Positions 1 to 64,000 of a DNA stretch of 64,000 nucleotides are shown here, piece by piece; position 1 is the stretch's first letter, and each line of letters starts with the position of its first letter. A program made the position numbers and the translations under genes. The notes below the pieces were generated by a model. That model did no database searches. It had not been told where the DNA came from and saw nothing but the letters and a program-made list of their open reading frames with translations. This stretch comes from Mesorhizobium atlanticum. Lineage in GTDB: Bacteria > Pseudomonadota > Alphaproteobacteria > Rhizobiales > Rhizobiaceae. The stretch lies in NCBI RefSeq assembly GCF_003289965.1, contig NZ_QMBQ01000001.1:62001-126000 (forward strand), read 5' to 3'.

Positions 1-1121
1 ACGGGATGCGACGTGAAATGAACCTTGAATAGCGACCCAAGGCCGACGCATTGGCCGGCAAGACCGTGCTTTCCGAATGAGGCTGTGACGCCGTCGCGCA
101 GGGATTCGCCGAGACGATCGAGATGGGCGAAGCTTTCCTTCGTCAGCGCCCGCATCGAGGCAAGGCCGGCGCGCATCGTCACCGGATTGGCGGTGAAGGT
201 GCCGCCATGCGGAAGCGCCGGCTTGCCTCCGGTCGGATCGAACACCGCCATGATATCGGCGCGCCCGCCCACGGCGCCGACCGGAAAACCGCCGCCGATG
301 ATTTTTCCAAGCGCCGTCAGGTCGGGCTCGATGCCCCACAAGCCTTGCGCACCCGACCATCCGAGGCGAAACGAGATGACCTCGTCGAAGATCACCAGCG
401 CCCCCGCCGCGTGGGCGATCTCGACCATGGCCTGGAGATAGTCACGGCGGGCCGGGATGAGGCCGGCCCGGTTGGGCATCGGGTCGATCAGCACGGCCGC
501 GATGGTGTCGCCCTCGGCGGCGAAGACGGCGCGCAACGCCTCGGTGTCGTTGAAGGGCACGGCGATCACGTCGCCCAGCACGCCGCGCGGCGTGCCCCTG
601 GCATAGGGCGTCGACCTCGGCAGGTCGCCCCAGTTGGCCGGCGAGGAATCCAGGCTCACTTCGGCGAAATCATAGGAGCCGTGATAGGCGCCCTCGATCT
701 TGACGATCTTCGGCCGCAAGGTGAAGGCGCGCGCCGCCTTGATCGCCATCATCACGCCCTCCGTGCCGGAGTTGGTGAAACGGACCTGGTCGACCGAGGG
801 CAGCCGCTCGACCAGCAGGTCGGCGAGCTCGATCTCGCTCAGCGTCGGGGCGCCGAAGGCTGTGCCGAGGGGCAGCTGCCCGGCCACGGCCGCGGTGACG
901 TCGGGATGGGCATAGCCATGGATCATCGCGGTGAAATTGTTGATGCAGTCGTAATAGGCATTGCCGTCGACATCCCAGACCCTGCAGCCCTCGCCGCGCG
1001 CGGCGTAGATCGGAAAGGGATCGACAAAGACCGTGGTGCGCGTGTTGCCGCCCGGCATCACCTTCCTGGCGCGCTCGAACAGGGTTTTCGATCCGGGCAT
1101 GGCGTCGGGATAATGCGGCAT
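1..1121 (-). CDS. Class III PLP-dependent aminotransferase, glutamate-1-semialdehyde aminomutase-like (3' end cut by the window edge)
   Basis: The minus strand is open from an ATG at 1121 to the window edge, about 373 residues, so the C-terminus is missing. The N-terminus reads like this family (an RARKVMPGGNTR segment followed by YDCINNFTAMIHGYAHP). The PLP lysine lies in ALGKIIGGGFPVGA, preceded by the FDEVISFR segment that holds the cofactor-binding Asp. GGAGAG sits just upstream of the start. Substrate is unknown: the subgroup includes glutamate-1-semialdehyde aminomutase and many catabolic aminotransferases. A GlxA-type regulator lies 133 bp upstream on the same strand, which favours a catabolic amine or amino-acid role over haem synthesis. 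That role is inference; the family call is secure. Confidence 0.88.
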   Translation of the reverse strand, partial: MPHYPDAMPGSKTLFERARKVMPGGNTRTTVFVDPFPIYAARGEGCRVWDVDGNAYYDCINNFTAMIHGYAHPDVTAAVAGQLPLGTAFGAPTLSEIELADLLVERLPSVDQVRFTNSGTEGVMMAIKAARAFTLRPKIVKIEGAYHGSYDFAEVSLDSSPANWGDLPRSTPYARGTPRGVLGDVIAVPFNDTEALRAVFAAEGDTIAAVLIDPMPNRAGLIPARRDYLQAMVEIAHAAGALVIFDEVISFRLGWSGAQGLWGIEPDLTALGKIIGGGFPVGAVGGRADIMAVFDPTGGKPALPHGGTFTANPVTMRAGLASMRALTKESFAHLDRLGESLRDGVTASFGKHGLAGQCVGLGSLFKVHFTSHP

Positions 1122-1254
1122 GGCTCTCCGAGGCGACTCGACGGCTCAAACAGCGGCGCAACGGCCGCAGGTCACGAAGCTTGGGTTCGTTTCCTTGCCG
1201 GCGCAATCGGCCAGGCCGGGCATGCGACCCGACCAGGGTCATGGCGGATCCGCA

Positions 1255-2232
1255 TCATTTCGCGGCAACTGCCGCAGCGCGGTTCGGGTGCCTCAGATGC
1301 GTCGGCGTGATGCCGGTCTGCTGGCGGAAGACGCGGCTGAAATGGCCGGCATTGGCAAAGCCGCAGCGATAGGCGATCTCGCCGATGGCGAGGTCGCTGC
1401 CTTCCAGCAGCGACTTTGCATAATGCACCCGCAGCGCCAGATAGGCGGCCATCGGGCCGATGCCGAGCTCGGTGCCGAACAGACGCTCGAGCTGGCGGCG
1501 CGAGCAGTTCATCCTGGCGGCGATCTCGGCAACCGAGAGCGTCTCCTGCAAATTGCTTTCCATCAGGAGCAGCGCCCGCTTCACCGCGCGGCTCGCGGCC
1601 GCGGGGAAGAGGTCGCCGACAGGCTGCACGTCGCGGCTGGAGCGGATACGGTCGAGCACCAGGATCTTGGCCGCCTTCTCCGCCGCCTTCTGGCCGATGA
1701 ATTGCGAGACGAAATAGCCGGCGAGGTCGGCGGCACCCGTGCCGCCGGCGCAGGTGGCGCGGCCGCGATCGACAGAATAGAGGCTGTCGGCATGCGCGCT
1801 CACATCGGGGAACTCGGCGCGGAAATCCTTGATGTGGAACCAGCTGACGGCGGCGCTGTAGCCGTCGAGCAGGCCGTAGCGCGCCAAAACGAAGCTGCCG
1901 GTGCAGAGCGCGGTGAGCGGCACGCCCTTTTCGGCGGCGCGCATCAGGAACGCCTCCTTTTCCGAACTCAGCCTGCGGCTGGTGTCGAGCAGGCCGCCGA
2001 CCACCACGACATTGTCGAAATCCTCGGGATTGCCCATCGCGCGGGTCGGCAGCAATTCGACGCCGCAGCTGGCGCGGATCGGCAGGCCGCGCTCGCCGAC
2101 GATCTCCCAGTCGAACTCGACCCGGCGGCTGCGGTCGCCCTCGTCGCCGGCGAGCCTCAGCGTGTCGATGAACAGCGACAGCGGCGAGAGCGTGAAATCG
2201 CGCACCAGCAGGAATGCGAACTTCTTGGCCAT
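1255..2232 (-). CDS. GlxA family AraC-type transcriptional regulator (DJ-1/PfpI domain plus HTH)
   Basis: 325 residues from the ATG at 2232, which has GGAAG upstream; the frame stays open further upstream but that part is arginine/proline-rich, non-family sequence. Residues 1 to about 165 form a DJ-1/PfpI-like amidotransferase fold with a nucleophile-elbow-like cysteine (TALCTGS, Cys110). Residues about 220-320 are an AraC double helix-turn-helix (SVAEIAARMNCSRRQLERLF, then IAYRCGFANAGHFSRVFR). Regulators of this type usually control amine or amino-acid catabolism and sense a small ligand through the N-terminal domain. It lies directly upstream of the aminotransferase on the same strand, so that gene is the likeliest target. 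Ligand unknown. Confidence 0.9.
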   Translation of the reverse strand: MAKKFAFLLVRDFTLSPLSLFIDTLRLAGDEGDRSRRVEFDWEIVGERGLPIRASCGVELLPTRAMGNPEDFDNVVVVGGLLDTSRRLSSEKEAFLMRAAEKGVPLTALCTGSFVLARYGLLDGYSAAVSWFHIKDFRAEFPDVSAHADSLYSVDRGRATCAGGTGAADLAGYFVSQFIGQKAAEKAAKILVLDRIRSSRDVQPVGDLFPAAASRAVKRALLLMESNLQETLSVAEIAARMNCSRRQLERLFGTELGIGPMAAYLALRVHYAKSLLEGSDLAIGEIAYRCGFANAGHFSRVFRQQTGITPTHLRHPNRAAAVAAK

Positions 2233-2345
2233 CTGCTTCCGGGATCGTTCATCGTTCGACCGCAGCTTAGGCGGAAATCCGTGCGGCGAGCCTTCTGAAT
2301 ACGACGTGCATGAGGTCGCAACACCATTCGGCCGCGAGCGGCAGC

Positions 2346-2693
2346 CTAGTGTCGCTCGGCGGCGCGGCTCACCCACGTGATGACGAAGCGCCCCAGGACA
2401 ATCCCCACGACACCCGTCGCCGCCTTGAGCAGGGCATCGAGAACCCGCGCATGGCGGCCCGGGTCGAACAGCTGCAGGAATTCGAGAGCGCCGGCCACCG
2501 CGCAAATGAACAGCACCGTCTGCGTCACGCGGGACGGGAACCCGAGCGCCAGGGCCACTCCCAGCAGGACGTAGGCCAAAGCGCGTTCGATGTTGGGGTC
2601 GCACAGATGTGGCCGCAGTTCGATGGGCGACAGCGTTGCAAAGGTGATGAGGGCCAGCAGGGCGAGCGCGGCGAGACGGGAAATGGAGGTCAT
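2346..2693 (-). CDS. VanZ-like small integral membrane protein
   Basis: 115 residues starting MTSISRLAAL, with AGCGGG before the ATG. A hydrophobic N-terminal helix leads to TFATLSPIELRPH, then two or three more membrane segments (ALAYVLLGVALALGFP, TVLFICAVAGALEFLQLF) and a conserved-looking LFDPGRHARVLDALLKAATG. This matches the VanZ-like family of polytopic proteins, whose rhizobial members have no known function. An earlier in-frame start would add a proline/arginine-rich head before the first membrane helix and is less likely. It is encoded upstream of the GlxA-type regulator on the same strand. Confidence 0.72.
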   Translation of the reverse strand: MTSISRLAALALLALITFATLSPIELRPHLCDPNIERALAYVLLGVALALGFPSRVTQTVLFICAVAGALEFLQLFDPGRHARVLDALLKAATGVVGIVLGRFVITWVSRAAERH

Positions 2694-2815
2694 ACCCGCT
2701 CTTACAGGCTGCCGGCTGTCATAACAATATTGCCGGTGCCGGCCATGGATCGGTCCGCCCACGCCGGCGGCGCCCGTGCCTTCCCGGCGATGGAATGGGT
2801 CTGGCACAAAGGCCG

Positions 2816-3787
2816 TCAGATCGACACGGCATCGGCGCCCCTGCCCGGCAGCGGCTGTCTGAAATCCTTCCGGTCGTTCAACGATGCCCGATACGCCATC
2901 GGCGACTTGCCGTTAACGCGTTTGAAGGCGTTGCTGAAAGCGCTCTCCGATGTGTAGCCGAGCGTGCGGGCGACGACGGCCACGGGCGTCCGCTCCTCGC
3001 GCAAGGCGCGCTCGGCAAGGCGCATGCGCCACTCGGTCAGATAGGTCAGCGGCGCGACGCCGGCGATCGTCCTGAAATGGACGGCGAATGAGGTGCGCGA
3101 CATGGCACAGGCTTTCGCCAGCTCCTCCAGATGCCAGGCACGGGCCGGGTCGCCATGCATCAGGCGCAGCGCCGGCGCGATGCGCGGCTCGGCCAGCGCC
3201 TTGAGCCAGCCGGCGGGCATCAGGCTCGCCCTGTCGAGATGCGAGCGCAGGATTTCGATGAAGAGCAGTTGCGTCAGCTGCGCCGAGGCGAGCTCAGCGC
3301 CCGGCTGGGCGGCGTCCCTCTCCTCGATCAGCCGGTCGAGCAGCCAGCGGAAAATGGCCGCCTGTGGCGATGCCGCGCGCGTGTGGATCCATGGCGGCAG
3401 CAAATCCGCCAGCAGCCCACCGCGCGCCGGATCGAGCAGGACATGGCCGCCGATATGGGCGAATTCCGAGCCGTCGCCGAGCGTCACCAGCGTGCGGCCG
3501 GCGCCGGTGAACAGGCTCATCGCGTCGACTGGTGGAACGCCTGGGTCGCTGGCGAGCACGAAGCCGCGCCGCGCGGCCAGCAACCCGACATCGCCTGTCT
3601 CGAAGCGGAAGGGTTCTGGCTCGCCTTCGAGGGTGACCCAGCAGCTGCCCTTCACCACGGCGAAGAACTTGATCTTGTCGCGTCCGGGGAAGCTGATCGC
3701 CCACGGGCCGCCGGCGGTGAAGCCGCCCGTGACGACCGCCTCGGCATTGGTGAGCGTGAGAACATCGGAGAAGGGATCGACGGTCAT
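2816..3787 (-). CDS. AraC family transcriptional regulator with N-terminal cupin domain
   Basis: 323 residues. The start chosen is MTVDPFSDVL with GAGAG upstream; an in-frame ATG at 3826 has no Shine-Dalgarno. Residues about 5-200 form a cupin-type sensor domain (FAVVKGSCWVTLEGE, FETGDVGLLAARRGFVL). Residues about 205-300 carry the double HTH (LEELAKACAMSRTSFAVHFR and VARTLGYTSESAFSNAFKRV followed by SPMAYR). It is divergent from an NAD-dependent reductase at 3905 with about 117 bp between them, so it probably regulates that gene. A paralogue with the same domain order and the same kind of divergent reductase partner lies at 58.7-59.6 kb. Inducer unknown. Confidence 0.9.
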   Translation of the reverse strand: MTVDPFSDVLTLTNAEAVVTGGFTAGGPWAISFPGRDKIKFFAVVKGSCWVTLEGEPEPFRFETGDVGLLAARRGFVLASDPGVPPVDAMSLFTGAGRTLVTLGDGSEFAHIGGHVLLDPARGGLLADLLPPWIHTRAASPQAAIFRWLLDRLIEERDAAQPGAELASAQLTQLLFIEILRSHLDRASLMPAGWLKALAEPRIAPALRLMHGDPARAWHLEELAKACAMSRTSFAVHFRTIAGVAPLTYLTEWRMRLAERALREERTPVAVVARTLGYTSESAFSNAFKRVNGKSPMAYRASLNDRKDFRQPLPGRGADAVSI

Positions 3788-3904
3788 CTTCGTACTCTCG
3801 CGCAGGAAATGCGGATTTTCAAGCATTCACAGTACAGAAGTGCCGTCCTACCTACCGCCCATTGCGACGCATGCGGCGCTCCATTCCAAACTCAGAGGCA
3901 TCAA

Positions 3905-4933
3905 ATGACCGACAAACTCGTCCTGGTGACCGGCGGCACCGGCTTCATCGCGCAACACTGCATCCTGGCGCTGCTGAACGCGGGCTACCGCGTGCGCACG
4001 ACCATCCGCTCGCCCGGCCGTGAAGCCGAGGTGCGCGCGCATCTCAAGGTCGGCGGCGTCGATGCGGGCGACCGCCTCTCCTTCGCCAACGCCGATCTCA
4101 CCGACGACCGCGGATGGGCGGAAGCGGTGGCCGGATGCGACTATGTAATGCATGGCGCCTCGCCCACGCCTTCCGGCGACCAGACCCGCGAGGAGGATTG
4201 GATCGGGCCCGCCGTCAACGGCAACCTTCAGGTGCTCAGGGCCGCGCGCGACGCCGGCGTCAACCGTGTCGTGCTGACATCGGCCTTCGGCGCGATCGGC
4301 GTCGGCCACAAGCCGGACCACCGGCGGCCCTTCGACGAAACCGACTGGAGCGACCTCAACGGCAATGTCGCGCCCTATCAGAAGTCGAAGACGCTCGCCG
4401 AGCGCGCCGCCTGGGATTTCGTGGCGCGCGAAGGCAACGGGCTGGAACTGGCGGCGGTCAATCCGGTCGCCGTCTATGGGCCGGTGCTGGGCGCCGACTA
4501 TTCGCACTCGATCAGGCTGATCGCCAACATGCTGGAGGGGCAGCCGGGATGCATCAATGTCAGTTCCTGCTGCGTCGATGTGCGCGACGTGGCGGACCTG
4601 CATCTGCGCGCCATGACCGACCCGGCCGCCAAGGGCGAGCGATTCCTCGCGACCGTCGGCGAGAGCATGTGGATGGTCGAGATCGCCGAACTGCTGCGGC
4701 AGCGGCTGGGCAAGGTCGCCGAGAAGGTGTCGACGCAGGTGTGGCCCGACGAGCAAGTGCGCATCGCCGGCGAGACCAACGCGCAGCTCAAAGGCGTGGT
4801 GCCGCTGCTCCACTACGACATGAGCGCGACGGGCAGGAAGGCCGAGCGCCTGCTGGGCTGGACGCCCCGCTCGCGGGAGGAAGCGATCCTATCCTGCGCC
4901 GAGAGCCTGGTCCGACTTGGCCTGCGCGGCTGA
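3905..4933 (+). CDS. NAD(P)-dependent epimerase/dehydratase, dihydroflavonol-4-reductase-like extended SDR
   Basis: 342 residues. The Rossmann motif VTGGTGFIAQH is at residues 8-18 and the catalytic Tyr158-x3-Lys162 pair is in APYQKSKTLAER, with Thr/Ser125-126 in LTSAFGA. The order and spacing fit extended SDRs of the dihydroflavonol reductase / aldehyde reductase group, which reduce carbonyl compounds with NAD(P)H in the cytoplasm. Substrate cannot be read from the sequence. It is divergent from the AraC/cupin regulator, its likely controller, and is followed by a hairpin repeat and then an unrelated molybdenum enzyme operon. Confidence 0.9.
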   Translation: MTDKLVLVTGGTGFIAQHCILALLNAGYRVRTTIRSPGREAEVRAHLKVGGVDAGDRLSFANADLTDDRGWAEAVAGCDYVMHGASPTPSGDQTREEDWIGPAVNGNLQVLRAARDAGVNRVVLTSAFGAIGVGHKPDHRRPFDETDWSDLNGNVAPYQKSKTLAERAAWDFVAREGNGLELAAVNPVAVYGPVLGADYSHSIRLIANMLEGQPGCINVSSCCVDVRDVADLHLRAMTDPAAKGERFLATVGESMWMVEIAELLRQRLGKVAEKVSTQVWPDEQVRIAGETNAQLKGVVPLLHYDMSATGRKAERLLGWTPRSREEAILSCAESLVRLGLRG

Positions 4934-5020
4934 GCTTCCTTGAACGACGCGCGGGGCCGGTGCATGGTTCGCGCGCGCTTTCGGCGACCGCCTGGCGGCG
5001 ACGGATAATCTCCAACGCCG

Positions 5021-5080
5021 GCGCTGCCCCTCATCCGCCCTTCGGGCACCTTCTCCCCGTATAGAGACGGGGAGAAGGAA
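5021..5080. repeat. Intergenic hairpin repeat
   Basis: A perfect 12-bp inverted repeat (5049-5060 with 5067-5078, 6-nt loop) follows a CCCCTCATCCGCCCTTCGGG lead. Similar hairpins are scattered between genes in rhizobial genomes. It lies downstream of the reductase and could end its transcript, but there is no T-run, so I treat it as a repeat first. Confidence 0.6.
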
Positions 5081-5220
5081 CTGGCCGCCACGCCCTGGCC
5101 CGGCCGCTGGGCGCATCTGGAGCATGGCTCTGGCCCAACCCGCACATGCATGAACGGGATGGCCATTATAACCAGAGGCTTTATAACGGTCGCTGACAAA
5201 GCGATCACCAAGGGGAGACG

Positions 5221-6081
5221 ATGCGTTACATACGTCCGCTTTCAATCGAAGATGCCGTTGGCGAGCTCGCCAAGGCGGTAGGACCGGCCGCCATCCTGGC
5301 CGGGGGCAGCGACCTGCTGGTGAGGATGAAGGGCGGCTTCGTCGAGCCTGAGCTGATCGTCGACATCAAGCGCATAGGCGGCCTGAGCGACGTCACCGAG
5401 ACGGCGGAAGGCTTCCGGATCGGCGCCGCGGTGCCCTGCGCGGTGCTGGGCGAGAACAAGGCGCTGCGCAAGGCATGGCCGGGCGTGGTCGAGGCGGCGA
5501 ACCTGATCGGCTCCAAGCAGGTGCAGGGCCGCTGCACCATCACCGGCAATCTGTGCAACGCCTCGCCCGCCGCCGATAGCGTGCCGGCGCTGGTGGCCGC
5601 CGGGGCGAAAGCGGTGGTCGCCGGACCTTCGGGCAAGCGCACCATCGCCGTCGAGACCGTGCCGACCGGACCGGGCCGCACCTCTTTGGCCAAGGGCGAG
5701 ATCGTCGAGGCGATCCTGCTCGACAAGCGTCCCGAGCATGCCGGCGACGCCTATCTGCGCTTCATTCCGCGCACCGAGATGGACATCGCGGTGGTGAGCG
5801 CGGGCGTGAACCTGACGCTGGATGACAAGGGCGCGATCAAGACCGCCCGCGTGGCGCTGGGCGCCGCGGCACCCACGGTGCTGCTTGTCGAGGAAGCGGG
5901 CCAGGTGCTGGTCGGCTCGAAGCTCGACGAAGCGACGATGGAACGGCTGGCGAAGATCTGCTCGGGCGCCTGCCGGCCGATCGACGACAAGCGCGGCACA
6001 ATCGAATTCAGACGTAAGGTCGCGGGCGTGCTGGCAAGGCGCGTCGCGGCAATCGCCTACAAGCGTGCGGGAGGCAAATAA
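5221..6081 (+). CDS. FAD-binding medium subunit of a molybdenum hydroxylase (CoxM-like)
   Basis: 286 residues with GGGGAGA before the ATG. The FAD-binding loop AILAGGSDLLVRMKGG and the second FAD motif ITGNLCNASPAADS match subunit M of xanthine dehydrogenase / CO dehydrogenase-type enzymes. The C-terminal third is the usual CO_deh_flav_C domain. It should pass electrons from the iron-sulfur subunit to an acceptor through FAD. It is the first gene of an M-S-L operon: its stop shares one base with the next ATG, implying translational coupling and equimolar synthesis. The organic substrate of the complex is unknown. Confidence 0.94.
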   Translation: MRYIRPLSIEDAVGELAKAVGPAAILAGGSDLLVRMKGGFVEPELIVDIKRIGGLSDVTETAEGFRIGAAVPCAVLGENKALRKAWPGVVEAANLIGSKQVQGRCTITGNLCNASPAADSVPALVAAGAKAVVAGPSGKRTIAVETVPTGPGRTSLAKGEIVEAILLDKRPEHAGDAYLRFIPRTEMDIAVVSAGVNLTLDDKGAIKTARVALGAAAPTVLLVEEAGQVLVGSKLDEATMERLAKICSGACRPIDDKRGTIEFRRKVAGVLARRVAAIAYKRAGGK

Positions 6082-6557
6082 TGGCCGGTGTAGCTGTATC
6101 AACCACGATCAACGGCGATGCCGTCGAATATCTGTGCCAGCCCGACGAGACGCTGCTGGAAGTGCTGCGCGATCGTCTCGGCCTGACCGGCGCCAAGGAA
6201 GGCTGCGGCACCGGCGACTGCGGCGCCTGCAGCGTCATAGTCGACGGCCGGCTGGTCTGCTCGTGCCTGGTGCTGGGCGCGGAAGCGGAAGGGCGCAAGG
6301 TCGAGACCATCGAAGGCATGGCGCATGGCGACCAGTTGCACCCGCTGCAGCAGAAGTTCCTGGAGCATGCGGCCCTGCAATGCGGCATCTGCACGCCAGG
6401 CTTCCTGATCGCGGCGAAGGACCTGCTCGCGAAAAACCCCTCGCCCACCGAGGAGGAAATCCGCTTCGGGCTGGCCGGCAATCTCTGCCGCTGCACCGGC
6501 TATGACAAGATCGTGCGCGCCGTCCAGGACGCGGCGAACGTGATGAAGGGAGCCTGA
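6081..6557 (+). CDS. Small [2Fe-2S] subunit of a molybdenum hydroxylase (CoxS-like)
   Basis: 158 residues. The plant-type [2Fe-2S] cluster is seen at Cys42, Cys47, Cys50 and Cys62 (GCGTGDCGACSV). The second, proximal cluster is at Cys101, Cys104, Cys136 and Cys138 (QCGICTPGF, LCRCTGY). Length and cysteine spacing are typical. It links the molybdenum site of the large subunit to the FAD subunit. It overlaps the upstream gene by one base and is 3 bp from the downstream one. Confidence 0.95.
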   Translation: MAGVAVSTTINGDAVEYLCQPDETLLEVLRDRLGLTGAKEGCGTGDCGACSVIVDGRLVCSCLVLGAEAEGRKVETIEGMAHGDQLHPLQQKFLEHAALQCGICTPGFLIAAKDLLAKNPSPTEEEIRFGLAGNLCRCTGYDKIVRAVQDAANVMKGA

Positions 6558-6560
6558 TCC

Positions 6561-8825
6561 ATGAATTTCGATCCGCGCTTTTCAGGACGCCAGTTCGCTT
6601 CCGTCGGCACGCGCCCGATCCGCCCCGACGGCGTCGACAAGGTGACGGGCCGCGCTCGCTACGGCGCCGACTTCAATATGGCCGGACAGCTGGTGGGCCG
6701 CGTGCTGCGCAGCCCGCACGCCCATGCGGTGATCAAGAAGATCGACACCTCGAAGGCGGAAAAGCTCGCCGGCGTGAAGGCGGTGATCACGGCGAAGGAC
6801 CTGCCGGACCTGACCGACGGCGATGCCGCCATGTATGACATCCTCGACAATTGCATGGCGCGCAAGAAGGCGCTCTATGACGGCCACGCGGTGGCCGCGG
6901 TGGCGGCGATCGACGCCCGCATCGCCCGCCAGGCGCTGAAGCTGATCGAGGTCGAGTATGAGGTGCTGCCGCATGTGACCGATGTCGACGAGGCCGCGCA
7001 CCACCATGCCCCGCTGATCAACGACCAGGTCTTCACCGAAGGCCTGGAGGAAAAGCCGGCGAAACCTTCCAACGTCACCAAGCGCACGCAGTTCGGCCAT
7101 GGCGATGTCCATGCCGGCTTCGCCAAGGCCGATTTCATCGTCGAGCGCTCGTACAAGACCGAGCAGACGCATCAGGGCTATATCGAGCCGCATGCCTGCG
7201 TGGCGAGCGTCAACCCGGACGGCACGGCGGACCTATGGGTCTGCACGCAGGGCCATTTCGTCTACCGCCAACACTGCGCCCAGCTGCTTGGTATGGAAGC
7301 CTCGAAGCTGCGCGTCACCTCTTCGGAAATCGGCGGCGGCTTCGGCGGCAAGACCCATGTCTGGGCCGAGCCGGTGGCGCTTGCGCTGTCGCGCAAGGCC
7401 GGCCGCCCCGTCAAGCTGGTGATGACCCGCGACGAGGTGTTCCGCGCCTCAGGGCCGACCAGCGCCACCTCGATCGACGTGAAGATCGGCGCCAGGAAGG
7501 ACGGCACGATCACCGCGGCGGAAGCGACGCTGCGCTATAGCTGCGGCCCCTATGCCGGCTCCTGGGCCGAGATCGGCGCGATGACGGCGTTCGCCTGCTA
7601 CAAGCTCGAGAACGTCAAGACCGTGGGCTACGAAGTGCTGGTCAACCGGCCGAAGACGGCGGCCTATCGCGCGCCGTCGGCGCCGATGGCGGCCTTCGCG
7701 GTGGAAAGCGCTGTCGACGAGCTTGCCCACGAGCTCGGCATGGACGCGGTGGACTTCCGCATCAAGAACGCCGCGCAGGAAGGCACCCGCGCCTCCTATG
7801 GCCCGGTCTACGGGCCGATCGGCATCGGCCCGACGCTGGAGGCGGTGAAGCACCATCCGCACATGAAGGCGCCGCTCAAAGCCAACCAGGGGCGCGGCAT
7901 GGCGTGCGGCTTCTGGTTCAATTTCGGCGGCCAGACCTGCACGGACCTGAACATCGGCATGGATGGCTCGGTGTCGCTGGCCGTGGGGACCGTCGACGTG
8001 GGTGGGTCCCGCGCGTCGCTGTCGCTGGTGGCGGCGGAGGAGCTCGGCATCGACTACAGCCATGTGAAGGCGATCGTCGCCGATACGTCTTCGCTCGGCT
8101 ACAACGACATGACCGACGGCAGCCGCGGCACCTTCTCGTCCTCGATGGCGACGATCTCGGCCGCGCGCAACGCGATCAAGATCCTGCGCGAGCGCGCCGC
8201 GCAGATGTGGGATATCCCGGTGGAGGACGTCACCTGGGAAAAGGGCCATGCGGTTGCCAAGGGCGAGAAATACGGCAACCTGTCGCCGCTGTCGCTGAAG
8301 GACATCGCGGCGAAGTCCGGCACGACCGGCGGGCCGATCGCCGGCCATAGCGAGCTTGTGGCCGACGGCGCGGGCGTCTCCTTCGCCACGCATATCTGCG
8401 ACGTCGAGGTCGACCCCGAGACCGGCTCGACCCGGGTGATCCGCTACACGGTGGTGCAGGATGCCGGCAAGGCGGTGCACCCGACCTATGTCGAGGGCCA
8501 GTACCAGGGCGGTGCGGCGCAAGGCATCGGCTGGGCGCTCAACGAGGAGTATATCTACGGCAAGGACGGGCGGCTGCAGAATGCGGGCTTCCTCGACTAC
8601 CGCATCCCGGTCTGCTCCGACCTGCCGATGATCGACACGCAGATCCTGGAAATCCCCAACCCCAACCACCCCTATGGCGTGCGCGGCGTTGGCGAGACCT
8701 CGATCGTGCCGCCGCTGGCGGCGATCGCCAACGCGGTGTCGAATGCGGTGGGCGTGCGCATGACCCACATCCCGATGTCGCCGCCGCGCATCCTCGCGGC
8801 GCTGGACGCGGAACGGGAAGGCTGA
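6561..8825 (+). CDS. Molybdopterin-binding large subunit, xanthine dehydrogenase family
   Basis: 754 residues. The N-terminal ald_Xan_dh_C domain begins near GRARYGADF. The molybdenum-cofactor motif GGGFGGKTHVW is central and the catalytic glutamate is Glu712 in RGVGETSIVPP. The active-site loop reads AYRAPSAP (residues 368-375) instead of the Cys-containing loop of form I CO dehydrogenase, so this is not an aerobic CO oxidiser of that type. It is a hydroxylase or aldehyde oxidase of undetermined substrate. It closes the M-S-L operon; a palindromic element and a MoaD/ThiS-like gene follow. Confidence 0.94.
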   Translation: MNFDPRFSGRQFASVGTRPIRPDGVDKVTGRARYGADFNMAGQLVGRVLRSPHAHAVIKKIDTSKAEKLAGVKAVITAKDLPDLTDGDAAMYDILDNCMARKKALYDGHAVAAVAAIDARIARQALKLIEVEYEVLPHVTDVDEAAHHHAPLINDQVFTEGLEEKPAKPSNVTKRTQFGHGDVHAGFAKADFIVERSYKTEQTHQGYIEPHACVASVNPDGTADLWVCTQGHFVYRQHCAQLLGMEASKLRVTSSEIGGGFGGKTHVWAEPVALALSRKAGRPVKLVMTRDEVFRASGPTSATSIDVKIGARKDGTITAAEATLRYSCGPYAGSWAEIGAMTAFACYKLENVKTVGYEVLVNRPKTAAYRAPSAPMAAFAVESAVDELAHELGMDAVDFRIKNAAQEGTRASYGPVYGPIGIGPTLEAVKHHPHMKAPLKANQGRGMACGFWFNFGGQTCTDLNIGMDGSVSLAVGTVDVGGSRASLSLVAAEELGIDYSHVKAIVADTSSLGYNDMTDGSRGTFSSSMATISAARNAIKILRERAAQMWDIPVEDVTWEKGHAVAKGEKYGNLSPLSLKDIAAKSGTTGGPIAGHSELVADGAGVSFATHICDVEVDPETGSTRVIRYTVVQDAGKAVHPTYVEGQYQGGAAQGIGWALNEEYIYGKDGRLQNAGFLDYRIPVCSDLPMIDTQILEIPNPNHPYGVRGVGETSIVPPLAAIANAVSNAVGVRMTHIPMSPPRILAALDAEREG

Positions 8826-8844
8826 GAGGTATTCTGGCTAGGGC

Positions 8845-8989
8845 AAGCTGTGTTGAGATTCAGGTCAGGCCGAGCCGAGAATGATGGTTTCCGAGAACCG
8901 GAGCGGAGCGTACTTGAAGTACGTGAGCACCGGAAGCGCAGGAAGCCGTCGTTCGCAGGCCGGCCTCACCTGAATATCGGCACAGCTTG
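8845..8989. repeat. 145-bp imperfect palindromic intergenic element
   Basis: The element opens with AAGCTGTG and closes with CACAGCTT. Inner arms TTCAGGTCAGGCC and GGCCTCACCTGAA pair, and the centre is CGTACTTGAAGTACG. It could fold into one long hairpin. From memory, elements with a CGGAGCGGAGCGTAC core recur in rhizobial intergenic regions; only one copy is seen here. It fills almost all the space between the molybdenum hydroxylase operon and the MoaD-like gene. Confidence 0.75.
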
Positions 8990-8997
8990 AGGCGGTA

Positions 8998-9243
8998 ATG
9001 GTCGAAGTCACCCTTTGGGGCTCGCTCAGCGCCGTCGCCGGCGGCAAGGCCAGGCACGACATCGAGGCCAAGGACATCAGGGAGCTGTTCCGCAAGCTGG
9101 CGGAACAGTATCCCGGCATCGAGCCCTGGATCGACCGCGGCATAGCGGTCGCGATCGACGGGACGATCTATCGCGATACGTGGAGCAAGGAACTGCCGAA
9201 GGACGCGGAGATTTTCCTGCTGCCGCGATTGGCGGGGGGATAG
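8998..9243 (+). CDS. MoaD/ThiS family sulfur-carrier-like protein
   Basis: 81 residues with a beta-grasp pattern (VEVTLWGSLSAVAGG, then IAVAIDGTIYRD, then AEIFLLPRLAGG). It ends in Gly-Gly, the feature needed for adenylation and thiocarboxylation in sulfur-carrier proteins. It lies just downstream of a molybdopterin enzyme operon, so a role in cofactor supply or sulfuration is attractive, but that is inference. No MoaE, ThiG or E1-like partner is seen in the window. The 172-bp gap is occupied by the palindromic element. Confidence 0.78.
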   Translation: MVEVTLWGSLSAVAGGKARHDIEAKDIRELFRKLAEQYPGIEPWIDRGIAVAIDGTIYRDTWSKELPKDAEIFLLPRLAGG

Positions 9244-9292
9244 CGCGCGCGGCTCGCCGGCTTTCACGGATCCCGCGCGGACGGCCTCGCGC

Positions 9293-9370
9293 CTATCGCC
9301 TGAGCCCGAAGAAGCTCAGGATGGCGAGGATGACGACGACGAGCCCGACAAGGTAGATGATGCTGTGCAT
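9293..9370 (-). CDS. Very small single-pass membrane protein (25 aa)
   Basis: An ATG at 9370 has an excellent Shine-Dalgarno (AGGAGGACC). The product starts MHSIIYLVGLVVV and ends SFFGLRR, one hydrophobic helix with a short basic tail. I recall similar unnamed 24-28-residue proteins in rhizobia, but that is memory, not a search. Function unknown. Confidence 0.55.
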   Translation of the reverse strand: MHSIIYLVGLVVVILAILSFFGLRR

Positions 9371-9579
9371 GGAGGTCCTCCTGTGGAGGATCAACAGTTA
9401 GCGACCGCTAATGTTCCAGCGATGAGGCAAGTCCGAAACGTCATCAGTTCGTATGGCGATCCGTTCAGCATATGCCGGCATGCTTCGGCAGCCGGCGCAC
9501 TGTATCCAGTCCGCCGGTCAGGCGCGGATCGTGGGATCCCCCTTCCGGGTCGGGCCGCCCCGGACAAATGGTTTACCTG

Positions 9580-9711
9580 TTACCTGTTTGGCCGGTCTTC
9601 GCGCATAACGTTGTAGAGAAGCAGGCCCGCCATCAAGGACACCACGGCGCCCAGCATGTCATGGCTGGTCAGCCCGGAATAATACACAAAAGCGAATGCC
9701 AGTTCGGCCAT
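9580..9711 (-). CDS. Small hydrophobic hypothetical protein (43 aa)
   Basis: Starts MAELAFAFVYYSG with GGTGGAACC upstream, has one clear hydrophobic stretch (MLGAVVSLMAGLLLYNVM) and ends in the polar tail REDRPNR. The longer in-frame version adds a proline/alanine-rich head with no family look. Not recognised. Probably a single-pass membrane peptide. Confidence 0.4.
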   Translation of the reverse strand: MAELAFAFVYYSGLTSHDMLGAVVSLMAGLLLYNVMREDRPNR

Positions 9712-9877
9712 GGTTCCACCCGGCTGGGCGATGCTCCTGAGAGAACCCCTGGCGCGGGCTAAGGTTCCTGAAGCTCGCGCCGATCCTGGGCACGGTCCCG
9801 GTGCCTTCTCAGGCCAGCCGCATGCAATGGGGTCGATCAAGGCCGCGAGGGCTGACGGAGCGACCGGCACCCCTACC

Positions 9878-10258
9878 CTAGCTTTGCCTGTCAGCCCGCT
9901 CTTTCAGAAAATGCGCCTCGCGAAGGAGCGCATCCCAGTCGGTCCCGATCGTCTCGATCAGCTCGCCGGCCTGTTCCTGGGTGATGCCGGTTTCCCTTGC
10001 CAGGCGCCCTGCAAGCAATTCGAAGACGGCTTGGTCGCTCTCCCCGAGGCTGCCTTCGCGATGTTGCAACGCCTCGAAGATCACTTCGAAGACGCTGTCG
10101 ACTTCCTCGTCGATCTCGCTGGCCGGGATGCCTTCGCGCCCTGCCGCCTTCATCATCTCGTCGACGAGATCGGCCACCGCTACCGGGTCGTCCGTCAGCA
10201 CGTTCGGCAGATGCTCCGCCATCCATCTGTCGAAGAAGTCGAGACCGCGCCTGCTCAT
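9878..10258 (-). CDS. DUF768 family protein
   Basis: 126 acidic residues beginning MSRRGLDFFDRWMAEHLPN. The opening and the following alternation of helical acidic blocks (DLVDEMMKAAGREGIPASEIDEEVDSVFEVIFEAL) match DUF768, a family largely restricted to Mesorhizobium and close relatives. Function unknown. A near-palindromic 30-bp element about 45 bp upstream of the start (10303-10332) recurs near 63.0 kb and could be its control site. Confidence 0.85.
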   Translation of the reverse strand: MSRRGLDFFDRWMAEHLPNVLTDDPVAVADLVDEMMKAAGREGIPASEIDEEVDSVFEVIFEALQHREGSLGESDQAVFELLAGRLARETGITQEQAGELIETIGTDWDALLREAHFLKERADRQS

Positions 10259-10302
10259 GTGGCCATAAGCGCGCGGGCAACATTAGGTTCCGCTGATGGG
10301 GA

Positions 10303-10332
10303 CTGAGGTCCCATGCGCCGGCGCATTGGTCC
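10303..10332. repeat. 30-bp near-palindrome, copy 1
   Basis: Centred on the perfect 12-bp palindrome TGCGCCGGCGCA, with GGTCC and GGTCC/GGACC-like flanks. A second copy at 63020-63049 matches at 28 of 30 positions. This copy sits upstream of the DUF768 gene. It could be a regulator site or the core of a decayed repeat. Confidence 0.55.
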
Positions 10333-10541
10333 ATCGCGTGAAACATAGACCCTGCGATCTCATTGGGGCTGTGCTGACGAGCATCAGTCCCTTCATCGTC
10401 AGGCTGCCGGATCGCCCGCCATCTGCCCACAGGTGGCGGGCATCTGACGACAAGGCAATCAGCCTCTTCATCGGGCCGGGGATGTTCTCGTGCCTGATGC
10501 CGGGCATCCGGAACACGGCGTTGGACAGTATGGAGGCAAGC

Positions 10542-10724
10542 ATGATCACCACGACCTTGGAGAGCAGGGTGGCGGGTTTGCAGGACAGGCTGAGAGCAGC
10601 CAAGCTCAGCACGGATGACATGCTGGCCTTCCAAAAGGTCGCGGACGTGCTGGACAATGGCCATGGCGCCATCGACCTCGACGACCTGATCGCGCTGTCG
10701 TTTGTGGTGGAGGATGAGGATTGA
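10542..10724 (+). CDS. Small helical hypothetical protein (60 aa)
   Basis: The ATG at 10542 is preceded by GGAGGCAAGC. The product runs MITTTLESRVAGLQDRLRA and ends in acidic SFVVEDED. It is predicted to be soluble and largely helical. Not recognised. Longer in-frame starts lack family character and ribosome sites. Confidence 0.5.
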   Translation: MITTTLESRVAGLQDRLRAAKLSTDDMLAFQKVADVLDNGHGAIDLDDLIALSFVVEDED

Positions 10725-10770
10725 GGGTGAGCCAAGACGCGGCGAGGCCACCCTACGCTCACGATGCCCG

Positions 10771-11553
10771 CTAGTATTTTGCTCCGCGACGACCTCGGGC
10801 TGGCCCAGAATGCGGAGGTCTCGCATAGCTCCAACGCCGAGCGGTTAGTCCCCTTCGGACAACCCACGCAATGGCATCCATGGGGATGATCTGCTCCCTA
10901 GTCCTAGCCGAGTCGATAAACCAGGATCGCGAAACAGCCGCAAGAACGGCATGGCCGTCGATACGCCCTGGTAGCAAACACCAAAGCTTGCCCTGCATTT
11001 CCGGAGGTAATCCGTCTGGGGCTGCGAAGCCTTCGAAATCGAATAGGACCGGCTTTGTGCAGTTGAGCCAAACTGCGGGCAGACAACTTTCAGGGCTACG
11101 CGTAAGGAACAAGCCATTTGCAAAGGGCACACTGAATAGTTTTCCCCCCGCGAGGAACCGCTTCCGGTCATTCTTTAGGCGCATCCCGTCCACGATCCAG
11201 ATCATGTTCCGGTAAAAAGTCTCGCGCGCAGTTCTCTCTTGCGCAGGCAAGTGGGAATGCTGGAACTCGATCACTTGGCCATTTCCGGTCATTACATCGG
11301 CGACGTGCTTCTCACCTTTTTCATCGTGCTGGATGATTTCCTGCCATTCCGAGGGAAAATGATCCTTCCAGCGGCGGTGCCAGAGAGTTTCTGGTTCCCA
11401 CCAAGGATCGCAGTTCCTATTGCCCTGATGCGCCCAATGCCAAACGCGTTGTGTTCCGCACTTTGCGATCATCTGTTGTGAGCAAACGAGGCATTGGCCC
11501 ACCAATGCGGGAGCGGCCTCACTTCGTTCGTTATTCACCAATGCACGCCGCAT
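10771..11553 (-). CDS. CoiA-like nuclease
   Basis: 260 residues from the ATG at 11553, chosen for GGAGAAAGTT just upstream; more upstream starts add unlike sequence. The N-terminus has a zinc-ribbon-like CLVC and the tryptophan/histidine-rich RVWHWAHQGNRNCDPWWEPE block typical of CoiA proteins. The nuclease core HVADVMTGNGQVIEFQHS has the D...ExQ pattern of PD-(D/E)xK-like enzymes. CoiA homologues act on DNA in competence, and solitary relatives occur in mobile or defence regions. This gene is visibly less GC-rich than its neighbours and lies beside the ParA/HEPN-like trio, so it may belong to the same imported island. Confidence 0.72.
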   Translation of the reverse strand: MRRALVNNERSEAAPALVGQCLVCSQQMIAKCGTQRVWHWAHQGNRNCDPWWEPETLWHRRWKDHFPSEWQEIIQHDEKGEKHVADVMTGNGQVIEFQHSHLPAQERTARETFYRNMIWIVDGMRLKNDRKRFLAGGKLFSVPFANGLFLTRSPESCLPAVWLNCTKPVLFDFEGFAAPDGLPPEMQGKLWCLLPGRIDGHAVLAAVSRSWFIDSARTREQIIPMDAIAWVVRRGLTARRWSYARPPHSGPARGRRGAKY

Positions 11554-11863
11554 AACTTTCTCCACAATCGCGGCTGCCCGTTGCAGCCAGCCACCGGTTT
11601 CTTGCGAGGAATGTTTCGGCAGCATAGCCAGCCATAAGTTGGCGCTGGTTCTTCTTATCGTCGACGTAAGGGGGCAACCCACTGTCGGTTATCGTGCGAC
11701 TGTCCTCAATGCCCGGCGTCGCTTCTTCTCAAGGCACGAGGAGGATTGTAGCTGCCGAACTAGGTTGGTCAAGTCTCGGTGTTGCGAGGGTCCACGCGCC
11801 AACACATGGACATAGCCGGATACCAGTCCAGCGGCGACACATCGTTCAAATTTGTTATCCCCG

Positions 11864-12607
11864 TCAGCGAATAACTTTCACGCTAAAGGCCGACTTGATT
11901 AAAGCATCTTTTGAGGCTGGAATGGCCAGCGAAAGCGCTTCTCTTAACCCCTTGTTGGCTGCACCTTGAAGGCGCTCATGAAAGAGCGGCAACATTAGCA
12001 AGTTGACGTCGCGAAGTACGTTCTTTTGAGTCGCGGCCCATTTTCCAACGCCATCAGCACTCGTCTTCCAAAGGTTCGACTTTTCTATTTCGTTGGTCAT
12101 TCTGAATTCGCGAGCGGAAGAATGGACAACGTTCGACAGATGACTGTAATGAGACCTTAGCGTCGCTGGTGACTTCAAGGATTCAGGCAGATTACAAATT
12201 TCCGGATGTTCCGCAAAGTAGTCGAATAATTCTTTAAACGTTGGGCGATATTTTCCCTGATCCCACTGCCGATATTCCACCGGATGATCCATAAAGAAAA
12301 GCGATTGTATTGTATTCTCGATCAAGCTTCTAAGTGACTTCATCGCCGGCCGCCACATGCCGACAGAAATCAAGACAGACGAGGTTAGTCCATCATTCTG
12401 CGCTTCCGAAAAGAAGCCCAGGGCTCCAGCTGAAATTTTCTCTTCCAAAACGAATGACCGCCAAGCTTGTAAGGTCGTCAACCGCGAATAGGCGTCGTCT
12501 AGTTTCGCGGAGCTACTTCCGATAACTGTCAACAGATTCGCGGTTAGCTTCCCTCCAAGACCATTCCGAAACTGCTGCGCGTTGGCCTTGATCTCCGCAT
12601 CGGGCAT
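11864..12607 (-). CDS. HEPN-like all-helical protein, last gene of the ParA trio
   Basis: 247 residues, almost wholly helical by composition. The segment around residues 85-130 (SLRSLIENTIQSLFFMDHP then EYRQWDQGKYRPTFKELFDY) and the motif Arg151-x4-His156 followed by HLSNVVHSS resemble helical proteins of the HEPN/DUF5677-like superfamily, in which RxxxxH is the RNase signature. This is motif reading, not a search result. The start follows the upstream gene's stop by 6 bp, so the three genes form one operon. GC content is clearly below the window average. A toxin or effector role is inference. Confidence 0.5.
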   Translation of the reverse strand: MPDAEIKANAQQFRNGLGGKLTANLLTVIGSSSAKLDDAYSRLTTLQAWRSFVLEEKISAGALGFFSEAQNDGLTSSVLISVGMWRPAMKSLRSLIENTIQSLFFMDHPVEYRQWDQGKYRPTFKELFDYFAEHPEICNLPESLKSPATLRSHYSHLSNVVHSSAREFRMTNEIEKSNLWKTSADGVGKWAATQKNVLRDVNLLMLPLFHERLQGAANKGLREALSLAIPASKDALIKSAFSVKVIR

Positions 12608-12613
12608 GACAAA

Positions 12614-13033
12614 TCACGGCTTCTTCATCAAAATCGCAAGAGCGCGTGCAAGAGCCGAAGTTTGTTCTGGCTCATCCTCGGCTACATCACTAGCTAGCCT
12701 ATCACGAATGTCCGGGTTTTCCTGAATGTGCCTTAAAATCTTTCCAAGAATATCACGGACAGCGTCAGCTTTTCTAACCTCTATCGGTATCCTGAAATAA
12801 TTCGCCAAATCAAGCAGTTCCTGCTTGTTATAACTTGCCATCTGCGCAAGGAGCGCCAAGCCCGTTCCTTTGTCGGCCATATCAGGTCGTTCCATATCCC
12901 GGCGTTGCCTTTGTGGACGAGGCGACATAGCGTAAGTTGTAAGATTTGTGAGTTCTTCAAAATCAATATTAGGTCCAGCGCGCAGTACGCGAGAAAGGTG
13001 GTTGAGCGCCTTGGCTAATTCATGAGTTTTCAT
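12614..13033 (-). CDS. Hypothetical protein with SAP-like helix-turn segment, middle gene of the ParA trio
   Basis: 139 residues. Residues 66-100 (SYNKQELLDLANYFRIPIE then KADAVRDILGKI) resemble a SAP or Rho-N-type helix-extension-helix that binds nucleic acid. The N-terminal part is helical and the C-terminus acidic. The ATG overlaps the ParA stop codon by one base (TAATG), implying translational coupling. No family name can be given with certainty. By position it could be the DNA- or RNA-binding partner of the ATPase. Confidence 0.55.
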   Translation of the reverse strand: MKTHELAKALNHLSRVLRAGPNIDFEELTNLTTYAMSPRPQRQRRDMERPDMADKGTGLALLAQMASYNKQELLDLANYFRIPIEVRKADAVRDILGKILRHIQENPDIRDRLASDVAEDEPEQTSALARALAILMKKP

Positions 13034-13839
13034 TAGAAGCCTACGTTCTGATCGAGTTCAGCAAATATATAGTTGAACTCAGCTATCGCATCCTTGTCGC
13101 CGCTATCATAAATAGATTCGGTCTTCTCCATTGCCGCACTTATTGCTGTGCGATCAGCAATCTTTCCCTGAAGGACCTTGCCATTAAAATTCCCGCGAAC
13201 GCCGCTTTCAGTCTCCGCCCTGTGCTTTGCCGGCCTTCCGACGCGAGAGATGACTATGCCCGCGTTTATCAAATTGACATCTAGGTCTTCGGATAGAACC
13301 TCAATCCGACCGAGGAGCAAACCGATACCAAGAACCGAAAGATAGTCCAGAGAGACCGGCACCATGTAATGCGTGCTAATGGCTAATGCGTTTTGCGTGG
13401 GAAGCGTCAGATTCGGCGGACAATCACAGATTACAATATTATAATCACCAAGATGATCCTTCAGTGATTTCTTAAGCTGAAACTCGCGAGCGGTGAGCCC
13501 AGCTAGATCAAGATCAACCGTAAAAAGATCAAGGTGCGATGGAATTAAGTCGACATTCTTCCACGCGCTGCTAATAACCACATCGCTGAAATCTTTCACC
13601 GCGCCTTGGGCGCTTTTGTGGCGCCGAGCACCAAGAAGATCAGCAACAGTTCCTTTGGTCTTTGTATGATCCTCCCAACCCTCTACACCTATCATGCCGA
13701 AACTGGCATTGGCTTGGGGATCTAAATCACACAGCAATACCTTACGTTTTTTTCGACCGCAGTATGCCGCATAGTTGACTGCCAAAGTGGTCTTCCCGAC
13801 GCCACCCTTCAAATTGATTGACGATAATACGATAGTCAT
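13033..13839 (-). CDS. ParA/Soj-type P-loop ATPase, first gene of the trio
   Basis: 268 residues from MTIVLSSINL; an upstream in-frame ATG at 13875 adds 12 residues and lacks a ribosome site. The deviant Walker A motif KGGVGKTT is at residues 11-18, the A' motif CDLDPQAN near 37-44 and Walker B IVICDCPPN later. There is no N-terminal HTH, so it is the short Soj-like form. ParA proteins dimerise on DNA with ATP and usually position plasmids, chromosomes or protein complexes with a ParB-like partner. No ParB or replication gene is nearby; the two following genes take its place. Low GC for the window. Confidence 0.88.
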   Translation of the reverse strand: MTIVLSSINLKGGVGKTTLAVNYAAYCGRKKRKVLLCDLDPQANASFGMIGVEGWEDHTKTKGTVADLLGARRHKSAQGAVKDFSDVVISSAWKNVDLIPSHLDLFTVDLDLAGLTAREFQLKKSLKDHLGDYNIVICDCPPNLTLPTQNALAISTHYMVPVSLDYLSVLGIGLLLGRIEVLSEDLDVNLINAGIVISRVGRPAKHRAETESGVRGNFNGKVLQGKIADRTAISAAMEKTESIYDSGDKDAIAEFNYIFAELDQNVGF

Positions 13840-14058
13840 TTGATTCACGCCCGATATCGCGGTTGAGGCAGCCATAGCGCATTGTTTGCGCCGAAGCGAG
13901 GGCGTTCGCTGGCACGTCCCGCAAGTCGTTCGGCTTTCGCGAGGCGCGCAGACGTAGTGACGGCCTGCCGCACCACCCCACCCACAAATTTCTCCTCCCC
14001 CACGGACACATCTCCCGCCTCGCGCGTTAATGCGCCTATCGTCGACGGGCTGAGTTTC

Positions 14059-14256
14059 ATGGCCTCAGGGCAAGGGTGGGTCGCCGGATCGATCCGCGCC
14101 CGTCGCTGGGGTTCGAGCCCGCTCGGGCCGTTGAGGCATGGACGCCAAGCCTTCGCACCACGGTCAACCTGATGCTCGCGGCCGAAGCGCAGATCGTGCT
14201 GTATTGCGGGCCGGACTTCGTCCCGCTCTACAACGACGCTGGCACGGTATTCCCTC
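14059..14256 (+). pseudogene. Fragment of a PAS-domain (HWE-type) sensor kinase, frameshifted and truncated
   Basis: One frame encodes SIRARRWGSSPLGP and the next continues VEAWTPSLRTTVNLMLAAEA and then CGPDFVPLYNDAG. Joined, these read like the conserved N-terminal PAS segment of rhizobial sensor kinases (RAFDWS.TPLGP.EAWP.SLRT, then W.GP....YNDAY). One base appears lost near 14130, and the similarity stops abruptly after YNDAG. It is a gene remnant lying between the low-GC island and ordinary sequence. Nothing else convincing is coded between 13840 and 14457. Confidence 0.6.
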
Positions 14257-14457
14257 CAGCGCCTGTTCCTCCTCGCCCTACCCGCCGAGCACCTCCACTT
14301 CACTCCCGGCACATGCCCACACCAGCGGAGTGTGCCTGTCTGGCGGACCCACCTATCGACGGGCTCCTTTCCCGCAACAGTTGCACTCTCTCATGGAACC
14401 AACCTTCCGTTGGCGCGTAGTCTCGCGGTCGTCCCCAGCACGAGAGGCAAGGTGCCC

Positions 14458-14808
14458 ATGCCCGTCCGCAGGAAACGCAGGAAGCACTCCGGCAGCGATC
14501 TTTTGCTGGCGCCGGCGGTGATCGGCATGCGGGTGCCGCTGCTGGTGCTGGACGCGATCAGCCATGCGCCCAACGGGCGGGAGGCGCTGCGGGCGGTGCA
14601 GGAGAAGGCGCTTGCGGCGACCGAAGGCCTGTTCGCGGCGCAGGCAAAGACGCTCGAGGCGGCGTTGCGCTTCTGGCCTGACGTCCTTTCCGGCAAAAGC
14701 CCATCGCTTTGCGACGGAACGGTGGCGATGGAAGCGGCGGCGGCCGCCATGCTGCCCGCGGCCCAGCAGGTGCGGCGCAATTTCGACCGGCTTTCCAAAC
14801 GGCGCTGA
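14458..14808 (+). CDS. Hypothetical helical protein, faintly phasin-like
   Basis: 116 residues from MPVRRKRRKHSG, with AAGGTG upstream; the earlier in-frame start runs through the kinase remnant and is not used. A basic N-terminus is followed by an alanine-rich amphipathic helical body (LEAALRFWPDVLSG, AMEAAAAAMLPAAQQVRRNF) in the style of small phasin or granule-associated proteins. No motif is decisive. A RIME-like repeat follows. Confidence 0.5.
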   Translation: MPVRRKRRKHSGSDLLLAPAVIGMRVPLLVLDAISHAPNGREALRAVQEKALAATEGLFAAQAKTLEAALRFWPDVLSGKSPSLCDGTVAMEAAAAAMLPAAQQVRRNFDRLSKRR

Positions 14809-14859
14809 CCGCGCCGCAAGCGTCCGCCGGTGCGGGACGCTCCGGCTCGGCCGCAGGCT

Positions 14860-14960
14860 AAAGCGCGTCGCGTCTGAACGCCCTCACGCGACGCGCTTTA
14901 GGTTGTTGTTTTTATGCATGTCGTTGTCCCAAAACCGCTGCACACTTTTGGGCGACATGC
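14860..14960. repeat. RIME-like intergenic mosaic element, copy 1
   Basis: Two successive palindromes: AAAGCGCGTCGCG paired with CGCGACGCGCTTT, then a GCATGTC...CACTTTTGGGCGACATGC unit. Copies with the same plan are at 39564-39666 and 62456-62558. RIME elements are a described rhizobial repeat class built from two palindromes. It ends one base before the stop codon of the flavodoxin gene encoded on the opposite strand. Confidence 0.8.
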
Positions 14961-14961
14961 A

Positions 14962-15489
14962 TCAGCCGATCGTTGCGAGGAACCGGTCGGTGAAGCCGGC
15001 GAGCGCGTTCCAGTCGGTGAATTCGTGATCCTGCCCTGGGCCTGGATCCTCGCCCTTCATGACGACGAATTTGACGAACTGCTCCTGGAAGTAATCGTAT
15101 TTGGTGAAGCGCAAGGCGCCGCCCAGCAGAAGCGTCATGCGCGGCTGCCAACCCGTCACGGAGACGAAGCGGTCGACATATTTCTGGGCAGCGGCCTCGT
15201 GGCCGTCCAGCGCCGCCGACAGGCTGACCGAAACCAGCGCCGAAGGCTTGCCGCTCAACAGGTCGTGATGCGCGAACACGAAAGTCGTGACGGCTTCCTG
15301 ATGGTGCTCCTGGTGGACCGACGCGGCAATAATGAAGGCGTCGAAATGCCCGAGCTTCAGATCGGGCGTGAACCTCGCACTGTCCAGCAGCTCGACCTGA
15401 TGCCTGCGCCCGCGAATGTCGGTCGCCATCCGTTCAGCGATTTTCCTGGTCTGCCCTTCAGTCGTTCCATAGACGATCAAGAGGTTCAC
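14962..15489 (-). CDS. Flavodoxin-domain protein, HemG-like (menaquinone-dependent protoporphyrinogen oxidase family)
   Basis: 175 residues from a GTG at 15489 with GGAGGGACATC before it; ATG starts further up add unrelated sequence. The FMN phosphate loop YGTTEGQTRKIAERM opens the protein. The motifs FDAFIIAASVHQEHH, LLLGGALRFTKYDYF and HEFTDWNAL follow the order seen in HemG, and the length is close to the 181 residues of E. coli HemG. HemG needs menaquinone, whereas rhizobia mainly use ubiquinone, so the true role may be a generic FMN oxidoreductase. Cytochrome b561-type genes lie nearby. Confidence 0.78.
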   Translation of the reverse strand: MNLLIVYGTTEGQTRKIAERMATDIRGRRHQVELLDSARFTPDLKLGHFDAFIIAASVHQEHHQEAVTTFVFAHHDLLSGKPSALVSVSLSAALDGHEAAAQKYVDRFVSVTGWQPRMTLLLGGALRFTKYDYFQEQFVKFVVMKGEDPGPGQDHEFTDWNALAGFTDRFLATIG

Positions 15490-15965
15490 GATGTCCCTCC
15501 GACAGAGGTTGATGGGGACCATCCGACTTGCCCGGCGCGCCCCAATGCAACGGAGCGCATCATAGCGCATGAAAGGGGCTTCACGCACCGATTTTCGCGC
15601 CGGCGCGGATGCCCAGGTTCGTGCCATTTTCGCGGGCCGCAATTCGCGCTGACGCCTGCGCGCCGGCCATCGGCGAGCCGCGTGCGCTCGGCCGGCCGGC
15701 GCGGGAGGACTTGGCGGAGCTGCGGCTCGACGCGCATGCAACGTCGCTTCTGCGATCGCGCCATGTCGCGGCGCCGCTACTTTAGCTATCTTGAATATGC
15801 GGCGGACCCAGGTTCGCCGGGCCGGCGTCGGGGCGCTGCCCCCTCACGCAACAGGCGCCGGCCACTCAGAAAGCGGCCCCGCGCGCCAGGCGCCGGCTCG
15901 GTGTTCGCCGCCAGCGCCGCCTGCGCGGCCGATGCGACGGCGCCCGTCCTGCCCGGGCGCCTTCT
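15490..15965. other. Stretch without a convincing gene
   Basis: High-GC sequence with overlapping arginine-rich open frames on both strands, none with a family-like product or a credible start. The promoter of the flavodoxin gene should lie at its left edge. Confidence 0.4.
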
Positions 15966-16076
15966 GGAGCGTTTCACCGTTTCGGCGAACCGCCCTATCT
16001 CTTTGTTTTGAGGCAATTCCGGACGGAAGGCTGCGGCGAAGACGCCGAGCCTAACCGCCTTGCTTGGAATTGCTCT
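15966..16076. repeat. GCAATTCCGGACGGAA intergenic element, copy 1
   Basis: Runs from GAGCGTTTCACCGTTTCGGC through GAGGCAATTCCGGACGGAA to GGAATTGCTC. The ends pair as an inverted repeat. Related copies are at 48299-48346 and, in tandem, 52067-52244. Its right end touches the stop codon of the cytochrome b561 gene. Confidence 0.75.
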
Positions 16077-16611
16077 ATTCGCGGCTCTCGGCGAGGTCGT
16101 TCGCGGTGAGCGGGTTCATGCGCTCCAGCGTCCCGTCCTTCATGACGAACTGGTGCCAAATGGCGATCAGCGCATGGGCGCCGGCCAGCCACAGGATCAG
16201 CGTGCCGCCGGTTTCGTGCAGGTCGGCAATCAGGCCCGGCGCGCCCTGCACGGGCGCGGCGAGCGCCGGCAGGTCCAGCCCCAGGAAGGAGACCTGGATG
16301 CCCAGGCGCGAGGCGGCATACCAGCCGCTCAGCGGCAGCGCGATGAGGAACAGGTAGAGCACCGTGTGTCCGGCGCGCGCGGCAAGGTCCATCCAGCGGC
16401 TCTGCGGGTCCTCGACGCGGGGCGCCGCGCCCAGCCAGCGCGCCAAGAGGCGCGGCACGACCAGCAGCAGAACGGCAAGGCCGAGGGTGAAATGCAGGTA
16501 GGGCGGGTCGGCGCGCGCATGGCGCCCGCCCTCGGCAGTGAACCAGGCGGCGACGACCAAAAGGGCCGTAAGCCAGTGGATCGCAATGGTGATCTGTGAA
16601 TAGCGCCGCAT
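16075..16611 (-). CDS. Cytochrome b561 family protein
   Basis: 178 residues, four membrane helices. The N-terminal QITIAIHWLTALLVVAAW carries the first haem-ligand His, YLHFTLGLAVLLLVVPRLL the second, HTVLYLFLIALPLSGWYAA the third helix, and HETGGTLILWLAGAHALIAIWH the last pair. It is a di-haem b-type cytochrome of the inner membrane moving electrons between quinol and a periplasmic acceptor. Stop codon TAG overlaps the repeat to its left. A second cytochrome b and a PepSY protein lie just upstream. Confidence 0.9.
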   Translation of the reverse strand: MRRYSQITIAIHWLTALLVVAAWFTAEGGRHARADPPYLHFTLGLAVLLLVVPRLLARWLGAAPRVEDPQSRWMDLAARAGHTVLYLFLIALPLSGWYAASRLGIQVSFLGLDLPALAAPVQGAPGLIADLHETGGTLILWLAGAHALIAIWHQFVMKDGTLERMNPLTANDLAESRE

Positions 16612-16736
16612 TAGGCATGCTCCGTCTTTTTAGGCTCGCGTGATGCCGAGGCCGGGAACGCCTCGGCGCGCAAACGCCGATATGGTTCCGCGGGCGTCCA
16701 GGCAGGCGCCCGCGGTTGCCCCGGTGCGGGGCGCGT

Positions 16737-17333
16737 TCAGGCGATGTCGGCCGGCGCGGCTTTGCGCTTGCGGCCGGTGATCATCGCGCGAACAAGGTTT
16801 TCATTATGGCGAAGGCTTGCCATCGCCACGCCGCCGATATGGACGAGCACCAGCGCGAGCAGGCCGTGCGCGGCGAGGCTGTGCGCGTCCTCCACCCAGG
16901 ACACGCCGAAATACGCGTCCGTCGTCTGCATCCACCCGGTCACCGCCACCGACACCATCATGGCCATCAGCACGATCACCATCGCGCCGCCAGCCGGGTT
17001 ATGGCCGATATAGCGGGCCTCGCTGCCCTTGATGATGGCAAGGAGATAGCGCAGCACCGTCGCGGGATCGCGCACGAATTGCGAGAAGCGCGCATAGGGC
17101 GTGCCGACGATGCCCCAGACCAGCCGCATGGCGACAAGCGAGGCGGCGGCGTAGCCGGCCCAGTGGTGGATGTTCTCGGCGCTTTGCGGCGTGAACCAGG
17201 CGATTGCGAAGCTCAGCACCAGCGCCCAGTGGAAGCCGCGCACGACACGGTCCCAGACGCGCACGACGTCGAGTGACGGGCGCGCGTGGGCCTGTGCCGG
17301 CAAGGCTCGATCAGTTTTCGCCGGCTTCGGCAT
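16737..17333 (-). CDS. Cytochrome b/b6-domain membrane protein, probable Ni-hydrogenase-type b561
   Basis: 198 residues from MPKPAKTDRA. Four helices with haem-ligating histidines are seen in VWDRVVRGFHWALVLSF, NIHHWAGYAAASLVAMRLVWG and HSLAAHGLLALVLVHIGGV. The GTPYARFSQFVRDP and RYIGHNPAGGAMV segments are standard for the family. The start lies inside the 3' end of the PepSY gene (23-base overlap), so the two are translated together. Such b561/PepSY pairs probably form a small membrane electron-transfer unit; the donor and acceptor are unknown. Confidence 0.9.
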   Translation of the reverse strand: MPKPAKTDRALPAQAHARPSLDVVRVWDRVVRGFHWALVLSFAIAWFTPQSAENIHHWAGYAAASLVAMRLVWGIVGTPYARFSQFVRDPATVLRYLLAIIKGSEARYIGHNPAGGAMVIVLMAMMVSVAVTGWMQTTDAYFGVSWVEDAHSLAAHGLLALVLVHIGGVAMASLRHNENLVRAMITGRKRKAAPADIA

Positions 17334-17586
17334 TGTCGAGCTTCTCGAGCGTCTCGGCATTGTAGGCGGTGTTGACCTTCTTGCCGTCCTTGTCGACCGC
17401 ATAGACCTCGTAGCAGCCTTTCTCGGTCTTGATCTGGCGCACGGTCAGGCCCTCGCCCTTCAACTGCGCCTCGAGCGTCGCCTTGGGCTGGAACTTCGAT
17501 TTCGCGGCGGTGCTGCAGGTGCCGGCCGCCAGCGCCGGTCCGGCGATCACGCCCGCGAGGGCGGCGATAACGAGAGTGCGATACAT
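17311..17586 (-). CDS. Exported PepSY-domain protein
   Basis: 91 residues from MYRTLVIAALAG with GGAGATCCC upstream. A signal peptide probably ends after GPALAA. The mature part has the PepSY pattern (LEAQLKGEGLTVRQIKTEKG then CYEVYAVDKDGKKVN). It is periplasmic and overlaps the following cytochrome b gene, with which such proteins are commonly paired. Confidence 0.85.
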   Translation of the reverse strand: MYRTLVIAALAGVIAGPALAAGTCSTAAKSKFQPKATLEAQLKGEGLTVRQIKTEKGCYEVYAVDKDGKKVNTAYNAETLEKLDNAEAGEN

Positions 17587-17776
17587 GGGATCTCCATCTG
17601 GTTGGGAGTGGTATTGCGGCCGAGAGGCCATGACGGCGTTGCGCGCGTCACTGGCGAGGCATAGCGAATCCAACCTGACAACCGACTGACAGAAGTCCCG
17701 GAAAAGATGGCGGGCGCGATAGAACCGGGCGACGTGCGCGATAGCGCTGAAAGTCTGGGGCTGATCCGACGGGCTC

Positions 17777-18202
17777 CTAAACGGCGAGCGTCGGCTCGGT
17801 ATTCACCTCCAGCGCCGCTTCCGCCTCGTGATCCTCGTCGGGCAGGACCTCGCCGTGCACCGCCAGCGGGCGGCCGATCCAGATCGGGTCGATGAGGTGG
17901 TCGCGCTTGGCGTTGGCGGTGTTGGGGTGGATGAGGATGCTCAGGCCGCCATGGTTCAGCATCAGCCACGGAACCAGCGTGGCGAAAAGGCCGGTGGCGA
18001 AGGAGACCTGGTACATGGCCTCGTCATGCGGGCCGACCTTCTTGTCGTGCCAGTTGCCCAGGCGCACGCGAAAACGCTCGCCGATGCGCTCGCGCAGCCA
18101 TTCGGCGTGCCGGCGCTCGGCCGGCCCGGCGAAATAGATATGGGCGTGATAGCTGGCGATCTCCGAAAGCTGTCTCGGATTATCTGGTGTGGCGTCGTTC
18201 AT
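17777..18202 (-). CDS. DOPA 4,5-dioxygenase family protein
   Basis: 141 residues. The histidines expected for the iron site are visible in [22 protein letters not shown] and [14 protein letters not shown], in the family order and length. The eukaryotic enzyme cleaves an aromatic catechol ring; bacterial members have unproven substrates. It stands alone between the PepSY gene and a GC-rich repeat. Confidence 0.85.
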
Positions 18203-18334
18203 GGCGATGCTCCCCTCCCCGATGGTTCCATCCCGTCGTGCTTGCCGGAACTGTAGGCGGTTCTTCGTTTCCTGGAAACGGGTGAAGCGCTCCGTTCAAG
18301 CGTCGGCGAGCTTGGCGGGCAATCGCGTACGCTG

Positions 18335-18396
18335 GCGCTGCCCCCGCTCCGTCCGCTACGCGGCCACCTCTCCCCCATTTCATGGGGGCGAGGAAA
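18335..18396. repeat. GC-rich CTCCGTC/CACCTCTCCCCC repeat, copy 1
   Basis: Reads GCGCTGCCCCCGCTCCGTC, a short palindrome, CACCTCTCCCCC, a hairpin loop and GGGGGCGAGGAAA. Seven or more related copies lie in the window (20.86, 20.99, 23.2-23.6, 45.38 kb). Between 18203 and 18784 I see no gene apart from this repeat. Confidence 0.7.
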
Positions 18397-18784
18397 GGGC
18401 CGCCGCCCGCCGCTCGCGACAATGTGTATGGCAGCTATTTCAGTCTTCGCTTATCAACGGGCAAGCATGCCATCCATGGTTCCCGGACAGCCCCGTCCTG
18501 GGAAGACGACGTCTTTGAGAATGAGGCAAGGGATGGAGGGGGAGCGGCGACGGAACGGCCTTTGATGCGCCTGAGGCGCGGCGCCCGGGAACGGGCGGCA
18601 AGCCGCGCCGAGGCGGGCAGGTTCCGGCATCATCAAAGCGGGCAAATCGACGCGGACCATCGAGCGGGGCCGGCCGAAACGGCACCCCGCGCAGCATGAA
18701 CCCGGGCGGTGCCCCGGAAGTCTCGTCGTGGTCTTCGCTTGCCCTCTCCCTTCGATTTTGAGTGCGTTTGAGCGGGGGGTTGGC

Positions 18785-19321
18785 ATGTCGCATCTTCTGT
18801 TTCTGCTCGCGCTCGGCTTCGTCGCCTGGCAGTGGTTCGCCAAGGGGCGAAGCAGGGCCAAAGGCGTCCGGCTGGAAGGCAGGCGGCCGGAGGGCCGCCG
18901 GCGCGCCGCGCCGCGGGCCGTGTCCTCGGACGACGCCGACGACGACACCGAAGGCGACGAGGTTGTCGATGTCGCCAAGGCGGTTTCGGGCTTCCTCGGC
19001 GAGAAGGGATTCCTCGGCGAAAAAGGCCTGCTCGGTGACGCCCTGCTCGGCGAGACAGGGCGGGAGCTGCTCGGCCAGGCCGTCAGCCGCGCCTTGCAGG
19101 AGTCCGGCGTCGCCACCGAGATCGAGCGCAGGGCGTCCGAGGCGCTGAAGCCGCTCAGGCAGGCGGCCAGGCAGGCCTCGAAGAAGGCGGCCGCGCAGGC
19201 ACAGGGCAAGCAACGGACCAAATACCTGCTCGACGGCGACAATGGCTTCCGGCAGCGGACGGACCGCACCGCGCGGCTCGAACAATCCTTCAGGGGCAAG
19301 GGCCTCTGCTCGCCGCGTTAG
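18785..19321 (+). CDS. Membrane-anchored hypothetical protein upstream of the SPFH gene
   Basis: 178 residues from MSHLLFLLALGFVAW, with GGGGGTTGGC upstream. One N-terminal membrane helix is followed by a basic stretch, an acidic patch (SSDDADDDTEGDE) and a repeated short motif (FLGEKGFLGEKGLLGDALLG). The C-terminal half is helical and lysine/alanine-rich. Not recognised. Open frames on the opposite strand are proline/arginine-rich and look like shadows. It lies 103 bp upstream of the SPFH gene on the same strand and may be part of its operon. Confidence 0.55.
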   Translation: MSHLLFLLALGFVAWQWFAKGRSRAKGVRLEGRRPEGRRRAAPRAVSSDDADDDTEGDEVVDVAKAVSGFLGEKGFLGEKGLLGDALLGETGRELLGQAVSRALQESGVATEIERRASEALKPLRQAARQASKKAAAQAQGKQRTKYLLDGDNGFRQRTDRTARLEQSFRGKGLCSPR

Positions 19322-19424
19322 CGCGGCTGACATTCCGAATCGTCTTTCCGCTCCAACCATCTGTTCTGCATCGTAAATCCATGAGGCACGCGGGGCGTGT
19401 CCAACCAAGCGAGGGAGAGTTCAA

Positions 19425-20258
19425 ATGGCAATCACCAGGCAGGTCATCACATCGCTGCAGCGCGACGGCACGGATGCGCTGGGCACCAGGACGGTGGCGA
19501 TGAAGATCGTCGACGAGAGCATCGTCTCGGGCTCGCTGCTCACCGTCGAGAGCAATCATTTCTGCATCCTGAAGTCGCGCGGCGCGGTGCTCAACGTCTA
19601 CGAGACCGGGCAATACGCGCTGCAGACGCCGGACAAGCCGCTGGTGGGCTCGGTGGTGCAAGGCTTCTTCGGCGGCTCGTCGCCCTGGGTCTACGAGGTC
19701 ATCTACATCAACCGCTCGAAACTCCTGGTGCGCAACGAGGGCGTGGCGACCAGCGCGGAGATGGCGGAGATGTCCTATGTGGTCGACTATTACATCCACA
19801 TCGACAGCAAGGAAGAGGCGCTCGACCTCATCACCCACATGCCCTTCGCCGGGGCCGTGATCGACACCAAGGAGATCGCCGACTATGCCGGCCCGGCGAT
19901 CGAACAGGCGATCAACCAGATCATCCAGGTCACCAAGATGGAGAACGTCAACGAGCGCATCAGCGACGTGCGCGAGGCGGTGAAGGCGCATCTCACCGAT
20001 TTCCTGAAGGTCTACGGCATCATGCTCAACGACCTCAAGGTGCTGATCATGCCGCGCGACGAGCGCATGCGCGAATTGATCTCGCTGCAGGCGATCGGCC
20101 TCAGCCCCATCGAGGCGGTGCGCTATTACCTGGCGCTGCGCATGGCGGACAAGGGCCTGGTCTCGGCGCCCAATGCCGCCGCCGGCGTGCCGTTCCAGAT
20201 CGGCGGCCAGCCCACCGGCTTCTATCCACTGGGCGACGAAGTGGGCGCGACGCGATGA
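19425..20258 (+). CDS. SPFH (band 7)-domain protein without a membrane segment
   Basis: 277 residues with GGGAGAGTT before the ATG. The body follows the SPFH pattern: QYALQTPDKPLVGSVVQGFF, then YEVIYINRSKLLVRNEGVATS, then a long C-terminal helical part (VREAVKAHLTDFLKVYGIML) with LKVLIMPRDERMRELISLQA. No hydrophobic helix is visible, so it is probably a cytoplasmic, oligomer-forming member rather than a membrane stomatin or flotillin. Its stop overlaps the next ATG (ATGA), showing translational coupling. Function unknown. Confidence 0.75.
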   Translation: MAITRQVITSLQRDGTDALGTRTVAMKIVDESIVSGSLLTVESNHFCILKSRGAVLNVYETGQYALQTPDKPLVGSVVQGFFGGSSPWVYEVIYINRSKLLVRNEGVATSAEMAEMSYVVDYYIHIDSKEEALDLITHMPFAGAVIDTKEIADYAGPAIEQAINQIIQVTKMENVNERISDVREAVKAHLTDFLKVYGIMLNDLKVLIMPRDERMRELISLQAIGLSPIEAVRYYLALRMADKGLVSAPNAAAGVPFQIGGQPTGFYPLGDEVGATR

Positions 20259-20791
20259 GCCGCTTCTACGAGGCCGGGCCGCTGGCGCAGGTCGGGATCA
20301 ACCTGTTCTACGGCTATGGCTACAATTTCTACCGGCTGGAAAACCAGCTCCGGGCCGACGACCAGCGGGTGCGCCAGATGGCGTGCTCGCTGCTCAGCCG
20401 GGCGCGGGCTGGGCTCGACGCGGCCGAGAGCCGCTACCGGCGCGAGAACATCGCGCCGCCCACCAGGGCCAATCCCTTCCCCGATCCGGCGGTTGTCGCC
20501 AACGCCCAGGCGCTGGAGCGGCTGGGCCGCGAGGTGGGCGGGCTGGAAGGGCTGATCCGCCACCAGCCGGTGCCGGAGAACGACCGCATGGCCCAGCGCT
20601 ACCGGCTGGAAGCCGCGACGCTTGCCACGCTGGCCGAAAAGGACGCGGTGCTGGTCGGCCAGGCGGAGCTGCTGCGCTCTCTCCTCGAGGGCGCGGCCGG
20701 CGAGGCGATACTCGCCAACAAAGGCGAGATCGAGACCGGCATCGCCGCCATCGCGACCACATTGCGCGACCGGCAGACGTTCCTGCTGTGA
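20255..20791 (+). CDS. Helical partner protein coupled to the SPFH gene
   Basis: 178 residues beginning MSRFYEAGPLAQVGINLFYG. The first 30 residues are rich in Gly/Tyr/Phe (YGYGYNFYRLENQLRADD); the rest is amphipathic helix with likely coiled coil (SLLSRARAGLDAAESRYRRE, and LEAATLATLAEKDAVLVGQA). The start overlaps the SPFH stop by four bases, so the two proteins are very likely made together and may assemble. Not recognised as a known family. Confidence 0.65.
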   Translation: MSRFYEAGPLAQVGINLFYGYGYNFYRLENQLRADDQRVRQMACSLLSRARAGLDAAESRYRRENIAPPTRANPFPDPAVVANAQALERLGREVGGLEGLIRHQPVPENDRMAQRYRLEAATLATLAEKDAVLVGQAELLRSLLEGAAGEAILANKGEIETGIAAIATTLRDRQTFLL

Positions 20792-20863
20792 GGATCCGAA
20801 CCGGGCGGGGCGCGGGCTTCTGACAGGCAAAAGCTCCGGCGCCTCGAAGGATCGCATAGGGCA

Positions 20864-20928
20864 GCGCTGCCCCCGCTCCGTCTCGGCTTCGCCGAGCCAC
20901 CTCTCCCCCGCGCTGCGGGGGCGAGGAA
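20864..20928. repeat. GC-rich CTCCGTC/CACCTCTCCCCC repeat, copy 2
   Basis: Contains CCGCTCCGTCTCGGCTTCG, a 6-bp GGC/GCC palindrome, then CCACCTCTCCCCC and a GCGCTGCGGGGGCGAGGAA hairpin end. The stretch 20792-21089 holds only this and the inverted copy 3. Confidence 0.7.
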
Positions 20929-20990
20929 CCCAAGCTTGCGAAGGTCGCGGCCAAGGCGATTGACATTTCCTCGCCCTCGGCGACTGGCGT

Positions 20991-21058
20991 TTCCTCGCCC
21001 CCGTGAAATGGGGGAGAGGTGGCTCGGCGCGCAGCGCCGAGACGGAGCGGGGGAGCGC
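20991..21058. repeat. GC-rich repeat, copy 3, opposite orientation
   Basis: Reverse orientation of copy 2 (TTCCTCGCCCCCGTGAAATG, then GGGGGAGAGGTGGCTCGGCG and a GAGACGGAGCGGGGG end). Copies 2 and 3 face each other downstream of convergent genes and could form a long cruciform or a bidirectional terminator. Confidence 0.7.
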
Positions 21059-21089
21059 CATCCGCGGTTGCGCACCACCTCGGAGCGCC

Positions 21090-23159
21090 CTATCCCTTAC
21101 CGCCGCTCGCCCCACTCCCCCACAGCGCCCGCTGGATCAAGCCGCGCTTCTTCTTCCTCGACACCAGCTCGACATCGCTCACCAGCTTCGCCCCGCCCTC
21201 ACGCCGCTCCAGCGTGATCTTGCGCGTATGAAACGCTTCCAGCTCGGCGCGGTGGGCGACGCTGATGATGGTGACTCTGGGCAGTTCCTTCATCACCGTT
21301 TGCATCATTGTGTCCTGGCTCTTCTCGTCCAGCGCCGAGGTCGCCTCGTCGAGCACCACGATGTCGGGCGCGTGCAGCAGAAGGCGGGCGAAGGCGAGGC
21401 GCTGCTTTTCGCCGCCCGACAGCGTCTGGTCCCACGGCGCCTCCTCCTCCAGCCGTTCGTTCAGATAGCCAAGGCCGACCTTGTCGAGCGCGGCATTGAT
21501 CTCCTTCACCGTCCAATTGTCGGCGGCGGCGGGATAGGCGGCGGCGCGGCGCAGCGTGCCGGATGGGATATAGGGCCGCTGCGGCAGCATGAAAAGGCGC
21601 TTGCCCGGGTGGAAATCGACGCTGCCGCTGCCCCAGGGCCAGAGGCCGGCAATGGCGCGCACCAGCGTCGACTTGCCGGTGCCGGATTCGCCCGAGACCA
21701 GCACGCGCTCGCCGGGCTGGATCTCCACCTCGGTTTCCTTCACCACCGAGGTGCCGTCGTCGAGCGTCACCGAAAGATTTCTGAGGCTGAGCATGGCGCC
21801 GTCCCCGGTCTCGCCGCGCTGGATGCGGCCCAGCCGGTCGTTCTCTTCGGCCCGCTCCAGCCCGTCCAGCGACATCATCAGCGAGGCGATGCGGCGGGCC
21901 GAGGCGTTCCAGTCGGCAAGCCGGGGATAATTGTCGACCAGCCAGCCGAACGCGCCTTGCACGAGGGCGAAAGCGGAGGCCGCCTGCATGACCTGTCCAA
22001 GGCTCATCGAGCCGTCGAGGAATTTCGGCGCGCATAGAAGCACCGGCACGACCGGCGCGAACAGGCTGGAGCCCTGCGAGACGAGCGTGGTGCGCATGTG
22101 CTGGCCGGTGAGCCGCGCCCAGCGGCCGAGTACGGCGGCGAAGGAGCGGTCGATGCCGGCGTTCTCCTCCTCCTCGCCGCCCAGCAGCGCGATGCTCTCG
22201 CCGTTTTCGCGCACGCGCGTCAGCACGTAGCGGAACTCGGCTTCCGTCTGGTTCTTCTGCTCTGAAAGCTCGACGAAATGGCGGCCGATGAAGAACATCG
22301 AGGTCGAGGTGATGGCGGCATAGATGACGGCGGTGACGACGAGGAAGCCGGGCACGGTGATGACCGAGCCGCCCAGCGAAAAGCTCAGCGCGCCGCCGAT
22401 GGTCCACAGGACGACGATGAAGGTCGAGGCCGACAGGAAGGCGTTGAGCACGCCGGCGATGAAATCGACGGGCGATTCCGTGGCGATGCGCAGGTCCTCG
22501 GTCAGGCGCGCCTCGGGATTGGCATGGTCGCCCTTGACGAGGTTGAGCTGGTAGTAGCGCCCGCCGGCCAGCCAGCGCTGGATGACAGCCGTGGTCAGCC
22601 AGGAGCGCCAGCGCCGCTGCATGGTCATGCGGATGTAGACCTGCGCGACCACCAGGCTGATGCTGCCGGCGACCAGCGGCAGGAAGATGGCGCTCAACCA
22701 GTAGACGATGTGGGCGTCGCGCTGCTCGATGGCGTCGAAGATCGCGCGGTTCCAGCGGTTGATGCCATACTGAAAACCGACATTGACGCAGATGAGCGTG
22801 AGCAGCCCGATCGTCAGTGGCCAGGCGAGCCTGTCGCCGCGCAAACCCCAATAGCCGCGCCCGCTGATCCAGAAGCGCCGCAGAAGATACTTCTTGCGCG
22901 CCCGCTTGGCCTCTTCGGGCGAAAGCTGAGGGCCGGGCTCGGCGGCCTCGGGCGGCGGCGATCCGGCATGACCGATGGCCTCGGGCGCCGCGTCGGCAGG
23001 TGGCTTTTCCTGCGCTGCCTCGGGCGCGGCCGCGCGCGGCTTGGGCGGCTTGTCCTGCCGCGGATTCGGCTTGCCTACCCGCTTCTGTGAGGGCGCTTGG
23101 CGCACCGCACGCAAAGTGGCGGCGTCTGCGGGCTTCCGTTTGGCTCTGGCCTTGGGCAT
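21090..23159 (-). CDS. ABC transporter with fused permease and ATPase, SbmA/BacA- or ABCD-like
   Basis: 689 residues from MPKARAKRKP. Residues 1-90 are a proline/alanine-rich, basic, probably disordered extension. A six-helix ABC_membrane_2-type domain follows (GRGYWGLRGDRLAWPLTIGL, YGINRWNRAIFDAIEQRD, RMTMQRRWRSWLTT, LTEDLRIATESPVDFIAGV). The ATPase has Walker A SGESGTGKST, signature TLSGGEKQRLAFARL and Walker B IVVLDEATSALDE. In rhizobia, relatives take up peptides or very-long-chain lipids, and BacA matters in symbiosis. This is a full-length half-transporter that should dimerise. Substrate unknown. Confidence 0.9.
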   Translation of the reverse strand: MPKARAKRKPADAATLRAVRQAPSQKRVGKPNPRQDKPPKPRAAAPEAAQEKPPADAAPEAIGHAGSPPPEAAEPGPQLSPEEAKRARKKYLLRRFWISGRGYWGLRGDRLAWPLTIGLLTLICVNVGFQYGINRWNRAIFDAIEQRDAHIVYWLSAIFLPLVAGSISLVVAQVYIRMTMQRRWRSWLTTAVIQRWLAGGRYYQLNLVKGDHANPEARLTEDLRIATESPVDFIAGVLNAFLSASTFIVVLWTIGGALSFSLGGSVITVPGFLVVTAVIYAAITSTSMFFIGRHFVELSEQKNQTEAEFRYVLTRVRENGESIALLGGEEEENAGIDRSFAAVLGRWARLTGQHMRTTLVSQGSSLFAPVVPVLLCAPKFLDGSMSLGQVMQAASAFALVQGAFGWLVDNYPRLADWNASARRIASLMMSLDGLERAEENDRLGRIQRGETGDGAMLSLRNLSVTLDDGTSVVKETEVEIQPGERVLVSGESGTGKSTLVRAIAGLWPWGSGSVDFHPGKRLFMLPQRPYIPSGTLRRAAAYPAAADNWTVKEINAALDKVGLGYLNERLEEEAPWDQTLSGGEKQRLAFARLLLHAPDIVVLDEATSALDEKSQDTMMQTVMKELPRVTIISVAHRAELEAFHTRKITLERREGGAKLVSDVELVSRKKKRGLIQRALWGSGASGGKG

Positions 23160-23220
23160 CGCGCGACAACGGCCCAAAAATCAAAAGGTTTCATGCAGGC
23201 CGCCCGGGGCAATCACGGAG

Positions 23221-23612
23221 GTTGTTCCCCCGCTCCGTCCCGGCTTCGAGTCACTGCCTTGGCGGGGGCGAGGGACCGCATGCATTCTCCAACGCAGTGC
23301 TGGTCGACCCCCACTCCGTCTCGGCTTCGCCGAGCCACCTCTCCCCCGATCGACGGGGTAGAGGAAAGGGCGTCAAGCTTTTTGCCGTCAACGCTCGTCC
23401 CGGCAACGCTCGTCCAGCAACGCTCCCTTCCTTTCCCTCCGGAGGGGGGAAAGGTGGCGCTGCGAAGCAGCGACGGATTGGGGGAACCACCTGGCAATCA
23501 AGCCTCACGTCGATCAGTCACGCCAGTCACAGAAGATGTGTGCATGCCGTAGACGATTGTGGGGAGAGGTGGCTCGGCGCGCAGCGCCGAGACGGAGCGG
23601 GGGAGCGCCCCA
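23221..23612. repeat. Cluster of four GC-rich repeats (copies 4-7)
   Basis: Degenerate to good copies at about 23221-23275, 23303-23370, 23425-23485 (inverted variant with CCCTCCGGAGGGGGGAAAG) and 23558-23609 (inverted, GGGGAGAGGTGGCTCGGCGC). They fill most of the space 23160-23729, in which I see no gene; open frames there are read-through of the repeats. Confidence 0.65.
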
Positions 23613-23729
23613 TGCGATTGCGCACGACATCGGAGCGCTTCCCACCACTCGGGCGATCCACGTCGCGGCTACCCTGCCCTTTCGCCGCCGCTTGCCAGCC
23701 GAACTACGAAGAATGCCTGCGCAGGCAAG

Positions 23730-25703
23730 TCACGCTGCGGTGCCGCTGCGGGGATTGCGCCGCGGCTCGAAAATAACCTCAGCGCCCGCGGCGTCGAAGG
23801 CGAGCGCGTCGCGCATCGGGAGTGCCGCCGAAAACAGATAGCCTTGCGCGATCATGCAGCCCAGGGAGCGCAGGATCATGCGGTCGGCGTCGGTCTCGAC
23901 GCCCTCGGCCATCACCTCGATGCCGAGCGTGCGGCCAAGGCCGATCACCGCCTCGACCACGGCCTGGTCCTCAACCGATTTCGCCAGGTCGCGCACGAAA
24001 TCCTTGTCGATCTTGATCTTGCGGATGCGGCTGTCCTTCAGCGACACCAGCGTCGAGAAGCCGGTGCCGAAATCGTCGAGAACGATCGATATGCCGGCAT
24101 CCGCAAGGTGGCCGACCTTCTCGTCGACCCGGGCGCGGTCGACCGGCGCCTCCTCGGTGATCTCGATCTCCAGCATTGCGGCCGGCACGTTCTTCGCCTT
24201 CAGGCCATCGAGGATCATGTCGTCGACATTGCCGGCCTCGAGCTCGCGCGGCGACAGGTTCATCGCGACGCGAACATCGGAGCGCCCCTGCCGCATCAGC
24301 TCGCCGATCATGGCGCAGCAATTCAAGAACACGGTCTCGGTCAGAAGCGAAAGAAGGCCGGTCTCGCGCGCGGCGGTGACGATCTCGGGCGGCGAGATGG
24401 CGCCGTGGACCTCGTGGTGCCAGCGCAGCAGCGCCTCGAAGCCGACGACCGCGCCGGTGTCGAGCCGCACCAAGGGCTGGTACCAGGAGCAGAGCGCGCC
24501 CGACTCGATCGCGCCGCGCAGATCGCGCTCGATGCGGTTCTTGCGTTCCAGCGCGCAGTCGAGCGCGGCGTCGAAGAGGCAGTATTCGTTCCTGCCGCCG
24601 CGCTTGGCCGCGTAGAGCGCGAAGTCCGCCTTGAGCAGCATCTCCGTCAATCGCGGCTTTTCCGCCTGATAGATGCCGATCGAGGCGCCGACGCGCACCG
24701 AATTCAGCTCCGTGTCCGGATTGGCGATGGCCGCGATGATGGTGGATGCAAGCTCGCCGGCCGGCCGCGAGGATCTGCCGGCGGAAAAAAGCAGCACGAA
24801 CTCGTCGCCGCCGATACGCGCGATCGTCGCGCCTTCCGGCGCGTGGTCCTCGATCCCGCGCGCCACCTTGACCAGCAGGCCGTCGCCGATGTTGTGGCCG
24901 TAGGTGTCGTTGACGGATTTGAAGCCGTCGAGGTCGATCAGCATGGCCACGAACGGGCCGTCGGAAGGACCGATCTCTCGGATCGCCTGTTCCAGCCCGT
25001 AGCGGTTGAGCAAATTCGTCAGCGGATCGCGCCTGGAGTTGCGTTCCATCTCGGCGGCGAACTCGCGCGCCTCGTATTTGAGGCGGCTGGTCTCGCGGAA
25101 GCGGGATTGTCCGATCAGCGCGCTCCTGACCATGCCGGCGAAAAACATCGCGATGGTGAAGGCAAGCACGTAATTCGCGACGCCGCCATGCGCCAGCACG
25201 CAGCCGGCGGCGATGAGAAGCGGCAAGGTGACGAAGTTGATCGAGGCCGGCGCATAGGAGGTGCCGTAGGTGACCGACCCGGCCGAAGCGCCAGCCAGCA
25301 CGATCAGGTAGAGCGGCGCCTCAGCCGATGCGTATCCGTCGCTGAGCAGCGCCAGAAACGACCAGGCGATGCCCGAGGCGAGCGCCAGCAGGCCATAGAG
25401 CGAAAGCCGGGCGCGGACCGCCTGGGGCCGCTCGTCGGTCGCGCCGGACTGGGCGAGCGCCAGCACCAGGCGCGCGCCGTTGATCAGGGCGACCGCGGCA
25501 AACCACATCACCGCGGCAAGGCCGCCGCCGGAGATCAGCTGCACCACCAGGATCAGCGCCGAGAGCACCGTGCCGACGGGCATCGAGATGAAGACGCATT
25601 TGCTCAGATCGCCAAGCTGGTCGCGCAGGATGCCGGCTTCCACGGCTTCGCTCTGCCCCTCCGAAGAGGGACCCGCAGCCAGCCGCTCATCATGCTTCGC
25701 CAT
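23730..25703 (-). CDS. Membrane-bound GGDEF-EAL protein (cyclic di-GMP turnover)
   Basis: 657 residues. The N-terminal 210 residues hold several membrane helices (VFISMPVGTVLSALILVVQL, LYGLLALASGIAWSFLALL). The GGDEF domain begins near DPLTNLLNRYGL and has an intact RIGGDEF, so diguanylate cyclase activity is possible. The EAL domain has GFEALLRW, MNLSPRE, EITEE, LDDFGTGFSTL and MAEGVET, so phosphodiesterase residues also look complete. Net activity cannot be told. Single gene, with a GC-rich repeat cluster between it and the ABC transporter. Confidence 0.92.
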   Translation of the reverse strand: MAKHDERLAAGPSSEGQSEAVEAGILRDQLGDLSKCVFISMPVGTVLSALILVVQLISGGGLAAVMWFAAVALINGARLVLALAQSGATDERPQAVRARLSLYGLLALASGIAWSFLALLSDGYASAEAPLYLIVLAGASAGSVTYGTSYAPASINFVTLPLLIAAGCVLAHGGVANYVLAFTIAMFFAGMVRSALIGQSRFRETSRLKYEAREFAAEMERNSRRDPLTNLLNRYGLEQAIREIGPSDGPFVAMLIDLDGFKSVNDTYGHNIGDGLLVKVARGIEDHAPEGATIARIGGDEFVLLFSAGRSSRPAGELASTIIAAIANPDTELNSVRVGASIGIYQAEKPRLTEMLLKADFALYAAKRGGRNEYCLFDAALDCALERKNRIERDLRGAIESGALCSWYQPLVRLDTGAVVGFEALLRWHHEVHGAISPPEIVTAARETGLLSLLTETVFLNCCAMIGELMRQGRSDVRVAMNLSPRELEAGNVDDMILDGLKAKNVPAAMLEIEITEEAPVDRARVDEKVGHLADAGISIVLDDFGTGFSTLVSLKDSRIRKIKIDKDFVRDLAKSVEDQAVVEAVIGLGRTLGIEVMAEGVETDADRMILRSLGCMIAQGYLFSAALPMRDALAFDAAGAEVIFEPRRNPRSGTAA

Positions 25704-25863
25704 GCTTAACGTGGTTAGGCGAGCGGGATGAAAATCGTGTTAAGGATTTCAGCGGTTTACGGTGCATTTTCCCGGTGGGCCACAGGAATTTGTCCGCATG
25801 GCCCGGCGTAGGCAGAATCGCAGCGTGTTTGTATGAGCCACGCTCAAGCGGAGTTGGAAGATC

Positions 25864-27012
25864 ATGACCCTCACCAATCGCGACATCGTCGAGCTCACCG
25901 AATGGCGCCGCAAGCTGCATCGGCAGCCGGAGATTTCCAACGAGGAGGAGAAGACGGCGAAGGAAGTGGTCGCCTTCCTCGCCGATACCGGGCCGGACAA
26001 GGTGCTGACGGGGCTCGGCGGGCACGGCGTGGCGGCGGTCTATGACAGCGGCAAGGCCGGGCCGACGGTGCTGTTCCGCTCCGAGCTCGACGCGCTGCCG
26101 ATCGAGGAGCTTTCGGGCGTCGAGCATTCATCACAGGTGCCGGGCAAGTCGCATATGTGCGGCCATGACGGGCACAGCGCGATCCTGGCCTCGCTTGGCC
26201 GCCAGTTCGGCCGAGAGCGGCCGGCGCGGGGCCGCGTCGTGCTGATGTTCCAGCCGGCGGAAGAGACCGGCAATGGCGCGGCCGGCGTCGTCGCCGATCC
26301 GCGCTTTGCCGAGATCGCGCCGGACTTCGCCTTCTCGCTGCACAATCTGCCCGGCGTGGCGTTCGGCGAGGTGCGGCTCAAGGCCGGCACCGTCAACTGC
26401 GCCTCGCGCGGCATGCGCATCGTGCTCGAGGGCAAGACCGCGCATTCCTCGATGCCGGAAACCGGCATCTCGCCGATGCCGGCGATGAGCGAGCTGATGC
26501 CGGCGCTGCCCGCGCTCGGGCGCGGCACTTTCGCCGACGACGATTTCAGCATGGTGACCGTCACCCATTGTTCCATGGGCGAAGCCGTGTTCGGCATCGC
26601 CCCTGGCTATGCGGAAGTTTGGGCGACGCTGCGCACCAGGCGCGACGAGCGCATGGCCGAACTCGTCGCCGCCGCGGAGGCGCTTGCCGCGAAGATCGCG
26701 GACAAGCACGGCCTCTCGGTGCGCTTCGACTATCACGAGATCTTCGTCGCCAGCGTCAACGCGCCGGACGCGGTCGAGCATCTCGCCCGCGCGCTCGACG
26801 AGGAAGGCGTTGCCCGCAGCGAGGCGGCGCTGCCGATGCGCGCCTCGGAGGATTTCGGCATTTTCGGCCACAGCGCCAAATCGGCGATGTTCTTCCTCGG
26901 CGCGGGCGAGCGCCATCCATCGCTGCACAATCCCGACTATGACTTCCCCGACGATCTGATCCCGATCGGCTCGCGTATCTTCATGCGCGCGGCGCGCAAT
27001 TTGCTGGGGTGA
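25864..27012 (+). CDS. M20 family metallo-amidohydrolase (hippurate/IAA-amino-acid hydrolase-like)
   Basis: 382 residues with GGAAGATC before the ATG. The motifs ELTEWRRKLHRQPEISNEE, SHMCGHDGHSA and FQPAEETGNGA provide the metal ligands and catalytic Glu of this family. A dimerisation domain lies in the middle, and RASEDFGIFGH near the C-terminus supplies another ligand. Such enzymes cleave N-acyl or N-carbamoyl amino acids in the cytoplasm. Substrate unknown; no operon partners. Confidence 0.92.
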   Translation: MTLTNRDIVELTEWRRKLHRQPEISNEEEKTAKEVVAFLADTGPDKVLTGLGGHGVAAVYDSGKAGPTVLFRSELDALPIEELSGVEHSSQVPGKSHMCGHDGHSAILASLGRQFGRERPARGRVVLMFQPAEETGNGAAGVVADPRFAEIAPDFAFSLHNLPGVAFGEVRLKAGTVNCASRGMRIVLEGKTAHSSMPETGISPMPAMSELMPALPALGRGTFADDDFSMVTVTHCSMGEAVFGIAPGYAEVWATLRTRRDERMAELVAAAEALAAKIADKHGLSVRFDYHEIFVASVNAPDAVEHLARALDEEGVARSEAALPMRASEDFGIFGHSAKSAMFFLGAGERHPSLHNPDYDFPDDLIPIGSRIFMRAARNLLG

Positions 27013-27088
27013 GCGCCAAAGCAGCCAAGGAGCGGCCACCGCGCATCGAAAGCTCGCATTACGGGCAATTTGTCGTTATATTCAGCTT

Positions 27089-27298
27089 ATGACCAAAGCG
27101 CAGATCAAACAGGAAGCAACAGGCAAATGGGCGGTGCGTGATTCACGCAGCGGTCGCTTCGTGGAGGTGCGCGGCGCAGACTCCTTGAAGGCGTCGCAAT
27201 TGCCGCTGAAGAAAGGCTTGGATCTTACAAAGCCGATAGCAGAGCAAGCACTCAAAGACGACTCGCACAAGGTCCGTAAACCCACCGTCAAGAACTGA
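27089..27298 (+). CDS. Putative antitoxin paired with VapC
   Basis: 69 residues, lysine-rich. The N-terminal KWAVRDSRSGRFVEVRGAD reads like a short beta sheet and is followed by LTKPIAEQALKDDSHKV. It does not match the AbrB, Phd or RHH antitoxins I know well, but its position 3 bp before a PIN toxin gene and its size indicate the antitoxin. DNA binding and autoregulation are inferred from the arrangement. Confidence 0.65.
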   Translation: MTKAQIKQEATGKWAVRDSRSGRFVEVRGADSLKASQLPLKKGLDLTKPIAEQALKDDSHKVRKPTVKN

Positions 27299-27301
27299 CG
27301 T

Positions 27302-27733
27302 TTGCCAGGCGCCCTGCTCGACACCCATACACTTTATTGGCTGGTGACGGCAGCCGGCACGCTTTCCGAAGAAGCCCTTGTCGCGATTGCCGATGGCCAA
27401 TCCTCCGGAACGCTTTACGTGTCACCGATCACGGCATGGGAATTGACGATCGCGTCCCGCAAGCCGGCGCATAAGGACCCGCCGAATCTCGGCACGGGAA
27501 CCCCGTCGAAGTGGTTCTCGGCGGCGGTGGCTGCCACAGGAGCGAAGATTGTCCCCATCAAGCAGCGTATTGCCTGCGAGGCAGCAGCTGTAATAGCCGA
27601 TACCGGCCACAAGGACCCAGGTGATTGTTATCTGATCGCGACGGCGCGCGTGAGAAGGGTCCCGATCATCACGCGCGACGCACTCATGTTCAGCCTCGCC
27701 TCACCCAACTACCTAGAGGTGATTGCCTGCTAG
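27302..27733 (+). CDS. vapC: VapC-type PIN domain toxin
   Basis: 143 residues from a TTG at 27302. The four acidic PIN residues are present: Asp7 (LLDTHTLYW), Glu47 (SPITAWELTI), Asp108 (DPGDCYLIATA) and Asp126 (TRDALMF). VapC toxins cut tRNA or rRNA and are held by their antitoxin. The toxin starts 3 bp after the upstream stop with no ribosome site of its own, so coupled translation is likely. Full length, apparently intact. Confidence 0.85.
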   Translation: MPGALLDTHTLYWLVTAAGTLSEEALVAIADGQSSGTLYVSPITAWELTIASRKPAHKDPPNLGTGTPSKWFSAAVAATGAKIVPIKQRIACEAAAVIADTGHKDPGDCYLIATARVRRVPIITRDALMFSLASPNYLEVIAC

Positions 27734-27880
27734 AGCCAGCAAGAAGCGCGATGGATGTTGTTGCGCCAGCCACACTAGGTCCAGTTTCAGCATCGTCGCA
27801 GCCGCTATCAACACGAACAAGGCGATCACGGCAGCGCGCCGGCGGGATGATCATGGCCTATCTGACCAGCGCGGGCCGCC

Positions 27881-28432
27881 ATGCCGCCTGATCGCGACTT
27901 CTTCGCTCGTGACGCGCTGGTAGTCGCCCGGGCGCTGATCGGCGCCACGCTTGCGCTCTCCGGTGTCGGCGGCATCATCGTCGAGACCGAGGCCTACCGG
28001 CCCGACGATCCCGCCTCGCATGCCTATCGCGGCCGCACGCCGCGCAACGCGCCGATGTATGGCGCGCCCGGCACGGCCTATGTGTATCGTTCCTACGGGC
28101 TGCACTGGTGCCTGAACGCGGTATGCCTGCCGGGCAGCGCCGTGCTGATCCGCGCGATCCAGCCGCAATCCGGCATCGCCGAGATGCGCGGCCGGCGCGG
28201 CGTGGATGACGAGCGGCTGCTCTGCTCCGGTCCCGGCAAGCTCTGCCAGGCGCTGGGCATCGACGGCTCGCACAATCGGCTGCCGCTCACCGCGCCGCCT
28301 TTCGAGTTCTCCCCATCGCGGACCGATCCGGCCGCGATCGTCAGCGGCCGCCGGATCGGCCTGACCAAGGCGGTGGAATTCGAGTGGCGGTTCGGGCTTG
28401 GCGGGTCGGCCTATCTCAGCCGGAAATTGTGA
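27881..28432 (+). CDS. 3-methyladenine DNA glycosylase (AAG/MPG family)
   Basis: 183 residues. The catalytic segment GGIIVETEAYRPDDPASHAY with RGRTPRNAPMYG, then AYVYRSYGLHWCLNAV and LLCSGPGKLCQALGI, are standard for the alkyladenine glycosylase family. It removes alkylated purines as the first step of base-excision repair. Length is slightly below the usual 190-200 residues but no motif is missing. It stands alone downstream of the VapC pair; 27734-27880 holds no gene. Confidence 0.93.
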   Translation: MPPDRDFFARDALVVARALIGATLALSGVGGIIVETEAYRPDDPASHAYRGRTPRNAPMYGAPGTAYVYRSYGLHWCLNAVCLPGSAVLIRAIQPQSGIAEMRGRRGVDDERLLCSGPGKLCQALGIDGSHNRLPLTAPPFEFSPSRTDPAAIVSGRRIGLTKAVEFEWRFGLGGSAYLSRKL

Positions 28433-28514
28433 GCGGCGCCATATCCGTTCCTCCCCCATCATGGATCGTTCGCGGCGGGCGCGCGTTTCGGGACAGGCAT
28501 CGGAGGAACAGACA

Positions 28515-28811
28515 ATGGCGAATGACAAATACGAACGCATCCAACGCCGCGCCTATGAAATCTGGCAACGCAGCGGCGAAGCGGATGGCCAACGCGAGGA
28601 ACACTGGCATCAGGCTCGCGAAGAAATCGAGCGCGAGGACAAGGGGCTGGGCGAGCAGCCCGGCGCCGCGTTGCCCGGAGCGGTGACGATACCGGCCGGC
28701 CAGCCGGACCCGCTGGCAGCCGAGGCACTGGCACGCAAGGCAACGAGCAACCGGCCCGAGGGGCCCGCAGACGATCCGGCACCGACGAAGCGCAGCCGGC
28801 GCAAAGGCTGA
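28515..28811 (+). CDS. DUF2934 domain protein
   Basis: 98 residues with GGAGGAACAGACA before the ATG. The N-terminal block RIQRRAYEIWQRSGEADGQR and EEHWHQAREEIER is the DUF2934 signature; the rest is a disordered, proline/lysine-rich tail. The family is common in Rhizobiales and has no assigned function. A second DUF2934 gene is at 45513. Confidence 0.87.
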   Translation: MANDKYERIQRRAYEIWQRSGEADGQREEHWHQAREEIEREDKGLGEQPGAALPGAVTIPAGQPDPLAAEALARKATSNRPEGPADDPAPTKRSRRKG

Positions 28812-28908
28812 GGCCGGTCATATTCATCAATCTCGAACAGGCCGTGGACGAGACGCTTCTTGCCATGGGCAAGCCTTGTAAGCCGGTCACCTCATGCCAG
28901 CCCTGGTT

Positions 28909-29223
28909 CTAGACCTCGCGGCTGTCGAAAATGAAGATCTGAACGCCTGACTCATCGGGCGCGTAAAGCCGGCGATCCGCCCCGGCCGCCTTTCCCTCCG
29001 GGCTGGCGAAGCCCTTTTTCATCGCGTCGAGATCGTCGAAATGCAGCGTCCCGATGAGGTAGACGTCGGACGGTCCGGCCAGCACCGTGATCGGCCCCTG
29101 GCTGACCTCGTATTTCTTCAGGCCCGGAATCTTCTTGGCCAGGGGTATATGCGTCTCGAAATAGTGCCTGTCGAACGCCTGAGCGTCGGCCGGCTGCTTG
29201 TAGATGACGATCATTCCAGCCAT
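28909..29223 (-). CDS. EthD-family dimeric alpha-beta barrel protein
   Basis: 104 residues from MAGMIVIYKQPADAQAFDRH with GGAGAGCCGCC before the ATG. YFETHIPLAKKIPGLKKYEV is the usual EthD motif, and LIGTLHFDDLDAMKKGFASPE completes the ferredoxin-like fold. EthD was first linked to ethyl tert-butyl ether degradation, but most members are uncharacterised small barrels. No neighbours suggest a pathway. Confidence 0.87.
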   Translation of the reverse strand: MAGMIVIYKQPADAQAFDRHYFETHIPLAKKIPGLKKYEVSQGPITVLAGPSDVYLIGTLHFDDLDAMKKGFASPEGKAAGADRRLYAPDESGVQIFIFDSREV

Positions 29224-29365
29224 GGCGGCTCTCCTTCTTCGCGGTGGACCAACCAAGGACGAAGCCGCGGGTGGAAACGGAACGAGGCGTTGAAGAAATT
29301 TCGGGAGCGCGGAGGGACGATGATAGGCGACAGGTCCGCTCCACCTGCCTTGTTGCCGCCGGTAG

Positions 29366-29596
29366 GCGGCTCGCAACTTCATCAAAATGCACAAGACGCT
29401 GAAGATGACCCTCGCGATGGCCGCTGACGTGCCCATGACCCTCTGGTCTATGGATGACCTTTGCGAGAAGATGGACACCGTTGCACCGAAGCCGGGCAAG
29501 CGTCGTCCCTATAAAAGCGAAATGCCGAGTGATGGCGGCGCTCAGGCACAAAGCGCTGATCAATTCGACCTAAGTCAGTATATTAGCTTTCTCTAA
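29366..29596 (+). pseudogene. Remnant of an insertion-sequence transposase C-terminus
   Basis: In one frame, after a stop, the sequence reads ARNFIKMHKTLKMTLAMAAD then VPMTLWSMDDLCEKM. This resembles the C-terminal end of IS1-type transposases (N..R.HKTLR.TPAMAAG....LW...DL). No upstream transposase domain, inverted repeat or start remains. Nothing else is coded between 29224 and 29643. Confidence 0.5.
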
Positions 29597-29643
29597 ATTG
29601 CTATAGTCAAATGCCTATAGGCAAGTGCGAGGGGGCTAATAAC

Positions 29644-30018
29644 ATGGGAGAGTGGCGGGGGCGAATAGTCTTGGTTTGTCTTATTTTGGCCGGCAACGCC
29701 AGCGCTCATAGCTGGTACTCGGGCAAAACCGACCCTGTTCTGCGCCTCAAATGTTGCGGCGATCACGATTGCCACCCAGTCGCGTCAGGCGATGTCAGAT
29801 CGACTAGGCAGGGCTATTACGTCAGGCAACCTCAACCCTACTCTCGGAATGATCCCGCTACCGGCGAATGGTTCATTCCTTGGGACCGCGTGCAGGCAGC
29901 GCCTGACGACCAGTATCATATCTGCGAAACCCTCTATCCGACGTTCCGCGTTGGCAGATACAGGATGCGGTGGACCTGCTTCTTTGCGCCGCGAACCACG
30001 GGTTCAATTTCAAACTGA
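29644..30018 (+). CDS. Exported cysteine-rich hypothetical protein, paralogue of the gene at 35425-35757
   Basis: 124 residues from MGEWRGRIVLVCLILAG with GAGGGGGC upstream. A signal peptide probably ends at ASAHS. The mature part has HSWYSGKTDPV, LRLKCCGDHDCHPV, a central YYVRQPQPYSRN and DDQYHICETLYP, ending with a hydrophobic CFFAP. The same ordered motifs occur in the protein at 35.4 kb. The Cys-Cys-Gly-x2-x-Cys and His residues suggest metal or haem binding or disulfides, but no function is known. Lower GC than neighbours. Confidence 0.65.
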   Translation: MGEWRGRIVLVCLILAGNASAHSWYSGKTDPVLRLKCCGDHDCHPVASGDVRSTRQGYYVRQPQPYSRNDPATGEWFIPWDRVQAAPDDQYHICETLYPTFRVGRYRMRWTCFFAPRTTGSISN

Positions 30019-30096
30019 GACACTACTTGCCGCCATCTCGCTTGTGCGAAGAAGCATTCTGTGGTCTTTCCGGCCTAAATTAGCGAGGACTCAAGG

Positions 30097-30456
30097 ATGA
30101 GAATTGCGATGATCGCCGCGCTCTGCGCGGGTGTGGCTGGATGCGTGTCCTCTCCGGCCGACTACGGCGCCTCGCTGTCGCAGCAGGATCCGAAATGGGC
30201 ATCGCCAGGATGCCAGCAGGCCCGCGCCGCCGCAGCTGACTATGCGCAGCGCGAGAAGGACCATCCCGGCTGGGGGTTCGGTGTGCTGCTTGGGCCGTAC
30301 AGCATGGGGATGGTCGCGGCGGTGAAGGAGCATGAGAAGCAGCAGCGGCGGCTGCTCGCCCGCCAGATGCATCTGCAGTGCTCAAGCCAGAAGCTGCCGA
30401 AGGAACTGGATTTCGATCCGGCAATCTATGCGCCGAAGAAGGAGCATTATCCGTAG
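30097..30456 (+). CDS. Small putative lipoprotein
   Basis: 119 residues with a lipobox-like AGVAGC at the end of a short signal (MRIAMIAALCAGVAGC). The mature part is polar and partly helical (QQARAAAADYAQREKD, KEHEKQQRRLLARQMH) with a glycine-rich GWGFGVLLGPYSMGM insert. Not recognised. Probably anchored in the outer or inner membrane. Confidence 0.65.
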   Translation: MRIAMIAALCAGVAGCVSSPADYGASLSQQDPKWASPGCQQARAAAADYAQREKDHPGWGFGVLLGPYSMGMVAAVKEHEKQQRRLLARQMHLQCSSQKLPKELDFDPAIYAPKKEHYP

Positions 30457-30474
30457 GGGACACCGCGTTGCGGT

Positions 30475-31011
30475 TCAGGCCGCCAACTTGCTCCACGCTG
30501 CCAACAACGGTCCGTCGCTGCCATAGATCGGGTCCTTATCGGGACGGCGGACCTCCGGGATCGTGCGCAGCGCCTCGGCATGCTGCTCCGGGCTCCGGCA
30601 CAGATCGTATGTGCCGAAGGGCGGATAGGCGCCCACCACGAGCAGATCCGCGGAGGCGGACAGGCGTTGATGGCCCGTGCCGGCCGGCAGAACCACCACG
30701 TCGCCCGCCTTGACTTCGAGAACCTTGCCCTTGCCGCCGCCGAAGCGCACCTCGGCGGAGCCGCGCGCGATGCCCAGAACCTCATGAATGCGCGAGTGAT
30801 AATGGACGAAGCCGTAGATGCCGTCGCGCCAGCTGTCGCCCCAGCCATTCGCGCTGAAAATATCCTCCAAGACGGCGGCCGGATCGACGTCGTCCGGCAG
30901 CGGCACCGCGCCGGGATAGACAAGCATGGGCCAGCGCGGATGATTGGGCACCAGCCCGTCATCGGCGAAGCGAAAGGAGAGAGGCTCCTGCTTTTCGACC
31001 AGTTGCGCCAT
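30475..31011 (-). CDS. Cupin domain protein, YjlB-like
   Basis: 178 residues from MAQLVEKQEP, with GGAG upstream; the ATG at 31038 is less well placed. The two cupin motifs are FVHYHSRIHEVLGIARG (metal His/His/Glu) and GDVVVLPAGTGHQRLSA. The WGDSWRDGIYGF segment is typical of the YjlB-like group. Function of these proteins is unknown. Convergent with the lipoprotein gene. Confidence 0.85.
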   Translation of the reverse strand: MAQLVEKQEPLSFRFADDGLVPNHPRWPMLVYPGAVPLPDDVDPAAVLEDIFSANGWGDSWRDGIYGFVHYHSRIHEVLGIARGSAEVRFGGGKGKVLEVKAGDVVVLPAGTGHQRLSASADLLVVGAYPPFGTYDLCRSPEQHAEALRTIPEVRRPDKDPIYGSDGPLLAAWSKLAA

Positions 31012-31090
31012 CCTTGCCACTCCTGCAACCTGCATCACCGGGTCTAACGGTTTCCCGCGCGTTTTGCTCCGGTCAGCCTAGGAGGTCACG

Positions 31091-31612
31091 ATGACCGCGT
31101 TTTCGACAATCGGCTTTCTTGCCCCAGCGCTGCTTTCGGCCTTTGTCGCTGCCGCCGGCGTCGCGCCGGCGCCGGCTGCCGCGGTGCAGGATCTTTACAG
31201 CTTCTGCCGCCAGGTGAAGAACGACGACACCGTCCGCCCCTATTCGCATGAGCTTTACAGCGGCACGGTCAAGGCGTTCAAAAAACTGTTTCCCGACGCG
31301 AAGAGCGCGCCGCAGGAGCAGGAGCTGCAGACGCAGGCCAACTACCGCTGCATGAACGGCAAGGTGCTGGCCTGCTTCGTCGGCGCCAACCTGCCCTGCG
31401 CCAAGATGAACGCCGCGCGCGACAATCCGGGCGCCGACGAATTCTGCAAGACCAACCCGAATGACGACGTCGTGCCGGCCTTCGCGACAGGCCATGACGC
31501 TGTCTATTCCTACAAATGCGCAAGCGGCAAGGCGGTGGTGAACGGCTCGGCGTGGGCGCTGGACGAGCGCGGATTTGCCAAGAAGCTGTGGGCCGAGGTG
31601 CCACGGCGCTGA
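31091..31612 (+). CDS. Exported hypothetical protein with conserved cysteines
   Basis: 173 residues with AGGAGGTCACG before the ATG. A signal peptide (MTAFSTIGFLAPALLSAFVA) is followed by a mature domain with regularly placed cysteines (YSFCRQVK, YRCMNGKVLACF, NLPCAKM, EFCKTNP, YKCASGK), likely disulfides in the periplasm. Not recognised by name. Confidence 0.65.
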   Translation: MTAFSTIGFLAPALLSAFVAAAGVAPAPAAAVQDLYSFCRQVKNDDTVRPYSHELYSGTVKAFKKLFPDAKSAPQEQELQTQANYRCMNGKVLACFVGANLPCAKMNAARDNPGADEFCKTNPNDDVVPAFATGHDAVYSYKCASGKAVVNGSAWALDERGFAKKLWAEVPRR

Positions 31613-31667
31613 AGCTGGCTGGCTTCCGGCCACCAGCAGAAACGGCGGAGCGGCGGCGGCTCGCCGC

Positions 31668-32867
31668 CTACACTCTCCGTACGGCGGATGACTTGCGCCG
31701 AAGCAGGAGCGCGATGGCCAAGGCCGGAACCGCAGCAGCAGCGACAGCGAGGAAGACGAATTGCAGCCCTGCCGACGCGGCGACCAGACCGAGCACCGGA
31801 CTGCCGAAGCCGAGCGCCACATCGAGGAAGACTGTGTAGAGCCCCATGGCAAGGCCGCGGCTGCCTGACGGAAGATGGCTCACGGCCTCGGCGCCGAGAC
31901 CGGGATAGACAAGCGAATATCCGAGACCCGTCAGGCCTGCGCCTAGGGTGGCAACCAGCGGTCCGGGCGCCGACCAGATCAACAACAGGCCCACCCCTTC
32001 GACGGCCACGAAGATTGCGGCGACTCGAGCGCCTCCAAGCCTGTCGGGCAACTGGCCGAAACAGAGCCGCGCCGCGATCAGCGATGCCGCGTAGGCCGTG
32101 AACGGAAGCCAGACGGGATGCCAGCCGCGCTCGGAAAAGAGCAGTGCCGCGAAGGACAGGATCGCGCCATAGCCGAGGCTGCTGAGAGCCGCCCCCACGC
32201 CGGGAAGCCAGACGGCTTGCGCGACGCTCGTCCAGGATTGCCGAGCCGTTGCGCCAGCCGGCCCGACACCGTGCATCGGCAGCGTGGCGAGGAGCGTTGC
32301 AAACGGCAGGACGATGGTGGCGAAGGCAATCGCGGCGAAACCTCCGGCCGTATAGAGCGCGGACCCGACGGGCGCCCCGAGCGCCAGAGCGGCGAACATC
32401 GCGGTGCCGACCCAGGCGATGACCTTGCCGGAGTGCTGCCCGCCGGCCAGCGCCAATCCCCAGGCCACACCACCCGTGATGATGAAGCTTTCCGCCGCAC
32501 CCAGCACGGCCCGGCCAACGAACAGCATGGCCGCCGACGCCGCTGGCCGATCGAGCAATGCGAGCGATCCGAGATAGATGAACCCGGCCAGGGCGGCGGC
32601 GATCAGGCCGACGACGACCGCCCGCTTGCCGCCGCGCGCATCGGCGTAGTTTCCGGCGCCGATCCGTGACAAAAGCGAGGCTACGAACTGGCTGCCCGTC
32701 ACCAGCCCAACGGCGAAGGGTCCGAAGCCCAGCCCCTGGTGAAGATGCAGCGGCAGGGCCGGCAGCGCCAGGCCGATCAGCAGGAATCCGGCGAAAACCG
32801 CCGCCATGATCGGCAGCAGACCCGCCATGGCTGCGCTTGCATTCCGCGCCGTGTCCATCGCGACCAT
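31668..32867 (-). CDS. Major facilitator superfamily transporter, YhhS/sugar-efflux-like
   Basis: 399 residues with about 12 membrane helices. The loop between helices 2 and 3 reads RIGAGNYADARGGKRAVVVG, close to the MFS signature, and the helix 5-type motif is seen in LGAPVGSALYTAGGF. The start is 9 bp after the stop of the dehydrogenase gene, so it is the last gene of a cupin-dehydrogenase-MFS operon. The cargo is probably an organic compound handled by that dehydrogenase; its direction is unknown. Confidence 0.88.
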   Translation of the reverse strand: MVAMDTARNASAAMAGLLPIMAAVFAGFLLIGLALPALPLHLHQGLGFGPFAVGLVTGSQFVASLLSRIGAGNYADARGGKRAVVVGLIAAALAGFIYLGSLALLDRPAASAAMLFVGRAVLGAAESFIITGGVAWGLALAGGQHSGKVIAWVGTAMFAALALGAPVGSALYTAGGFAAIAFATIVLPFATLLATLPMHGVGPAGATARQSWTSVAQAVWLPGVGAALSSLGYGAILSFAALLFSERGWHPVWLPFTAYAASLIAARLCFGQLPDRLGGARVAAIFVAVEGVGLLLIWSAPGPLVATLGAGLTGLGYSLVYPGLGAEAVSHLPSGSRGLAMGLYTVFLDVALGFGSPVLGLVAASAGLQFVFLAVAAAAVPALAIALLLRRKSSAVRRV

Positions 32868-32876
32868 CGCCAGCGC

Positions 32877-33893
32877 CTAGACCTCGAGCATGACCTTGAC
32901 GGCGCGGCGCTCGTCCATCGCGCGATAGCCTTCGGCGACCTCGGCCAGCGGCAGCTTGAGATCGAAGACCTTGCCGGGCTTGATCCTGCCCTTGAGCACA
33001 CGCTGCATCAGGTCAGGCAGGAAGCGGCGCACCGGCGCCGGGCCGCCCAGCATGCGCTTCTGGCCGAAGAACAGTCTTTGGCCGTCAAAGCTCACGCCAT
33101 GCGGCACGCCGACATAGCCGATCGTGCCGCCGGGCCGCGAGCAGGCTAGAGCCTGGTCGAAGGATTCCGCCGTGCCGACGCATTCCAGCACCGAATCCGC
33201 GCCGATGCCCCTGGTCAGCTCCTTGATGCGCGCAATGCCTTCCTCGCCGCGTTCGGCCACGATGTCGGTCGCGCCGAATTCGCGGGCAAGCTTCTGGCGG
33301 CTCGCATGGCGGCTCATGGCAATGATGCGTTCGGCGCCCATCTCCCTGGCTGCGAGCACGCCCATCAGGCCGACGGCGCCATCGCCGACAACGACCACCG
33401 TCGATCCTTCGCGGACCTCGGCCGCATCCGCCGCGTACCAGCCGGTGCCGAGCACGTCCGACACGGCCAGCAAGTCAGGGACAAGCTCGGCCGGCGGAAC
33501 CTCGGAGGTCGCAACCAGCGTGCCGTCCGCCAGCGGCACTCGGGCATAGGGCGCCTGGGCGCCGCTCATGAACTCGCGCTGCTCGCAGGAGGACTGGAAG
33601 CCGAAGCGGCAATGCGGGCAAGTGTTGTCGGAGAGGCAGAAGGAGCCGACGACGAATTGGCCGGGGCGGACATTGCGCACCTCTGCGCCCACCTCGACCA
33701 CGATGCCGCAATATTCGTGACCCATATGCATCGGCCCGTCGACCGGCTGCAGCCCGCGATAGGGCCACAGATCCGAGCCGCAGATGCAGCTTGCCGAGAG
33801 CTTTATGATCGCGTCGGTCGGGCGCAGGATTTTCGGATCGGCGACCTCCTCGCAGCGGATGTCGCCGGGCTCGTGAAGAACGGTTCCGAGCAT
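32877..33893 (-). CDS. Zinc-dependent alcohol dehydrogenase family protein
   Basis: 338 residues. Catalytic zinc ligands are Cys38 (CICGSD), His59 and Glu60 (MGHEYCG). The structural-zinc lobe shows CPHCRFGFQSSC. The coenzyme fold has VVVVGDGAVGLMGVLAARE. The enzyme should oxidise a secondary alcohol or reduce a carbonyl in the cytoplasm. It is flanked by a cupin gene upstream and an MFS gene downstream on the same strand. Confidence 0.92.
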   Translation of the reverse strand: MLGTVLHEPGDIRCEEVADPKILRPTDAIIKLSASCICGSDLWPYRGLQPVDGPMHMGHEYCGIVVEVGAEVRNVRPGQFVVGSFCLSDNTCPHCRFGFQSSCEQREFMSGAQAPYARVPLADGTLVATSEVPPAELVPDLLAVSDVLGTGWYAADAAEVREGSTVVVVGDGAVGLMGVLAAREMGAERIIAMSRHASRQKLAREFGATDIVAERGEEGIARIKELTRGIGADSVLECVGTAESFDQALACSRPGGTIGYVGVPHGVSFDGQRLFFGQKRMLGGPAPVRRFLPDLMQRVLKGRIKPGKVFDLKLPLAEVAEGYRAMDERRAVKVMLEV

Positions 33894-33920
33894 TTTGCTG
33901 TCCTTTCGTTTCGGAGAAAG

Positions 33921-34316
33921 TCAGGCGCCGTAGTCGGCGTCGCTGACATGTTCCAGCCAGTCCACCACCTTGCCGTCCTTGACCTCCTGGAGGGCGACGT
34001 GGGTCATGGCGGTTTCGGGGGACGCGCCGTGCCAGTGTTTTTCGCCGGGCGCGAACCAGACGACGTCGCCGGGCCGGATCTCCTCGACCGGACCGCCCTC
34101 GCGCTGCACGCGGCCGAGCCCGGAGACGACGATCAGCGTCTGTCCGAGCGGATGCGTGTGCCATGCCGTGCGGGCGGCGGGCTCGAAAGTGACCTGGGCG
34201 CCTTGCACGCGCGCGGCGTCGAAGGGATTGAAGAGCGGATCGATCCGCACCGTGCCGGTGAACCAGTCCGAGGGCCCCTTGCCGGAAGGTCTCGTGCCTG
34301 CGCGAAGAATGTCCAT
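33921..34316 (-). CDS. Small cupin protein, first gene of the dehydrogenase operon
   Basis: 131 residues. The cupin motifs [20 protein letters not shown] and [19 protein letters not shown] are complete, with three metal-binding histidines. Similar proteins are annotated as quercetinase- or carboxymuconolactone-associated cupins. It is the first gene after the divergent LysR promoter region and is 27 bp before the dehydrogenase gene. Confidence 0.87.
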
Positions 34317-34447
34317 GGTGATCTCCCTTGCGTCCTCAGACGCATTCTATGTGAAGCTGCCCGCCGTCAGACCCTCCAGTCATTCCGCTGGTGGTTATAT
34401 AAATCACCGACACTATCCGGATTAGCCGTTGCAATCTGCATGGAGTT

Positions 34448-34466
34448 ATTCATTTCTGATATGAAT
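34448..34466. promoter_or_regulatory. Candidate LysR operator (ATTCAT-N7-ATGAAT)
   Basis: A perfect 6-bp inverted repeat with a 7-nt spacer lies between the divergent cupin operon (start 34316) and LysR gene (start 34520). Position and dyad fit a LysR-type activator site. Confidence 0.5.
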
Positions 34467-34519
34467 CGACGAGCGGCGGCCACGAACCGCCAGAGCTTGA
34501 ACGAGCGGCCGAGGTTGCC

Positions 34520-35413
34520 ATGCAACGCGAGGATCTGAAGGATTTGCTGTGGTTCCTGACTGTCGCCAGGGAGCGCAGCTTCACCAGGGCGGCGGCCGAG
34601 CTCGGCACATCGCAATCGACGCTCAGCCACACCATCAAGCAATTGGAGGCGCGACTCGGCGTGCGGCTGCTGACCCGCACGACGCGCAGCGTGGCGCCGA
34701 CGGAAGCGGGCGAGCGGCTCTACCAGTCGCTACTCCCGCGTTTCGAAGGCATCGAGGCCGACCTTTCGAGCCTCGTGGCTTTTCGTGACAAGCCCTCCGG
34801 CACTGTGCGCATCACACTATCCGATCATGCGCTGCGAATGATCGTATGGCCGAAGCTGCAGCCGATGCTGCGCGACTATCCCGACCTCAACGTCGAGCTC
34901 TACAGCGACAACGGCATGCGCAACATCGTCGAGGAGCGCTTCGACGCCGGCGTACGGCTCGGCGAAAGCGTCGACAAGGACATGATCGCGGTGCGCATCT
35001 GCCCGGACTGGCGGCTGGTGGCCGTCGCCTCGCCGGATTACTTTTTGCGTCGCCCGGTCCCCAAGACACCGCAGGACCTGGTCGGACACGAATGTATCTG
35101 CCTGCGACAGGCGACGTTCGGCGGCCTCTATGCCTGGGAATTCGAAAAGAAGGGCCGCGAGCTGAGGGTTCGCGTGGACGGCCAGCTTACCTTCAACACG
35201 ACCATCCCCATGGTCGACGCCGCGCTCGCCGGCTACGGCATCGCCTACGTCCCGGAAGACCTCGTCAGCCAGCACTTGGCCGAGGGCCGGCTCAAGCTCG
35301 TGCTCGACGACTGGAGCCTGCCCTTCCCGGGCTACCACCTCTATTACCCAAGCCGGCGCCAGCTCTCGCCGGCCATGGCGGTGATCGTAGAGGCGCTTCG
35401 GCACCGGGGCTGA
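34520..35413 (+). CDS. LysR family transcriptional regulator
   Basis: 297 residues. The N-terminal HTH is clear (FLTVARERSFTRAAAELGTS followed by QSTLSHTIKQLEARLGVRLL). The effector domain runs from about residue 90 (GTVRITLSDHALRMIVWPKL). It belongs to the group of regulators that repress or activate a divergent neighbouring operon, here cupin-dehydrogenase-MFS. Effector unknown. A dyad at 34448-34466 could be its site. Confidence 0.92.
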   Translation: MQREDLKDLLWFLTVARERSFTRAAAELGTSQSTLSHTIKQLEARLGVRLLTRTTRSVAPTEAGERLYQSLLPRFEGIEADLSSLVAFRDKPSGTVRITLSDHALRMIVWPKLQPMLRDYPDLNVELYSDNGMRNIVEERFDAGVRLGESVDKDMIAVRICPDWRLVAVASPDYFLRRPVPKTPQDLVGHECICLRQATFGGLYAWEFEKKGRELRVRVDGQLTFNTTIPMVDAALAGYGIAYVPEDLVSQHLAEGRLKLVLDDWSLPFPGYHLYYPSRRQLSPAMAVIVEALRHRG

Positions 35414-35424
35414 GGAGCTCGCGG

Positions 35425-35757
35425 TCAGCGCGGAAGCAGCCGCGAAACCTTGAGCCGCGGCGCGAAGAAGCAGCGCAGATAGGGCTGGTTGGTTATGACG
35501 TAGTGGTTCTCGCAGATATGGTATCGGCCATCCGGGGATTCCTGCACGCGCTCGCGTGGGATGTTGAAGCCATCAGGCAAATAGACGTAACCGCCGTCGG
35601 CCCTGGACTGCACCGAATCGTCGGGTATGGGGCGGCAATCCGTGCCGCCGCAGCATTTGAAGTTCGTTACCGGATCGACCTTGTTTTGGTACCAGTCGTG
35701 GGCGTCGACGCCTGTCGCGGCGGCAAGGCACATGGCTGTGACGATGACCCTTCGCAT
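35425..35757 (-). CDS. Exported cysteine-rich hypothetical protein, paralogue of the gene at 29644-30018
   Basis: 110 residues from MRRVIVTAMCLAAA, chosen because GAGGAATGCC precedes this ATG and a signal peptide then starts at residue 1. The mature part reads HDWYQNKVDPV, TNFKCCGGTDCRPI, GGYVYLPDGFNIPRERVQ, DGRYHICENHYV and RCFFAP. These blocks match the 29.6 kb protein in order and spacing. Function unknown. Convergent with the LysR gene. Confidence 0.68.
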   Translation of the reverse strand: MRRVIVTAMCLAAATGVDAHDWYQNKVDPVTNFKCCGGTDCRPIPDDSVQSRADGGYVYLPDGFNIPRERVQESPDGRYHICENHYVITNQPYLRCFFAPRLKVSRLLPR

Positions 35758-35918
35758 GGCATTCCTCGACAAGGCGGAGGCGCTGCTCATTCGAACGCCA
35801 TGTATATAGCGTTGCGCCGGAAATGCCATTGCCCGGCGAAGTCCGGAACAGGAGGCCTGGCCCTGGTGGCAGCGATTGGCGGAGCCGGATGCTCAGACAG
35901 AGGTCCGGCCGTTTCCGA

Positions 35919-36650
35919 TCACACCAGCCGCTGCCCGCCGTCGATATGGACGGTCTCGCCAGTCATGAAAGCGTTCTGCATCAGATAGAGATAGGCCGGC
36001 GCGATGTCGGCGGGCCTGGCGATCCTGCCGGCCGGAATGCGTGCGCCCATCTGCTCGAAATAGCCTGTCTTGGCCTCGCCGACGATCTCGTCCCACATCT
36101 CCGTGTCGACCCAGCCGGGCGAGACGATGTTGACGCGGGTCGGCGCGATCTCCAGCGCAAGCGCGCGGGCGAAATAGGTGAAGGAACCGGCGACCGCCGA
36201 GACCACGGAGCCGCCGGGGACCGGCGGGCGGTCCTTGTTGATGCCCGAGGTGAAGATCATCGAGCCGCCTTTGTTCAATTTGCGCACGGCATACTTGGCC
36301 AACATCACCGCGCCGACCAGCTTGCCGTCGACGAAGCCGCGCACGAAATCCATATCAGTCTCGCCGATCGGATCATTGGGCGGCGGCGTGCCGGCCGTCG
36401 CTACCAGATGATCGAAGGCGCCGCCCGTGTCGAACAGGCGGGCAACGTCCGCCTCGCTGGCCATGTCGGCGGCAATGCGCGTCACGCGCCCTACCCCGCC
36501 AAGCCGCTTCTCGGCGGCCCTCAGCTTGTCCTCGGAGCGGCCGACGATCACGACGTCCGCGCCGTGTTCCAGTGCAGCGGCCGCGACGCCGAAACCAATG
36601 CCGGAGCTGCCACCGACGACGACGATCTTCTTTCCCGTGAGAGTGGTCAT
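35919..36650 (-). CDS. Short-chain dehydrogenase/reductase
   Basis: 243 residues from MTTLTGKKIVVVGGSSGIGF with GGAGAAGACCC upstream. The glycine motif GGSSGIG and the LVATAGTPPP (NNAG-like) segment are present. The active-site Ser is in IFTSGIN, but the usual Tyr-x3-Lys is replaced by a GSVVSAVAGSFTYFARALAL arrangement, so the catalytic Tyr/Lys pair is not obvious. The C-terminus (GETVHIDGGQRLV) is classical. Same strand as the VOC gene behind it. Confidence 0.85.
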   Translation of the reverse strand: MTTLTGKKIVVVGGSSGIGFGVAAAALEHGADVVIVGRSEDKLRAAEKRLGGVGRVTRIAADMASEADVARLFDTGGAFDHLVATAGTPPPNDPIGETDMDFVRGFVDGKLVGAVMLAKYAVRKLNKGGSMIFTSGINKDRPPVPGGSVVSAVAGSFTYFARALALEIAPTRVNIVSPGWVDTEMWDEIVGEAKTGYFEQMGARIPAGRIARPADIAPAYLYLMQNAFMTGETVHIDGGQRLV

Positions 36651-36687
36651 GGGTCTTCTCCGTTCTTCAATTGCGGGATGTTTGTGT

Positions 36688-37149
36688 TCAGGCGCGGCCG
36701 GCGTGGGCGGCTTCAAGGTCGGCGAGGATGATCTTCCTCATCGAGTACATCGCCTGGCGTGCCCGATCGGCCTTTTCGCGGTCGGGGTCGTTCATCAGGC
36801 GCAAGGCCTCGCTCGGGATGACCTGCCAGAAGACGCCGAACTTGTCCTTGAGCCAGCCGCAGGGCTGTTCCGAGCCGCCGTCGGCCGTAAGCGCGTTCCA
36901 GAAATAATCGGTCTCTGCCTGGTCCTTCGTCTCGATGTAAAGCGAGATGCGCTCGTTGAAGGGCGGCACGCCACCGGCGTTGAGCGCGGTGAAGCGCTGA
37001 CCTTCCAGTTCGAAGTCGAAGATCGCGTGCGGCTTGTCGGTGAACTCGATCGCTCCGAGCGCCCGGCTGTTCTTGAAGACAGAGAGATAGAAGTCCCGCG
37101 CCGCTTCGGCATCGAGGTTGAGCCAGAGGAAGGGATGAAGGGTGGCCAT
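36688..37149 (-). CDS. VOC superfamily protein, PhnB-like
   Basis: 153 residues from MATLHPFLWLNLDAEAARDF with GCGAGGACACC upstream. FYLSVFKNSRALGAIEF, FELEGQRFTALNAGG and CGWLKDKFGVFWQVIPSE are the usual PhnB-like (3-demethylubiquinone methyltransferase-type) motifs. Its reaction is unknown. Divergent from a GcvA-like LysR gene (131-bp gap) and followed by the SDR gene on the same strand. Confidence 0.88.
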   Translation of the reverse strand: MATLHPFLWLNLDAEAARDFYLSVFKNSRALGAIEFTDKPHAIFDFELEGQRFTALNAGGVPPFNERISLYIETKDQAETDYFWNALTADGGSEQPCGWLKDKFGVFWQVIPSEALRLMNDPDREKADRARQAMYSMRKIILADLEAAHAGRA

Positions 37150-37181
37150 GGTGTCCTCGCAGGTTTTTAAGTGAGTATTGA

Positions 37182-37196
37182 TCACAAATTCTGTGA
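37182..37196. promoter_or_regulatory. Candidate LysR operator (TCACA-N5-TGTGA)
   Basis: A 15-bp dyad TCACAAATTCTGTGA lies between the VOC gene (start 37149) and the LysR gene (start 37281). A second TTCACAAA half-site occurs near 37260. Confidence 0.5.
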
Positions 37197-37280
37197 GGAT
37201 TTTTGCTTGGAAAAAGCTCGACGGACAAACCAAAGTTTGGCAAGGATTTGTTACCATATTTCACAAATGGCTTTGTCGTC

Positions 37281-38168
37281 ATGGCCCGCAGACTGCCGTC
37301 GCTCAACGCCTTGCCGGCCTTCGAGGCCGCCGCCCGGCACCTGAATTTTTCCAGGGCCGCCGACGAGCTCAACCTCACCCATGGCGCGATCAGCCGTGCC
37401 GTGAAACATCTGGAAGACCAGCTCGGCGTGCAGCTCTTCGAGCGCGCGACGCGCTCAGTGCGGCTCACCCCTGTCGGCGAGCCCTATGCGGCTGCCGTGC
37501 GCGAGGCGCTCGACCAACTCGCGCTGGCGACGCAGACGGCGACCTCACGCCATTCCGGCTCGACGCTCAATGTCAGCACGTCGGACGGCTTCGCGGGCAA
37601 ATGGCTGGTGCCGCGGCTCTACCGGTTTCACCGCGCGCATGGCGATATCGACGTGCGCGTCTCGACCACCGGCCGGTTGACCAATTTCCGCGGCGACGGC
37701 ATCGACGTCGCCATCCGCTATGGCGGCGGCCACTATCACGGGCTGACGTCGGAATTCCTCACCGGCGAGGAAGTGTTTCCGGTCTGCAGCCCGAAGCTGC
37801 TGGAGGGCCCGCATCCGCTGAAGCGGCCCGAGGACCTCAGGCATCACACGCTGATCCGCGACGGCTACCGTATCGACTGGGCGGCGTGGCTGGCCAGCGC
37901 CGGGGTCGAAGGCGTCGATCCTAACAGCGGCCTCACCTTCGATTCCGCCACCTTCGCGGTGGAATCCGCCGTCCAGGGCGAAGGCGTGGTGCTTGGACGT
38001 ACCATGCTCGTCTCCGCCGACCTTGCCACCGGCAGGCTGGTGCGGCCCTTCGATCACGCGCTGAAGGCGGTTTCCAGCTTCTATCTGGTCTATCCGCCGG
38101 AAGCGATCCGGCAGCGCAAGGTGAAGGCATTTCGCGACTGGCTGTTTGAGGAGATCAAGCCGAGCTGA
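37281..38168 (+). CDS. LysR family regulator, GcvA-like
   Basis: 295 residues from MARRLPSLNALPAFEAAARH; an earlier in-frame start adds 26 residues without a ribosome site. HTH: NFSRAADELNLTHGAISRAV. The effector domain contains LNVSTSDGFAGKWLVPRLYR and DGIDVAIRYGGG, the GcvA/AmpR-like pattern. It faces the VOC-SDR pair and probably controls it. A degenerate partial copy of this gene lies 0.6 kb downstream (38733-38906). Confidence 0.92.
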   Translation: MARRLPSLNALPAFEAAARHLNFSRAADELNLTHGAISRAVKHLEDQLGVQLFERATRSVRLTPVGEPYAAAVREALDQLALATQTATSRHSGSTLNVSTSDGFAGKWLVPRLYRFHRAHGDIDVRVSTTGRLTNFRGDGIDVAIRYGGGHYHGLTSEFLTGEEVFPVCSPKLLEGPHPLKRPEDLRHHTLIRDGYRIDWAAWLASAGVEGVDPNSGLTFDSATFAVESAVQGEGVVLGRTMLVSADLATGRLVRPFDHALKAVSSFYLVYPPEAIRQRKVKAFRDWLFEEIKPS

Positions 38169-38378
38169 GGAGCGGCAACATCTACGCACCGCCTTGCGCG
38201 CGTGTGCTGCCTTCGAGACATGGCACTCAACTCGCACCTCTTGCTGCAATGCAACCTGAAGCCCTGTACGCCGATATATTAGCAATTGCTTCTTTATGGG
38301 GTGAGCACGTGCTATCGTGGTTCCGGGAACGGCGGACGCGCCGTGAGCGCCCCGCGTTTCCGTTGTGGGAGGAAACCA

Positions 38379-38672
38379 ATGGCTCACTACGTATTGCTGT
38401 CGAATTTCACCGACCAGGGTATCAGGACCATCAAGGACACCCAAAAGCGTGCCGAGGCTTTCAAGGCGATGGCCAGCAAAAGCGGGGTCAAGGTTCACAC
38501 ATTGTTGTGGACGCTGGGCAAGCATGATGTCGTGGTGGTTGCCGAAGCGGAGGACGACATTGCCGCGACCGCGCTGAGCCTATCAATGGCATCGATGGGC
38601 AACATCAGAACCGAGACGCTGAGGGCGTTCGATACAGCGGATATGGCCAAGATACTGGCAAAGATGGCCTGA
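38379..38672 (+). CDS. GYD domain protein
   Basis: 97 residues from MAHYVLLSNFTDQGIRTIKD with GGGAGGAAACCA upstream. The central GVKVHTLLWTLGKHDVVVVA and the remaining pattern match the GYD family of small dimeric alpha-beta barrels. Function unknown. Single gene. Confidence 0.85.
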   Translation: MAHYVLLSNFTDQGIRTIKDTQKRAEAFKAMASKSGVKVHTLLWTLGKHDVVVVAEAEDDIAATALSLSMASMGNIRTETLRAFDTADMAKILAKMA

Positions 38673-38732
38673 CCGTTATCTTACCAACGCAGGTGGCTGA
38701 TCGAAGCCGGCGCCGGGCCTGATGCCCGGCGC

Positions 38733-38906
38733 CTGCCGCCGACGAATTCACCCTCACCTATGGCGGAGCAGCTCGGCGTGCGCCTCTTCGAGCGCGACGC
38801 GGTCGGTGCGGCTCGATCTCTATGCGATCCCCGTGCGCGAGGCGCTCGACCAACTCGCACTGGCGACGCAACGGCGGCCTCGCCATTCCGGTTCGACGCC
38901 GCAGCG
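38733..38906 (+). pseudogene. Degenerate partial copy of the LysR gene at 37281-38168
   Basis: GCCGACGAATTCACCCTCAC and CAGCTCGGCGTGCGCCTCTT, then GTGCGCGAGGCGCTCGACCA and CGCCATTCCGGTTCGACGC, follow the same order as in the intact LysR gene at about 37360-37565. The copy has internal deletions of tens of bases and shifted frames, and covers only the HTH-to-linker part. It cannot encode a regulator. Confidence 0.75.
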
Positions 38907-38964
38907 GAACCGTGATGAAACTTTCGACGGGTTTTCCAGTTTGGTCGGAAGGAGGATCCTTGAT

Positions 38965-39165
38965 ATGACTGAACCCGGTGAAGGCAGTTCCCATGGCCGA
39001 ATTGACGACAAGCAGCTTGTCATCCTGCTGAAGCAAAAAACCGGCATCTCCGACGCTCAAGCCAGGAGGCTGATAAAGGCCGTCGGGCGCGACCGCCCCT
39101 CGCTTCTGCGAGAAGCCCGCATCATAAGGGCGCGTGCTCAGACGTCCATGTCAGGGCGCATGTGA
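38965..39165 (+). CDS. Small hypothetical protein (66 aa), DUF3606-like tail
   Basis: The ATG at 38965 follows AAGGAGGATCC. The product has an acidic head and a helical segment KTGISDAQARRLIKAVGRDR followed by a basic end. The helical segment resembles the C-terminus of the DUF2934 protein at 45513 (MRTGISGDEARELLDRLGND). Function unknown. Confidence 0.5.
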   Translation: MTEPGEGSSHGRIDDKQLVILLKQKTGISDAQARRLIKAVGRDRPSLLREARIIRARAQTSMSGRM

Positions 39166-39315
39166 ACGGCGGAATGCGGCGCATGTTCTACCGGACTCCG
39201 CGGCCGTGAAGGCGCTCCTCGGCTTGCTGTTTCACAGACCAGGCCAAACAAGGCCGCGGCTCGTCCAAGTCCGCCGACTTGCACGGGCGCGCCGTTTGCG
39301 AGATGCTGAACGGTG

Positions 39316-39543
39316 ATGACCACCCAGTATCTGGACCACAAATTGGAATGCCCGTTTTGCGGCGTCATCCGTTTGAACATTCCAGCCGATGCAAAACCCA
39401 CAACCCCGATCCATTGCGCCGAGTGCGGCGAATATCTCGGCACGTGGGACGAGCTTCAAACCGACTTCGAGCAGCAAGGCGGCACCGACGGCGTGTTCCG
39501 GCTGGACAAGGGGCGTATCCAAAAGCTCAATTCCAGCGGGTAA
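39316..39543 (+). CDS. Small zinc-ribbon protein
   Basis: 75 residues from MTTQYLDHKLECPFCG. Two CxxC pairs (CPFC at residue 12, CAEC later) form a plausible zinc ribbon; the rest is a polar tail. A GTG lies immediately upstream in frame and could be the start instead. Not recognised. Followed by a RIME-like repeat. Confidence 0.55.
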   Translation: MTTQYLDHKLECPFCGVIRLNIPADAKPTTPIHCAECGEYLGTWDELQTDFEQQGGTDGVFRLDKGRIQKLNSSG

Positions 39544-39563
39544 GAAGGCCGCCGGCGGCGGCT

Positions 39564-39666
39564 AAAGCGCGTCGCGATCCTTCGGATTCGCTCCATGCGC
39601 TTTAGGTCCTCGATTTACGCATGTCTTTATCCCGAAACCGGTTCCCACTTTCGGGAGCCATGCTTA
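39564..39666. repeat. RIME-like intergenic mosaic element, copy 2
   Basis: AAAGCGCGTCGCGATCC pairs with CCATGCGCTTTAGG, followed by GCATGTCTTTATCCCGAAAC and CACTTTCGGGAGCCATGC. Nearly the same sequence as copy 3 at 62456. Confidence 0.85.
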
Positions 39667-39846
39667 GGATGCTGGCTGGCCGACTGACCGGCGCGCCGGA
39701 AGTTCGGCCCGCTAAACAGGACATGACGGCATCCGGCAAGTCCCTTGACGGCTTAAACTCATAAACCCATATCCGATGCAGGCGCGGACCGCTGCGATCC
39801 CCGCCCCCGTTCAAACTCAAATTGTTCGTTCGACTTGGAGGATCTT

Positions 39847-40149
39847 ATGAACGATCGGATGTTCGACACCCCTGTTTTCGTCAAGAGCGGAACCAGCCTC
39901 ATCCAAGAAATCGCCTGCCTCGAGGACGCCCTGGAATTCCTCTATGAATGGCCCAAGAACCGGCGGGGGCCGATCTACGAAACGGCGCTCCGCGCCTGCC
40001 AGAGGGCCTTCGACAGCGGCTTTCCGCTGACGGCCGCCAGAGAGGCATTTTGCGGTTTCGCGAAATCCGCCAAAATCCATGAAGACGTGAGCACCACCCT
40101 GCCCTGGATGATCGGCAAAGGCCGCAAGGGCGGCGGCCTGACCGCCTAG
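39847..40149 (+). CDS. DUF982 family protein, first of two
   Basis: 100 residues with GGAGGATCTT before the ATG. FVKSGTSLIQEIACLEDALE, then FLYEWPKNRRGPIYETALRA and REAFCGFAKSAKIH match the DUF982 pattern. The family is restricted mainly to Rhizobiales and has no known function. A divergent paralogue follows 28 bp later. Confidence 0.82.
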   Translation: MNDRMFDTPVFVKSGTSLIQEIACLEDALEFLYEWPKNRRGPIYETALRACQRAFDSGFPLTAAREAFCGFAKSAKIHEDVSTTLPWMIGKGRKGGGLTA

Positions 40150-40177
40150 CATCGTCGCGGATCGAGGGAGTTTTGCG

Positions 40178-40465
40178 ATGTTCGCCAAACCGTTCGAAAA
40201 ACCAATCCGGGTTTGGGTGGGACTGGGATTTCCGCGTCAGTTGAACACCGTCGCGGACGCCTATCAATTCGTCATCGACTGGTGCGGTAACAGCCCCGAG
40301 CAGAGGGCGGCCATTCGTGCCTGCAGGGCCGCGCTCGCCGGGGATGTTGACGCGGAAACAGCAAAGGGCGTTTTCGTGGCCTTTGCGCGCAAGAAGGACA
40401 TCCTCATCGAGGATGGCGCCGTTCCCCCCACCGTCCTTGAAAGTGCTCACCCAAAGCATGCCTGA
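40178..40465 (+). CDS. DUF982 family protein, second of two
   Basis: 95 residues. RQLNTVADAYQFVIDWCGNS, then IRACRAALAGDVDAETAKGV and FVAFARKKDILIED align with the preceding protein and with DUF982. Sequence identity between the two is modest, so the duplication is old or the pair was recruited as such. Confidence 0.8.
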   Translation: MFAKPFEKPIRVWVGLGFPRQLNTVADAYQFVIDWCGNSPEQRAAIRACRAALAGDVDAETAKGVFVAFARKKDILIEDGAVPPTVLESAHPKHA

Positions 40466-40618
40466 TCAAAGTGAGGCGGCGGCCAGCGCCGCCTCACTCA
40501 CTCTCGGCCGCGATCGCCGGCAGCGTAGCACGATCTTCATCTTGCCCCTCGATAGGAACCAGATCGAGGCTGCCGCGTCATATAGGCAGGTCCTTGTCGC
40601 GGTTCCGGAGTGACGTCG

Positions 40619-41617
40619 ATGGTCAGGTTCCTTGTTGTCGTCGCGGTGGCGCTGGGCATCGCGTGCGGCGTCGCGCAAGCAGCGAGGCTGGAACCCGACG
40701 CCGTCAATCAAGCGCAATTCCGCGAGGGTGAACCCAAAGGCGTCAGCCCCATGCTGCTCAAGGCGCAGGTGCTTCTGGACCGCGCCCGCTTCTCCCCCGG
40801 CCTGATCGACGGCCGCGTCTCGCAGAACTTCACCAAGGCCGTCGCGGCCTTCCAGGCGGCGAATGGACTACCTTCCGACGGCAGGCTCACGCGGGAGACC
40901 TGGGACAAGCTCGCGGCAACCTTCGCCGGCCCGGTGCTAACGACCTATGAGACCACCGCGAAGGATGTGCGCGGCCCCTTCACCAGGCGCATCCCCACCC
41001 GCATGGAGAGCATGGCGCATCTCAAGCGCCTCGACTACCGTAACCCGCGCGAGAAGCTGGCCGAGCGGTTCCATATCAGCGAACAATTGCTGGGAATGCT
41101 CAATCCCAAAGCCGGGTTCAACAAGGCCGGCACGACCCTGGTCGTGCCCGATGTCGGCCGCGGCGATCCGCCTTCGCAGATAGCCAGCGTCGAGGTCGAC
41201 AAGGCATCGCGCCAGGTGCGCGCCCTAGATGCGTCGGGCAAGGCGATTGCCGTCTATCCCGCCTCGATCGGCAGCGAGGAGAAACCGGCGCCGAGCGGCG
41301 CGGCCGAGGTCAAGCGCGTGGTGCACAATCCGACCTATCACTACAATCCGAAATTCGCCTTCAAGGGAGTGAAGACTAAGCATCCCTTCACCATCGCCAA
41401 GGGGCCAAACAATCCCGTCGGATCGGTATGGATCGACCTCTCGATCGAGAGCTACGGCATCCACGGCACGCCCGACCCGGGCAAGATCGGCACCACCTAC
41501 TCGCATGGCTGCATCCGGATGACCAACTGGGACGCCGAAGACCTTGCCGCGATGGTCAAGCCGGGCACGAAGGTCGACTTCAGGGACGAGACGGCGCAGG
41601 ATGGGCAAGCCCAGTAA
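40619..41617 (+). CDS. L,D-transpeptidase with peptidoglycan-binding domain
   Basis: 332 residues from MVRFLVVVAVALGIACGVAQ, with GGAG upstream; a GTG nine bases earlier is possible. A signal peptide is followed by a PG_binding_1 domain (LLKAQVLLDRARFSPGLIDG), a LysM-like spacer and the YkuD catalytic domain. The active site is SYGIHGTPDPGKIG and SHGCIRMTNWDAEDL, with the nucleophilic Cys. It should crosslink peptidoglycan 3-3 or attach proteins in the periplasm, as is common in Rhizobiales. Confidence 0.93.
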   Translation: MVRFLVVVAVALGIACGVAQAARLEPDAVNQAQFREGEPKGVSPMLLKAQVLLDRARFSPGLIDGRVSQNFTKAVAAFQAANGLPSDGRLTRETWDKLAATFAGPVLTTYETTAKDVRGPFTRRIPTRMESMAHLKRLDYRNPREKLAERFHISEQLLGMLNPKAGFNKAGTTLVVPDVGRGDPPSQIASVEVDKASRQVRALDASGKAIAVYPASIGSEEKPAPSGAAEVKRVVHNPTYHYNPKFAFKGVKTKHPFTIAKGPNNPVGSVWIDLSIESYGIHGTPDPGKIGTTYSHGCIRMTNWDAEDLAAMVKPGTKVDFRDETAQDGQAQ

Positions 41618-41763
41618 CTGCCTCCGCTCGCAGCCCGGCCCGCAGGCTGCTGCATAAATCCAGCTTATCATGACCCCTCATTTTTGAAGACGTTACAGCG
41701 CCAATCACCGCCTGTAGCTTCGACCGCGGTTGTCCTTAGCTAAGTCGAAAAACTGGTGGTTTG

Positions 41764-44202
41764 ATGCAGACACATGCGCGGGTGGTGATCGTTGGCGGGG
41801 GATGCGTCGGCGCGGGAATTCTCTACGGGCTGGCCAAGCGCGGCTGGACCGACGTGGCGCTGCTGGAGCGCACGCAGCTGACCGCCGGCTCGACATGGCA
41901 CGCGGCGGGGCTGATCCCCTCCTATGCCCGCAACATCAATGTCGGGCGCATGATCAACAAGACCATCGAGATCTATGAAGAGCTGGAAGCCGAGACCGGG
42001 CAGCCGGTGGGCTGGCACAAATGCGGGCAGCTGCGCATCGCCAATTCGCGCGACCGGCTCGACGAGTATAAGAGCTATATGAGCGTCGCCGAGGTGCAAG
42101 GCATGCGGGCGCAGCTGCTGACGCCCGACGAAGCGCGCAAGCTGTGGCCGCTGCTCGACAACAAGGAGATGCTCGGCGCGCTCTACCATCCCGATGACGG
42201 CCATATCGCGCCGGCCGACGTGACGCATGCCATGGCGAAGGGCGCGCGGGATCTGGGCGCAAAAGTCTACCTCAGCACCGAGGTCACCGGCTTCAAGCGG
42301 ACCGCCGGCGGCGAGTGGCTCGTCCGGACCAATCAGGGCGACATCACCTGCGAGCATGTGATTTGCGCCACCGGCAATTACGCGCGCCAGACCGGCGCGC
42401 TGCTCGGCCTCGATATACCGGCGATCCCGATCCTGCATCAATACTGGATCACCGAAGCGGTGCCGGAAGTGGTGGAGCGCAAGCGCGCGGGGCGGCCCGA
42501 AATGCCGATCCTGCGCGACGAGGGTTTCGAGGGGTATCTGCGCGAGGAAGGCGACGGGCTGATGTTCGGGCCTTACGAACGCACCGAGCACCTCAAGCTG
42601 TTCGCCGAGGACGGCGTTCCCTCCTGGTTCGGCGCCGACCTGCTCGAAGAGGATTTCGAGGCGGTGTCGTGGAACTGGGAGCAGGCCTTGCGGCTGGTTC
42701 CGGCGCTCGGACGCGTGGGCATCAAGGCCAATGTGCGCGGGCCCTTCCAGATGACGGCCGACGAACTGCCCTTGATGGGACCGGCCTGGGGCTTGCCCAA
42801 TGTCTGGCTCGCCGAAGGCGTGCCGGGCGGCATCCTGTGGGGCGGCACGATCGGCTACTATCTGTCCGAGCGGATCGTCGAAGGCGGCAACAGTATCGAC
42901 ACGTCCGATCTCGATCCGCGCCGTTTCGGCGATTACGCCAACAAGGAATGGACGCGCGAGAAGGTGCGCGAGGCGTGGGGCACGCATGCCGAGCAGAAAT
43001 ATCCGGGGCAGGACATGCCCGCCGCGCGGCCGCAGAAGACCGCGCCTTCCTATGACAGGCTGACGAAGCTGGGTGCCGTCTGGGGCGTGCTCAACGGCTG
43101 GGAGATGCCCAACTGGTTCGCGCCGAAGGGCGTCGAGGCCAAGGACCAGTATAGCTGGCGCTGGACCGAAAAGGGCGTGTTCGTCGGCGAGGAGGTGCTG
43201 GCGGTGCGCAACGCCGTCGGCCTGGTCGAGATGACGCCGATGACCAAGTTCGAGGTGTCGGGCCCGAACGCCGCCCAATGGCTGGACCGGATCATCGCCA
43301 ACCGCTTGCCGACGGTCGGCAAGGTGACGCTGGCGCATCATCTGACGGCCAACGGCGGCGTGCAGGCGGAATACATGGTGGCGCGGCTTGGCGAGGACCT
43401 GTTCTACCTGATCTCCACGCCGCGCGCCGAGCGCTGGAACTTCGACGATCTTTCCAGGTTGCTGCCGGCCGACGGCAGCGTGGTCTTGAAGAACGTCACC
43501 AACGATCGCGGCTGCTTCACGGTCGTCGGGCCGAAGGCGCGCGAGGTGCTGCAGCCGCTGACCGAGATCGACCTTTCCAACGAAAGCTTTCCTTGGTTCG
43601 GCGTCAAGACCGGCGGCGTGGCCCTCGCCAGCGATGTGCGGCTGTTGCGCGTCAACTATGAGGGCGAGCTCGGCTGGGAGCTCTATCACCCCCTGCCCTA
43701 CCAGCGGCAGTTGCTCGACGCGATCCTGAGGGAAGGCGGGAAGCACGGCATGCGGCTGGTCGGACTGCATGCGCTGGAGTCGCTCAGGCTCGAGAAATCC
43801 TATCGCGCCATGTATCGCGACATGAATCCGGAGCTCAACGCGCTGGAGAGCGGGCTGGAACGCTTCATCCGCCTCGACAAGGGCGATTTCGTCGGGCGCG
43901 ACGCGGTATTGAAATACAAGGAGCGCAATGACCAGCGCCGCTCGGTGACACTCAGGATCGACACGGACGGCGCCAGCACTCTAGCCAATGAGGGGCTCTA
44001 CAGCGACGGCAAGCTGGTCGGGCGCATCACATCCGGCGGCTATGGCTATACGCTCGGGCATGATGTGGCGCTGGCGCTGCTGCCCGAGCGTTTAGCGAGG
44101 CCCGGCACGAAGCTCGATGTTGCGATCCTGGGCGATTGGAAGACGGCGCAAGTGGTCGCGGATTCGCCTTACGATCCGAGCTCGGCCAGGGCGCGAATGT
44201 AG
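41764..44202 (+). CDS. FAD-dependent dimethylglycine/sarcosine dehydrogenase-like oxidoreductase with GcvT domain
   Basis: 812 residues. N-terminal DAO domain with VVIVGGGCVGAGILYGLAKR; GSTWHAAGLIPSY is the flavin-attachment region in this family. From about residue 430 a folate-binding GcvT-type aminomethyltransferase domain follows (YSWRWTEKGVFVGEEVLAVR, VEMTPMTKFEVSGP, and YEGELGWELYHPL). Such enzymes remove an N-methyl group and hand it to tetrahydrofolate. The start is ATG 41764; a TTG precedes it. The following gene is an epimerase-like enolase 4 bp away, which suggests N-methyl-proline or betaine breakdown. Confidence 0.92.
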   Translation: MQTHARVVIVGGGCVGAGILYGLAKRGWTDVALLERTQLTAGSTWHAAGLIPSYARNINVGRMINKTIEIYEELEAETGQPVGWHKCGQLRIANSRDRLDEYKSYMSVAEVQGMRAQLLTPDEARKLWPLLDNKEMLGALYHPDDGHIAPADVTHAMAKGARDLGAKVYLSTEVTGFKRTAGGEWLVRTNQGDITCEHVICATGNYARQTGALLGLDIPAIPILHQYWITEAVPEVVERKRAGRPEMPILRDEGFEGYLREEGDGLMFGPYERTEHLKLFAEDGVPSWFGADLLEEDFEAVSWNWEQALRLVPALGRVGIKANVRGPFQMTADELPLMGPAWGLPNVWLAEGVPGGILWGGTIGYYLSERIVEGGNSIDTSDLDPRRFGDYANKEWTREKVREAWGTHAEQKYPGQDMPAARPQKTAPSYDRLTKLGAVWGVLNGWEMPNWFAPKGVEAKDQYSWRWTEKGVFVGEEVLAVRNAVGLVEMTPMTKFEVSGPNAAQWLDRIIANRLPTVGKVTLAHHLTANGGVQAEYMVARLGEDLFYLISTPRAERWNFDDLSRLLPADGSVVLKNVTNDRGCFTVVGPKAREVLQPLTEIDLSNESFPWFGVKTGGVALASDVRLLRVNYEGELGWELYHPLPYQRQLLDAILREGGKHGMRLVGLHALESLRLEKSYRAMYRDMNPELNALESGLERFIRLDKGDFVGRDAVLKYKERNDQRRSVTLRIDTDGASTLANEGLYSDGKLVGRITSGGYGYTLGHDVALALLPERLARPGTKLDVAILGDWKTAQVVADSPYDPSSARARM

Positions 44203-44206
44203 CCAT

Positions 44207-45316
44207 ATGCGCATCGAGCGGATCAACGTCTATTCGGCCCATTTGCCGGTCAAGAACGGCGTCTACCGCATGGCCAGCGCCGATGTGGAGGCGCTGGACT
44301 CCACACTGGTCGAGATCGTCACCGATGACGGGCTCGCAGGTTGGGGCGAGACCTGCCCGATCGGCCCGGTCTACCAGCCGCATCATGCGCTGGGCGCCCG
44401 CGCCGCCATCGCCGAGATCGCGCCCGGCCTCATCGGTTCGGAGATCGCCTCGATCAGGCTGCTCGCCAGGCAAATGGACGAGCGGCTGAACGGCCACGGC
44501 TACGCCAAGGCCGCCTTCGACATGGCGTTGCTCGACGTGCTCGGCCAAAAACTCGGCGTGCCTGTTTCGACGCTCTTGGGTGGCGCGCTGACCGACCGCG
44601 TGCCGGCCTATTATTCGCTGATCGTCGGGCCGCCGAACGAGACGGCGAGGATTGCCGCCGACAAGGTGAAGGCCGGCTATCAGCGCCTGCAGGTGAAGAT
44701 CGGCGGACACAACCTGGAAGAGGATGTGGCTGTCGTCAACAGGGTCTGGGAAGCGGTCGGCTACAAGGCGCGGATCGCGGTCGACGGCAACCGGGGCCTG
44801 ACGGTGGCCGCGGCGATCCATCTCGACCGGCTCTGCCAGGCGATCCCCTTCGTCTTCGAGCAGCCCTGCAACACGATGGACGAGATCGCGACGCTGAAAG
44901 GCCGCGTCACGCATCCGGTCTATCTCGACGAAAGCACCGAGGACCAGAACGCGGTGCTGCGGGCAATCTCGATGGGCATCGCCGACGGCTTCGGCTTCAA
45001 GGTGACGCGGCTGGGCGGGCTGACCAAGATGACGACGGTGCGCGACCTTTGCGCGATCCGCTCACTGCCGCACAGCTGCGACGACGCCTGGGGCGGCGAC
45101 ATCATCGCGGCGGCCTGCGTGCATCTTGCCGCCACCGTCGAGCCGCGCCGCATGGAAGGCGCCTGGATCGCGCAGGAATACATCAAGGGCCATTTCGACC
45201 AGAAGCACCCGGTCGTCATCAAGCAAGGCCACATCGCCGTGCCGCAACGGCCGGGGCTCGGCGTGAAGCCGGAGCCCGGCATGTTCGGCAAGCCGGTGGC
45301 GATATACGGGCCGTAG
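44207..45316 (+). CDS. hpbD: Enolase-superfamily epimerase, hydroxyproline-betaine 2-epimerase (HpbD)-like
   Basis: 369 residues. Metal ligands Asp193, Glu218 and Asp241 and the catalytic lysines Lys164 (LQVKIGGH) and Lys265 (GFGFKVTRL) show a muconate-lactonising-enzyme type racemase/epimerase. Tyr56, Asp292 and Trp320 fall where I remember the betaine-binding cage of HpbD. From memory, HpbD epimerises 4R-hydroxyproline betaine and proline betaine at C2. The four-base gap to an upstream demethylase-type oxidoreductase supports betaine catabolism. The symbol rests on residue positions and context; another N-substituted proline is possible. Confidence 0.72.
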   Translation: MRIERINVYSAHLPVKNGVYRMASADVEALDSTLVEIVTDDGLAGWGETCPIGPVYQPHHALGARAAIAEIAPGLIGSEIASIRLLARQMDERLNGHGYAKAAFDMALLDVLGQKLGVPVSTLLGGALTDRVPAYYSLIVGPPNETARIAADKVKAGYQRLQVKIGGHNLEEDVAVVNRVWEAVGYKARIAVDGNRGLTVAAAIHLDRLCQAIPFVFEQPCNTMDEIATLKGRVTHPVYLDESTEDQNAVLRAISMGIADGFGFKVTRLGGLTKMTTVRDLCAIRSLPHSCDDAWGGDIIAAACVHLAATVEPRRMEGAWIAQEYIKGHFDQKHPVVIKQGHIAVPQRPGLGVKPEPGMFGKPVAIYGP

Positions 45317-45379
45317 GCCAAAGCAGCGCGCAGCCAGTTCGCCGTTTCGAATCGGCGCGGGCGTAGGCGACAATTGTCA

Positions 45380-45447
45380 GCGCCGTCCCCCACTCCGTCT
45401 CGGCGCTGCGCGCCGAGCCACCCCTCCCCCCTCCGGAGGGAGAGGAA
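45380..45447. repeat. GC-rich repeat, copy 8
   Basis: CGTCCCCCACTCCGTCTCGG, a CGCTGCGCG palindrome and CCTCCGGAGGGAGAGGAA. Same plan as the 18-23 kb copies. Lies between the epimerase gene and DUF2934 gene. Confidence 0.65.
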
Positions 45448-45512
45448 ATAGTCATCGAAGCGGATCGTTCCGCCCTGTCCCGCGTTCTTGTGACACGCAA
45501 GGAGGAACGGCG

Positions 45513-45836
45513 ATGGACGACGATCGGACCGAGAAGATCAGGCAGCGCGCCTATGAGATCTTTCAGCGCGAGGGCGGTATCCTTGGCCATCACGAACGGC
45601 ACTGGCAACAGGCCGAGATGGAGATCGACCGCGAAGCGGCTCTGCCGCTGACCGCGGGCGACGCGCTGCCCGAAACGCGCGAGATCGACAGCGCGGATGT
45701 GCTGACGGTGGAAGCGCTGGCCATGCGCACCGGCATTTCGGGCGACGAGGCGCGGGAGCTGCTCGATCGGCTGGGCAACGATCGCGCGGCGATCGAGCAA
45801 GCCGCGCGGAGTCTCAAGGCAAAGCGGCGCAGCTGA
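45513..45836 (+). CDS. DUF2934 domain protein with a helical C-terminus
   Basis: 107 residues. KIRQRAYEIFQREGGILGHH and ERHWQQAEMEIDRE form the DUF2934 block. The C-terminal MRTGISGDEARELLDRLGND and RAAIEQAARSL segment resembles the 66-residue protein at 38965. Function unknown. A second DUF2934 gene is at 28515. Confidence 0.85.
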   Translation: MDDDRTEKIRQRAYEIFQREGGILGHHERHWQQAEMEIDREAALPLTAGDALPETREIDSADVLTVEALAMRTGISGDEARELLDRLGNDRAAIEQAARSLKAKRRS

Positions 45837-46066
45837 CGAGCCAGCAACCATCCCATCTGCGCTTCACGCCGAGGACTACGGGCGTGCCCAGGACACGTCC
45901 CGGCGCCCGCGCTTTGGTGTGCGCTTTCAGGCGCAATGGTCACGCTTGTCCTCATCCTCGTGACGGTATGGGCAGCGCTCGCTGAGCAGCGCCCGCTTTT
46001 CGCTCCGTCGGCGGAACCCTCGGCCCGATCAGAGGTTCATCCCCTGTACACCACAGGAGATGCGCC

Positions 46067-46351
46067 ATGGACCACACCAGCCACGTAAGACTGACCAATG
46101 CCGAGCTCACGCCGGAGATCCTCGAAGGCGCCACCATCTACGGGCCCGACGACGAGAAGATCGGGTCGGTCGACCATCTGCACCGCAGCCAGGTCGTCAT
46201 CGACGTCGGCGGCTTTCTCGGCATCGGCGCCAAGCCGGTGGCCGTCACCGCCAGCCAGCTCGATTTCATGCGCGACGAGGACGGCGACGTGCATGCCGTC
46301 ACCAGTTGGACGAAGGATCAGTTGAAGGCGATGCCGGAGCATCGCGACTGA
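46067..46351 (+). CDS. PRC-barrel domain protein
   Basis: 94 residues with CAGGAGATGCGCC before the ATG. LEGATIYGPDDEKIGSVDHL, VVIDVGGFLGIGAKPVAV and TSWTKDQLKAMPE are the PRC-barrel pattern. Small single-domain members are common in Rhizobiales; the fold is shared with photosynthetic reaction centre H subunits and RimM, but this protein's role is unknown. A strong terminator follows. Confidence 0.88.
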   Translation: MDHTSHVRLTNAELTPEILEGATIYGPDDEKIGSVDHLHRSQVVIDVGGFLGIGAKPVAVTASQLDFMRDEDGDVHAVTSWTKDQLKAMPEHRD

Positions 46352-46380
46352 CGAGTTGCGGTTGTGAATAAATGAAGAAA

Positions 46381-46407
46381 ACGGGCCGGCATTGTCGGCC
46401 CGTTTTT
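46381..46407 (+). terminator. Rho-independent terminator
   Basis: Perfect 8-bp stem ACGGGCCG / CGGCCCGT with a 7-nt loop and a T-run, 30 bp after the PRC-barrel gene. The A-run on its left side could let it act on the opposite strand too. Confidence 0.85.
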
Positions 46408-46511
46408 CGTTCATGTCCGCGTCATAAGCTTCTATTGTAGTTGCATCGCTCGGCGGCCTGCATCTGGCCTCCGTGCTCAACGAGACGCTGGCGGTGGACA
46501 AGTAGCCCCGG

Positions 46512-47722
46512 TCAGCTGCGCACGGCCACGACGAGACAGGCGCAGAGCGCCACATTGACGGTCGCGGCCAATGCAAGGGTCGTCAGGACGAGGTAGCCGC
46601 CGCCAATGCCCAGAAGCAGCGCTCCGATCGAGGGAGCCGCCGCCTGGATGATAAGGCTCGGCGTTGCGAGCTTGCCCATCAGAACGGCGTATTGCTGCGG
46701 ATCGAACAGCACCAGCGGCAGGGCGCCGCGCGCGATTGTGTGGATGCCGTTGCCCGCGCCGTAGAGGATAAGGGCGAGCGCGATGAACGCATGGCTCGCC
46801 AGGAGCAGCCAGATCCCGGCCGCGAGCAGGGATACGGATGCCAGCATCGTCCAGATAGGATGGTGCCGGTTGCGGCCGATCAGCAGTTCCGCCACGCGCG
46901 CGCCGACCTGCGACGGGCCGACTAGGGCGCCAAGACCGACTGCCGCCGCCAGGCCCACGCCGCGCAATTGCAGCAGCGTCAGCAGGTGGACGGAGAGCGT
47001 GGATGCGATCATCGCGGCCAATGTCAGGATGGAGGCAAGCAGAATGAAGCGTGCCCGCGCCCCGCCCGTGGCGGATGCCTCTTTCGACTTCCCCCTCACC
47101 GGGCGGGCGTCGCGGGTGGAGGCGGCGGTATCACCCAAAGGTGGAGCGGCAGGCAGACCGCCAGATGGATCGCGGCATAGGAAAGGCAGGCGATGCGCCA
47201 CCCGCCATGCTCGACCAGGAAGGCGCTGAGCGGCCAGCAGACGGTGCTGGCGAAACCACCGAAGAGCGTCAGGTTGGTGATGGCGCCGCGCGCTGCTCGA
47301 CCATAGAGCCGCCCCAGCGTGGCGAAACCGGCGTCGTAGAGACTGCTCGACATGCCGAGGCCCATCAGCAGCCAGGCAGACAGGTAAAGGGGATAGACAG
47401 TTGCCGTCGCCAGCAGCGAATGCCCGGCCGCGAGCAGCAGCGAGCCGGCGGCGAGCACCGGACGGCCGCCATGGCGCTGGATCAGCCGGCCGGTGACGGG
47501 GGATACAAGCCCGGCAAGCAGCAGCCCGCAGGACAGGCCGGCAACGACCAAGGCGAGCGACCAGCCGGTATCCTTTGCAATCGGCGCGGCAAGGACCGCG
47601 GGCAGATAGTAGGACGATCCCCAGGCGAGGATCTGCGTGATTCCGAGGGCCGTGACGAGAACATGACGGTTGCGCTGGACGGGCGCAGGCGCTTCGGCCT
47701 TCACGGATTGCTCAAAGCCCAT
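46512..47722 (-). pseudogene. Major facilitator superfamily transporter interrupted by a frameshift
   Basis: The N-terminal half (start 47722, MGFEQSVKAEAP) encodes six helices (WGSSYYLPAVLAAPIAKDTG, LYDAGFATLGRLYGRAARGA) and stops at 47096. The next frame continues with helices 7-12 (FILLASILTLAAMIAS, AVGLGALVGPSQVGARVAEL, LYGAGNGIHTIARGALPLVL) to 46512. Joined near 47100 they give about 400 residues, the normal MFS length, so one or two bases were lost or gained, or there is a sequence error. It is divergent from a GNAT gene. The same MFS subfamily is often found beside arsenic or acetyltransferase genes. Confidence 0.78.
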
Positions 47723-47751
47723 TATCAATCGAGCCTCAAAGGGGAGCGCAC

Positions 47752-48270
47752 ATGCGTATCGCGGTAATCGATGAGGCCGAAGCAACGGCGCAGCTCGATG
47801 CCCTCGCCGGGCTCTTGATGCAGAGCATAGAGGATGGCGCGCTCGTCGGCTTCGTCCTGCCCTTCGATGCCGAACAGGCCCGGTCCTATTGGCAAGGCAT
47901 CTTCCCCTCGCTGGTGGCCGGGGAGCGCCTTCTCATCTGCGCGTATCTCGAGGACAATCTCGTCGGCACCGTCCAGCTCTATCTGTCGCCGGAACCGAAT
48001 GCGCTGCACCGGGCGGAGGTTTACATGCTGCTCGTGCATCGAGATTTCCGGCGGCAAGGCATCGGTTCCGCGCTCATGGCATCCCTGGAAGACGAGGCAA
48101 GGAAGAGAAAACGTTCCCTTCTGCTTCTCGACACCGCCGAGGGCGGAGCAAGCGAGCGGCTCTATCGGCGCATGAATTGGCGGCAAGTCGGCATCGTGCC
48201 GCATCATTCCGTCGACCCGTTCGGCAAACCAAAGGCGTCCATCTATTTCATGAAGCATCTGGCGCCCTAA
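47752..48270 (+). CDS. GNAT family N-acetyltransferase
   Basis: 172 residues. The acetyl-CoA loop is VHRDFRRQGIGSALMASLED, preceded by the AEVYMLLV strand and followed by LLLLDTAEGGASERLYRRMN and a C-terminal Phe-Met strand. Likely a small-molecule acetyltransferase. It is divergent from the frameshifted MFS gene by 29 bp, so the two probably worked as a detoxification pair. Substrate unknown. Confidence 0.9.
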   Translation: MRIAVIDEAEATAQLDALAGLLMQSIEDGALVGFVLPFDAEQARSYWQGIFPSLVAGERLLICAYLEDNLVGTVQLYLSPEPNALHRAEVYMLLVHRDFRRQGIGSALMASLEDEARKRKRSLLLLDTAEGGASERLYRRMNWRQVGIVPHHSVDPFGKPKASIYFMKHLAP

Positions 48271-48298
48271 GCGGGGGGGCAGGATCCTTTGTTTTTTC

Positions 48299-48346
48299 GC
48301 AATTCCGGACGGAAAACCGCTACGCACTTTTCCCGGAATTACTCGT
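48299..48346. repeat. GCAATTCCGGACGGAA intergenic element, copy 2
   Basis: CGCAATTCCGGACGGAAAAC pairs with the CTTTTCCCGGAATTAC end. It overlaps the 3' end of the arsC gene and supplies the last codons and stop. Confidence 0.8.
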
Positions 48347-48742
48347 ATAGGCGACCTGCTCGCCGTCCTCCTTGATAAACTCCCGCACCGGATTGTCGAG
48401 CAGCGGCAGCACCGCTTCCGATGGCCGGCACAGTCTCGTCCCTTTCGGCGTCTCGACGATCGGCCTGTTGATCAGGATCGGATAGGCAAGCATGAAATCG
48501 ATCAGTTCCTCGTCGCTCCATTTCGGATCGGCGAGACCGAGCTCGGCATAGGGCGTTCCCTTCTCCCGCAGCAACTGGCGGGGTGCGATCCCCATCGCCG
48601 CGATCAGTTCGAGCAGCCGCTCGCGGCTGGGCGGCGTCTTCAGATATTCGATCACCACCGCTTCCTCGCCGCTGGCGCGGATCATGGCGAGCGTGTTGCG
48701 CGAGGTCCCGCAAGCGGGATTGTGGTAGATCGTGACCGTCAT
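48320..48742 (-). CDS. arsC: Glutaredoxin-type arsenate reductase ArsC
   Basis: 140 residues. The catalytic Cys11 is in YHNPACGTSRNTL; RPIVETPKGTRLCRPSE carries the conserved arginines and LLREKGTPYAELGL the middle motif. It reduces arsenate to arsenite using glutathione/glutaredoxin. The start overlaps the upstream aqpS stop by four bases. The last eight residues (TSNSGKSA) come from the repeat element, so the natural C-terminus was replaced or extended. Activity should not depend on this tail. Confidence 0.93.
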   Translation of the reverse strand: MTVTIYHNPACGTSRNTLAMIRASGEEAVVIEYLKTPPSRERLLELIAAMGIAPRQLLREKGTPYAELGLADPKWSDEELIDFMLAYPILINRPIVETPKGTRLCRPSEAVLPLLDNPVREFIKEDGEQVAYTSNSGKSA

Positions 48743-49437
48743 GGTTCTGCTTTCAGTGGGTGGGATTGCTGAACGGTTTCGGGCTTGAGCAGCCAGCCCA
48801 TCAGCGCAAGCGCGATTAGGGCGCCGAGCAGCTCGGCGATGATGAAGCCCGGCAGATCGACCGGCCTGATGCCGGAGAAGCTGTTGGTGAGCGAGCGCGC
48901 CACGGCAACAGCGGGATTGGCGAAGGACGTGGACGCCGTGAACCAATAGGCCGCCGTGATGTAGAGCCCGACCAGCCACGGCACGGCCCGCCGTTCGAAG
49001 CGAATGCCGGCGAGAATGACGGCGACAAGGCCGAATGCCGCGACGCCTTCGGAGAACCATTGCGCCGGACCAGCTCGCGACTTCGTCGCGATCTCCAGAA
49101 CCGGCAGGGCGAACATGAGATGCGCCGCGACCGTGCCGGCGATGCCGCCGATAAACTGCGCGGCGAGATAGGGCGGAAGATCGCGGGCGGGCAGCGACCG
49201 GTTGAGGCAGAACACCAGCGAAACGGCGGGATTGAAATGCGCGCCGGAGATCGGCCCTAAGATGGTGATCAACACCACCAGCATGGCGCCGGTCGCGAGC
49301 GTGTTGCCGAGCAGCGCCAGCGCGGCGTCATGCGTCAGCGTCTCGGCCATGATGCCGGAACCGACGACCGTCGCCACCAGCAGACCGGTGCCCAGGACTT
49401 CGGCGACGAACCGCCGCGCGAGATCGAAGCCGTTCAT
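48739..49437 (-). CDS. aqpS: Aquaglyceroporin AqpS (arsenite channel)
   Basis: 232 residues from MNGFDLARRFVAEVLG, six membrane helices. Both NPA boxes are intact (GAHFNPAVSL and SFANPAVAVA). In Sinorhizobium the arsR-aqpS-arsC operon uses this channel, in place of ArsB, to let arsenite leave after ArsC reduction; here the order is the same. Translation is coupled to arsC by an ATGA overlap. The substrate call rests on the operon. Confidence 0.93.
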   Translation of the reverse strand: MNGFDLARRFVAEVLGTGLLVATVVGSGIMAETLTHDAALALLGNTLATGAMLVVLITILGPISGAHFNPAVSLVFCLNRSLPARDLPPYLAAQFIGGIAGTVAAHLMFALPVLEIATKSRAGPAQWFSEGVAAFGLVAVILAGIRFERRAVPWLVGLYITAAYWFTASTSFANPAVAVARSLTNSFSGIRPVDLPGFIIAELLGALIALALMGWLLKPETVQQSHPLKAEP

Positions 49438-49471
49438 CGGCTGGCCCTGGGTCGGGGCAAAGGGCGCGACA

Positions 49472-49822
49472 TCATTGCCGGGTACCCTCGCCTGGCCGGC
49501 AGCAAGGTGCGGCAAGCGCCGGCGCGCAGATTTCCGGACGGCCCGAGCAGCAATCCTCCATCAGGAACCGGATCAACCCGGACAGCGCGTCGTATTCGGC
49601 GCTGTACACGATCGAGCGGGCATCACGCCGCGCGGTGACGAGGCCGGACCGCTCCAGTTCCTTGAGGTGGAAGCTGACATTGGAGGGCGAGACCTCGACC
49701 TGTTCGGCGAGCGAGCCGGCAGCGATGCCGTCCGGTCCGGCAACGACCAACAGGCGCAGCAGGCGCAGGCGAGTTTCCTGCGACAGCGCGCCAAAGGCGA
49801 TCAGGGCTTGACGTTCATCCAC
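49472..49822 (-). CDS. arsR: ArsR-type arsenic-responsive repressor
   Basis: 116 residues from a GTG at 49822. Winged HTH: LSQETRLRLLRLLVVAGPDG, LAEQVEVSPSNVSFHLKELE. There is no CxC in the usual alpha-3 helix; instead cysteines cluster at the C-terminus (EDCCSGRPEICAP, then APCCRPGE), as in the second class of ArsR repressors. It should repress its own operon and perhaps the divergent DUF6428 gene through the dyad at 49824-49841. Confidence 0.92.
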   Translation of the reverse strand: MDERQALIAFGALSQETRLRLLRLLVVAGPDGIAAGSLAEQVEVSPSNVSFHLKELERSGLVTARRDARSIVYSAEYDALSGLIRFLMEDCCSGRPEICAPALAAPCCRPGEGTRQ

Positions 49823-49823
49823 G

Positions 49824-49841
49824 TTTCAATAATCCTTGAAA
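49824..49841. promoter_or_regulatory. Candidate ArsR operator (TTTCAA-N6-TTGAAA)
   Basis: A perfect 6-bp dyad directly beside the arsR start and 24 bp before the divergent DUF6428 ATG; a further TTGAAAT half-site follows at 49844. It fits the TCAA-N6-TTGA type of ArsR box. Confidence 0.65.
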
Positions 49842-49864
49842 TGTTGAAATGAGGAATAGCCGAC

Positions 49865-50386
49865 ATGCTGTCTTCTGACAATCATAAAAACGCCGCCCCG
49901 ATCGACCCCTCCGACCTGACCATCGGCGACCTGCTGGGCGCGCTGGCCGATTACAAGGACAGGCCGCTGGTGTTCCGCTATGACGGGCGGCCGGTTAAAC
50001 CGGGCTATCATGTCACTGAGGTGAAGGCAGGGCAGTTCGCGGCGCTGGATTGCGAGGCCAATCCGGAATCCTGGTCGGAGATCTTCGTCCAGCTATGGGA
50101 CGTGGACGAAGGCGGGCCGGTCCATATGTCGGCCGGCAAGTTCGCGGCAATCATCCGCAAGGTCTCGGATCATGTCGCCCTCGACCAGTCGGCGAAACTG
50201 ACCTTCGAGGTCAGCGACGGCATCCGCCCGATGGAACTGCACTGCGCAGCCCAGCCAAGCGTCGTTGGCGGCACCATCGAGGTCGAGCTTTCGCCGCGAC
50301 CGGCGAGCTGCAAGCCGCGTGACCGCTGGCTGAAGGAACAGGCGGCTGCGGGCAAGCCGAGTTGCGGAGAAAGCCGCTGCTGCTAA
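49865..50386 (+). CDS. DUF6428 family protein linked to the arsenic operon
   Basis: 173 residues. DLTIGDLLGALADYKDRPLV and YDGRPVKPGYHVTEVKAGQF, FVQLWDVDEGGPVHMSAGKF, and a cysteine-rich end (GKPSCGESRCC) are as in the DUF6428 proteins commonly found next to arsR and arsC. It may buffer or sense arsenite through the C-terminal cysteines; that is inference. It shares the control region with arsR. Confidence 0.8.
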   Translation: MLSSDNHKNAAPIDPSDLTIGDLLGALADYKDRPLVFRYDGRPVKPGYHVTEVKAGQFAALDCEANPESWSEIFVQLWDVDEGGPVHMSAGKFAAIIRKVSDHVALDQSAKLTFEVSDGIRPMELHCAAQPSVVGGTIEVELSPRPASCKPRDRWLKEQAAAGKPSCGESRCC

Positions 50387-50411
50387 CCCGGCGAACTGCG
50401 CCGCCGCCGCT

Positions 50412-50501
50412 TCAGAATCTGATCAGGCCATTGGCCTGCAGCAAATAGAGGCCCACGAGAACGATAGCGATCAGCGCCACCCAAACGACTGTCCTGCCCA
50501 T
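50412..50501 (-). CDS. Very small single-pass membrane protein (29 aa)
   Basis: MGRTVVWVALIAIVLVGLYL continues LLQANGLIRF and stops. One membrane helix with GGGAC upstream. Similar short peptides are left unannotated in many genomes. Function unknown. Confidence 0.5.
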   Translation of the reverse strand: MGRTVVWVALIAIVLVGLYLLQANGLIRF

Positions 50502-50623
50502 GCGCGAAGTCCCAGTTGATCGGCCCTCATGAACGCACGCGCAGCGGTTGCGTTCCCCATGTACCGGGTTGCATGCTGCCCAGGGAGGATCAAGTCACGA
50601 ATTGCTGAGCGGCGGGCGGCGCG

Positions 50624-50896
50624 TCAGTCCTTCGGCGCGTTGCTGTAGAGCGCCACGCCGATGCGGTCGTTGCGCCGCCACCGCACCAAGGCGCGATAGG
50701 TCGTATCGTCGGCTGGGACCTCGAGCAGGAAGCGTTCCGGGATCCCCGTATCGGCGGCGACGCGCAATTCTGCGCCCTGCTCGTGCTGGTTCCTGACCGA
50801 GCAGCCGATCCTGACGGCACCGGCAATGATCGTGGCTTCCTTCAGCACGAACTGGCGCGCATGAAGACGGCGCTCGGTCTCGGGATAACTGGCCAT
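50624..50896 (-). CDS. PilZ domain protein
   Basis: 90 residues with GGAG before the ATG. ERRLHARQFVLKEATI holds the RxxxR-type segment in the reduced form RRLHAR, and the (D/N)xSxxG motif is seen only as QHEQGAELRV, so c-di-GMP binding is uncertain. WRRNDRIGVAL at the end is typical. Single gene. Confidence 0.75.
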   Translation of the reverse strand: MASYPETERRLHARQFVLKEATIIAGAVRIGCSVRNQHEQGAELRVAADTGIPERFLLEVPADDTTYRALVRWRRNDRIGVALYSNAPKD

Positions 50897-51055
50897 GTCC
50901 GACGGCTCCTAAGGCAAGGCTCTCCTCGCCACGGGCGGCACCATAGCAGAAAGGCGTTTCCGTTCCGTTAGCGATCAATGAAACGGCGAGCCTTGATATA
51001 GGTGCGGACTGTTGTCGAAGCTTGACGGGATCCGCGTATGGGAAGAACCGACAGT

Positions 51056-51625
51056 TCAGCCGATGGCAACCCCGCTCGCATGCAGCACCCAGCGGCGGCC
51101 GTCGCTGCGGAACTCGGTGAGCGACAGCGGCTCGATGTCGATCTTCCAGACCGAGGAGAGCGGCGCCCCCAGCACATGCACGATGGCGGCGCGGATCGGC
51201 ACGGCATGGGTGAGCGCGATGGTGTGGCCGCCCTCGCCGGCCAGCCGCGCCATCAGCGCAGCGCCGCGCTCGGCGACGACGGCAAGCGATTCGCCGCCAT
51301 GGGGTGCCGCGTCCGGATCGGCAAACCAGGCCGCCATGCCTTCCGGGTCCTCAGCCTGTACCTCCTCGAAGCTTTTCCCAGCCCAACGGCCAAAATCCTG
51401 CTCGGCAAGCAGCGGCTCGACCGTCGCTTCCAGGCAGAGCGCCTCGGCCGTCCCGCGCGCGGCAAGCGCCGGACTTGTCCAGACGCGGTCGGCCCGGCGC
51501 AGCGACGAAGCGATCGCGCCGGCGCGGTCGAAGGCGCTCGGCTCCGGCGCCTCGTCGATCGGGAAGCGGCCCTTGCGCGTGGCCTGCGTCGCGCCGCTTG
51601 CGATCATCGTCAGGCGGGCGAACAT
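51056..51625 (-). CDS. Histidine-phosphatase-fold protein lacking the RHG motif
   Basis: 189 residues from MFARLTMIASGATQ with AAGGAG upstream. The fold is indicated by VWTSPALAARGTAEAL, FGRWAGKSFEEVQAEDPEGM and IALTHAVPIRAAIVHVLG (the second active-site His is present). The N-terminal RHG, which holds the phosphorylated His, reads ASGAT, so catalysis by the usual route is unlikely. It is divergent from the riboswitch-controlled cbtBA genes; relatives of cobalamin phosphatases are often placed so. Role unknown. Confidence 0.8.
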   Translation of the reverse strand: MFARLTMIASGATQATRKGRFPIDEAPEPSAFDRAGAIASSLRRADRVWTSPALAARGTAEALCLEATVEPLLAEQDFGRWAGKSFEEVQAEDPEGMAAWFADPDAAPHGGESLAVVAERGAALMARLAGEGGHTIALTHAVPIRAAIVHVLGAPLSSVWKIDIEPLSLTEFRSDGRRWVLHASGVAIG

Positions 51626-51714
51626 CCCAAAACTCCTTGGTCCAGTGAAATTTCGGCCGCGCGAAGCCGCGTTGGCCATTACATGTCGTTGACAGGCGAA
51701 CGAAGTGCTGACAA

Positions 51715-51830
51715 GTGTTTTAGCGCTATACGGGATTGGAAGCCGGTGCGAGTCCGGCACGGTCGCGCCACTGTGATCGGCACCAGCCGAAAGTCAGGCC
51801 TTATTCCGCAGCATAGTTGGATCAACGGGA
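51715..51830 (+). ncRNA. Cobalamin riboswitch
   Basis: GCCGGTGCGAGTCCGGCACG followed by GTCGCGCCACTGTGA at 51742-51775 and the B12 box AGCCGAAAGTCAGG at 51785-51798 are the conserved core of the adenosylcobalamin riboswitch. It lies in the leader of cbtB, whose ATG is at 51855, and should shut off cobalt uptake when cobalamin is plentiful. Confidence 0.92.
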
Positions 51831-51854
51831 CGCAGCATCCCACAGGAGGTCAAA

Positions 51855-52064
51855 ATGTCCGACACCACCTTCGCCCCGACCTACGGCCCGGTTGCGATTC
51901 CCGTCCGCGAGCTCCTGCCCTGGGCCATCTTCGCCGGCCTGATGCTGATGCTGGCGATCTATTTCGTCGGCGCGGAAGAAGGCGCGACGTCGCTGATCCG
52001 TGGCACGGCGGTGCACGAGTTCGTGCATGACGGCCGCCACCTGCTCGGCTTCCCCTGCCACTAG
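51855..52064 (+). CDS. cbtB: Cobalt transporter small subunit CbtB
   Basis: 69 residues with AGGAGGTC before the ATG. One membrane helix (ELLPWAIFAGLMLMLAIYFV) and a C-terminal metal-binding tail VHEFVHDGRHLLGFPCH, the hallmark of CbtB. With CbtA it forms a predicted cobalt transporter controlled by B12. The riboswitch is immediately upstream. A tandem repeat starts 2 bp after the stop and separates it from cbtA. Confidence 0.93.
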   Translation: MSDTTFAPTYGPVAIPVRELLPWAIFAGLMLMLAIYFVGAEEGATSLIRGTAVHEFVHDGRHLLGFPCH

Positions 52065-52066
52065 GA

Positions 52067-52244
52067 CCGGTTCGGCGAAGGCTGAACCGTCCTGGGTTTT
52101 GGTCTTACGCAATTGCGGACGGAAAACCGTTGCACACTTTTCCTGGAATTGCTCTGGAGCGGTTCGGCGTCGCTGAGCCGTTCTGAGTTGGTCTAGCGCA
52201 AATCCGGACGGAAAAACGCTTCGATTTTTCCGGGAATTGCTTGA
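52067..52244. repeat. Tandem pair of about 85-bp GCAATTCCGGACGGAA elements (copies 3 and 4)
   Basis: Unit 1 (52067-52154) and unit 2 (52156-52244) share the order CGGTTCGGCG, GGTCT, CGCAA.T.CGGACGGAAAA and TTTTCC.GGAATTGCT. They lie between cbtB and cbtA and separate a translationally coupled pair in other genomes by nearly 200 bp. They could form two hairpins inside the mRNA. Confidence 0.75.
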
Positions 52245-52256
52245 AGGAACTCTGAC

Positions 52257-52997
52257 ATGGTCGGGAAACTTTTGCTCCGCGGCATGCTTGTCGGGCTGGT
52301 CGCGGGGGTTCTCGCGTTCGCCTTCGCCCGCGTCTATGGCGAGCCGCCGGTCGACAAGGCGATCGCCTTCGAGGAACAGCAGGCCCAGGCGGCCGGCGAG
52401 GCGCCGGAACCCGAGATGGTCAGCCGCGCCACGCAGGCGGGCATCGGTCTCGCAACCGGCTTGCTGGTCTATGGCGCTGCCCTTGGCGGGCTGTTCTCGC
52501 TGGTCTTTGCCTATGCCTATGGCCGCGTGGGCTCGCTCGGTCCGCGCGGCACCTCGGCGCTGCTGGCGCTGCTCGGCTTCCTTGCCGTGATCGTGGTTCC
52601 GAGCCTCAAATATCCGGCGAACCCGCCCGCGGTCGGCAACCCCGAAACCATCGCCTACCGCACCGAATTGTTCTTCATCATGATCGTGGTCTCGATCGCG
52701 GCGATGGTGGCGGCGGTCGGCCTGGCGCAGCGGCTGTGGACCCGGCTTGGCGCCTGGAACGCCTCGATCGTGGCTGGGCTCGCCTTCCTCGTCGTCTTCG
52801 CGCTGGTGAAGGCGGCCCTGCCCGACATCAACGAAGTGCCGGAAAACTTCTCGGCGACGGTGCTGTGGCAGTTCCGCGTCGCCTCGCTGGGCATCCAGCT
52901 GGTGCTGTGGGCCGTCGTCGGGCTCGGCTTCGGCGGGGTTGCCGAGCGCGTGGTCGCGGTGCGCGACCGGCGCGGCCCAACCCGCCGCTACGCCTGA
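52257..52997 (+). CDS. cbtA: Cobalt transporter subunit CbtA
   Basis: 246 residues with five to six membrane helices (MLVGLVAGVLAFAFARVYGE, QAGIGLATGLLVYGAALGGL, FLAVIVVPSLKYPANPPAVG, FRVASLGIQLVLWAVVGLGF). The EPPVDKAIAFEEQ and LKYPANPPAVGNPETIAYRT motifs are characteristic of CbtA. It is the membrane component of predicted cobalt uptake with CbtB. A hypothetical exported protein follows 5 bp later. Confidence 0.92.
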   Translation: MVGKLLLRGMLVGLVAGVLAFAFARVYGEPPVDKAIAFEEQQAQAAGEAPEPEMVSRATQAGIGLATGLLVYGAALGGLFSLVFAYAYGRVGSLGPRGTSALLALLGFLAVIVVPSLKYPANPPAVGNPETIAYRTELFFIMIVVSIAAMVAAVGLAQRLWTRLGAWNASIVAGLAFLVVFALVKAALPDINEVPENFSATVLWQFRVASLGIQLVLWAVVGLGFGGVAERVVAVRDRRGPTRRYA

Positions 52998-53002
52998 AAC
53001 CT

Positions 53003-53629
53003 ATGCGCTGGCCGCCACGGTTCCTCGCCCTGGCGGCCAATTTCTTCGCGGCGACCGCCCTGCTGGTCATGCTGGCGGCATCGGCGCAAGCGCATAGCGG
53101 ATCCTCCGCCCCGCCTCCCCCCGGCATCCATATTCCCAGCCTGACCCACGGCCAGATGGCGGTGATCGCGCGCCATCGCGGCGACATCCTCGACCTTGCC
53201 CAGCGCCAGACCGTGACCGATCCGACCTTTCGGCGGCTCTACAACCACGGCAATTTGCAATTCACCTACTGCCTGTGGGGCCTGATGCCGGGCAGCCTCG
53301 GCGACGAGGCCAGCCCGTTCAACGAATGCAGCCACGCCTATCTCGCCACCGCCAAGGCGCTGCTCGCCTATATGGCGACGATGCCGGCGGCCGAGGGTGA
53401 AGCCAAGGCGCTGATCTCCGACATCGACGCCGACATGGTGCGCAGCGGCGCGTCCTGGATCCTGTGCCAGTACAGCGGCGAGGCCTTCAGCACCGGCGCG
53501 GTGATCGAGCCCAGATGGCGGGACATGGTCTTCCACGCGCCGAGCCTCGCGGTGCTGCTGGTCACGATTGCGGCGCTCGCCGCCGCAAGTCGGGCGATCT
53601 TCGGCGCGAAACGGGTACGCGCTGTTTAA
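53003..53629 (+). CDS. Exported hypothetical protein coupled to cbtA
   Basis: 208 residues from MRWPPRFLALAANFFAATAL. A signal peptide ends at QAHSG; a C-terminal membrane helix (LAVLLVTIAALAAASRAIF) anchors the periplasmic domain. The domain has conserved-looking YNHGNLQFTYCLWGLMPG, NECSHAYL and SWILCQYSGEAF, with paired cysteines and histidines. It starts 5 bp after cbtA, so it is likely under the same riboswitch. A link to cobalt or metallophore handling is inferred only from position. Not recognised. Confidence 0.65.
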   Translation: MRWPPRFLALAANFFAATALLVMLAASAQAHSGSSAPPPPGIHIPSLTHGQMAVIARHRGDILDLAQRQTVTDPTFRRLYNHGNLQFTYCLWGLMPGSLGDEASPFNECSHAYLATAKALLAYMATMPAAEGEAKALISDIDADMVRSGASWILCQYSGEAFSTGAVIEPRWRDMVFHAPSLAVLLVTIAALAAASRAIFGAKRVRAV

Positions 53630-53704
53630 CCGACGCGGGCCGGCTAGATACCAGGCGAAGTAACGCTGCTCGTTGCGTTGCGCAGATCGCGACAGGCGCC
53701 GCGA

Positions 53705-54337
53705 CTACTTCGGGCGCACCCCATAGGCGGCAAGGAACGCTTCGACCGAGGCATCGGCATGGCGCTCAAGGTCGGCTTTCAAGCGCGGGTTGCTTCCGGT
53801 GAACATTGCTTCGTTCATCGGAATCCAAAGCAGCATTCCAAAGAAATGGCTGGCCGCCAAGCGGGGGTCGCCGGTCTGCAACAAGCCTCGGCTGGTGAGC
53901 TTTTGAAAGCACTCCGCCACAGAGGCAAGCATGCGCTCAAAGCCTTTGTCGTACCAACTGCGGCCAAGCTGCGGCATCCGATCGGCATTGGCGATAATCA
54001 GCCGCCGGAGCTTCAGCAACTCGTCGTTCATCAGCGTCGTGGTCAATCGCCGGGCAAGCTGCTGTAGGCCGCCCTCCAGGAATTTTGCCTCGGAAAGCAG
54101 TATCGTAACGGACTCGACAACGTCGTTGACCTGAGAAGCGGTGGACTCCACGACTTCGGTGAAGAGCGTCTCCTTGTCCGTGAAATGCTTGTAGACAGTC
54201 TGCTTGGAAGCGCTCGCCCTGGTGGCGATCTCCTCCATGCTGGTCCCGTCATAGCCCTTGGCGATGAACGCAGCGGTCGCCGCCTCGATGATCTCACGGT
54301 CCTTGCGGGCCGATCTGGTCTCAACAGCAATTTTCAT
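53705..54337 (-). CDS. TetR/AcrR family repressor
   Basis: 210 residues. N-terminal HTH: DREIIEAATAAFIAKGYDGT, SMEEIATRASASKQTVYKHF. The ligand-binding domain is the TetR_C_7-like type (LRRLIIANADRMPQLGRSWY, FFGMLLWIPMNEAMF). It is divergent from a small VOC gene, with a perfect palindrome between them. It should repress both genes. Inducer unknown. Confidence 0.93.
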   Translation of the reverse strand: MKIAVETRSARKDREIIEAATAAFIAKGYDGTSMEEIATRASASKQTVYKHFTDKETLFTEVVESTASQVNDVVESVTILLSEAKFLEGGLQQLARRLTTTLMNDELLKLRRLIIANADRMPQLGRSWYDKGFERMLASVAECFQKLTSRGLLQTGDPRLAASHFFGMLLWIPMNEAMFTGSNPRLKADLERHADASVEAFLAAYGVRPK

Positions 54338-54393
54338 GACGCCTCACGATCAGTACTAGACGGTACCGTTCCCTCATGCTAGCCATCTCGACA

Positions 54394-54412
54394 GTACTAG
54401 ACTGACTAGTAC
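54394..54412. promoter_or_regulatory. TetR operator candidate (GTACTAG-N5-CTAGTAC)
   Basis: A perfect 7-bp inverted repeat 28 bp before the VOC start, with a GTACTAG half at about 54352 nearer the TetR gene. Typical size and place for a TetR binding site. Confidence 0.7.
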
Positions 54413-54439
54413 CCGTCAATGAAACGGAGGCTCAAACCG

Positions 54440-54844
54440 ATGGCCCAGATGCTTTTCCTCAATCTGCCAGTGCGCGATCTGCAGGCAGCGACCAAGTTTT
54501 ACCTCGCGATCGGCGGCACGCTCAACCCGCAGTTCTCGAGCGACCAGGCCAGCTCGATCATGTTCTCCGAATCGATCGGGGTGATGTTGCTGACGCACCA
54601 GCACTACAGCCAGTTCACGGCCCGGCCGATCGGCGACGCCAAGCGCGAGAGCCAGATGCTGATTGCGCTGACCGTCGACAGCAAGGACGCGGTCAATGCG
54701 GTCATCGAGAAAGGCGTTGCGGCAGGCGGCCGCGCCGATCCCAACCCGGTGCAGGATCTCGGTTTCATGTTCAACCGCCACATCGAAGACCCGGACGGCA
54801 ATGTCTGGGAGTTCCTGTGGATGAACCCCGCTGCCATGCAATAA
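54440..54844 (+). CDS. VOC superfamily protein (glyoxalase/bleomycin-resistance fold)
   Basis: 134 residues from MAQMLFLNLPVRDLQAATKF, preferred over the ATG at 54419 because GGAGGCTC lies just before it. FYLAIGGTLNPQFSSDQASS, MLLTHQHYSQFTARPIGDAK, and HIEDPDGNVWEFLWM are standard for this family. Metal ligands are not all clear. Divergent from the TetR gene, which probably represses it. Confidence 0.88.
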   Translation: MAQMLFLNLPVRDLQAATKFYLAIGGTLNPQFSSDQASSIMFSESIGVMLLTHQHYSQFTARPIGDAKRESQMLIALTVDSKDAVNAVIEKGVAAGGRADPNPVQDLGFMFNRHIEDPDGNVWEFLWMNPAAMQ

Positions 54845-55075
54845 ACCCGTCCGTGCCACCCGAATGCCGGAACGACGCCTGGGAAACGACGGGCATCCAT
54901 CCCGTCGCTCTCGTGCGCGGACAACGCCTGCGTCGTTCCGGCCAAAGTTTGATATCTCGGTGTCCCGCACCACACCTGCGGCGCGCCGTCGCCGGTGCGG
55001 CTAGCGCATTGCGGCGCGCTGGCGTAAGCATCGGCGCCTCTCCAATCCCGGACGGAACCCCCGCAGCCGCCAGCC

Positions 55076-56023
55076 ATGTTCGTCTCCGAAAGCCTCGCCG
55101 TCACCGCAGCCTTGTGCAGCGCGCTGAGCTCCATGTTCCTCAGCGAGCTGAAGGGGCGCGTTCCCCTGCTCCAGCTTGCCCGCTGGCAGATGCTGGCGAC
55201 CTTCGTGATGACCGGCTCGGTGTCGCTGGCGATCGGCGGCTGGCACACGATCGGCGCGAGGGAGTTCTGGCTGCTCGCCGGGTCGAGCTTCGCCGGCATC
55301 AGCATCGCCAGCACGACCTATTTCGCCACCATCTATTCGGTCGGCCCGCGCATCACGGCGCTGCTCTTCTCGCTCACCTCGCCATTCGCGCTGGCGCTCG
55401 GCTATCTGGTGCTCGGCGAAACCATCAGCCGGTGGCAGGCGCTGGGCGTGGCGCTGGTGCTTGCGGGCATCGTGCTTGCCATCGGCATGCCGCGGCGCTT
55501 CCTCAAGCGCGGCGACCTTGCGCCGGCGATGCCGGTCGTCACCCCTTCCACCGTGCCGGTCAGCACCGTGCCGGGTCCGCCGCTCACCGGCCGCCTGGGA
55601 CCGGGCATCGTGCTCGGCGTCACCACGGCGCTCGGCCAGGCCACCGGCACCCTTCTGGCGCGACCGGCCATGGCGGCCGGCGTCGAGCCGTTCACGGCCA
55701 TGGCGCTGCGCTCGGGCCTCGCTGTCATCCTGTTCATCGCGCTCACGGCAACGCCGTTCGGCAAGGGCAAAAGGGAGGCCGTCCAGTTCGGCACGGTCGG
55801 GCTCGCGGTGCTGTCCGCCTTCGTCGGCACCTCGCTCGGCATGTCCTGCCTGATGGCGGCGCTGCGAAACGGCAATGTCGGCATCATCTCGACGCTGTCC
55901 TCGATGACACCGGTCATCATCCTGCCGATGGTGTGGCTGCGCAGCAGCCAAAGGCCGACCGCAGCCGCCTGGGCCGGCGCGCTTCTCGCCATCGCCGGCA
56001 CGGCGCTGATCAGCATCAGGTGA
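55076..56023 (+). CDS. EamA/DMT superfamily permease
   Basis: 315 residues, ten membrane helices in two EamA halves (FVSESLAVTAALCSALSSMF, SLTSPFALALGYLVLGETIS; then GLAVLSAFVGTSLGMSCLMA, LSSMTPVIILPMVWLRSSQR). Family members export amino acids, nucleotides or drugs. Cargo unknown. Single gene; 54845-55075 has no gene. Confidence 0.88.
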   Translation: MFVSESLAVTAALCSALSSMFLSELKGRVPLLQLARWQMLATFVMTGSVSLAIGGWHTIGAREFWLLAGSSFAGISIASTTYFATIYSVGPRITALLFSLTSPFALALGYLVLGETISRWQALGVALVLAGIVLAIGMPRRFLKRGDLAPAMPVVTPSTVPVSTVPGPPLTGRLGPGIVLGVTTALGQATGTLLARPAMAAGVEPFTAMALRSGLAVILFIALTATPFGKGKREAVQFGTVGLAVLSAFVGTSLGMSCLMAALRNGNVGIISTLSSMTPVIILPMVWLRSSQRPTAAAWAGALLAIAGTALISIR

Positions 56024-56076
56024 GCTGAGCCGTCATAATCAGGCAGACTCCGCGCCGGCGCTCGAAGAGCGCCGCC

Positions 56077-57420
56077 TCATCCATGCGCGTGCTCGTGGTG
56101 GTGGCCTTCCGGCTCGGCCATGACGAAGGGGAGGTCCTCGCTGTCCTGACCGGCCGCCAGATGCAGCCTGGCGCTGAACTCATGCGGCTCGGCCGGAGCG
56201 ACAAGGCTTTGCAGATAGTGATGGTCGCCGCCGACCGGCGACAGCGGCAGGCTTTCGACGGCCCCGCCGGCGCGTTCGATGGCGACGTTCGCTTGCAAGC
56301 CCTCGGCATGGCGCGAGAGGCGCAGCCGCATGCGCTCGCCCTGCGGCGTGTCGACGATCTCGAGCAGCCCGCTGGCCAGCTTGCCCGACACCAGGAACGG
56401 GTCAGGCGCGTGGTGGTGGCCACCCTCGGCATTGGGCGCGGCAAAGCGCACCGTGGCGACGTCGAGCGCGGGAATGTGCGCGAAGAGCTCGGCCTTGAGC
56501 GAAGCGGCGATGTTGTTGGCGGCGGCAAGCAGCAGCCCGTCATTGACCGCGATCTCCACATCGATATGCAGCTTGTGGCCGAGCCAGCGGGCCTTCGCGT
56601 CGACCACCCTGTCGATCCCGGCGACATGTGCGGCGGCGTGATGAACTTCGTCGACCAGCCCCGGCTCGACACCGTCGAGCATGCGCGTCAGCACGGAGCG
56701 CGCCGACTGCCAGACGATGCCGAAGATGGCGACGGTGATGATGAGGCCGATGATCGGGTCGGCGAGCGGATAGCCAAGCCGGACGCCGACCGCGCCGGCA
56801 ACGACGGCAAGGCTGGTGAGCCCGTCGGTACGCGCGTGATAGCCGTCGGCGATCAGGGCCGCGCTGTTGATCTGACGGCCGACGCGGATGCGGAAGACGG
56901 CCACCGCCTCATTGCCGAGGAAGCCGATGATGCCGGCAGCGGCCAGCCAGCCCAGGAACCGCACCGGCTGCGGATTGAGCAGGCGATCGATCGCTTCGTA
57001 ACCGGCAACCAGCGCGCTCGCCAGGATGATCTGCACGATGGCGATCCCGGCAAGATCCTCGACGCGACCGAGGCCGTAGGTGAAGGTTCGGGTCGGCCTG
57101 CGTCGCGCCAGCACGAAGGCGATCCAGAGCGGAATGGCGGTCGTCGCGTCGGCGATGTTGTGGATGGTGTCGGCAAGCAGCGCCACGCTGCCCGAAAAGA
57201 TGACGACGGCGAGCTGCAGCGCGGCCGTTATCGCCAGGATGACGAACGACCATTTGATCGCCCAGATGCCGCGCTCCGTCGTGGCGATCGTTGCGTCGAT
57301 CACGCCATGCGTGTGCCCATGCGGGCCGTGATGGTCATGCCCCTGCCCGCCATGATCGTGTCCGCCGTGGTCATGCCCGTACGCGCCGAAGCCGAACCAG
57401 TCGAGAACCTTCGTCAACAT
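56077..57420 (-). CDS. dmeF: Cation diffusion facilitator, DmeF-like (Ni/Co efflux)
   Basis: 447 residues from MLTKVLDWFGFGAYG. A His-rich N-terminal loop (residues about 15-40, HDHGGHDHGG and so on) is followed by six helices with the metal sites LLADTIHNIADAT and IADGYHARTDGL. The cytoplasmic domain is long and a second His-rich tail (GHHHEHAHG) ends the protein. DmeF proteins export Ni and Co in rhizobia. The upstream regulator gene lies 8 bp away. Confidence 0.9.
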   Translation of the reverse strand: MLTKVLDWFGFGAYGHDHGGHDHGGQGHDHHGPHGHTHGVIDATIATTERGIWAIKWSFVILAITAALQLAVVIFSGSVALLADTIHNIADATTAIPLWIAFVLARRRPTRTFTYGLGRVEDLAGIAIVQIILASALVAGYEAIDRLLNPQPVRFLGWLAAAGIIGFLGNEAVAVFRIRVGRQINSAALIADGYHARTDGLTSLAVVAGAVGVRLGYPLADPIIGLIITVAIFGIVWQSARSVLTRMLDGVEPGLVDEVHHAAAHVAGIDRVVDAKARWLGHKLHIDVEIAVNDGLLLAAANNIAASLKAELFAHIPALDVATVRFAAPNAEGGHHHAPDPFLVSGKLASGLLEIVDTPQGERMRLRLSRHAEGLQANVAIERAGGAVESLPLSPVGGDHHYLQSLVAPAEPHEFSARLHLAAGQDSEDLPFVMAEPEGHHHEHAHG

Positions 57421-57428
57421 GGGCCGCC

Positions 57429-57686
57429 TCACAGATATTTGGTGAGCTGCTTCAGCTCTTTCAGTGTGTCCCGGGTCGGCTCGCCCCCCTCGACAAGGCA
57501 ATGCTCCATATGATCGTGGATCAGCTCGCGCTTGGCGTTGCCGACGGCGCTTTCGACGGCATGGAGCTGTTGCGCGAGGTCAAGGCAGGAACGGCCCTGC
57601 TCGAACATGGTGAGCACAGCGGCGAGATGGCCGTGCGCGCGCTTGAGCCGGGCGATGATGTCGGGATGGGAGCTGTGCATCGTCAT
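57429..57686 (-). CDS. dmeR: CsoR/RcnR family metal repressor, DmeR-like
   Basis: 85 residues. HPDIIARLKRAHGHLAAVLT and CLDLAQQLHAVESAVGNAKR are family-typical. Metal residues are Cys34, His59 and Cys63, with His4 and His7 in the N-terminus. RcnR uses His3, Cys35, His60 and His64, so the last ligand here is Cys, as in CsoR and InrS. It should bind the G-tract dyad just upstream and release it when metal binds. The dmeF partner suggests Ni/Co. Confidence 0.88.
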   Translation of the reverse strand: MTMHSSHPDIIARLKRAHGHLAAVLTMFEQGRSCLDLAQQLHAVESAVGNAKRELIHDHMEHCLVEGGEPTRDTLKELKQLTKYL

Positions 57687-57692
57687 GTCCCG

Positions 57693-57714
57693 ATCCTATC
57701 CCCCAGGGTAGGAT
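57693..57714. promoter_or_regulatory. Candidate DmeR/RcnR operator
   Basis: ATCCTATC, CCCCAGG, then GGTAGGAT: 7 of 8 bases pair across a C/G-tract centre, the shape seen for RcnR/CsoR-type sites. It lies 7 bp upstream of the dmeR ATG, where it could also cover the start of transcription. Confidence 0.65.
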
Positions 57715-57797
57715 GCGGCAACCAAGGAAAGGACTACGTCGCACCGAGTGAGCGGGTCCGCCGATCCCCAACTTCGACGATGATATCGGTCGGCCGA

Positions 57798-58622
57798 TCA
57801 GGCCGACTTGCGGGCAGGCTTGGCTTTTGAGGGCGCCTTGATGCCTTCCTTGGCGAGGCTCTTCCTCAGCACCGAGGCGAGGTCGACGACATTTTCCCTT
57901 GGCGGCGGCGCGGCCTTGGGCGGTTTCTTACCCTTGCGCTTGGCATCGATCATCGCGATCAGCGCATCCTCATAGGTGTCCTCGAATTTCGAAGGATCGA
58001 ACTTCGTCACCTTCTTGTCGATCAAAAGCTCGGCAATCTCGAGCAGGTCCTTGTCGTATTTCGGTGACGTAAGGTCTTCGAAGACGCTCTTTTCCGAGAC
58101 CATCTCGTTGCGGGTGCGCAGTTCGGTGAGCAGCATGCCCTTGCCGAAAGGCTGGATGACAACCTCGCGGCCGCGCTGATAGAGCACCACGCAGGATCTT
58201 GCCGCGACGCGCTTCTTCTTCATCGCCTCGCGCAACACGCTGAAGGCCTCGAGCGCGGCGCCATCGGCGGGGATGAGGTAATAGGGCTTTTCCAGATAGC
58301 GGGTGTCGATGTCGTCAAGGGCGACGAACTCGTCAACCTCCAGTGTATGCGCCGAGGTGAGTTTCAGCTTCTTGATCTCATCCGGCTCGATCTCGATGAA
58401 ATCGTCCTTCTCCAGTTCGAAGCCCTTGGTCTGGTCCTGGGCCTCGACGACATCGCCGGTCTGCTCGTCGACATAGGCGCTTTTCACCGGCAAGCCGTCC
58501 TTACGGTTCAGGATCTTGAAATGAACTTTTCCGGTTTCGCTGGTCGCGCCGACCAGCTTCACGCCGCACGAGACCGACCCGACCTTCAGAAAACCCTTCC
58601 AAACCGCGCGCGGCGCAACCAT
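57798..58622 (-). CDS. ku: Ku protein (non-homologous end joining)
   Basis: 274 residues. AVWKGFLKVGSVSCGVKLVG, FKILNRKDGLPVKSAYVDE and LDDIDTRYLEKPYYLIPADG match bacterial Ku, as does the LLTELRTRNEMVS bridge region. The C-terminus is lysine-rich, as in many rhizobial Ku paralogues. It binds DNA ends and recruits ligase D. No ligD is nearby, and rhizobia often carry several ku genes. Confidence 0.94.
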   Translation of the reverse strand: MVAPRAVWKGFLKVGSVSCGVKLVGATSETGKVHFKILNRKDGLPVKSAYVDEQTGDVVEAQDQTKGFELEKDDFIEIEPDEIKKLKLTSAHTLEVDEFVALDDIDTRYLEKPYYLIPADGAALEAFSVLREAMKKKRVAARSCVVLYQRGREVVIQPFGKGMLLTELRTRNEMVSEKSVFEDLTSPKYDKDLLEIAELLIDKKVTKFDPSKFEDTYEDALIAMIDAKRKGKKPPKAAPPPRENVVDLASVLRKSLAKEGIKAPSKAKPARKSA

Positions 58623-58696
58623 GTGCCATTCCCGTTGTCGTTGCGATCAACAGGAACATCTGGGGCCCCGCGTGGTTCCGCGCGGGCCAAGTGCCA

Positions 58697-59599
58697 CTAG
58701 TGCGCGGCCGCCCTGGCGTAGCGTCCGGGCGGCTGGCCGACATGGCGGCTGAAGGCGGTGCTGAAGGTGCTGGCCGAGCCATAGCCGACGCGCTCGGCGA
58801 TCTCGGCGATATCGCCCTCCTGCCGGCGCAGCAGATCCTTCGCCAGCGCCATGCGCCAGGCCAGCAGATATTCCATCGGCGGCACGCCGACGCCGCGCAC
58901 GAAGCGGTCGAAGAAGGCGGAGCGCGAAAGCGCGGCCTCCTTCGCCAGTTCGACGATCGTCCACGGCCGCGCCGGATCGGCGTGCATCCGGCGGATCGCC
59001 TCCGCCAGCCGCGCGTCGCCCAGGCCGCGCAGCAGGCCGGCCGGCGCGTCGGGCGTCTGCGCCTGCCGCAGGGATTCGACCAGCAGGATTTCGATCAGCC
59101 GGGTCAGCACCAGGTCGCGCCCCGAATGCCGGCCCGCCGCCTCCTCGATCAGCAGCTTCACCAGGACCGACAGCCGCTCGACGCCGCGGACATGGACCTG
59201 AGCAGGCAGCAGTGAAACCAGCAGGCCGGAATCCTCCCCATCGAAGAGGAAATAGCCGCCAAGCATGCGCAGGTCCGGCGGGCCGTCCTGCCTGCCGTGC
59301 CGGACCTCCTCCGTCGCGGCCGCGGCAAGGTTGAGATCGATCAGCGTCGGAACGACCGGCTCGAAGCCCGTCATGGTGAAACCGGGCGTTGAAGGCAGCA
59401 GCACGAAATCGCTGGCCTCGAGCGTCAAGGGAGGCTGGCCGTCCACCGCCAACAGGCAGGCTCCCTCGATGACGACGGCGAAGCTCGGATGGCCGAAATC
59501 GGCGTAGCGGACCCCCCAGCGCCCGGCGCCGCTGATGCCCTTGGTGAACACGGCGCGCGGCCTGAGCAAGCCTATGATTTCGGAGAGCGGATCGACCAT
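58697..59599 (-). CDS. AraC family regulator with cupin domain, paralogue of the gene at 2816
   Basis: 300 residues from MVDPLSEIIGLLRPRAVFTK. Cupin part: FAVVIEGACLLAVDGQPPLT and EASDFVLLPSTPGF. HTH part: IVELAKEAALSRSAFFDRFV and IAERVGYGSASTFSTAFSRH. Same plan as the regulator at 2.8-3.8 kb, and again divergent from a short-chain reductase. Direct repeats at 59600-59629 next to its start are the likely binding site. Confidence 0.9.
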   Translation of the reverse strand: MVDPLSEIIGLLRPRAVFTKGISGAGRWGVRYADFGHPSFAVVIEGACLLAVDGQPPLTLEASDFVLLPSTPGFTMTGFEPVVPTLIDLNLAAAATEEVRHGRQDGPPDLRMLGGYFLFDGEDSGLLVSLLPAQVHVRGVERLSVLVKLLIEEAAGRHSGRDLVLTRLIEILLVESLRQAQTPDAPAGLLRGLGDARLAEAIRRMHADPARPWTIVELAKEAALSRSAFFDRFVRGVGVPPMEYLLAWRMALAKDLLRRQEGDIAEIAERVGYGSASTFSTAFSRHVGQPPGRYARAAAH

Positions 59600-59629
59600 A
59601 TCAGGACTTTTGCAAACAAAATCAGGACT
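59600..59629. promoter_or_regulatory. Direct repeat ATCAGGACT, 21 bp apart
   Basis: Two exact 9-bp copies at 59600-59608 and 59621-59629, two helical turns apart, as AraC proteins prefer. They lie between the regulator's start and the divergent SDR gene; the first copy abuts the regulator's ATG. Confidence 0.6.
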
Positions 59630-59701
59630 GTCAATTATAGATAGTCCGGCACCCTGCCGGTAACTTGCCGCTGTGCAAATCGAACAGCAGGGACCGATCC
59701 C

Positions 59702-60457
59702 ATGAAAACCATCCTGATCACCGGCGCTTCCTCGGGCTATGGCCTCGAGACGGCGCGCCATTTCCTCTCGAATGGCTGGAACGTCGTCGCGACGATGCGA
59801 AGCCCGCGCGAGGATGTGTTGCCGCGTTCGCCGGCGTTGCGCATCCTGCCGCTCGACGTGACGGACGACAAAAGCATCGCGGCGGCGATCGAAGCGGCGG
59901 GGCCGATCGACGCACTGGTCAACAATGCCGGCATCGGTGTCGCCGGAGCTTTCGAGGCGACGCCGATGGCGCATATCCGCAAGGTCTTCGAGACCAACAC
60001 GTTCGGCGTCATGGCGATGACCCAGGCGGTGATCCCGCAGATGCGCAAGCGCCGTTCCGGCGTCATCGTCAATGTGACGTCGAGCGCCACGCTGGCGCCC
60101 TTCCCGCTGGCGGCGGCCTATACCGCGAGCAAGCAGGCGATCGAAGGTTTCACCGGGTCGCTGGCGCTGGAGCTCGCGCCCTTCCACGTCCGCGCCAAGC
60201 TGGTCGAGCCCGGTTACGGGCCGACGACGAGGTTCACCGCCAACACCGGCGTCAATGTCCAGGACCTTATCCCCGAGGCCTATGCCGACTTTGCCAGGGC
60301 AGTCTTCGGCAATCTCGCCGATCCGGCGATGGCCGGGGCTCTGACCACCAGGGAAATCGATGTCGCCGAAGGTGTGTGGCGGGCCGTCAACGACACGACC
60401 GGCACGCTGCGCTTCCCCGCCGGGGCCGATGCGGTCGCCCTGGCGCAGACCGCATAG
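59702..60457 (+). CDS. Short-chain dehydrogenase/reductase
   Basis: 251 residues. Cofactor motif ITGASSGYGLETA, the NNAG motif in DALVNNAGIGVAG, the active-site Ser in NVTSSATL and Tyr-x3-Lys in AAAYTASKQAIEGF are all present. The enzyme should reduce or oxidise a carbonyl compound in the cytoplasm. Divergent from the AraC regulator, its likely controller. Substrate unknown. Confidence 0.92.
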   Translation: MKTILITGASSGYGLETARHFLSNGWNVVATMRSPREDVLPRSPALRILPLDVTDDKSIAAAIEAAGPIDALVNNAGIGVAGAFEATPMAHIRKVFETNTFGVMAMTQAVIPQMRKRRSGVIVNVTSSATLAPFPLAAAYTASKQAIEGFTGSLALELAPFHVRAKLVEPGYGPTTRFTANTGVNVQDLIPEAYADFARAVFGNLADPAMAGALTTREIDVAEGVWRAVNDTTGTLRFPAGADAVALAQTA

Positions 60458-60679
60458 GGAAGACCGAGGCCCATTCGCCTGCAATTCGAGGGGTCAGCGC
60501 CTGCCTCGACAGGCGCGGCCTCGGACTTCTCCTTGGGTTCAGCTCCTCCCTCGCCTCTGGCGAGGCTGTCAGGCGGCAACCAAACGCTTGTTTTCCCGTT
60601 TATTTCAGCGGCTGCCGGCGCCCATCGTGCCGTCAGCCGGCTCCGACGGCCAGAACCGCAGAGCGGAAAGGAGGCGTCG

Positions 60680-61015
60680 ATGACACGGCCGGCAGTAGAG
60701 ATCGGCGACAGGGTGGCCGTGATCGCCACCGTGATCGAGCGCATCAACGACCGCGTGACGCTCAGCCTCGACGGCAACGGCCATCGCTATTCGATGGTCG
60801 AGCCAAACGCCAAGGCAGGCGACAAGCTGAGGCTGGAGGGCGAGGTCGTCCATGTCGACGAGGATCTCGGACGCACGACGGTGCAGGTGCTGGGGCGGGT
60901 GACCGTCGACACCGGGTCGGTCGAGATGGTGACGAAACGTTGCGACCTCGACCATATCGGCTCGAACGTGCCTGGCCACCCTCGCCCGCGCACGCAACCG
61001 ATACCGCACGGGTGA
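60680..61015 (+). CDS. Hypothetical beta-rich protein, OB-like
   Basis: 111 residues from MTRPAVEIGDRVAVIATVIE with AAGGAGGCGTCG upstream. Alternating strands (RVTLSLDGNGHRYSMVEP, KLRLEGEVVHVDEDLGRTTV) look like a small OB or SH3-type barrel. The C-terminus is disordered. Not recognised. Confidence 0.55.
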   Translation: MTRPAVEIGDRVAVIATVIERINDRVTLSLDGNGHRYSMVEPNAKAGDKLRLEGEVVHVDEDLGRTTVQVLGRVTVDTGSVEMVTKRCDLDHIGSNVPGHPRPRTQPIPHG

Positions 61016-61091
61016 AGCCAGGCAGCGATCCTTCCCGGTGAAACGGCGGTCGCTCACAGGGGCGTTGCCGTTACCGACGCTCTCCGTTGCC

Positions 61092-61241
61092 CTAATGGCG
61101 CTTGAAATACTGCACTTCACGCTCGTGCTTTTCGGCCGCCTCGCGCGACTTGAAGGTGCCGAGATTGCGGCGCTTGCCGGTTCTCGGGTCGACCTTGCGC
61201 GAATAGAGCCGGTATTCGCCGGTTTTCAGTTTGCGGATCAT
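61092..61241 (-). CDS. Small basic conserved protein (49 aa)
   Basis: The ATG at 61241 follows GGAGGTTTCC. The product MIRKLKTGEYRLYSRKVDP continues RTGKRRNLGTFKSREAAEK and ends EVQYFKRH. I recall proteins of this kind as widespread, unnamed small proteins in Proteobacteria. The motif YRLYSRK...GKRRNLGTF suggests a small beta hairpin plus helix. Function unknown. Confidence 0.72.
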   Translation of the reverse strand: MIRKLKTGEYRLYSRKVDPRTGKRRNLGTFKSREAAEKHEREVQYFKRH

Positions 61242-61484
61242 GGAAACCTCCTATGCGGGGCCATGATTTCAACCCGCCGGGGCCGACTCGGTTCCGATCA
61301 CCATGGCAGCCCGCGCCCGGCCGGCGGGAAAAACGCTTCTGTCGGTGAACCATTTCACGGACGCAAACGACCCAATGTCGGAATCGACATCGCAACGACA
61401 CGATTAAGTCGAATTATTTGTATTCAAATGACTTTCGCGACGTTATGCGGATGTTGCGAGCGTGCCGGATCTGAGGAGGGTGAG

Positions 61485-61667
61485 ATGGTGACGGCGAAGC
61501 TTCACGGTGTTGAACTCGTCAGGGGACAGAAGTGGACGGTGCGCGTCACCGCCTATGGCACGACGCTGATCTTTCCCTTCGAAGCCGAGCAATATGCGCG
61601 TTCCTACGCGGATGGCCAGGCTTTCCGCCTCGGCGTCGAGGTCGTCGAGCTGAAGGACTGCGCCTGA
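61485..61667 (+). CDS. Small hypothetical protein (60 aa)
   Basis: GAGGAGGGTGAG precedes the ATG. MVTAKLHGVELVRGQKWTVR, then a beta-rich TTLIFPFEAEQYARSYADGQ. The longer frame upstream is not family-like. Function unknown. Confidence 0.55.
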   Translation: MVTAKLHGVELVRGQKWTVRVTAYGTTLIFPFEAEQYARSYADGQAFRLGVEVVELKDCA

Positions 61668-61729
61668 GAGGCCAAATCCGGTGTTCGGCCGTTGGCCCGC
61701 GGACCCGCACGGCCGTATACGATAGGCTC

Positions 61730-62110
61730 ATGTCGGCTCTCGACTCGGCAAAGCAATGGGCGCGCGCCATCAAGCGCGATGCGGTGGCGCTGTGGATCGC
61801 AGCCCGTGATTCGCGCGTGCCCTGGTACGCAAAAGCCACCGCGGGCGCCGTCGCGGCCTATGCGCTGAGCCCGATCGATCTCATCCCGGACTTCATCCCG
61901 ATCATCGGCTATCTGGACGACCTGCTGATCGTGCCTCTCGGCATCATGCTCGCGGTCAGGCTGATGCCGCCCGACCTGATGCGGGAATTCCGCGAAGAAG
62001 CCGCGCGGCGCGAGAAGCCGGTCAGCAAAGCGGGTCTCGCCTTCATGATCGCGGTCTGGGTGCTGGCGGCGCTGGCGCTCACCTGGCTGTTCTGGCCGAA
62101 GCCGGCCTAA
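61730..62110 (+). CDS. YkvA family membrane protein (DUF1232)
   Basis: 126 residues. The DUF1232 motif YALSPIDLIPDFIPIIGYLD is intact, preceded by WYAKATAGAVAA and followed by DLLIVPLGIMLAVRLMPPDL. A C-terminal membrane helix (MIAVWVLAALALTWLFW) ends the protein. Function unknown; widely distributed. Confidence 0.9.
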   Translation: MSALDSAKQWARAIKRDAVALWIAARDSRVPWYAKATAGAVAAYALSPIDLIPDFIPIIGYLDDLLIVPLGIMLAVRLMPPDLMREFREEAARREKPVSKAGLAFMIAVWVLAALALTWLFWPKPA

Positions 62111-62263
62111 GCGTCGATTGTACTGGAGCTCGCCGTTCTTGCGCCGAGAGCGGCGCCCATCCTGTTGAATTAGCGGCCTCTTGTATTCGATGCAAATCAG
62201 GATCATGCTGAAGAGTGCGCAAAACAACATGCGTAGCGGGTGGGTCAAAAGGGGTAAGGCGTG

Positions 62264-62422
62264 ATGGAGTTTGCAGTCTGCTACGACCACAGCGGGTTCG
62301 ATCTGGCGTGGTCGATCTTCCTCGATCTCACTGCTTTCCTTGCGCTGATGACGCCATGGGCGATCGCGCGGTTGATCGAGATCGCGCGCGAGGATGCCGC
62401 CACCGGATTGCAGGTCGCGTGA
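62264..62422 (+). CDS. Small hydrophobic hypothetical protein (52 aa)
   Basis: Starts MEFAVCYDHSGFDLAWSIFL with AAAAGGGGTAAGG upstream; one membrane-like helix (FLDLTAFLALMTPWAIARLI) and an acidic end. Not recognised. A TGA ends it before a RIME-like element. Confidence 0.42.
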   Translation: MEFAVCYDHSGFDLAWSIFLDLTAFLALMTPWAIARLIEIAREDAATGLQVA

Positions 62423-62455
62423 CGGGCTGAAAGCCGCCTTCCTGGAATTGCCCCT

Positions 62456-62558
62456 AAAGCGCGTCGCGATCTTTCAGATTCGCTCCATGCGCTTTGGGTT
62501 TTTGATTTGCGCATGTCTTTGCCCGAAACCGGTTACGACTTTCGGGAGACATGCTTTA
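62456..62558. repeat. RIME-like intergenic mosaic element, copy 3
   Basis: AAAGCGCGTCGCGATC pairs with CCATGCGCTTTGG, followed by GCATGTCTTTGCCCGAAACC and CGACTTTCGGGAGACATGC. Very close to copy 2 at 39564. Its right end supplies the stop codon of the next open frame on the minus strand. Confidence 0.85.
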
Positions 62559-62777
62559 GCCGTCGCGGCCGACCTTTCGGATCGGCAAGTCGCCGAACAG
62601 GGCCGAACAGTCAATCTCCTCCCGGAAATGCGCCTGCGGATCGAGCACCAGCCAGGAAGCGTGGGTGCGAAGCTTCTTCAGCCTGGCGTTCTTTTCCGCA
62701 CGCGCCAAGCGCTCCGCCTCGTCTGTTGAGGCTTGAACCGGCCTTTCGGCCTTGTGATGGTGAGGAATCCTCGGCAT
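62556..62777 (-). CDS. Small basic hypothetical protein (73 aa)
   Basis: MPRIPHHHKAERPVQASTDE then AERLARAEKNARLKKLRTHA and SWLVLDPQAHFREEIDCSAL. Histidine- and lysine-rich, with a helical middle. No ribosome site is clear and the stop lies in the RIME-like element, so the natural end may differ. Not recognised. Confidence 0.38.
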   Translation of the reverse strand: MPRIPHHHKAERPVQASTDEAERLARAEKNARLKKLRTHASWLVLDPQAHFREEIDCSALFGDLPIRKVGRDG

Positions 62778-62881
62778 CGCGGGCTAGAACGCGCCCGACC
62801 AGCTTTCGTTCCGCCGCATTGCGATGGCCACGGCCATACGTTTCGACGACGGACCAGCCTTGCAGCATTCAGGGAGTGGGG

Positions 62882-62939
62882 TAGCCCGGCTTGCCTTGGC
62901 GGTAAAAGAGTACGGCTCTCTTACAGGCAAGCCGGGCTA
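62882..62939. repeat. 58-nt hairpin with perfect 15-bp outer stem
   Basis: TAGCCCGGCTTGCCT (62882-62896) pairs exactly with AGGCAAGCCGGGCTA (62925-62939). Inside, GTAAAAGAG and CTCTCTTAC pair with one mismatch around a TACGG loop, and a 5-nt bulge separates the stems. There is no T-run. Confidence 0.65.
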
Positions 62940-63019
62940 AAGCGCCGACCATTGGGTTTCCTTGGGGGGAGCCGGCGCACGGCCACACTGTCGGTTTCCA
63001 CCTGTGCCCGCAATTGTCG

Positions 63020-63049
63020 CTGAGGTCCTATGCGCCGGCGCAATGGTCC
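63020..63049. repeat. 30-bp near-palindrome, copy 2
   Basis: Matches copy 1 (10303-10332) at 28 of 30 positions, including the central TGCGCCGGCGCA. No start codon lies close on either side here. Confidence 0.55.
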
Positions 63050-63109
63050 GAGCGGCCAGGGCCGAAACGTTCCTGCGTGGAATCGGCCGGCTTCCGGACG
63101 CCTGAACGC

Positions 63110-63295
63110 TCAAGCCCGCGTAGACCGGCTGCCTTTTTGGAGCGTGCTCTTGACGAAATGCTCGGCGTGCCGCGCCCACTCGGCTTCGGTGACGTCGTTC
63201 TCCCGAACAGACTGCCTGAAAGCTTCGCGCAATGCCTCGAGCTCAAAAATCGATAGCCGCTGATTGGTTTTGTGGTTTTTTGTGCCGACGTCCAT
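63110..63295 (-). CDS. Small hypothetical protein (61 aa)
   Basis: MDVGTKNHKTNQRLSIFELE then ALREAFRQSVRENDVTEAEW and ARHAEHFVKS. Polar, helical, regular codon use, but no ribosome site is evident. Not recognised. Confidence 0.42.
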   Translation of the reverse strand: MDVGTKNHKTNQRLSIFELEALREAFRQSVRENDVTEAEWARHAEHFVKSTLQKGSRSTRA

Positions 63296-63827
63296 ACTGC
63301 GTTGCCACGAACAGCAAGGTAACGCCCATCGTATAGGCGGCGCGTGTCTGGCCGATCAAGGCCTTGGCCCGACTTCTTTTGGGGGCAAATGCGGTCGCTA
63401 CCTCCCGCTTCTTACGCGAGCACAGAGCGGCCCGGCCGCGGGCCTCGGGCATCCGAGAGACATCGCTATATATTCATATCCACAACGCCCGACGGCAGGA
63501 CCGCGCCGGAGCGAGACTGCCGGGGCGTGGCGCTATATTCTGCGCGGCATACGTCTTTTGGTATGGACCTGGCGCCGGATTGGTGGTTGTGTCGGCGCTG
63601 CAAGAAATTAGGGTGGCAGCCGGCCCGCGTCTTCCCCGTCAATTGGAGTGGCGCGGGCATTTGCCATTCGGGGGTATGAGCGACCTTGCCGCTTGCGAAT
63701 CGGGCTGCTCCGCCGGCGCGCCGGCAACGGCCCGTCATTAACCTTCCTCATCGGCACGGACCAAGGTCGGTGTCGCAATTGCGTCCCCTCGCCTATACTC
63801 TCGCGAACGGGTGGGTGAACGGTGCCG
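63296..63827. other. Stretch without a convincing gene
   Basis: Several overlapping frames on both strands, none with a family-like product. The right end (about 63750-63827) should hold the promoter of the kinase gene. Confidence 0.4.
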
Positions 63828-64000
63828 ATGTTCGGGAGGTATCTGAAACGACTTGCAGGAATCTGGGGCGGGCTCTCGCTTGCCTGGCAGTTCGTGATCG
63901 CGGGAGGCATCGGCCTTCTGGCGGTGATGCTCGTGGTCGGGCTGTGGGTGACATCGCAGATCCGTGACGGCGTCTTGCACAATTCCGCCGCCACCACCGC
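63828..64000 (+). CDS. N-terminus of a probable sensor histidine kinase (cut by the window edge)
   Basis: 57 codons are visible: MFGRYLKRLAGIWGGLSLAW then QFVIAGGIGLLAVMLVVGLW and VTSQIRDGVLHNSAATT. A basic cytoplasmic start, one membrane helix and the following SQIRDGVLHNSAATT resemble the first transmembrane segment of rhizobial sensor kinases. A GTG six bases upstream is an alternative start. The catalytic part lies outside. Confidence 0.55.
   Translation, partial: MFGRYLKRLAGIWGGLSLAWQFVIAGGIGLLAVMLVVGLWVTSQIRDGVLHNSAATT

Follow-up and report, generated by a model that had tools for sequence, protein, structure and literature searches.

A recurring ParA-B-C gene trio with a predicted HEPN-like third protein, a candidate anti-phage or toxin-antitoxin module of bacteria and their phages

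Three open genes, which we term ParA, B and C, lie on the minus strand at positions 11864-13839 of a 64,000-nucleotide stretch of the Mesorhizobium atlanticum genome (hereafter the window). ParA (13033-13839, minus strand; 268 aa) encodes a ParA/Soj-type ATPase with the deviant Walker A motif KGGVGKTT, its start being set at 13839, from where relatives align (the ORF tool starts at 13875). It is followed by B (12614-13033, minus strand; 139 aa), encoding a small partner with a conserved N-terminal helix and C-terminal segment around D90-R93-D94-G97, and by C (11864-12607, minus strand; 247 aa), whose all-helical, DUF5677-like product has a predicted HEPN-like fold and is the likely effector. 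The initial annotation had described the three genes as a single minus-strand operon within an AT-rich island, and both descriptions were borne out. Re-reading of the junctions revealed that the ParA stop and the B start share one base (TTCTAATGAAAACT, TAATG) and that B and C are separated by a gap of 6 bp. The GC content of ParA, B and C (0.478, 0.476 and 0.487, respectively) compares with a background of 0.646 (sd 0.044) for 52 script-picked, non-overlapping window ORFs of at least 150 aa, among which ParA and C are the lowest, B being too short for that list. Promoter and terminator scans of the trio gave the same counts as shuffled sequences, and no direct repeats of at least 20 nt were found around it. 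Also in agreement with the annotation, no ParB, replication or conjugation genes were seen by eye in the flanks (approximately 9.5-19 kb).

The trio occupies only part of a variable chromosomal stretch of 7 kb (10731-17787), at both ends of which the alignment with the closest relative found (G658) breaks. G658 is collinear with the window from 1253 to 10731, except for a gap at approximately 2758-4932 and some small gaps, and again from 17787, the main pieces being 83-92% identical. At this site G658 carries approximately 4.25 kb with one 1239-aa gene (GC 0.549; L035, 6628-10347), whose product matches no Pfam family (E up to 0.001) but matches Upx, a defence gene catalogued in PADLOC (PDLC02221, 710.5 bits), over nearly its full length. 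On the basis of the matching flanks, one chromosomal spot thus holds the trio in the window but Upx in this one relative; among other members of the genus no clear flank pair was found. A CoiA-like gene (10771-11682, minus strand; GC 0.558) follows C at a distance of 181 bp, on the border of the low-GC stretch. It matches CoiA_N with 30.7 bits and a nuclease-like domain under the cut-off; judged by eye, no CoiA-like gene was noticed adjoining the other trios.

Taken in the initial annotation for a candidate system, the trio does recur elsewhere: ParA, B and C were found in the same order and on the same strand at 14 distinct loci in bacteria and phages, spanning two phyla (the window, L003, which is the same locus as L009 and L011, and L004, L005, L006, L007, L008, L013, L016, L036, L037, L039, L040 and L044). 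Since the identical gene order recurs at 14 loci, the operon is more than a chance arrangement. In all eight loci found through B, ParA immediately precedes B and C follows it. Searches with C led to six places besides the window (L010, L011, L012, L013, L037 and L044), of which L010 and L012 are uninformative upstream because both contigs start at or inside C; the remaining four (L003/L011, L013, L037 and L044) all possess ParA and a gene at the B position, with C identities of 23% in L013 and 18% in L037, and with L044 having been found by the C profile alone, which includes the related L037 protein. The B position is occupied in 14/14 trio loci, and intergenic gaps range from -11 to +10 bases (10 loci measured). 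As a measure of selection, comparison of L003 with L006 gave dN values of 0.057 for ParA, 0.095 for B and 0.132 for C, and a dS of 1.7 for B, dS for ParA and C being not computable and taken as saturated. In two of the loci C is damaged, being truncated after residue 82 in L004 (8431-8901) and interrupted by an in-frame stop in L005 (8431-8967), with ParA and B intact in both; decay of C alone fits a harmful third gene.

The trios of L016 and L040 were found via ParA, a P2-type ParA query having led to these phages. ParA matches numbered 35 and 84 phage records in two overlapping searches, and of four phage ParA neighbourhoods examined (H1, H20, H39 and H41) two have the trio and two do not; in L017 and L018 the phage ParA is followed by a different, longer gene, annotated as ParB in L017. 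When phage records were searched by tblastn, P0087 (a relative of B), P0174, P0182 and window C gave no match, and P0185 retrieved its own record only. Among bacterial genomes B was detected in 2 of 297 of the order and 2 of 385 of the class (the window's genome counted in each), C in 3/398 genomes of the phylum (A3, 1e-5; the window's genome again counted) or 2/398 (A2, E 1e-10), and B in one of five genomes of the G080 family, namely G080 itself. Such a rare and scattered occurrence is as expected of mobile cargo. In the accessible portion of the published PLg-TB25 table, each of the three genes is assigned an L. lactis relative, and the accession numbers of these relatives are consecutive, which suggests that the trio is present in L. 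lactis as well.

The first gene is a member of the ParA/Soj ATPase family. It matches AAA_31 of Pfam with 135.5 bits, its closest solved relatives in the PDB are ParA/Soj chains (down to 2e-24), and KGGVGKT is present in 10/10 aligned trio ParAs, so that the earlier reading as a Soj-type ATPase with an intact KGGVGKTT stands. ParA also scores against partition profiles. For B, a protein search returned 89 homologues, and the invariant positions among 26 aligned sequences (A1) include M1, K2, L10, L17, L62, K70, D90, R93, D94 and G97. B has no match above cut-off in Pfam and NCBIfam, none in PADLOC and PHROGs, and none to ParB. The SAP/Rho-N-like segment that B had been said to contain was not sustained: the likeness is one seen by eye, no such Pfam family appears at E up to 1 and the structure model is poor (pLDDT 60.7), so we regard it as no more than a resemblance and do not count a SAP domain in B as established. 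In Lactococcus, both B and C strongly match PHROGs without assigned function. Proteobacterial and Gram-positive B sequences could not be aligned, and those of L013, L037 and L044 are too distant to call homologous; the designation B in these three loci and in the Gram-positives therefore refers to position and size only.

For C, which has 90 homologues in the protein search, DUF5677 (PF18928) is the sole family that Pfam assigns at E up to 1, a bare pass at residues 76-126 (28.1 bits versus a cut-off of 27.1); of its relatives scanned, two pass, two score too low and three show no DUF5677 match at all. C also weakly matches a PHROG without assigned function (22 bits). The structure model of C is confident (pLDDT 93.8) and its best structural matches are HEPN domains, HepT chains being included among the matches listed; the HEPN-like character proposed in the initial annotation is thus favoured by the nature of the best matches, at modest scores. 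No match below E 0.001 was obtained in the viral structure library, and nothing convincing among PDB sequence profiles. The R-x4-H motif, likewise proposed, exists in the sequence (R151-H156) but is not conserved: the closest aligned relative has K at the arginine position, and K, G and other residues occupy it across relatives. As the arginine is replaced among relatives, R151-x4-H156 was rejected as the catalytic motif. Conserved residues lie elsewhere. In an alignment of 16 C proteins that spans the P2-type, Lactococcus and G023 type at 17-23% identity, F65, E68, R93, E97, E111, L157, S158 and H162 are invariant, and two short motifs, R-S-x2-E (R93-S-x2-E97) in helix 2 and V-H at the end of helix 3, are widely retained, also when eight Gram-positive relatives are aligned on their own. 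The same motifs line up when proteobacterial and Gram-positive C profiles are compared (probability 62%; E 7.4e-5, calculated for a single comparison), the lone Javan1 C reaching only 2.8% probability against the proteobacterial profile.

In the model, E97 resides in helix 85-107 and H162 ends helix 146-162, the numbering of core helices being our own count. The HEPN survey PMC3710099, in its accessible part, places Rx4-6H at the loop joining helices 3 and 4, with helix 2 contributing a conserved acidic residue, and reports that some HEPN families have lost part of Rx4-6H. With E97 in what we take as core helix 2 and H162 ending core helix 3, C appears to fit the HEPN active-site layout without the classic motif, and we lean towards a HEPN-like protein, judged by modelled fold and layout, that is devoid of this motif. 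R93 might replace the missing motif arginine; given that this arginine is missing, RNA cutting by C appears doubtful from its sequence.

Five of the 14 trio loci are phage or prophage homes (a Mu-like and a P2-like prophage, an Agrobacterium prophage-like stretch, Lactococcus phage PLg-TB25 and Streptococcus phage Javan1), a share that is inflated by the way of searching, since viral contigs yielded three of them and phage records the other two. In L003 the trio lies within the late operon of a Mu-like prophage, with Phage_Mu_F on one side and a Mu I-protease-like gene on the other. In the P2-like prophage of L013 the C relative adjoins the portal gene, and in L012 C is located at the contig edge, followed by a D12 methylase and then portal and terminase genes; both loci display the gpQ side of the gpA-gpQ stretch, which the available text of PMC9122126 describes as a hotspot in E. 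coli P2-like phages from which cloned defence systems worked. The trio of Lactococcus garvieae phage PLg-TB25 (L016) is found two genes past the endolysin, and that of Javan1 (L040) between repressor and integrase, an unannotated 113-aa ORF (3408-3749) that overlaps the ParA gene being present at the position of B. The records of these two phages label the trio genes 'chromosome (plasmid) partitioning protein' or 'hypothetical'. We read the surroundings of L006 as prophage-like, the trio there adjoining an S24/HTH repressor-type gene and an IrrE/HTH gene. In L039 the trio is bracketed by 126-nt direct repeats (99%; 321-446 and 2852-2977, 2531 bases apart), GC being 0.52 between the repeats and 0.68-0.72 outside, a sequence arrangement that suggests a cassette-like insertion with a duplicated target.

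Searches of PADLOC 2.0 yielded no match for window B and C and only short P-loop matches for ParA (PDC-M28B, mad8). The PLg-TB25 and Javan1 trios behaved similarly, with one weak match to JetA (Javan1 B, 14.8 bits). A PADLOC-listed lactococcal Abi, considered for the PLg-TB25 trio, was rejected in the absence of a match. To our knowledge lactococcal Abi HEPN proteins have no ParA partner, and C is further set apart from them by having no match to any PADLOC model. A likeness to them lies in position: several Abi phage-resistance proteins (AbiF, AbiV and others) are HEPN-type according to the available portion of PMC3710099, and the accessible part of PMC5431838 reports that another L. garvieae prophage has an AbiF-type gene located downstream of its lysis module, about where PLg-TB25 carries the trio. 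HepT-MntA (HEPN-MNT) resembles the trio in that a HEPN-like helical effector adjoins a nucleotide-binding restraint, HepT being among the best structural matches of C, but the trio has a ParA ATPase in place of the nucleotidyltransferase, the additional gene B and no conserved Rx4-6H. The nearest published idea is that of Anantharaman et al. 2013 (PMC3710099), who, in the part of the survey available, postulated that a HEPN gene of the MAE_18760 family and its adjoining ParA/Soj gene are a toxin-antitoxin pair, in which the HEPN protein would be an RNase toxin and the ATPase its antitoxin. The trio shares with this dyad the ParA/Soj gene next to a HEPN-type gene and differs by its conserved small middle gene and its positions as phage cargo; moreover, the MAE_18760 family keeps Rx4-6H in the same portion of text, whereas C lacks it and matches only DUF5677 in Pfam. 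No description of the three-gene ParA-B-C form was found among the literature matches listed, and PMC12839542 makes no mention of ParA, Soj, MinD, SIMIBI or DUF5677.

We searched 72,556 plasmid records with window B, window C and the Pseudomonas, P2-type and Lactococcus C proteins and obtained no match, so that, as far as these queries reach, the relatives are not ordinary plasmid partition genes, an outcome that would have told against the initial annotation. On these searches (window B, window C, P0174, P0182 and P0185) plasmid partition was rejected as first choice. The trio resembles ParABS (type I partition) in its ParA ATPase with an intact deviant Walker A motif and its small downstream partner, and departs from it in lacking a recognised ParB, in its third, HEPN-like gene and in having no plasmid match.

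We hypothesize, with confidence that is evenly divided, that the trio is one conserved module serving anti-phage defence or acting as a toxin-antitoxin system, in which ParA and B would be a DNA-bound sensor or restraint and C a HEPN-like effector; an anti-phage role is predicted on the basis of genomic location. Membership of the ParA family, the leaning of C towards a HEPN fold and layout, the lack of a catalogued defence match and the lack of any positive sign of ParABS or MAE_18760 membership together lead us to a ParA-restrained HEPN-type module, of which the two-gene idea was published in 2013. ATP-bound ParA would sit on DNA, like other ParA proteins, and B would couple it to C and perhaps also to DNA, such that ParA-ATP together with B would keep C inactive on DNA. 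As ATP dimers, ParA proteins bind DNA non-specifically and release it upon hydrolysis prompted by a partner. The ParA-B-C complex could be upset by the DNA of an invading phage or by the loss of host DNA in infection, and freed C might then cut RNA, halting growth before phage is made. A bolder version, which we put forward tentatively and consider rather unlikely to hold as a whole, is that nucleoid occupancy by ParA is itself the sensor: ParA-ATP and B on host DNA would lock C, C would be released to destroy RNA once a phage takes over the DNA or one of its proteins discharges ParA, and the trio would be interchangeable cargo of temperate phages whose hosts range from Alphaproteobacteria to Lactococcus and Streptococcus. 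If the trio is a defence system, an immunity class is hidden behind the partition label that ParA genes usually receive, and the 2013 idea of a ParA/Soj protein restraining a HEPN toxin would gain a concrete system, one source of which is the induced and isolated phage PLg-TB25.

A simpler role, improbable in our estimation, is that of an addiction toxin-antitoxin of mobile DNA, in which ParA or B neutralises C and loss of the element frees it, phages not being sensed. The presence of the trio in phages and prophages, the loss or breakage of C in L004 and L005 while ParA and B stay, as for a decaying toxin, and the ParA/Soj antitoxin postulate of PMC3710099 all agree with this role; the P2-like position adjoining the portal gene and the occurrence of Upx at the same site in G658 argue against it. 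Addiction modules, moreover, abound on plasmids, and the plasmid records hold no match for the B and C proteins searched. The same records also count against a small partition system, which we judge more improbable still, made up of ParA, a centromere-binding B and an accessory C, a system that would maintain a phage or plasmid form across cell generations. By eye, no ParB was recognised next to the trio in the stretches read, the phage ParAs whose next gene is long or annotated as ParB-type (L017, L018) are arranged differently, and we know of no Mu-like phages that live as plasmids, although ParA does score against partition profiles and some ParA partition loci typically include a small partner gene. 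Roughly one in four E. coli P2-like phages is also reported to carry a putative partition system (available text of PMC9122126), and a ParB/RepB-like gene (by eye) lies near C in L010.

Growth control offers another precedent, in that ParA and the small protein Shi of the mobile element ICEclc stop host division in a manner that requires the ATPase motif of ParA (PMC6812849, accessible part). That the trio brings about a comparable arrest, to schedule the element's own life cycle and not to combat other phages, is very unlikely: in the same excerpt shi is a 258-bp gene, shorter than B, and is followed by parB, with no HEPN-like gene described there, whereas the trio has a third conserved HEPN-like gene and sits at differing positions in unrelated elements. 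We prefer the sensor-and-effector module over these alternatives.

Neighbours of the trio at other loci, for which no null model was applied, comprise an Mrr-type endonuclease (L008), HNH_2 (L004), a relaxase (L036) and an HATPase gene that also matches HSDR_N weakly (L037). A 479-aa protein encoded 1.6 kb upstream of the L036 trio (5729-7168) weakly matches PADLOC PDC-M28C (26.5 bits) and has no Pfam match. The ParB/RepB-like gene of L010 (7889-9322) is positioned approximately 7 kb downstream of C, at which this viral contig starts. In L007, a small nucleotidyltransferase-like gene (60-308; MNT-type by eye) is located approximately 200 bp upstream of the trio and recalls HEPN-MNT pairs.
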